DNA of 19,777 bases from positions 1 through 19,777 of the forward strand of contig NZ_JAOXLP010000045.1 of NCBI RefSeq assembly GCF_025791835.1. The letters run 5' to 3'. Origin of the DNA: Roseomonas xinghualingensis. GTDB taxonomy: Bacteria; Pseudomonadota; Alphaproteobacteria; Acetobacterales; Acetobacteraceae. The notes beneath the pieces were generated by a model. That model was given only the letters and a program-made list of their open reading frames with translations, searched no databases and was not told the origin of the DNA. Positions 1 to 19,777 of the stretch are shown here, piece after piece (position 1 is the first letter of the stretch; each line of letters begins with the position of its first letter). Made by a program: the position numbers and the translations under genes.

Positions 1-120
1 AGCGCCAGACCCTCCAACAACGACGCTTGCTGCACCAGCGTCGAGCCGCCTAACGTCCATCACCAGATGTGCCGGAGCCTCCGCTAAGTCAGCTTCCTCA
101 CTGTCCCAAAGCATTCGACG
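1..120. other. Left-edge stretch without a confident gene
   Basis: This stretch does not align by eye with the ISL3 transposase that follows. The minus strand is open from an ATG near position 113 to the window edge (beginning [14 protein letters not shown]), but I see no ribosome binding site before it and do not recognise the product. It may be the edge of another gene or of an older element joined to the ISL3 remnant. Confidence 0.2.
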
Positions 121-1182
121 ACGGACAAGGCTCGACCTCGATGAGCGGCGCGTGGTCGATCTCCTGCCGGACCGCGAGGCGGCGACGCTCGCAGCATGGC
201 TGAGGGACCACCCCGGCGTCGAGGTGATCGCGCCGGGGCCTACGCCGAGGGCGCCCGGCGCGGCGCACCGGAAGCCGTGCAGGTCGCGGACCGCTGGCAT
301 CTGCTCCGGAACCTCACCGATGCCCTGCAGCTCGTCGTCGATCGCAACCGCCGTCGCCTCCGCGACGTGGCTCAGACGGTCGCCGGGCATCCCGCAGCGC
401 GGGTGCCGCCTCCGCCGCTCCGACCGCCAGCCCGGCTGGAGCAGTACCGGCGGGCGCGGCAGGCCGACCGAGACGCGCGTTTCGCCGAGGTTGCGCGCTT
501 GGCCGCCGCCGGTCAGGGCCTGCGCACCATCGCGCGCGAGACGGGCCTCGCCCGCAATACCGTGCGCGCCTGGCTGGCAACCGGTAGGCCACCGACTTGG
601 CTCAAGGATGAGCGGCCGAGCATCCTTGACCCGTTCATCCCCTATCTCCAGGCCCGCCTGACCGAGGGATGTCGCAACGTCACGGCGCTCTGGAATGAGA
701 TCCGGGAGAAGGGCTTTCGGGGCAAGGCTGGCGTCGTGAGGGCCGGGATAGCGCGGCTCCAGGGTGGACGCGCGCCGACGCCTCGCGCGTGCAAGCCGGT
801 CTGGCGACCTCCCAGCCTACGCGGGGTGACACGTATGCTGTTGTCGGACGCGGTCCTGTCCGAACCCGACGCGATGTTCGTCGCCACGATCCGTGAAGGC
901 GAGATTGGGATCGGAGCTGATCTCGCCCGTCGGTTCGCAGCCATGGTCCGAGAGCGCACCCTCCCTGCTCTACCAGGATGGCTGAACGACGCGCGTATCG
1001 GCCCACTCGCCGGGTTTGCACGGGGCCTCCGGCGGGATCGCGCCGCCATTGAAGCGGCGCTGTCCACGCCCTGGAGCACAGGACCGGTCGAGGGCAAGAT
1101 CACCAAGCTCAAGCTCATCAAGCGTTCAATGTACAGCCGCGCGAACATCACCCTCCTCCGCCAACGCCTGCTCGCCGCGTGA
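121..1182 (+). pseudogene. ISL3-family transposase, N-terminally truncated and frameshifted
   Basis: This is the catalytic and C-terminal part of an ISL3-family DDE transposase. Family landmarks are visible: [19 protein letters not shown] near the left, [17 protein letters not shown] in the middle, and the C-terminal block STGPVEGKITKLKLIKRSMY, which carries the catalytic glutamate. The reading frame changes near 230: the frame starting at 152 runs to DHPGVEVIA, and the matching continuation ([11 protein letters not shown]) is in another frame, so a few codons have been lost with a frameshift. Residues expected between the start of the DDE domain and RRVVDLL also seem missing around 115-140. 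The usual N-terminal zinc-finger and helix-turn-helix region is not in the window. The stop at 1180-1182 is followed nine bases later by the IS3 insertion. The gene is almost certainly inactive. Confidence 0.75.
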
Positions 1183-1220
1183 GAGCAACCTTGATCTTCC
1201 CCTGATTTGATGGACAGGGA

Positions 1221-2081
1221 TCAGGCGGCATTGTGCTCCATCTGCTCTGGCGTCTGATAGCCCAGGGCGGAGTGGATACGCTGCCGGTTGTAGTAGCCTT
1301 CGATGTAGGAGAACACGTCGCGCCTGGCTTCGTCCCGCGTGGCCCATCGGCGCTGCTGGACGAGTTCGACCTTGAGGGTGTGGAAGAAGCTTTCCATGGG
1401 CGCATTGTCCAGACAGTTGCCACGGCGGGTCATGGATTGCCGCATGCCGGCTGCGCTGAGCAGCTTGCGGTAATCGTCGGCAGCATACTGTGAGCCGCGG
1501 TCCGAATGCTGCAGCACCCCAGGTGGCGGCCGCTGCCGCTGGATGGCCATGGTGAGGGCTGCGCAGGTGAGTTCCGCGCGCATGTGCTGGCGCATGGACC
1601 AGCCGACAATCTTGCGGGTGGCCAGGTCGAGCACGGCGGCGAGGTAGAGCCAACCCTCACCAGTGGGCAGATAGGTCATGTCGGCCAGCCAAACTGTGTT
1701 GTGGCGCACGATCCTGAACTGCCGATCCAGCAGATTCGGGGCGACCGGGAGGGCATGGTGGCTGTTGGTGGTCGCTGGACGGAAACGTCGCCCCGCGACT
1801 GCCCGGATCCCGGCCCCTCGCATCAGCCTCTCGACCCGGCCGCGGCTGACCTGGCGTCCCTCGGCCCGCAAAGCGGCCTGCAGGCGCGGGCTACCATAGC
1901 GGCCACGGTGGCTGGCATGCAGCCGTCGGATGTCGGTCAGGATCTGCCGGTTGGCCACGGTCCTGGCGCTGTCAGGACGATACCGCCAGGCGTAGTAGCC
2001 GGAGACGGAGACGCCAAGCACGCGGCAAGCCGCGCGGATAGGCCAGGTGCCCGCATGGGCGGCGATGAGGCGGAACCTCAT
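1221..2081 (-). CDS. IS3-family transposase orfB (DDE integrase)
   Basis: This 286-residue protein is the catalytic half of an IS3-family transposase. An N-terminal HTH-like region (RAACRVLGVSVSGYYAWRYR) is followed by an rve-type integrase core. The catalytic acidic residues are visible in WLADMTYLP, in LQHSDRGSQYAADDY and in CLDNAPMESFFHTLKVE. The C-terminus (YNRQRIHSALGYQTPEQM) is typical of the family. The ATG overlaps the stop codon of the original orfA frame (ATGA), so translation was originally coupled to orfA. The IS30 element now sits 27 bases upstream of this start and separates it from orfA, so expression is probably impaired even though this frame is intact. Confidence 0.9.
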   Translation of the reverse strand: MRFRLIAAHAGTWPIRAACRVLGVSVSGYYAWRYRPDSARTVANRQILTDIRRLHASHRGRYGSPRLQAALRAEGRQVSRGRVERLMRGAGIRAVAGRRFRPATTNSHHALPVAPNLLDRQFRIVRHNTVWLADMTYLPTGEGWLYLAAVLDLATRKIVGWSMRQHMRAELTCAALTMAIQRQRPPPGVLQHSDRGSQYAADDYRKLLSAAGMRQSMTRRGNCLDNAPMESFFHTLKVELVQQRRWATRDEARRDVFSYIEGYYNRQRIHSALGYQTPEQMEHNAA

Positions 2082-2107
2082 CTCGGGGTTTCCGAGAAGA
2101 TGCCGAT

Positions 2108-3335
2108 GGTGGGTTCAACCGGTCGAGGCAACAGCCTGTGCGAGGGTAGCGGCTGGCGTTTTGTAGCCAAGGGTTTTTCTCGGCCGAGTGTTCAGCCGCA
2201 GGGCAATTGCGTCGAGGTCATCCTGGCTGTGCAAGGATAGATCCGACCCCCTGGGCAGGTACTGCCGCAAAAGACCGTTGGTGTTCTCGTTGCTGCCCCG
2301 CTGCCAGGGACTGCGGGGATCGCAGAAGTACACCGCGACATCGGCTGCAACGGCGAAACGCTTGTGCTGGGCCAGCTCCATTCCTCGGTCCCAGGTCAGC
2401 GACGCCATCAGCCCCTGCGGGAGGTGCTGGACCTGCCGGATCAGCGCATCCACCACGCTTGCAGTATCTTTGCCGTCCACCTGCACGAGCATCAGAAAGC
2501 GAGACTGGCGCTCAACCAGGGTTGCGACATGGGTGTTCTTGCCGCCTGAGAGCAGATCGCCTTCCCAGTGACCTGGAACAGCACGGTCTTCGATCTCCGA
2601 GGGGCGCTCGCGGATCGACACGGCGTCGATGATTTGCCCTCTGGGCTGTCCTTCCGTTGTGGAAGCCTTGGCCCGACGCATCAGGCGACGGCTCCGGAGC
2701 GTCGCCAGCAGTTCTCTTTTCGGGACGCCGCGAGCCTGAATGAACAGGCTCCTGTAAATGGTTTCGTGCGACACCCGCATGGCCTCGTCGTCAGCATATT
2801 CCGCCTCAAGCCAGCCGGACACCTGCTGGGGCGACCAATGCTGCGCCAGCTTCTCCGCCACCACGGCCTGCAGGGACCGGTTGGTGGCCAACAAGCACGG
2901 CTTGGGGCGGCGCGCTTGCTGCCAACTCCGGCTGTCGGCAGCCATGGCACGGTACTTCATGCGGCCACCGTTGCGGCCGATCTCACGGCTGACAGTTGAG
3001 GGCGACCGACCGAGTTGCGCCGCGATCTGGCGGAAAGATAAGCCCGCCACCAGCCCCCGCGATATCTCCTCGCGCTCCTCCAACGTCAGGGCGCGGAAAG
3101 ATCTCTTCCGCAGCGGCGGCGCAATGCCACCCGCTGCGCGTAGCACCCCGAAGACCGAACCGGCATGCTTGCCCAGGGCACGACCGATGTCGCTAAGCGA
3201 TTGGCCATCCTTCCACCGAGCCCAGAGCTCCCGTTTCTGCTCTGCTGACAAGCCAGGCCGACCAGTCCGCGCCATCGTGGAACCTCCCGGATCACCGCAG
3301 CAATAACCGCGTTGCGCTCACCGGTTGAACCCACC
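2108..3335 (-). mobile_element. IS30-family insertion sequence nested in the IS3 element
   Basis: The ends are a perfect 16-bp inverted repeat: GGTGGGTTCAACCGGT at 2108-2123 and its complement at 3320-3335, with weaker similarity further inward. The dinucleotide AT occurs on both sides (2106-2107 and 3336-3337) and only once in the rebuilt target, GCCGATGGCTTT, giving a 2-bp target duplication. The element is 1228 bp and holds one transposase gene that fills nearly all of it. It is inserted in the last codons of the IS3 orfA. Confidence 0.88.
2115..3275 (-). CDS. IS30-family transposase
   Basis: This 386-residue protein catalyses transposition of the surrounding element. The N-terminal third holds two helix-turn-helix regions, around residues 10-50 (AEQKRELWARWKDGQSLSDI) and 65-100 (LTLEEREEISRGLVAGLSFR). 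The second leads into SPSTVSREIGRNGG, a typical IS30 feature. The DDE core shows GHWEGDLLSGG, LTWDRGMELAQH and QRGSNENTNGLLRQYLP, which carry the two aspartates and the glutamate. The end (TRPRKTLGYKTPAATL) is the usual family C-terminus. A good ribosome binding site (GGGAGG) lies 7 bases before the ATG. The gene looks intact and probably functional. Confidence 0.92.
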   Translation of the reverse strand: MARTGRPGLSAEQKRELWARWKDGQSLSDIGRALGKHAGSVFGVLRAAGGIAPPLRKRSFRALTLEEREEISRGLVAGLSFRQIAAQLGRSPSTVSREIGRNGGRMKYRAMAADSRSWQQARRPKPCLLATNRSLQAVVAEKLAQHWSPQQVSGWLEAEYADDEAMRVSHETIYRSLFIQARGVPKRELLATLRSRRLMRRAKASTTEGQPRGQIIDAVSIRERPSEIEDRAVPGHWEGDLLSGGKNTHVATLVERQSRFLMLVQVDGKDTASVVDALIRQVQHLPQGLMASLTWDRGMELAQHKRFAVAADVAVYFCDPRSPWQRGSNENTNGLLRQYLPRGSDLSLHSQDDLDAIALRLNTRPRKTLGYKTPAATLAQAVASTG

Positions 3336-3337
3336 AT

Positions 3338-3643
3338 GGCTTTTTCTAAAATGTCACGCTCAAGGCGTGCGCGCTCCAGTTCACGGCGCAGGCGCGCAAT
3401 CTCGGCGGCCTGATCCGCCGGCGAAGATGCTGAGCCAGATGGCGAAGCAACAGAGCCGCTGCCTGCCGTAACGGGCTGCAGCCGCGGCGCCTCACCATTC
3501 TGCCGTCGCCGCCAGCTGCGCAGCATGGAGGGCTGGATGCCCAACTCGCCGGCCACTTGTGTCAGCGGGCGGCCACTGGAGCGCAACAGCGCGACCGCCT
3601 CCTGCTTGAACTCCGGCGCGAACTCTCGCCGTCTCTTGTTCAT
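3338..3643 (-). pseudogene. IS3-family orfA, 3' end displaced by the IS30 insertion
   Basis: orfA encodes the DNA-binding, leucine-zipper half of the IS3 transposase. The start MNKRRREFAPEFKQEAVALL is the usual HTH_Tnp_1 domain. A serine/alanine-rich linker and a coiled coil (AEIARLRRELERARLERDI) follow. The frame reaches LEKA and then enters the IS30 terminus, reading about 85 unrelated residues to a stop at 3086. The original last codons (IGIFSETPR and stop) are found on the far side of the IS30 element at 2107-2081. Because only about nine residues were displaced, the N-terminal part could still be made as a fusion. Confidence 0.8.
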
Positions 3644-3709
3644 CGGACACCTTCCTCGCTCCGTAGAGCTTACTCAGGGGTGTCCATCAATTCGAAGGAA
3701 GATCAACCT

Positions 3710-3731
3710 GCACCAAATCTGCGGAAGAGCC
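3710..3731. repeat. Outer terminal end of the disrupted ISL3 element
   Basis: The sequence after the IS3 target duplication (GCACCAAATCTGCGGAAG then AGCC) reads on the opposite strand as a GGCTCTTCC-type terminus, which is usual for ISL3-family ends. Joining 1187 to 3710 without the IS3 element restores a normal short distance between the transposase stop codon and the end of the element. The partner end lies outside the window or has been lost, so no 8-bp target duplication can be tested. Confidence 0.5.
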
Positions 3732-3819
3732 CGGTTAGGGGTGAAGTTGCCACTGAGAGTTGACCCATGTTCGGACGCTAGCCTCGGCCTTTTGGGCGGG
3801 GGCGGCGGGAGTGTTGGAC

Positions 3820-5349
3820 ATGGCGTTGTTGAGCGTTATCCGGCGCTGGCATGTCCGGGAGCACCTGTCGATCCGCTTGATCGCCCGCCGGACCGGCCTG
3901 TCGCGGAACACCATTCGTAAGTACCTGCGCTCAGGCGCGGTGGAGCCGGTTTTCAGGGCACCGGATCGCCCCAGCAAGCTGGATCCCTTTGCCGAGCGAC
4001 TGGCGGCTTGGCTGCGGGCGGATGCCCGCAGGCCGCGCAAACAGAAACGCACGGCCCGGCAGTTCCACGCGGAGCTGGTCGGGCTCGGCTATGATGGCTC
4101 ATGCCGGCGTGTCGCGGCCTTTGTGCGGGCGTGGCGGGACGACTGGCTCCGCCAGCAGCAGACCACCGGCCGCGGCGTCTTCGTGCCCCTGGCCTTCGGT
4201 CCGGGTGAGGCGTTCCAGTTCGACTGGAGCGAGGAGCACGCCATCCTCAGTGGCGAGCGCACCAAGCTGCAGGTCGCCCATCTCAAGCCCTGCCACAGCC
4301 GGGCTTTCCTGGTGCGGGCTTACCTGCTGCAGACGCACGAGATGCTGTTCGATGCCCACAACCATGGCTTTCGTGTACTGGGCGGCGTGCCGCGGCGCGG
4401 CATCTACGACAACATGCGCACCGCCGTCGACCGGATCGGCCCGAGCCGCGAGCGGCAAGTCAATGCCCGCTTCCTGGCCATGGCGAGCCACTATCTGTTT
4501 GAGCCCGAGTTCTGCAATCCAGCATCGGGTTGGGAGAAAGGTCAGGTCGAGAAAAACGTCCAGGACGCGCGGCACCGGCTGTGGCAGCCCATGCCCCAGC
4601 TCGCCAGCCTGGAGGCGCTGAACGCCTGGCTGGAACAACGCTGCCTCACCCTGTGGGAGGAGATCCCGCACGGGACTGAGCCCGGCAGTATCGCGGCCGT
4701 CTGGCAGCAGGAGGTGGGCTGCCTGATGCCGGTTCGGCGGCTCTTCGACGGCTTCGTGGATGAGACCAAGCGGGTCTCGCCGACCTGCCTCGTGCACTTT
4801 GACCGCAATCGCTACAGCGTGCCCGCCTCCTTCGCCAACAGCCCGGTCAGCCTGCGGGTCTATCCCGACCGCATCGTGGTGGTGGCCGAGGGCGCCGTCA
4901 TCTGCGAGCACCGGCGGGTCATCGTGCGTTCGCATCATGGGCAGGGCCGGACGATCTATGACTGGCGCCACTACCTCGCCGTGATCCAGCGCAAACCCGG
5001 CGCCCTACGCAACGGCGCGCCCTTCGCCGAGCTGCCCGAGGCCTTCCGGCAACTTCAGCGCCACCTGCACGGCCGGTCCGGCGGCGACCGGGATATGGTG
5101 GAGATCCTCTCCCTGGTCCTCCAGCACGATGAGCAGGCCGTGCTCGTCGCCGTGGAGATGGCCTTGCAGGACGGCGTCTCCACCAAGACCCACATCCTGA
5201 ACCTGCTGCACCGGCTCACCGATGGAGCAACCTCTCAGGTGCCGCCGATCGAGGCGCCCCAGGCCCTGGTACTGGCGCAGGAGCCCAAGGCCAACGTCGC
5301 CCGCTATGACAGCCTGCGCCCGAGGCAGGGAGGCCGTCATGCGTCATGA
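3820..5349 (+). CDS. istA: IS21-family transposase IstA
   Basis: IstA is the DDE transposase of the element and works with the IstB ATPase. An N-terminal helix-turn-helix ([20 protein letters not shown]) is followed by the integrase core with [20 protein letters not shown] and [11 protein letters not shown], which carry the catalytic D, D and E. A C-terminal domain ([13 protein letters not shown]) is usual for the family. I chose the ATG at 3820 because a GGGAG lies 8 bases upstream and the protein then begins [11 protein letters not shown], like its relatives. The frame is also open from an ATG at 3760, but that start lies in the terminal repeat. The product is 509 residues. It overlaps istB by 11 bases. 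Confidence 0.92.
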
Positions 5350-6121
5350 CCCGGCGGCCGCGGCCATCACCATCATGCTGCGCAGCCTCAAGATGCACGG
5401 TATGGCGCAGGCCGCGACCGAACTGACCGAGCAGGGCGCGCCCGCCTTCCAGAGCGCGATCCCCATCCTGTCGCAGCTGCTCAAGGCGGAGATCGCCGAG
5501 CGGGAGGTCCGCTCCATCGCCTACCAGCTCAAGGCCGCACGGTTCCCGACCTACAAGGACCTGGCGGGCTTTGACTTCGCCAGCAGCCAGATCAACGAAG
5601 CCCTGGTCCGCCAGCTCCATACCGGTGTCTTCATGGAGAAAGCCGACAACATCGTGCTGGTCGGTGGGCCCGGCACAGGAAAGACCCATATCGCCACCGC
5701 GCTCGGCGTTCAGGCGGTCGAGCGCCACCGCAAGCGCGTGCGGTTCTTCTCCACGGTCGAACTGGTCAACATCCTCGAGCAGGAGAAAGCGGCAGGGAAG
5801 ACCGGGCAGGTCGCCGCCCGCCTGCTCCACGCCGACCTGCTGATCCTCGACGAGCTGGGATACCTGCCGTTCAGCGCCTCGGGCGGTGCCCTGCTGTTTC
5901 ACCTGCTCAGCAAGCTCTACGAGCAGACCAGCGTCATCATCACCACCAATCTCAGCTTCAGTGAGTGGGCGGCGATCTTCGGAGATGCCAAGATGACCAC
6001 CGCTCTCCTCGACCGGCTCACCCACCACTGCCACATCCTGGAGACCGGAAACGACAGCTTCCGCTTCAGGAACAGCTCCGCCACCCAAGCCCAGCGTGAA
6101 AGGAAGTCACCGCCAAACTGA
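5339..6121 (+). CDS. istB: IS21-family helper ATPase IstB
   Basis: This 260-residue AAA+ ATPase, related to DnaC, assembles on target DNA and recruits IstA. The Walker A motif GGPGTGKT is at about residues 109-116, Walker [13 protein letters not shown] at 167-178, and the sensor region is [12 protein letters not shown]. The ATG at 5339 overlaps the end of istA, which implies translational coupling. The frame is open further upstream, but the N-terminus [19 protein letters not shown] agrees with the family. The sequence is intact. Confidence 0.93.
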
Positions 6122-6199
6122 CGGGATCTGAAACCCCCGCATCCACAACCCGGGTCAGATCCTCGTGGCAACCCCGGGTCGGCTCTCAGTGGCAATCAA

Positions 6200-6815
6200 C
6201 AGCCTCTCGTCCACGAGACGATCAGTGCCAGGAAGATCGCGGACGTGCTGGAGGTGCCGTTCTTGGCTGGCTTCTTCCAGGAGCAGGCTCGGCATCGTGA
6301 GCTTCGTTGCGGACCGGCGTCTCTCCGGCAGGGTGGCCCGCTGCCGTTGTGCAGGGAGCGCGAGACCCACCGCACCTCGACCAGGCGAAGGTCGCCGCAG
6401 GGCAGTTCAACCACCTCGCCTTCGACGTCCACCAGGGCGAGCCCGCTGCCGGACGGCTTCCTGTCGAGTACGAGCGCGCCGCCCTTCCCGTCGGCCGTCG
6501 CGACCATGGTCTCCTGCCACTTGCCAGGCTTGATGCTGGACGGCGTCGCCGAGGGCTGGTCCAGATTAGCCAAGACGACCCGTCAGTGCGCTAAGTCCGC
6601 TCCCGGTCGAACCCGGCGGAAGCCGCTTGCTTCCGTGCCCCCTGTTCGGCCACCAGTTCCCGAAAAGTTCGCGCTTCGCGTTGTCTATCTGACAGCCGAC
6701 GCTCTGCCCTCGGCCAGCACACGGAAGAGGATGGTTGCCTCTCTCCCCGCCACTGCCGTGCCTGGCCCGGCAAAGCTCACGACCAGATAGCTCAAGGAGG
6801 AGTTCTCGTTCGTAT
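6200..6815. other. Gene remnants between the IS21 element and the first operator
   Basis: About 600 bases have long open frames on both strands but no convincing gene. On the plus strand the frame from the IS21 end reads HETISARKIADVLEVPFL, which looks like the helix-turn-helix end of a small regulator or IrrE-like protein cut by the IS21 insertion; it then runs into low-quality sequence. On the minus strand a frame from a possible TTG at 6573 reads KPGKWQETMVATADGKGGAL and VDVEGEVVELPCGDLRLVEV, which look protein-like, before degenerating. I cannot assign a function to either. Confidence 0.3.
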
Positions 6816-6830
6816 TGTTATATTATAACA
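6816..6830. promoter_or_regulatory. Zur-like operator, copy 1
   Basis: TGTTATATTATAACA is a perfect inverted repeat with 7-bp arms around one central base, in AT-rich surroundings unlike the rest of this GC-rich window. From memory it matches the proteobacterial Zur (zinc uptake regulator) operator core GTTATA-N-TATAAC. It ends 15 bases before the ATG of the small gene at 6846. A bound repressor there would cover the promoter, and the site itself contains TATTAT/TATAAC as a possible -10 box. I infer zinc-dependent repression of that gene. Confidence 0.65.
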
Positions 6831-6845
6831 TATCGATATCCTGGA

Positions 6846-7205
6846 ATGGCAAGAGGGATTTCTGCCGTGGCATGCTCCAGCCACAACGACGTCACGTCAC
6901 GCGACGCGATCTGGTACCGCTACGATGGCGACGACTGGGACAGCTACGACGCCCTTCCGCCCGGCGTCCGGCGGCGGATGCAAGACCATGCCTACGACCC
7001 CTGGGCCGTAAACATGTTCAAGGTCTGGAAGCTGTTCCGGCGGCGCCACGCCAGTTCGGTCCGCGCTGAGCGCTCGCTGCTGAACCATCTCGATCTCTGC
7101 GAGCGAATGGAGCTTGAGGAGTTCGACATCACGCACCGTCGTGCCACCGGCACTGCCCTCCCGCATGTCGCCGCAGGGGTCAGCGTTCTCAGATCGATCC
7201 GATGA
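6846..7205 (+). CDS. Small conserved hypothetical protein, possibly zinc-regulated
   Basis: The product is 119 residues and basic, with no signal peptide or membrane helix. The central part (WYRYDGDDWDSYDALPPGVR, about residues 23-42) and the C-terminus (ALPHVAAGVSVLRS) look conserved. The pattern of W-x2-YDALPP-x-VRRR followed by a helical region recalls DUF6525-type proteins of alphaproteobacteria, but I hold that loosely. The ATG at 6846 is preferred because it follows the Zur-like operator; the frame is open upstream to 6735 but that part is arginine/serine-rich and not protein-like. No strong ribosome binding site is visible. The gene precedes the TonB receptor operon by 180 bases and has its own copy of the operator, so the two are probably co-regulated. 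The function is unknown. Confidence 0.6.
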   Translation: MARGISAVACSSHNDVTSRDAIWYRYDGDDWDSYDALPPGVRRRMQDHAYDPWAVNMFKVWKLFRRRHASSVRAERSLLNHLDLCERMELEEFDITHRRATGTALPHVAAGVSVLRSIR

Positions 7206-7213
7206 ACGGCGCT

Positions 7214-7254
7214 CGTCCCGCGAAGAAGCGGCCCTTGTTCTGAACAGCGGGACG
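7214..7254 (+). terminator. Possible hairpin after the small gene
   Basis: CGTCCCGC at 7214-7221 pairs perfectly with GCGGGACG at 7247-7254 across a 25-base loop. It lies 9 bases after the stop codon of the small gene and could mark the end of that transcript. There is no T-run and the loop is large, so the evidence is weak. Confidence 0.25.
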
Positions 7255-7321
7255 GCTGTGGCTTTGCAGTGACAGGGACCATGGGCAGGGCCATCGCGAG
7301 ACCAACACCCCCTAGTGAAGA

Positions 7322-7340
7322 TGTTATGTTATAATGTATC
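7322..7340 (+). promoter_or_regulatory. Zur-like operator, copy 2, overlapping a -10 box
   Basis: TGTTATGTTATAATGTATC matches the corresponding 19 bases of the operator at 6816 (TGTTATATTATAACATATC) at 16 positions. The TTAT-N3-ATAA core is preserved as an inverted repeat. The site contains a perfect TATAAT (7330-7335), so a repressor bound here would occlude the -10 region of the operon promoter. No good -35 box is seen 16-18 bases upstream. The site lies 46 bases before the preferred start of the TonB receptor gene. I infer repression of the whole downstream operon when zinc is plentiful. Confidence 0.65.
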
Positions 7341-7385
7341 ATCCTTGGCCTACATGTGATCTCCTGGCCAGAAATGCTGTCACCG

Positions 7386-9350
7386 ATGGATCTCCCGACG
7401 TCACTCCGCCGCACGACGGTCGCTGCGGCCCTCCTCGTCTCCGGGGCCACCGGCAAACCCGGGGCCGAAGCTCAGGGAGTAGTCCAGGTTCCGATGGTAG
7501 CCGTCACGGCCACGGGAACCGACCGCTCCCTCGAGGACGTCCCGGCCAGCATGACGGTGATCACGCGCGAGGGGCTGGAGAGGCGGCCGATCCAGGACCT
7601 CGCCGACGCGTTGCGGGACTCGCCGGGCATCACCATCCAGGGCGTCGGGCTGGGGCGGCAGGGCGTCAGCATCCGGGGCATGCCCTCGGACCAGACGCTG
7701 TACCTGATCGACGGGCGGCGGGTGAACGTGGCGGGCAGCGCCATCGCCCATGCCGACTTCGAACTGAACTGGGTGCCCAAGGAGGCGATCGAGCGCATCG
7801 AGGTGGTGCGCGGCCCGCTCTCCTCCCTCTACGGCTCGGACGCCCTCGGTGGCGTGGTCAATGTGATCACGCGGGCCGCGACTGACCGCTGGATTGGCGC
7901 CTTCTCCGGCTATGGGGCCCTCGCGGAGCGGGTGGACGGCAGCCAGACCCAGATCGGCGCCTATGCCGGCGGCCCGCTAATCCCGGGCGTACTGGGTCTC
8001 ACCCTTTCGGCTCAGGGCCAAACGCGGAGCGAGGTGCCGGACGCGGTGGACCCGCGCGTGACCGCGCTGGAGAACCGGAGCGGGGTGAGCGGCAACCTGG
8101 GCCTGACCTGGACGCCCACGGCCTCTCAGCGCATCGACTTCACCTATAGCCGCGGCCACGACAACCGCTGGCGCAACCTGCTCTCCAGCGGCACCGTCGC
8201 GCTGCCCTACCAATCCAAGGACGAGATCGAGCGGGAGCAGGTCTCGATCGCGCATCGCGGCACCTGGGGCTGGGGCGACACGCTCGTCCGGGCCTACCGC
8301 TCCCGGCTCCACCGCGAGAACAGCGTCAGCACCGGCACGCCGACCGGGCCGCAAACCCTGACGGACGATGTGTTCGACGGCCGCGTGACGATCCCGGTCT
8401 GGGGCTGGCATCGCTTCTCGCTCGGCGGGGAGTTGCGCGAGGAGCGCTTGGAGGACCCGACCATCAACACCTCCGGCAAGGACCGCGTGACCCATGGCGC
8501 GCTTTTCCTGCAGGACGAGATCTCCCTCACGGATCGCCTCTCCCTCACGGCGGGCGCCCGCTTCGATCACCACGAGGCCTTCGGCTGGCACACCAGCCCG
8601 CGCGCCTACCTCGTCTGGCGGGCGACCGACGAGCTGACCTTCCGCGGCGGCGTGGGATCGGGCTTCCGCGCGCCGACGCTGAAGCAGCTCTCGCCCGGCT
8701 ACAACGCGGTCGGCGGCGGCGGCCGCTTCACCATCACCGGAAACCCCGACCTGCGGCCGGAGACGAACACCAGCTACGAGGCGGGGGTGTCCTACTCGCC
8801 GGGCCTCTGGGAGGTTCGGGGCACGGTCTTCCAGAATAACCTGGAGGATCTGGTGGAGACGCTCTGCGTCCGCTCCTGCGGCGTGCGGGGGCGCGAGCTG
8901 CGGACCTACCGCAACGTGGACGAGGCCCGCATCCGCGGCGTCGAGGTCGGCGGCGGCGTCCGCCTCCCGGCCGACTTCCGCGTGGACGTGAACTACACCT
9001 TCCTCGACGCCCAGGACCTCACGGACGACCGCGAGCTGACCGAGCGCCCGCGCCATGCCATCAACGGCGTGGTGCGCTGGGAGCCGGAGGGGCCGCTCTC
9101 CATGCAGTTCCGGGCGAACTACGTCGGCCGTCAGACGGTGGTCCAGACGGTCGGGACGGGCACCGTCTACACGCCGCTCTCGCCCTACACGCTCCTCTCA
9201 CTCGAGGCGGGTTATCGCCTGACTGAGAAGGTCATCCTGCGCGCCGGGGTGGAGAACATCGGCGACGTCCGGCTGGCCAATGACCGGGAGCCGTACACCT
9301 ACGCCGACGCGGGGCGGCTCTACTTCATCGGGCTGCAGGCGAGCTTCTGA
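7386..9350 (+). CDS. TonB-dependent outer-membrane receptor
   Basis: This is a 22-strand-barrel TonB-dependent transporter of the FepA/CirA/BtuB type, which takes up a metal complex across the outer membrane using energy from TonB. Counting from the ATG at 7386 (654 residues), a signal peptide covers about 1-29 (LRRTTVAAALLVSG core) and a TonB-box-like segment VPMVAVTATG is at 35-44. The plug domain spans about 50-165 (DVPASMTVIT, GVSIRGMPSDQTLYLIDGRR). The barrel follows, with the C-terminal blocks GFRAPTLKQLSPGYN and NPDLRPETNTSYEAGVSYSP, a late extracellular segment with two cysteines (CVRSC), and a terminal phenylalanine. Other starts in frame are ATG 7374 and GTG 7356; none has a strong ribosome binding site, and 7386 gives the best signal peptide. 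The stop is 3 bases before the CobN-like gene. The Zur-like operator upstream suggests a zinc complex or zinc-bearing cofactor as substrate. Confidence 0.93.
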   Translation: MDLPTSLRRTTVAAALLVSGATGKPGAEAQGVVQVPMVAVTATGTDRSLEDVPASMTVITREGLERRPIQDLADALRDSPGITIQGVGLGRQGVSIRGMPSDQTLYLIDGRRVNVAGSAIAHADFELNWVPKEAIERIEVVRGPLSSLYGSDALGGVVNVITRAATDRWIGAFSGYGALAERVDGSQTQIGAYAGGPLIPGVLGLTLSAQGQTRSEVPDAVDPRVTALENRSGVSGNLGLTWTPTASQRIDFTYSRGHDNRWRNLLSSGTVALPYQSKDEIEREQVSIAHRGTWGWGDTLVRAYRSRLHRENSVSTGTPTGPQTLTDDVFDGRVTIPVWGWHRFSLGGELREERLEDPTINTSGKDRVTHGALFLQDEISLTDRLSLTAGARFDHHEAFGWHTSPRAYLVWRATDELTFRGGVGSGFRAPTLKQLSPGYNAVGGGGRFTITGNPDLRPETNTSYEAGVSYSPGLWEVRGTVFQNNLEDLVETLCVRSCGVRGRELRTYRNVDEARIRGVEVGGGVRLPADFRVDVNYTFLDAQDLTDDRELTERPRHAINGVVRWEPEGPLSMQFRANYVGRQTVVQTVGTGTVYTPLSPYTLLSLEAGYRLTEKVILRAGVENIGDVRLANDREPYTYADAGRLYFIGLQASF

Positions 9351-9353
9351 GCC

Positions 9354-12300
9354 ATGTGCGCCATCTTCGTCGCGCTTGTTCTCCTCCTCGCACCGGCCCT
9401 GGCGCGTGCGGAGGCGCCGCTGGTCCGGGTGATCGCGAGCGACTTCGTGCTGCCCGGCAAGTTCGAGCGCCTGGCGCGTTGGGCCGAGGAGGCCGGGTAT
9501 CGGGTCGAGGGGGCACGCGTCGGCAGCGATGCGGGTGAAGCGCGCGACTGGATCGGGGGCGCCGCGCTCGTCATCCTGGACACGCCGCGTCCGGCTGACC
9601 TGGCACGGGTGCAGCAGCGCCTGGGCGACGCGCTGGAGGCGGAGGGGCGGCCCTGGATCCGTGTCGGTGGCGGGCCTCCAGCCTCGGGCGGTCTCCCCCA
9701 GGAACACGCCCGTCGGCTGGTAGGGTACTACGCCGCGGGGGGTGAGGCGAACTTCCGGGCCATGTTCACCTACCTGGGCCGTCTCCGGGACGGTCGGGTC
9801 ATGTCGGACCTGCCATTGCCCCAGCGCCTGCCGCGGGCTGGCATCTATCACCCGGCGGCCCGGACGGTCTTCGCCTCGGTGCAGGACTACCTCGCATGGG
9901 GACAGGGCCGCTGGGCAGGCTCCGCGCCCAGGGTCGCCTTCGCCATCAGCGACGGCGTGGTCACGGACGGAGACACCCGCCTCGTCGATGCCCTGATCGC
10001 TCGCGCCGAGGCGGCAGGCCTCGCGCCCGTCGCCTTCTGGTTCGACGCCGCCCTCGAGGACGGCCTGCGCGCCGTGCTGGTCCCGGCCGGAGCGGACGCC
10101 CTGGTCAACCTCACCCACATGCAGAACGGCGAGGCTCGACAGAGGGAACTCGCCGCGCTCGGCATTCCCGTGATCGCCGCCTTCACCTGGCGGGAGGGCG
10201 ATCCGGCGGCCTGGGAGGCTTCCGCATCCGGCCTGGGCGCCGCCACCGCCGCCACACTCCTCGTCACCCCCGAAGCGTGGGGTATGAGCGACCCGATGGT
10301 GGTCGCGGCCGTCTCGGGCGGCGAGGTGGTGCCGATCCCCCGGCAGGTGGAGGCGCTGATGGCCAAGCTCCGCCGCCTCACCGTGCTGCGGCACCGGCCC
10401 GCCGCGGAGAAGCGGGTGGCGGCGATGTTCTGGAACTACCCGGCGGGGGAGAAGAACCTCTCCGCCTCCAATCTCAACCTGCCCCGCAGCATCGCCGGGA
10501 TGACCCGCGCGCTCGGCGGAGCGGGCTATGCCGTGCCGGTGGCGGAGGAGACCCGCATCATCGAGGCCGGACAGGCGATGCTGGGCGGCCTCTACCGGCC
10601 GGAGGCGCTGGATGGGCTGCTACGCGACGGCCTGGCCGATACGATTCCCGTCCAGCGCTATCGAGCCTGGCTGGACACCCTGCCGCAGGCGCGGCGCGAC
10701 GCCATGCTGGAGCGCTGGGGCGCCCCCGAGGCAGACCGTGCCGTGCGCGAGATCGACGGCGAGCGCCGCTTCGTCATCCCGCGCCTCGCCCTGGGCAACC
10801 TCGCCATCCTGCCGCAGCCGCCCCGCAGCGGTTCCCCGGGCGAGGGCTACCACGACGCCGCCCTGCCGCCGCCGCACCTCTACATGGCCGCCTATCTCTG
10901 GGTCCGCGAGAGCTGGGGCGCGGACGCCCTGATCCACCTCGGCACGCACGGCACGCAGGAGTGGCTGCCCGGCAAGGACCGCGGCCTCGCCGCCGCCGAC
11001 TACCCCTTCCTGGCCCTGGGCGACCTGCCCGTCCTCTACCCCTACATCCAGGACAACGTCGGCGAGGCGATGCAGGCGCGTCGCCGCGGCCGGGCCACGA
11101 CCATCAGCCATCAGACGCCCGCCTTCGCGCCCTCGGGCCTCTACGACGAGCTTCGCGACCTCCACGCGCTGATCCACGAGTACGGGCAGCTGGAGGAGGG
11201 CGCCGTGCGCGACGGCACGCGCGACCGGATCCTAGCTGCCGTGCGCAAGGCGAGCCTGCAGCGTGACATGGGATGGGACGAGGGGCGGATCGGCGGCGAC
11301 TTCCCTGGCTTCCTGTCGGCACTGCACGACCACCTGCACACCCTCTCGGCCCAGGCCATGCCGCTCGGCCTTCACACCTTCGGTGATCCCGCGGTGCCGG
11401 AGCACCGGCTGGCGACCGTAATCCAGCAGCTCGGGCGCCCCTTCCTCGAGCGGGTTGAGACCGAGCCGGACGAGGTCTTCGCCGGATCGCCCGAGGCCTT
11501 CCGGGAGAGCGCGGCCTACCGCCTGCTGCACCGGCACCTGCGGGAGGGAGTGCCCGCCGCCGAGGTCACCGACCCCGACCTGCGAGCGCTGGTGGAGCGC
11601 GCGGCCGCGCTCGACCGCCACCTGGCCGAGACGGGCGAGATGGAAGCCCTGCTGACCGGGCTGGCGGGCGGCTTCGTCCTGCCCGGCCCTGGCGGCGATC
11701 CGGTTCGCAGCCCCGAGGTCCCCAGCGGCCGCAACCTCTACGCCTTCGAGCCGGACCGGCTGCCCACGGCGGCCGCATACCGGGCGGGCGAGGCCGCGCT
11801 GCACCAGTTGGTCGAGGCCTATCGCGCGGAGCACGGCGGACAGGCACCGACCAAGCTCGCCTTCAGCCTGTGGTCCTCCGAGGCGATCCGCCATCTGGGC
11901 GTGGTGGAGAGCCAGGTGCTGCACGCGCTGGGCCTGCGGCCGGAGTGGGACGCGGCGGGGCGCGTGCGGCGGCTGGCGATCATCCCGGCGGCGGAGCTCG
12001 GCCGCCCGCGCGTCGATGTTGTGGTGCAGGTGACCAGCGTCTATCGTGACCAGTTCGACGGCTTCATGCGCCTGCTCGCCGATGCGGTCGACAGGCTGGC
12101 CGCGTTGGACGAGCCGGGCAATGCGGTCTTCGCGAACAGCGCCGCCGTCCGGAACCGTCTGGCCGGGCGCGGCGTGGCACCCGAACGGGCTGCGACCCTG
12201 GCCTCAGCGCGCATCTTCAGCAACGCGCCGGGCGACTACGGAAGCGGGCTGCCGCGTGCCGTGCTGGACTCCACGGCCTACGAGAACGACGCCCCGCTGG

Positions 12301-13232
12301 CGGAGCGCTTCCTGGGCCGCTTGGGATACGCCTACAGAGCGCGGGGCTGGGGGGAGAGGATGGAGGGCGGCAACCTCTTCGCCGAGCAGCTACGGGGCGT
12401 GCAGGCCGCGGTGCTGTCGCGCTCCTCAAACGTCAACGGCGTGCTCTCCACGGATCACCCGTTCGAGTATCTCGGCGGCCTCTCCATGGCCGTGCGGCAC
12501 CTCGACGGTGCGAGTCCATCCCTCTACATAGCCGATCTCAGGCGCCCCGAGGCGCGCATGAAGGGAGCGGCCGCCTTCCTGTCCGACGAGCTGCGTGGCC
12601 GATACCTGAACCCGCAGTGGATCCAGTCCATGCAGGCCGAGGGCTACGCGGGCACCCTGGCCATGACCAACCTGGCGAACAACCTCTTCGGCTGGCAGGT
12701 TTCCGATCCTTCGATGGTGCGGCCGGACCAGTGGCAGGCGCTCCACGACACCGTCGTCCGGGACAGCCGGAACCTCGGGCTGGATGCGTGGTTCGAGCAG
12801 CACAACCCGACCGCGCAGGCTCAGGTGATCGCCCGCATGGCCGAGGCCATCCGCAAGGGCTACTGGGACGCTGACGCCCGTACCCGGCAGGAGCTGGCCG
12901 AGCGCTTCGCCGAACTCGCGGAGCGGCACGGCGCCGAGGCGGGGGCGCCCGCCACGCGGGCCTTCCTGGCCGCAGCGAGCGCGGGCTTCGGGCTGGAGGC
13001 GGCCAGCGCGCCCGAAGCGGCCGCCCAGGCCGCCTCTGCCGCCGCGCCAGCACAGCCCGTCTCGGAGGGTGAAGGGACGGAGAGTGTGCGTGGCCAGGTC
13101 CTCCAGCAGGCGACCCCCACGTTCCCGGATCCGCTTCCCTGGTCGAGATGGGCCGCGCTCGCCGCTCTTTCCCTCTGCCTGCTAGCCGGTGGCGCCCGGC
13201 AGGCCCTTCTCACCTCTCGAACCGAGGCCTGA
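9354..13232 (+). CDS. Secreted, membrane-anchored CobN/ChlH-like chelatase
   Basis: This 1292-residue protein belongs to the CobN/magnesium-chelatase H family, whose large subunits bind a tetrapyrrole and insert a metal. The family block LIHLGTHGTQEWLPGK is at about 527-541 (His528, His532, Glu536), followed by YPYIQDNVGEAMQARRRG. The C-terminal half has the family segments WSSEAIRHLGVVESQ (about 840), ELGRPRVDVVVQVTSVYRDQ, ARIFSNAPGDYGSGLP (about 953), VLSTDHPFEYLGG and LNPQWIQSMQAEGYAG. Unlike cytoplasmic CobN, it starts with a clear signal peptide (MCAIFVALVLLLAPALARA, cleavage near residue 19). It ends with an alanine-rich linker and one hydrophobic helix (WAALAALSLCLLAGG, about 1263-1286) before a short basic tail, so the body should face the periplasm. 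No CobS/CobT or ChlI/ChlD ATPase is present in the window. It lies between the receptor and an ExbB-like gene with gaps of 3 and 11 bases. Automated pipelines would probably call it cobaltochelatase CobN; its location and neighbours argue for another role, possibly taking metal out of an imported complex. Confidence 0.9.
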   Translation: MCAIFVALVLLLAPALARAEAPLVRVIASDFVLPGKFERLARWAEEAGYRVEGARVGSDAGEARDWIGGAALVILDTPRPADLARVQQRLGDALEAEGRPWIRVGGGPPASGGLPQEHARRLVGYYAAGGEANFRAMFTYLGRLRDGRVMSDLPLPQRLPRAGIYHPAARTVFASVQDYLAWGQGRWAGSAPRVAFAISDGVVTDGDTRLVDALIARAEAAGLAPVAFWFDAALEDGLRAVLVPAGADALVNLTHMQNGEARQRELAALGIPVIAAFTWREGDPAAWEASASGLGAATAATLLVTPEAWGMSDPMVVAAVSGGEVVPIPRQVEALMAKLRRLTVLRHRPAAEKRVAAMFWNYPAGEKNLSASNLNLPRSIAGMTRALGGAGYAVPVAEETRIIEAGQAMLGGLYRPEALDGLLRDGLADTIPVQRYRAWLDTLPQARRDAMLERWGAPEADRAVREIDGERRFVIPRLALGNLAILPQPPRSGSPGEGYHDAALPPPHLYMAAYLWVRESWGADALIHLGTHGTQEWLPGKDRGLAAADYPFLALGDLPVLYPYIQDNVGEAMQARRRGRATTISHQTPAFAPSGLYDELRDLHALIHEYGQLEEGAVRDGTRDRILAAVRKASLQRDMGWDEGRIGGDFPGFLSALHDHLHTLSAQAMPLGLHTFGDPAVPEHRLATVIQQLGRPFLERVETEPDEVFAGSPEAFRESAAYRLLHRHLREGVPAAEVTDPDLRALVERAAALDRHLAETGEMEALLTGLAGGFVLPGPGGDPVRSPEVPSGRNLYAFEPDRLPTAAAYRAGEAALHQLVEAYRAEHGGQAPTKLAFSLWSSEAIRHLGVVESQVLHALGLRPEWDAAGRVRRLAIIPAAELGRPRVDVVVQVTSVYRDQFDGFMRLLADAVDRLAALDEPGNAVFANSAAVRNRLAGRGVAPERAATLASARIFSNAPGDYGSGLPRAVLDSTAYENDAPLAERFLGRLGYAYRARGWGERMEGGNLFAEQLRGVQAAVLSRSSNVNGVLSTDHPFEYLGGLSMAVRHLDGASPSLYIADLRRPEARMKGAAAFLSDELRGRYLNPQWIQSMQAEGYAGTLAMTNLANNLFGWQVSDPSMVRPDQWQALHDTVVRDSRNLGLDAWFEQHNPTAQAQVIARMAEAIRKGYWDADARTRQELAERFAELAERHGAEAGAPATRAFLAAASAGFGLEAASAPEAAAQAASAAAPAQPVSEGEGTESVRGQVLQQATPTFPDPLPWSRWAALAALSLCLLAGGARQALLTSRTEA

Positions 13233-13243
13233 ACGCAAACCCG

Positions 13244-13717
13244 ATGAACGCGCTCGAATCCGCACTCTATGACCTCTCCGGCCTGCTGCTCGTGCCCGTG
13301 CTGCTGCTGATCCTGCTCTCGCTCACCTACGCGGTCTTCGCGCTGGGTGCCTTCCTGGTGGAAGCTGTGCAGCGGTGGCGCGGGACTGCTGCGTCGCACC
13401 TGCGTGCCCACCAGCGCCGGACCGGCGCGGTGAGCGACGACCTGGAACTGTGGATCATGAAACGGTTGGAGTGGCTGCGGATCACAGCGCGCAGCGCGCC
13501 CATGCTCGGCCTGATCGCGACCATGATCCCGATGGGTCCAGCCCTGCTGGCCCTGACGCGGAGCGATGCGCGCGGGGTCGGCGAGAACCTCGTGGTGGCC
13601 TTCTCGGCCGTCATCCTCGCCCTGACAGCGGCCGCGATCAGCTTTCTGGTGCTGACCGTCCGGCGGCGCTGGCTGCTGGAGGAGCTGCGGGCCATCGAGC
13701 GCGGGGCGGCCGCCTAA
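13244..13717 (+). CDS. MotA/TolQ/ExbB-type proton channel protein
   Basis: This 157-residue membrane protein resembles the channel-forming subunit of proton-driven motors. Three hydrophobic helices are visible, at about 14-38 (LLLVPVLLLILLSLTYAVFA), 87-105 and 116-139 (NLVVAFSAVILALTAAAISF). The family signature ARSAPMLGLIATMIPMG at 82-98 corresponds to the AP-x-LGLLGTV block of ExbB/TolQ. It is shorter than E. coli ExbB (about 240 residues). The ATG at 13244 lies 11 bases after the CobN-like stop; the frame is open upstream, but only inside the chelatase gene. Its TAA overlaps the next ATG (TAATG), so the two are translationally coupled. I infer a dedicated motor for this system rather than for the general TonB apparatus. 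Confidence 0.85.
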   Translation: MNALESALYDLSGLLLVPVLLLILLSLTYAVFALGAFLVEAVQRWRGTAASHLRAHQRRTGAVSDDLELWIMKRLEWLRITARSAPMLGLIATMIPMGPALLALTRSDARGVGENLVVAFSAVILALTAAAISFLVLTVRRRWLLEELRAIERGAAA

Positions 13718-14046
13718 TGCGCTTCCTGGACAACGACGAGGCTGACGACCCGATCCTGTCGGTGGTCAACCTCGTGGACCTCTTCCTCGTCGTCATCGGC
13801 ATCCTGATGATCGTCATCGTCCGCAACCCGCTGAACCCCTTCTCGGCGGAGCGGGTGGTCGTGGTCGAGAACCCCGGCCAGGCAGACATGCGGATCACTG
13901 TGAAGGAGGGCCAGGAGCTGACCCGCTACGAGGCGAGTGGGCAGATCGGCGAGGGACAGGGTAAGCGGGCGGGAGTGACCTACCGGCTACCGGACGGAAG
14001 GATGGTCTATGTTCCCGAGTCCAATGACACGCAGCGTCAGAACTGA
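13717..14046 (+). CDS. DUF2149 protein, ExbD-like single-pass membrane partner
   Basis: The 109-residue product matches what I recall of DUF2149: a short cytoplasmic start, one membrane helix and a small soluble domain containing VVENPGQADMRITVKEGQEL and GEGQGKRAGVTYRLPDG, ending near MVYVPES. The helix (about 17-35, VNLVDLFLVVIGILMIVIV) has an aspartate at residue 21 near its start, in a setting like the proton-carrying aspartate of ExbD/TolR (their PFIDVMLVLL). With an ExbB-type gene directly upstream and one base of overlap, it probably forms the stator pair with it, with its soluble domain in the periplasm beside the chelatase. DUF2149 genes are known to me as neighbours of CobN-like and ExbB-like genes, notably in archaea. 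Confidence 0.85.
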   Translation: MRFLDNDEADDPILSVVNLVDLFLVVIGILMIVIVRNPLNPFSAERVVVVENPGQADMRITVKEGQELTRYEASGQIGEGQGKRAGVTYRLPDGRMVYVPESNDTQRQN

Positions 14047-14138
14047 ACGATTGGGATAAAAGCCACATGAAAAGCGATGCAACCGCAACGGACGAGCCGC
14101 CCGTCATTCGCCGCATTCAAAGAGCTGAGGGCACATCC

Positions 14139-14230
14139 ATGATGCGCCTTCGTGTGGGCGTGACCGCTCTCGTCATGGCCATCGGCCATCCCTGGACTGT
14201 GTTGCCCGGGTCGGCTGGGCGGGCTGGTTA
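14139..14230 (+). pseudogene. Truncated fifth gene of the operon, cut by the IS6 element
   Basis: An ATG at 14139 follows GAGGG with 7 bases of spacing, the best ribosome binding site in the operon. The short frame begins MMRLRVGVTALVMAIGHPWT, with a charged start and a hydrophobic stretch like a signal peptide or first membrane helix, and continues VLPGSAGRAG before hitting a stop exactly where the IS6 terminus begins. The same frame is open from an ATG at 14067. I infer that a secreted or membrane protein was encoded here and that all but its first 25-30 residues was lost when the IS6 copies inserted. The identity cannot be told from this fragment. Confidence 0.45.
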
Positions 14231-15068
14231 GGTTAGGTTCCTGAGGAGGTACCGGCTCGGCAGGCATTGCCACGTTGTAGGAGGGTGGCCGGAACGAAGC
14301 GGCTGGGCGAAGCTGGCCGGATGACGCCAGAGCCCGCCACATACCCTGGCTACCGCTTTCCGGCCGAGGCATCCGGCACGCGGTGTGGCTCTACCACCTC
14401 TTCAGCCTCAGCCTTCGTGATATCGAGCTGATCCTGGCTGAGCGGGGCATCCTCGTCACGCACGAGAGCATCCGGCGCTGGGTGCTGAAGTTCGGGGCCA
14501 AGTTCGCCGGGAGGCTCCGCAAGCGCCGGCCACGGCCCGGGGACACCTGGCACTTGGATGAATTGTTCCTGAAGGTCAACGGCGAGTTGCACTACCTTTG
14601 GCGCGCGGTGGATCAGAATGGGGTCGTGCTCGACATCCTCGTGCAGCCGCGCAGGAACGCGAGTGCGGCCAAGCGCTTCTTCAAGCGCCTGCTGAAGGGA
14701 TTGCGCTACAGGCCGAAGCGCCTGGTCACCGATGGGCTGCGCAGCTACGGCGTCGCGCACCGCGAGGTGATGCCCGAGGTGCGGCATCGGGTCAGCCGAT
14801 ACCTCAACAATCGGGCGGAGAACTCGCACCGGCCCACGCGGCGCAGAGAGCTCCAGATGCAGCGCTTCAAGTCACCTCAGCAGGCGCAACGCTTCCTCTC
14901 AGCACACGCGATGATCTACGGCCACTTCCGGCCGCGGCGGCATCTGATGACCGCAGCCCAGCACCGTCGCGCTCGCGCCAGGGCCTTTCGGGTGTGGCGC
15001 GAGGAGACCTGCGTCCAGAGCGCAGCGTGATCCCACCCGTTCCCTGCCCCGCGAAAAAACCCAACCTT
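14226..15068 (+). mobile_element. IS6-family insertion sequence, nearly complete
   Basis: The element of about 840 bp is defined by its transposase and by weakly matching ends: AGGTTAGGTTCCT on the left and, on the complement, AGGTTGGGTTTTT on the right (10 of 13). The boundaries are therefore approximate. The length and the roughly 95-base leader before the transposase fit the IS6 family. I see no clear target duplication. It inserted at the 3' end of the chelatase operon. Confidence 0.6.
14321..15030 (+). pseudogene. IS6-family transposase with an N-terminal frameshift
   Basis: IS6-family DDE transposase. The catalytic residues are visible in TWHLDELFLK, LVTDGLRSYG and NNRAENSHRPTRRRE, followed by the usual end (FRVWREETC). 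The natural start appears to be the ATG at 14321 (MTPEPATYPGYRFPAE). After YRFPAE the frame must shift, near 14368, to continue as IRHAVWLYHLFSLSLRDIEL, so one base has been lost relative to the expected sequence. The remaining frame can start only at internal sites (GTG 14383, read as MWLYHLF), giving a 215-residue product lacking the first residues. It is probably inactive, or expressed only by frameshifting. Confidence 0.75.
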
Positions 15069-15084
15069 AGGTCAACAAGTTGAC

Positions 15085-15207
15085 GATGCCTCTACGGCCA
15101 TTTCCGTCCTCGCCGGCACCTTATGGCCGCCGGCGAGTACCGCCGCGCCCGGACCAAGGCCTTTCGGATCTGGCGGCAGGAAACCTGTGCCCAAGCGGCC
15201 GCCTGAT
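15085..15207 (+). pseudogene. C-terminal fragment of a second IS6-family transposase
   Basis: The plus strand from about 15094 reads LYGHFRPRRHLMAAGEYRRA followed by RTKAFRIWRQETC and AQAAA-stop, clearly homologous to the C-terminus of the adjacent IS6 copy (FRPRRHLMTAAQHRRARARA). The rest of the gene is missing to the left, where a 14-bp inverted repeat GTCAACAAGTTGAC (15071-15084) marks the joint. About 50 bases after the stop, AAACAACTTGCCAA (15245-15263 region) looks like an IS6 terminus. Confidence 0.6.
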
Positions 15208-15261
15208 CCTGCCACACCCTCCGTCACACGACCACACTCACCCTCTCGCCAAACAACTTGC

Positions 15262-15690
15262 CAATGCCTGTTGATCCCATCGTGGGCAGAAAGAAAGCGC
15301 TGCGCCTGGCCGGCGGACTTGAAGCGCTTCATCTGTCGTTCTCGTCGTCGTGTCGGCTGATGGGAGTTCTCCGCCCTGTTGTTCAGCCCCTTCTGCTGGC
15401 GGTGTTTGACGGAAGCCATCACCTCCTTCTTTGCGGCGCCGTAGCTTGCCAGCTTGTCGGTGATCATGACCCTTGGTGGCCGCATCTGCCGCTTCAGCAA
15501 CTTCCTGAGTAGCCGCTTGGCTGCTTGCCTGTTTCTCCGGCTTTGCACCAGCACGTCGGGCACCATCCCTGCCTGGTCGGCGGCACGCCAAAGCCAACGC
15601 GTCACCCTGTTGATCTTGAGGGCGACCTCGTCCAGGTGCCACCTGTCACCGGCGCGAGGCAGCCGGTGGTTCCGTTCGCCGCCAGCTCGT
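15262..15690 (-). pseudogene. Internal fragment of a third IS6-family transposase
   Basis: On the minus strand a continuous frame reads LPRAGDRWHLDEVALKINRV, then RWLWRAADQAG, MITDKLASYGAAKKEV and NNRAENSHQPTRRRERQMKR, ending near AQRFLSAHDGINRH. All three catalytic acidic residues are present. The helix-turn-helix N-terminus is not recognisable upstream, and the C-terminal tail is replaced by unrelated sequence after about 15262, so both ends are truncated. It faces the second IS6 fragment, tail to tail. Confidence 0.7.
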
Positions 15691-15699
15691 TGCCGACCA

Positions 15700-15955
15700 A
15701 GTGGTCGCCTCTGCGGAAGACGACCCTCAACCGGAGCACCTCCTCAGCGGCCCCGACCGGCCGAAAGGGCGGATATAGCTGATCTCCAGGAGGCCGTGTC
15801 CCGTCCTCAGTGGCGTGACGGCGGTGACCATCACTGGGCTCGTAGGCCATCCGGATGGGCGCTGGGGCGCCCTGTAGCCCGAACCACCGCCCGGGCTCAA
15901 TTGAGGAGGCCATGTCGTGCGATCAACCGTCGGTCTGCCCACAGCACGGCCTCTC
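15700..15955. other. Region without a recognisable gene
   Basis: Several overlapping frames are open on both strands, but none reads like a protein family I know and none has a convincing start. The base composition is as GC-rich as its surroundings. It is probably decayed sequence between the IS6 fragments and the phosphatase remnant. Confidence 0.3.
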
Positions 15956-15959
15956 GCGG

Positions 15960-16134
15960 GTCGCCGCCCAAGCGTTGCGAGCTCCAGCACGTAGGCTTCC
16001 TGCGCCCGGGTCTCGATCATGCCGGCCAGGGCTGCGCGAACGGCCTTAGCCCCCACGCCCGCCTCCATTCCCAGCTCGATCAGCAGGCGGGCGGCGACGT
16101 TGCCGCCTCGAGGTACGCCATCCCAGCGGCAGAG
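15960..16134 (-). pseudogene. Remnant of a tyrosine/dual-specificity phosphatase-like gene
   Basis: The minus strand reads LCRWDGVPRGGNVAARLLIE, then LGMEAGVGAKAVRAALAG and MIETRAQEAYVLELA. This recalls the C-terminal half of bacterial dual-specificity phosphatases (HC-x5-R-[ST]-GTVAARLL ... IETxAQExYV). The active-site loop is broken: there are six rather than five residues between the cysteine and the arginine, and the serine/threonine after the arginine is a glycine. There is no N-terminal part to the right. I regard it as a decayed fragment; the assignment rests on short motifs only. Confidence 0.4.
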
Positions 16135-16204
16135 GGCACTTCCGACGGCCTAAGGCATCGAGCGCTCAGATGACAGTTGACCATATCCGAGGAGCGTGGC
16201 ACCA

Positions 16205-16216
16205 CTGGTATACTAG
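16205..16216. promoter_or_regulatory. Possible GntR-type operator upstream of the amidohydrolase
   Basis: CTGGTATACTAG is an inverted repeat around GTATAC with one mismatched pair, in a locally AT-rich patch. The T-x-GTATAC-x-A form is common in operators of FCD-type GntR regulators of catabolic genes. It lies about 185 bases before the amidohydrolase start, and no regulator gene is in the window, so this is a weak suggestion. Confidence 0.25.
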
Positions 16217-16399
16217 TTGGATACGAAAATACTGAAGCAGCATCTGCTCCGATTGCCGTGCGTCATCCAAGCCGGGGAGCGCGGCGTCAGGTGCGGTGCG
16301 TCGACATCTGGTGCAACGCCTGCAGCCTATTCTTCACCGGAAAGGCGGGTGAAGGATTCACAATAGCCCCGACGCTGACGCTTACTGGAGAGGACATCC
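16217..16399 (+). other. Upstream region of the amidohydrolase gene
   Basis: An open frame (16177-16428) overlaps this stretch and the following gene but has no ribosome binding site and no recognisable motif, so I do not call it. The region probably holds the leader and promoter of the amidohydrolase gene. Confidence 0.3.
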
Positions 16400-17296
16400 A
16401 TGCCCGACTTCGCACCTGGCGCGATTGACGCAGTCGTAAATTACGAGTTCGCCGATCCCGAGCTCGAGCGAAAAGGATGGGCTGAGAACTTTATTCGCGG
16501 CAAAATCGGCGCCGAGGAAAGCCGCATCAAAGGCCTTACGCCCGAGGCGTTCATCGAGAAGATGGACCGCGCAGGCATCGAGCACGTCTTCCTGCTAGCC
16601 GTGAAGGCGGGCAGCGCAATGACCACCATCAACCGGCGCATTCCCTATGAGAAGGTGGCAGAGCTATGCCAGCGCTACCCCGGCCGCTTCAGCGGTCTGG
16701 CGGGCGTCGACCCCACCGAGGGCATGCACGGGCTGCGCGAACTGGAGCGGGCGGTGAAGGAGCTGGGCTTCATCGGCGCCCACCTCTACCCGCACTGGTT
16801 CGAGATGGCCCCCGACCACGCGCGCTACTACCCGATCTACGCCAAGTGCTGCGAACTCGACATCCCCATTCAGATGCAGGTCGGCCACTGCCTGCGCTAC
16901 TCAGCGGAGCGACCCCTGAAGAGCGTCGGCCGGCCGATCACGCTGGACACCATCGCCTGCGACTTCCCCGACTTGAAGCTGGTGGGCATCCATATCGGCT
17001 GGCCCTGGACGGAGGAAATGATCGCGGTCGCCTACAAGCACCCGAACGTCTACATTGGAACCGACGCCTACGCGCCGAAGCACTGGGACGAGAAGTTCGT
17101 CCGCTACATGAACAGCTTCGGGCAGGACAAGGTGCTCTTCGGCACGGACTACCCGGTGATCGACCTGGAGCGCGCCCGGGCGGAGTTCGAGGAGCTCGGC
17201 CTGCGCGAGGGCGCGAAGTGGAAGGTGCTGCGCGACAACGCCATCCGTCTCTACGGCCTGAAGCTGCGACTGTCCGGCGAGAGGGCCGCGGTCTGA
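16400..17296 (+). CDS. Amidohydrolase-2 family protein with an unusual N-terminus
   Basis: This 298-residue TIM-barrel protein belongs to the amidohydrolase-2 superfamily branch that includes ACMSD-type decarboxylases and 2-pyrone-dicarboxylate lactonase-like hydrolases. Visible landmarks are FIGAHLYPHWF (His128, His132), MQVGHC (His163), VGIHIGWPW (His198) and VLFGTDYPV (Asp250), which fit the later metal and catalytic positions. The first strand, which normally carries an H-x-H metal motif, reads AIDAVVNYEF and has no histidine. The start at 16400 is supported by GGAGAGGA a few bases upstream. It converges on the cyclic amidohydrolase gene across a 38-base gap with a hairpin. A role in breakdown of a ring compound together with the minus-strand genes is likely; the substrate is unknown. 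Confidence 0.85.
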   Translation: MPDFAPGAIDAVVNYEFADPELERKGWAENFIRGKIGAEESRIKGLTPEAFIEKMDRAGIEHVFLLAVKAGSAMTTINRRIPYEKVAELCQRYPGRFSGLAGVDPTEGMHGLRELERAVKELGFIGAHLYPHWFEMAPDHARYYPIYAKCCELDIPIQMQVGHCLRYSAERPLKSVGRPITLDTIACDFPDLKLVGIHIGWPWTEEMIAVAYKHPNVYIGTDAYAPKHWDEKFVRYMNSFGQDKVLFGTDYPVIDLERARAEFEELGLREGAKWKVLRDNAIRLYGLKLRLSGERAAV

Positions 17297-17303
17297 CACT
17301 GGA

Positions 17304-17330
17304 AGGGCCAGGGCCGATGGCCCCGGCCCT
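17304..17330. terminator. Hairpin between convergent genes
   Basis: AGGGCCAGGGCC and GGCCCCGGCCCT form a 12-bp stem with one mismatch around the loop GAT. It fills the gap between the stop codons of the two convergent genes and could end transcription from both sides. There is no T-run, so it is not a classical intrinsic terminator. Confidence 0.55.
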
Positions 17331-17334
17331 CAGA

Positions 17335-18735
17335 TCAGGCGGCGTGGGCCAGCCTGCGCCGGACGTAGCGGCCGGTGCCCACCGCCGCGTCGTCCAGCGC
17401 CCCATCCCGTAGCGTGAAGCGTCCGCGCACGAGGCTGTGTACCACGCGCCCCGTCAACTCCCAGCCCTCGTAGATCGAATACCCCGCAGCGGAGTGGATG
17501 CCCGACCGCTCCACCGTCCAGCGCGCCGCCGGATCGACGATCGCAAGATCCGCATCCAGCCCCACGGCGATCGAGCCCTTCACGTGGCCGAGCCCCATGG
17601 CGTGGGCTGGGTTGGTCGCGGTCAGCGCCGCCACCCGCTCCAGACTCAGGCCGCGCTTCGCATGGCCCTCGCTCAGCAGCACCGGCAGCATCGTCTCCAT
17701 CCCCGGGCAGCCGGGTGAGGCCGCCCAGAGGCCGCCGGCCTTGGAGGAGGCATCGCGGTGGACGTGATCGGTCGCCAGCGTGTCCACCGCGCCGGAGAGG
17801 ATGCCGGCCCAGAGTGCCTCGCGGTCTGCCGGCGAGCGCAGCGGCGGGTTGATCTTGCCCATGTCACCGCCGGACCAGGTCTCGTCATGAGTGAGGTAGT
17901 GCGGGCAGGTCTCGATGAAGACGCGAGCACCAGCGGCGCGCTGACGGATCCCCGCCTGCAGCGCCTCGGCGGAGGAGGTGTGCACGACGTAGAGCGGCGC
18001 CCCGGCCACGCGGGCGATGTAGGCGGCGCGTTGCACCGCGTCGCCCTCGACAAAGGGCGGACGGGTCGCGTTCCAAGAGGCTAGACCACCTTTGCCCTCG
18101 GGATCCGCCTTCATCACGCGTTCGCGCAGCACCCAGGCCAACTCGATCGTCTCGGGATGCGGGCAGACCATGCCGTTGTTCGCCGCAGCGGCCTCGCAGA
18201 GGCGTAGCAGGAAGCCATCGTCAATGTCGGGCAGGCCGAGGCGCTTCCCCTCACCGCCGCGGTTGTTCATGAAGATCTTGAAGGTCGGCGCGCCCCAGTC
18301 GCGCGCGTAGGCGGGCACGCCCGCGAGCTGCAGCTCGGTGGAGATGATGGGGTGGTAGCCGAAATCGGTGCGCGAGCCTGCCTCGGTGACGGCGATGACG
18401 TCATCCAGGATTGCCTCGAAGGGATCGCTTGCCATCAGGTAGGGGATGAAGCAGGTGATGCCGCCGGCCGCCGCCGCCGCGCTTTCCCGCGCGGCGTCCC
18501 CGGGCTCACGCGGGCGGGAAATGTCCTTGCCGTGCCCGAGGTGGATGTGGGCGTCGATCGCGCCGGGCAGCACCGTGAGGCCAGGCAGGGTAACGGTCTC
18601 GGCCGCGGCGCAATCCGTTCCGGGCGTCAGGATCGCGGCAATCCGCCCCTCCCGCACGGCGATGTCGCACTTCGTGAGGCCTTGGCCGGGAAGAACGGCG
18701 AGGCCTCCGCGCAGAACAAGGTCAAATGGGGTCAT
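17335..18735 (-). CDS. Dihydropyrimidinase/dihydroorotase-type cyclic amidohydrolase
   Basis: This 466-residue enzyme belongs to the group of dihydroorotase, allantoinase and hydantoinase, which hydrolyse cyclic amides using a two-metal centre. The ligands are in place: DAHIHLG (His63, His65), the lysine that is normally carboxylated in TFKIFMNN (Lys153), CPHPET (His193), YVVHTSS (His252) and ATDHVHRD (Asp323). The N- and C-terminal parts form the small beta-sandwich (FDLVLRGGLAVLPGQ, GLDADLAIVDP). I chose the ATG at 18735 because relatives begin with this strand; the frame is open 78 bases further, but that part is proline/arginine-rich. A GAGG lies about 10 bases upstream. The same-strand cysteine amidohydrolase is 96 bases upstream, so the two probably share a transcript. 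The exact substrate (hydantoin, dihydropyrimidine, allantoin or a related ring) is not readable. Confidence 0.9.
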   Translation of the reverse strand: MTPFDLVLRGGLAVLPGQGLTKCDIAVREGRIAAILTPGTDCAAAETVTLPGLTVLPGAIDAHIHLGHGKDISRPREPGDAARESAAAAAGGITCFIPYLMASDPFEAILDDVIAVTEAGSRTDFGYHPIISTELQLAGVPAYARDWGAPTFKIFMNNRGGEGKRLGLPDIDDGFLLRLCEAAAANNGMVCPHPETIELAWVLRERVMKADPEGKGGLASWNATRPPFVEGDAVQRAAYIARVAGAPLYVVHTSSAEALQAGIRQRAAGARVFIETCPHYLTHDETWSGGDMGKINPPLRSPADREALWAGILSGAVDTLATDHVHRDASSKAGGLWAASPGCPGMETMLPVLLSEGHAKRGLSLERVAALTATNPAHAMGLGHVKGSIAVGLDADLAIVDPAARWTVERSGIHSAAGYSIYEGWELTGRVVHSLVRGRFTLRDGALDDAAVGTGRYVRRRLAHAA

Positions 18736-18831
18736 GAGGGCGTGTCCTCGGCACCGGCCGCGCGGCACGGTGCCGGCACGGCCCGCAGGGATTGGGAAAG
18801 GGCCGGGCGGCACGACACCGCCCTAGCCGGC

Positions 18832-19524
18832 TCAGGCGGCGCGCTCGGCCTGCAAGGTGCCGAGCGCCTGGATGCACTCGTCCGTGGTCATCACGTCCGC
18901 GTACTTCTCGGCCATGTCGAAGAGGTTCACGGCGTGTGAGGTGGCGCTGCGATCGTAGACCGCGTCACCCGGGACGGCGACCTTGAAGTTGTAGGCGAAT
19001 GCGTCGACCACCGAGCCGCGCACACAGCCGCTGGTGGTGCATCCCGTGACCACCACCGTATCGGCGCCGAGATCGATCAGGTAACTCGCAAGCGGCGTGC
19101 CAAAGAAGGCACTGGGATGCTTCTTCGGCAGCAGCACGTCCCTGCCGTGCGGCGCGATCTCGGCGACGAAGTCGTAGCCCTGTCGAGGGATGCCCATCAG
19201 TGCCGGTACCTTCTCCGCCAGGCGGCCGGAGTCGAAGCTCTCCTTCGGCGCGACGTGCGGGTAGAGCACGGGCCAGTCGTTCTCGCGGAAAACCGCCAGG
19301 AGTTTCTGGATTTGTGCTACGGCCTTCCAGCCTACCTCGCCACAGGAGGTGGGGAACTCCTTGATCGACTCCCAGAAGGGCTGCGGTGTTGTACCGACGG
19401 TGCGGTACTGCACGTCGATGATGAGCAGCGCCGGGCGGCGCCCTAGGCCGGAGCGGCGACCGAAACCAGCGGCGCGATAGGCCTTCTGCTCGTCCTCGGA
19501 GATAATTCCGTCCCATGGTTTCAT
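18832..19524 (-). CDS. Isochorismatase-family cysteine amidohydrolase
   Basis: This 230-residue cysteine hydrolase resembles N-carbamoylsarcosine amidohydrolase and maleamate amidohydrolase, which release ammonia from a carbamoyl or amide group. The catalytic triad is visible. Counting from the upstream ATG at 19530, it consists of Asp39 in ALLIIDVQ, a lysine in LLPKKHPSAFFGT (136 or 137) and Cys169 in TGCTTSGCVRGS, with the family cis-peptide region VVVTGCTTSG just before it. The second ATG (19524) is preferred because GGAG then lies 8 bases upstream; for the first ATG the spacing would be only 2. It sits between the cyclic amidohydrolase and a lyase on the same strand, which fits hydrolysis of the ring-opened product of the former. 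Confidence 0.9.
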   Translation of the reverse strand: MKPWDGIISEDEQKAYRAAGFGRRSGLGRRPALLIIDVQYRTVGTTPQPFWESIKEFPTSCGEVGWKAVAQIQKLLAVFRENDWPVLYPHVAPKESFDSGRLAEKVPALMGIPRQGYDFVAEIAPHGRDVLLPKKHPSAFFGTPLASYLIDLGADTVVVTGCTTSGCVRGSVVDAFAYNFKVAVPGDAVYDRSATSHAVNLFDMAEKYADVMTTDECIQALGTLQAERAA

Positions 19525-19598
19525 TGACATGACTCCGTTTGGGTGCGGCGGGCACCGGGCGAAGCGCCGCCGGTTTGTAGGAAGTGGAGCAACCTCGC

Positions 19599-19777
19599 CT
19601 AGGCGTGCTGGGTCATCCCCTCGGGAATGACGGTCTTCACGAGGGAGGCGTCCAGGGCCTCGTAGTCGTGGTAGCCGATGGTGTCGTAAAGCTGGGCGCG
19701 GGTCTGCATCCGCTCCACCATGCCCTGGGTGCCGCCGTCGCGGTTGATGGCGGCGTAGAGCTCCTCCATCGCCCGGT
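19599..19777 (-). CDS. PEP mutase/isocitrate lyase family lyase, C-terminal part
   Basis: Only the last 59 codons are in the window; the gene continues past the right edge. The sequence MEELYAAINRDGGTQGMVER, then MQTRAQLYDTIGYHDYEALD and a last segment KTVIPEG, is the usual C-terminus of isocitrate lyase/phosphoenolpyruvate mutase superfamily proteins such as oxaloacetate decarboxylase, 2,3-dimethylmalate lyase and carboxyphosphonoenolpyruvate mutase. The metal site is outside the window, so the reaction cannot be named. It lies 75 bases upstream of the cysteine amidohydrolase on the same strand and probably belongs to the same catabolic operon. Confidence 0.75.
   Translation of the reverse strand, partial: RAMEELYAAINRDGGTQGMVERMQTRAQLYDTIGYHDYEALDASLVKTVIPEGMTQHA

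Follow-up and report, generated by a model that had tools for sequence, protein, structure and literature searches.

A four-gene operon in the alphaproteobacterium Roseomonas xinghualingensis is best read as belonging to a branch of the BtuS/HmuS de-chelatases that scavenges zinc, an interpretation that we hold with about even confidence. The operon lies in a window, that is, the whole analyzed stretch, of 19,777 nucleotides (contig NZ_JAOXLP010000045.1). Judged from its sequence, it is the counterpart of PA1922–PA1925 of Pseudomonas aeruginosa and is not new in kind. Our analysis adds the linkage of the four genes (78 of 78), the Zur boxes before 56 of 75 operons, the places of such boxes in the organism's own genome, the retained HmuS catalytic set, and four conserved histidines. 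Joining PA1922–PA1925 to the HmuS de-chelatase and to Zur boxes across three classes leads to one testable question: is zinc pulled out of a chelate by a periplasmic CobN-like protein, with an ExbB/DUF2149 pair as the drive? If so, the operon would represent an added route of zinc acquisition, periplasmic metal stripping, together with a proton-run chelatase motor.

The genes follow one another in the order TonB-dependent receptor, CobN-like protein, ExbB-like protein, and DUF2149 protein, with gaps of 3, 11, and −1 bases (Table 1). A first-pass annotation, made from the sequence alone, had proposed both this layout and these families; rechecked coordinates confirm the former, and matches to Pfam and to the NCBIfam profile NF004644 ("CobN," exported subfamily; 1858 bits for the CobN-like protein, curated cut-off 1248) confirm the latter. 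The receptor gene starts with GTG, and in-frame ATG codons at 7374 and 7386 are alternative possible starts.

Table 1. Features of the operon and its surroundings (positions in the window)
Feature	Position	Strand	Remarks
Perfect Zur-type palindrome, TGTTATA-T-TATAACA	6815..6831	.	14/14 positions at 6816-6830; before DUF6525 gene
Zur-like operator of the operon	7322..7342	.	12/14 positions at 7327-7341, overlapping 11/14 at 7322-7336
TonB-dependent outer-membrane receptor (plug + barrel)	7356-9350	+	PF07715 + PF00593; corresponds to PA1922 and positionally to HmuR
CobN-like (BtuS/HmuS-type) protein, 1292 aa	9354-13232	+	PF02514, E 1e-293; counterpart of PA1923
His532 codon, in H528-LGT-H532-G	10947..10949	+	HmuS His-538; 105/105 rows
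Family-specific His604, His608, His658, His662	11163..11339	+	Two HxxxH pairs in two predicted helices; 101, 102, 105, and 102 of 105 rows
Asp1034-His1035-x-x-Glu1038 codons	12453..12467	+	HmuS Asp-1208, His-1209, Glu-1212; 105, 104, and 104 of 105 rows
ExbB/TolQ/MotA-family inner-membrane protein, ~157 aa	13244-13717	+	PF01618, E 7e-7; corresponds to PA1924 and, in family as well as position, to HmuU
DUF2149 protein	13717-14046	+	PF09919, E 3e-27; corresponds to PA1925 and positionally to HmuV

In P. aeruginosa, PA1922–PA1925 (PA14_39650-39620) has the corresponding four genes, likewise ordered; its CobN-like protein is 61% identical over 93% (P0081), and it too has a Zur site. (The PAO1 order follows excerpts of PMC9431628 and PMC4542158, in which PA1924 is called ExbD.) Unlike that set, the window operon comes from a Roseomonas-like alphaproteobacterium and is flanked by transposases. 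Excerpts of three papers describe a Zur site and induction of PA1922–PA1925 by zinc shortage (PMC4542158, PMC8531726, PMC9431628), and in one it ranks with the gene sets whose induction is strongest in a zinc-starved mutant (PMC4542158). The novelty initially claimed for the operon does not stand, since the excerpts already report its Pseudomonas counterpart as Zur-regulated (PMC4542158, PMC8531726). As to its role, the excerpted literature leaves this open or files it under cobalt or free zinc.

Zinc control had been suggested from a Zur-like operator on the promoter, and the wider survey supports both the operator and that reading. With up to two mismatches, the Zur motif occurs at only four places in the organism's own 4.88-Mb genome and a backward control pattern at none, so the box before the operon is more than a chance match. 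The first two places are this operon and the adjoining DUF6525 gene, whose box (6816-6830) belongs to the local Zur regulon as well but lies outside the four-gene operon; the third is at genes for an ABC ATPase and a permease closest to the zinc proteins AztA and AztB, and the fourth at a gene encoding a binding protein of the ZnuA family. Boxes matching at least 11 of 14 positions precede 56 of 75 operons, the window included, versus 11 of 750 control windows. Within a narrower promoter stretch, the figures are 51 of 79 operons versus 6 of 1580 shuffles (two of 81 promoters were too short for the set of 79, and four more were dropped for the set of 75). Matches of at least 12 of 14 number 42 in 39 kb of promoters versus 13 in the remainder of 1.59 Mb (78 loci). 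At a Bosea locus (L025), the box precedes a gene for the zinc chaperone ZigA that runs into the receptor gene, and locus L098 has the same gene order with a protein similar to ZigA. In alpha-, beta-, and gammaproteobacteria alike, the operon is accompanied by Zur boxes, contrary to one review in which Zur control of an operon of this type is seemingly unique to P. aeruginosa.

A neighborhood search, which the first-pass annotation had put forward as a check, finds the four genes together in every one of the 78 sequences, out of 81 (80 loci and the window), whose flanks are long enough on either side. A receptor adjoining cobN was found by similarity in 72 of the 81, and seven more carry another TonB-dependent receptor there according to Pfam. 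Because the 80 best loci of 402 were used, many of them closely related, these counts do not represent independent events. Among 150 sampled genomes of the host's taxonomic family, the CobN-like protein is the only one over the protein-family cut-off.

CobN cobaltochelatase and the ChlH/BchH magnesium chelatase are cytoplasmic and work with an ATP-driven partner. The CobN-like protein of the window instead appears to be exported, and we propose that it is a de-chelatase consisting of an export signal, a periplasmic chelatase body, and a C-terminal anchor. Judged by hydropathy alone, its N terminus carries a hydrophobic segment that closes with an A-x-A site, and a second hydrophobic segment lies at its C terminus, where the value for the window protein, 1.59, falls just below the threshold of 1.6; these segments correspond to the signal peptide and anchor originally described. 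The threshold is passed at the N terminus by 91 of 105 family rows and at the C terminus by 86; the corresponding numbers for three further PF02514 proteins are one (G008) and zero. A conserved V-x-G-x-V precedes the anchor.

The best sequence match of the protein among PDB structures is the heme dechelatase HmuS (428 bits versus 375 for a CobN). HmuS is the periplasmic enzyme by which gut Bacteroidota pull iron out of heme, and it is encoded in the operon hmuYRSTUV (EMBO J 2025, PMC12583661; PDB 9D26), whose hmuRSUV genes supply the same set as the window: receptor, membrane-anchored CobN-like protein, ExbB-family protein, and DUF2149. The earlier remark that no described mechanism of this type was known is not supported: HmuS acts in this way on heme iron with a matching gene set (PMC12583661). 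The catalytic residues of HmuS are kept in the family (Table 1), including the equivalent of His-538, which is needed for heme turnover (PMC12583661), and the equivalent of its heme ligand His-254 is present in 102 of 105 rows. These rows comprise 75 from loci and 30 database proteins, with CobN-like ORFs outside 1150–1420 aa excluded (from 82 ORFs in 81 sequences). Match and residues together argue for the suggested link to metal stripping.

The window operon differs from hmuYRSTUV in its Zur box and in four extra conserved histidines, which have no equivalents in the HmuS row or in the three other rows compared. Both histidine pairs sit in helices of the predicted model, and the stretch is a possible metal site. 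The prediction used a 48-row alignment (pLDDT 86.5); one computed without an alignment (pLDDT 40) was discarded. The fold proved useless as a discriminator between HmuS and CobN, since both match.

The ExbB-like protein carries PF01618 at 29.4 bits (gathering score 22.9), and its hhalign match to ExbB/TolQ, with two reference rows, is at chance level (E 0.27). Its partner has a single hydrophobic helix with an N-x-x-D motif that is invariant in 79 of 79 sequences, and the domain after this helix should be periplasmic. PF09919 alone was reported in the DUF2149 protein, PF02472 (ExbD) being absent from it and found at two other loci when the own genome was searched. The pair resembles ExbB–ExbD and TolQ–TolR in the PF01618 domain and in the invariant N-x-x-D of the partner's single helix; it differs in that DUF2149 constitutes a separate Pfam family, and its conserved Asp aligns with the ExbD Asp in a weak profile match. 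The genome also contains separate exbB-exbD-tonB and tolQ-tolR genes (ExbD assigned by family, the others by reading), so the pair is not needed for ordinary energizing of the receptor.

From these features, we can outline how the operon might work. When zinc is scarce, Zur would dissociate from its box at 7327-7341, allowing joint transcription of the four genes, as the sequence and comparative evidence suggests. The ordinary TonB–ExbB–ExbD system would energize the receptor, and a zinc chelate, which may be a zinc tetrapyrrole or a different metallophore, would enter the periplasm. There, the CobN-like protein, predicted to be exported and held in the inner membrane by its tail, would bind the chelate in its central cleft, and the His532/Asp1034-His1035-Glu1038 set could protonate the ligand and expel the metal, as HmuS does with heme. 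DUF2149, with an Asp buried in its helix, and its ExbB-like partner may harness the proton gradient to open the anchored protein or make it turn over substrate, a task for which cytoplasmic relatives have the ATP-burning CobS–CobT or ChlI–ChlD motor. An ABC transporter of the AztABC/ZnuABC type, whose genes carry the other Zur boxes of the genome, would then import the freed zinc. Within this outline, we infer the substrate, the direction, and the proton coupling of the CobN-like system. The most specific form of the proposal, a Zur-controlled CobN/ChlH branch of alpha-, beta-, and gammaproteobacteria in which a periplasmic zinc de-chelatase acts on an imported tetrapyrrole or comparable chelate, has a four-His relay, and is proton-driven via ExbB/DUF2149, is tentative, and we think it somewhat unlikely to be right in every part.

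Less probable still is a scheme in which zinc, as such or in a complex, enters through the receptor, the ExbB-like/DUF2149 pair is no more than a dedicated energizer of that receptor, and the CobN-like protein is a periplasmic zinc relay without demetallase chemistry. Excerpts of two reviews place PA1922–PA1925 with free-zinc uptake (PMC8456098, PMC10393844), and HmuU/HmuV are drawn in the EMBO J paper as powering the receptor HmuR (PMC12583661); His604, 608, 658, and 662 could bind zinc, and in the receptor family, Cys508 is kept in 70 of 70 rows and His406 in 68 of 70. A relay, however, would not need the HmuS catalytic residues and the chelatase body, which are kept nearly without exception, and the genome has another ExbB–ExbD–TonB set.

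We regard it as improbable that the CobN-like protein is an actual HmuS, acting on heme iron and only incidentally regulated by Zur. The gene set and order are those of hmuYRSTUV minus Y and T, and the catalytic residues and best PDB match are those of HmuS. Yet no additional gene lies between the four, hmuY and hmuT being absent among them, and the control looks zinc-type rather than iron-type. Moreover, Met-79 of HmuS is replaced (by Ala in 71 of 105 rows and in the window), and the methionine-rich domain IV insertion is missing, with at most 29 residues and 2 Met in the family where HmuS has 119 and 21; on these two grounds, we rejected membership in HmuS proper. In a quick, unrooted tree (56 of 113 rows), the family forms one group separate from HmuS; with near-copies as HmuS rows and three other rows on long branches, the tree shows only this one-group status. 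The organism group is also aerobic and could use oxygen-dependent heme oxygenases.

That the system serves cobalt, as a cobaltochelatase or with cobalt replacing zinc under zinc starvation, as suggested in work on Pseudomonas, seems highly improbable to us. It would agree with the annotation as CobN, with the rise of cellular cobalt reported in an excerpt on a P. aeruginosa znuA mutant (PMC4542158), and with the repression of the P. aeruginosa Zur regulon by cobalt (PMC13083405). Against it, the protein is predicted to be exported, and the two B12-type CobN rows keep only His538 among His538, Asp1208, His1209, Glu1212, and His254, whereas equivalents of His1209, Glu1212, and His254 are kept here. 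B12 synthesis is unlikely, since searches of the own genome found neither cbiC/cobH (0 matches; the one marker gene searched) nor another CobN. Five of 15 genus genomes have a cbiC/cobH match, and all five belong to the seven genomes that encode a PF02514 protein; the other two of the seven are this genome and G008. No B12 riboswitch for the operon was found in the window, nor in six relatives that lack a box nearby, the sole cobalamin riboswitch lying at locus L022 on the opposite strand, before a divergent receptor gene. We rejected a role in B12 synthesis on the absence of cbiC, the active-site residues, and the lack of a riboswitch. The lack of CobS/CobT noted initially holds for the window; the genome, searched for CobT, encodes it on contig C52. 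As all 15 genus genomes carry CobT, including eight without a CobN-family (PF02514) match, it is probably not tied to this operon, and on this distribution of CobT we set aside a dependence on CobST.

The forward reaction, loading of zinc into an imported or secreted porphyrin as a zinc shuttle or store, is the most remote of these schemes: CobN and ChlH insert metals and the HmuS reaction is the reverse of ferrochelatase (PMC12583661), but derepression at zinc shortage suits removal better than spending zinc, and no porphyrin exporter or synthesis gene is among the four.

Literature searches found no match for zinc coproporphyrin with zincophore and, for dechelatase with Zur, titles on plants or enterobacterial metal transport among the matches listed. 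A third CobN type was proposed by Rodionov 2003, as cited in an excerpt of PMC6460266. BtuS denotes CobN-like proteins of "metalloporphyrin salvage," a name borne by an Azospirillum relative among the matches (P0026); its extension to the whole present family is our choice, and the excerpted BtuS literature lacks the zinc link seen here. A Roseomonas protein among the database matches is 86% identical to the CobN-like protein. Many proteins now named "cobaltochelatase CobN," of which a single P. aeruginosa cluster represents 4795 sequences, are probably not cobaltochelatases.

The stretch belongs to contig C69 of a 4.88-Mb genome (132 contigs, 99% complete), and gene coordinates bear out the gaps of 3, 11, and -1 bases read in the first-pass annotation for its tightly packed four-gene operon. 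We scanned one genome per species for relatives of the operon, obtaining 402, and kept the best 80, which with the window gave 81 sequences. Downstream of cobN, 79 of the 81 have the ExbB-like and DUF2149 genes (the motor pair), the exceptions being contigs that stop too early (L070 and L085). Upstream of it, similarity identified a receptor gene in 72 and Pfam in 7 more; the two remaining contigs start too late (L064 and L070). All four genes are therefore together in 78 of 81, the rest being contig ends, and none of the 81 that reaches far enough lacks any of them. Related genes are annotated on plasmids in Azospirillum, a Comamonadaceae bacterium, and Diaphorobacter.

Features of the window, with selected loci from relatives and the Roseomonas xinghualingensis genome
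Feature	Position	Strand	Remarks
Transposase gene	196-1182		ISL3- and IS21-type NCBIfam matches
Transposase genes and remnants	196-6573 and 14383-15605		IS30, IS3, IS21, and IS6 types elsewhere, by reading of ORFs
DUF6525 gene region	6815-7205		ATG at 6849; perfect Zur box upstream
Perfect Zur palindrome TGTTATATTATAACA	starts 6816		upstream of DUF6525 gene
Zur-like box TGTTATAATGTATCA	7327-7341		14 bases between box end and receptor GTG
TonB-dependent receptor	7356-9350	+	GTG start at 7356
CobN-like protein, 1292 aa	9354-13232	+	PF02514 over full length; NCBIfam NF004644
V-x-G-x-V-[LM] motif	13086-13103		ahead of CobN-like membrane anchor
ExbB-family protein	13244-13717	+	operon gene 3
DUF2149 protein	13717-14046	+	operon gene 4
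Amidohydrolase, dihydropyrimidinase/allantoinase-like amidohydrolase, and isochorismatase family genes	16400-19530
Zur box, ZigA zinc metallochaperone GTPase gene, receptor, cobN	L025:5276-8944		relative
Zur box, gene of ZigA-similar protein, receptor, cobN	L098:5371-6872		relative
CobT gene	G000:C52:298289-298939		own genome

Zur boxes were scored against TGTTATA-N-TATAACA, a consensus established independently of the loci studied here. It resembles the site GCGTTATAGTATATCAT quoted for Zur of P. aeruginosa (PMC8456098). For the best 80 of 402 plus the window, boxes scoring at least 11/14 occur between -350 and +150 of the annotated start in 51 of 79 promoters, against 6 of 1580 dinucleotide-preserving shuffles; between -600 and +400, they occur in 56 of 75, compared with 11 of 750 windows of equal length taken from other parts of these loci. 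At a score of at least 12/14, 42 boxes fall in 39 kb of promoter windows and 13 in the remainder of 1.59 Mb (78 loci). Two promoter misses, L025 and L098, carry a box upstream of an extra gene leading into the operon (ZigA in L025, scoring 616 against a model cut-off of 600, and a similar protein in L098), so that a zinc chaperone gene extends the operon in two lineages; ZigA-type GTPases lie within the flanks of 9 of the 81 sequences. A review whose survey covered 150 bases upstream in Pseudomonas writes that control of PA1922 by Zur "seems unique to P. aeruginosa" (PMC10393844), against which the boxes at the operon in Bradyrhizobium (L027), Thauera (L096), and Halopseudomonas (L037), among others, argue.

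Scanning the own genome with a slightly longer pattern, allowing at most two mismatches, returned four places and none for the backward control pattern. Two are in the window, at the operon and the DUF6525 gene; the third lies upstream of an ABC ATPase and an ABC-3 permease (top NCBIfam models zinc AztA and AztB) and the fourth upstream of a ZnuA-family binding protein (top model AztC), all three matches being under the model cut-offs. For a Fur-family protein on contig C64 the top model is Zur, at 112 bits against a cut-off of 167. We regard zinc control of the operon as almost certain. Among the five DUF6525 loci of the genus with the highest scores, four (L119, L120, L122, and the own-genome L121) also have a box of at least 11/14 within ~3.2 kb; there is none at the fifth (L123) or at 15 weaker-scoring loci, and one DUF6525 branch may belong to the Zur regulon.

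Of the solved structures, HmuS heme dechelatase is the best sequence match to the CobN-like protein (428 bits; CobN 375, ChlH 371), and the predicted body resembles all three alike. The protein scores far above the NF004644 cut-off, its nearest named relative being from Roseomonas sp. WA12 (86% identity). HmuS removes iron from heme and requires His-538, opposite which stand His-1209 and Glu-1212 (EMBO J 2025, PMC12583661). We aligned 105 family proteins with 5 HmuS sequences and, from the genus, 3 other PF02514 proteins. In the HmuS rows, the published residue numbers matched the expected amino acids, Glu-1281 doing so in four of five. Equivalents of His538, Glu577, and Asp1208 are kept in 105 of 105 family rows and those of His1209 and Glu1212 in 104. 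For His254, a heme ligand, the figure is 102. The B12-type CobN rows (G003 and G012), in contrast, have only the His538 and Glu577 equivalents; the G008 row, probably BchH, adds those of Asp1208 and His1209, and ChlH likewise has a histidine at the latter position. Because the other rows lack them, Glu1212 and His254 are, in this small comparison, peculiar to HmuS and the operon family.

The family nevertheless differs from HmuS. In the tree it is a single group (SH-aLRT 99); it has no equivalent of Met-79 and lacks the methionine-rich insertion (median 27 residues and 0 Met versus 119 residues and 21 Met). Four histidines, His604 (101 of 105 rows), His608 (102), His658 (105), and His662 (102), are absent from the HmuS row and three other compared rows, and form two HxxxH pairs on two helices of the predicted structure (pLDDT 86.5). 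The protein is very likely periplasmic, and metal removal is a fairly probable reaction for it.

Because the genome encodes a separate exbB-exbD-tonB cluster (L117) and tolQ-tolR (L118), with ExbD/TolR called by family and neighboring genes by reading, the receptor needs no private energizer. The single hydrophobic helix of DUF2149 carries an invariant N-x-x-D (79 of 79; best 80 of 402 plus the window) that aligns with the ExbD motif, although the profile match is weak. At the loci examined, the motor pair accompanies the exported CobN-like protein, as it does HmuS in the published hmu operon, whereas CobN proteins reportedly lie outside such operons (PMC13227078); its acting on the chelatase would fit this distribution. 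HmuU/HmuV are drawn as driving heme import (EMBO J 2025, PMC12583661), and proton drive of the chelatase is a tentative proposal. The V-x-G-x-V-[LM] motif, found in 89 of 105 rows, may be where the motor pair docks.

For the P. aeruginosa counterpart operon PA1922-PA1925, earlier papers report a predicted Zur site along with 45- to 147-fold upregulation in a znuA mutant (PMC4542158), a gel shift showing that Zur binds the PA1922 promoter (PMC8531726), and, upon zinc depletion, greater abundance of PA1922, PA1923, and PA1925 (p mostly >0.05), with PA1924 not detected (PMC11761036). Since operon and zinc control are thus published for one species, the operon is ordinary in kind. Its role has been left open or guessed to be cobalt or free-zinc import; the literature searched, mostly non-subscription sources available in part, yielded no paper linking this operon with HmuS, and none of the words zinc, Zur, ExbB, and DUF2149 appears in the EMBO J main text (PMC12583661). 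Linking the operon to the de-chelatase is new as far as we have searched; support is good for its control, place, and gene set, and moderate for its chemistry.

A role in B12 synthesis is unlikely, since a genome search found no cbiC/cobH in the own genome and its one PF02514 protein is that of the operon. Five of 15 genus genomes have cbiC/cobH (G003, G004, G005, G007, and G012), each of them one of the seven that carry a PF02514 protein; CobT is present in all 15, eight of which have no PF02514 match, and may have another job in the genus.

Transposase genes flank the operon on both sides, and the own genome is the only one over the NF004644 cut-off among 150 sampled from its taxonomic family, making recent transfer into this lineage likely. 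The receptor conserves Cys508 (70 of 70 rows), His406 (68), His132 (65), and Cys504 (55), a possible ligand or metal site. Beyond the downstream transposases, the amidohydrolase and isochorismatase family genes may form a small cluster that degrades a hydantoin-like compound.
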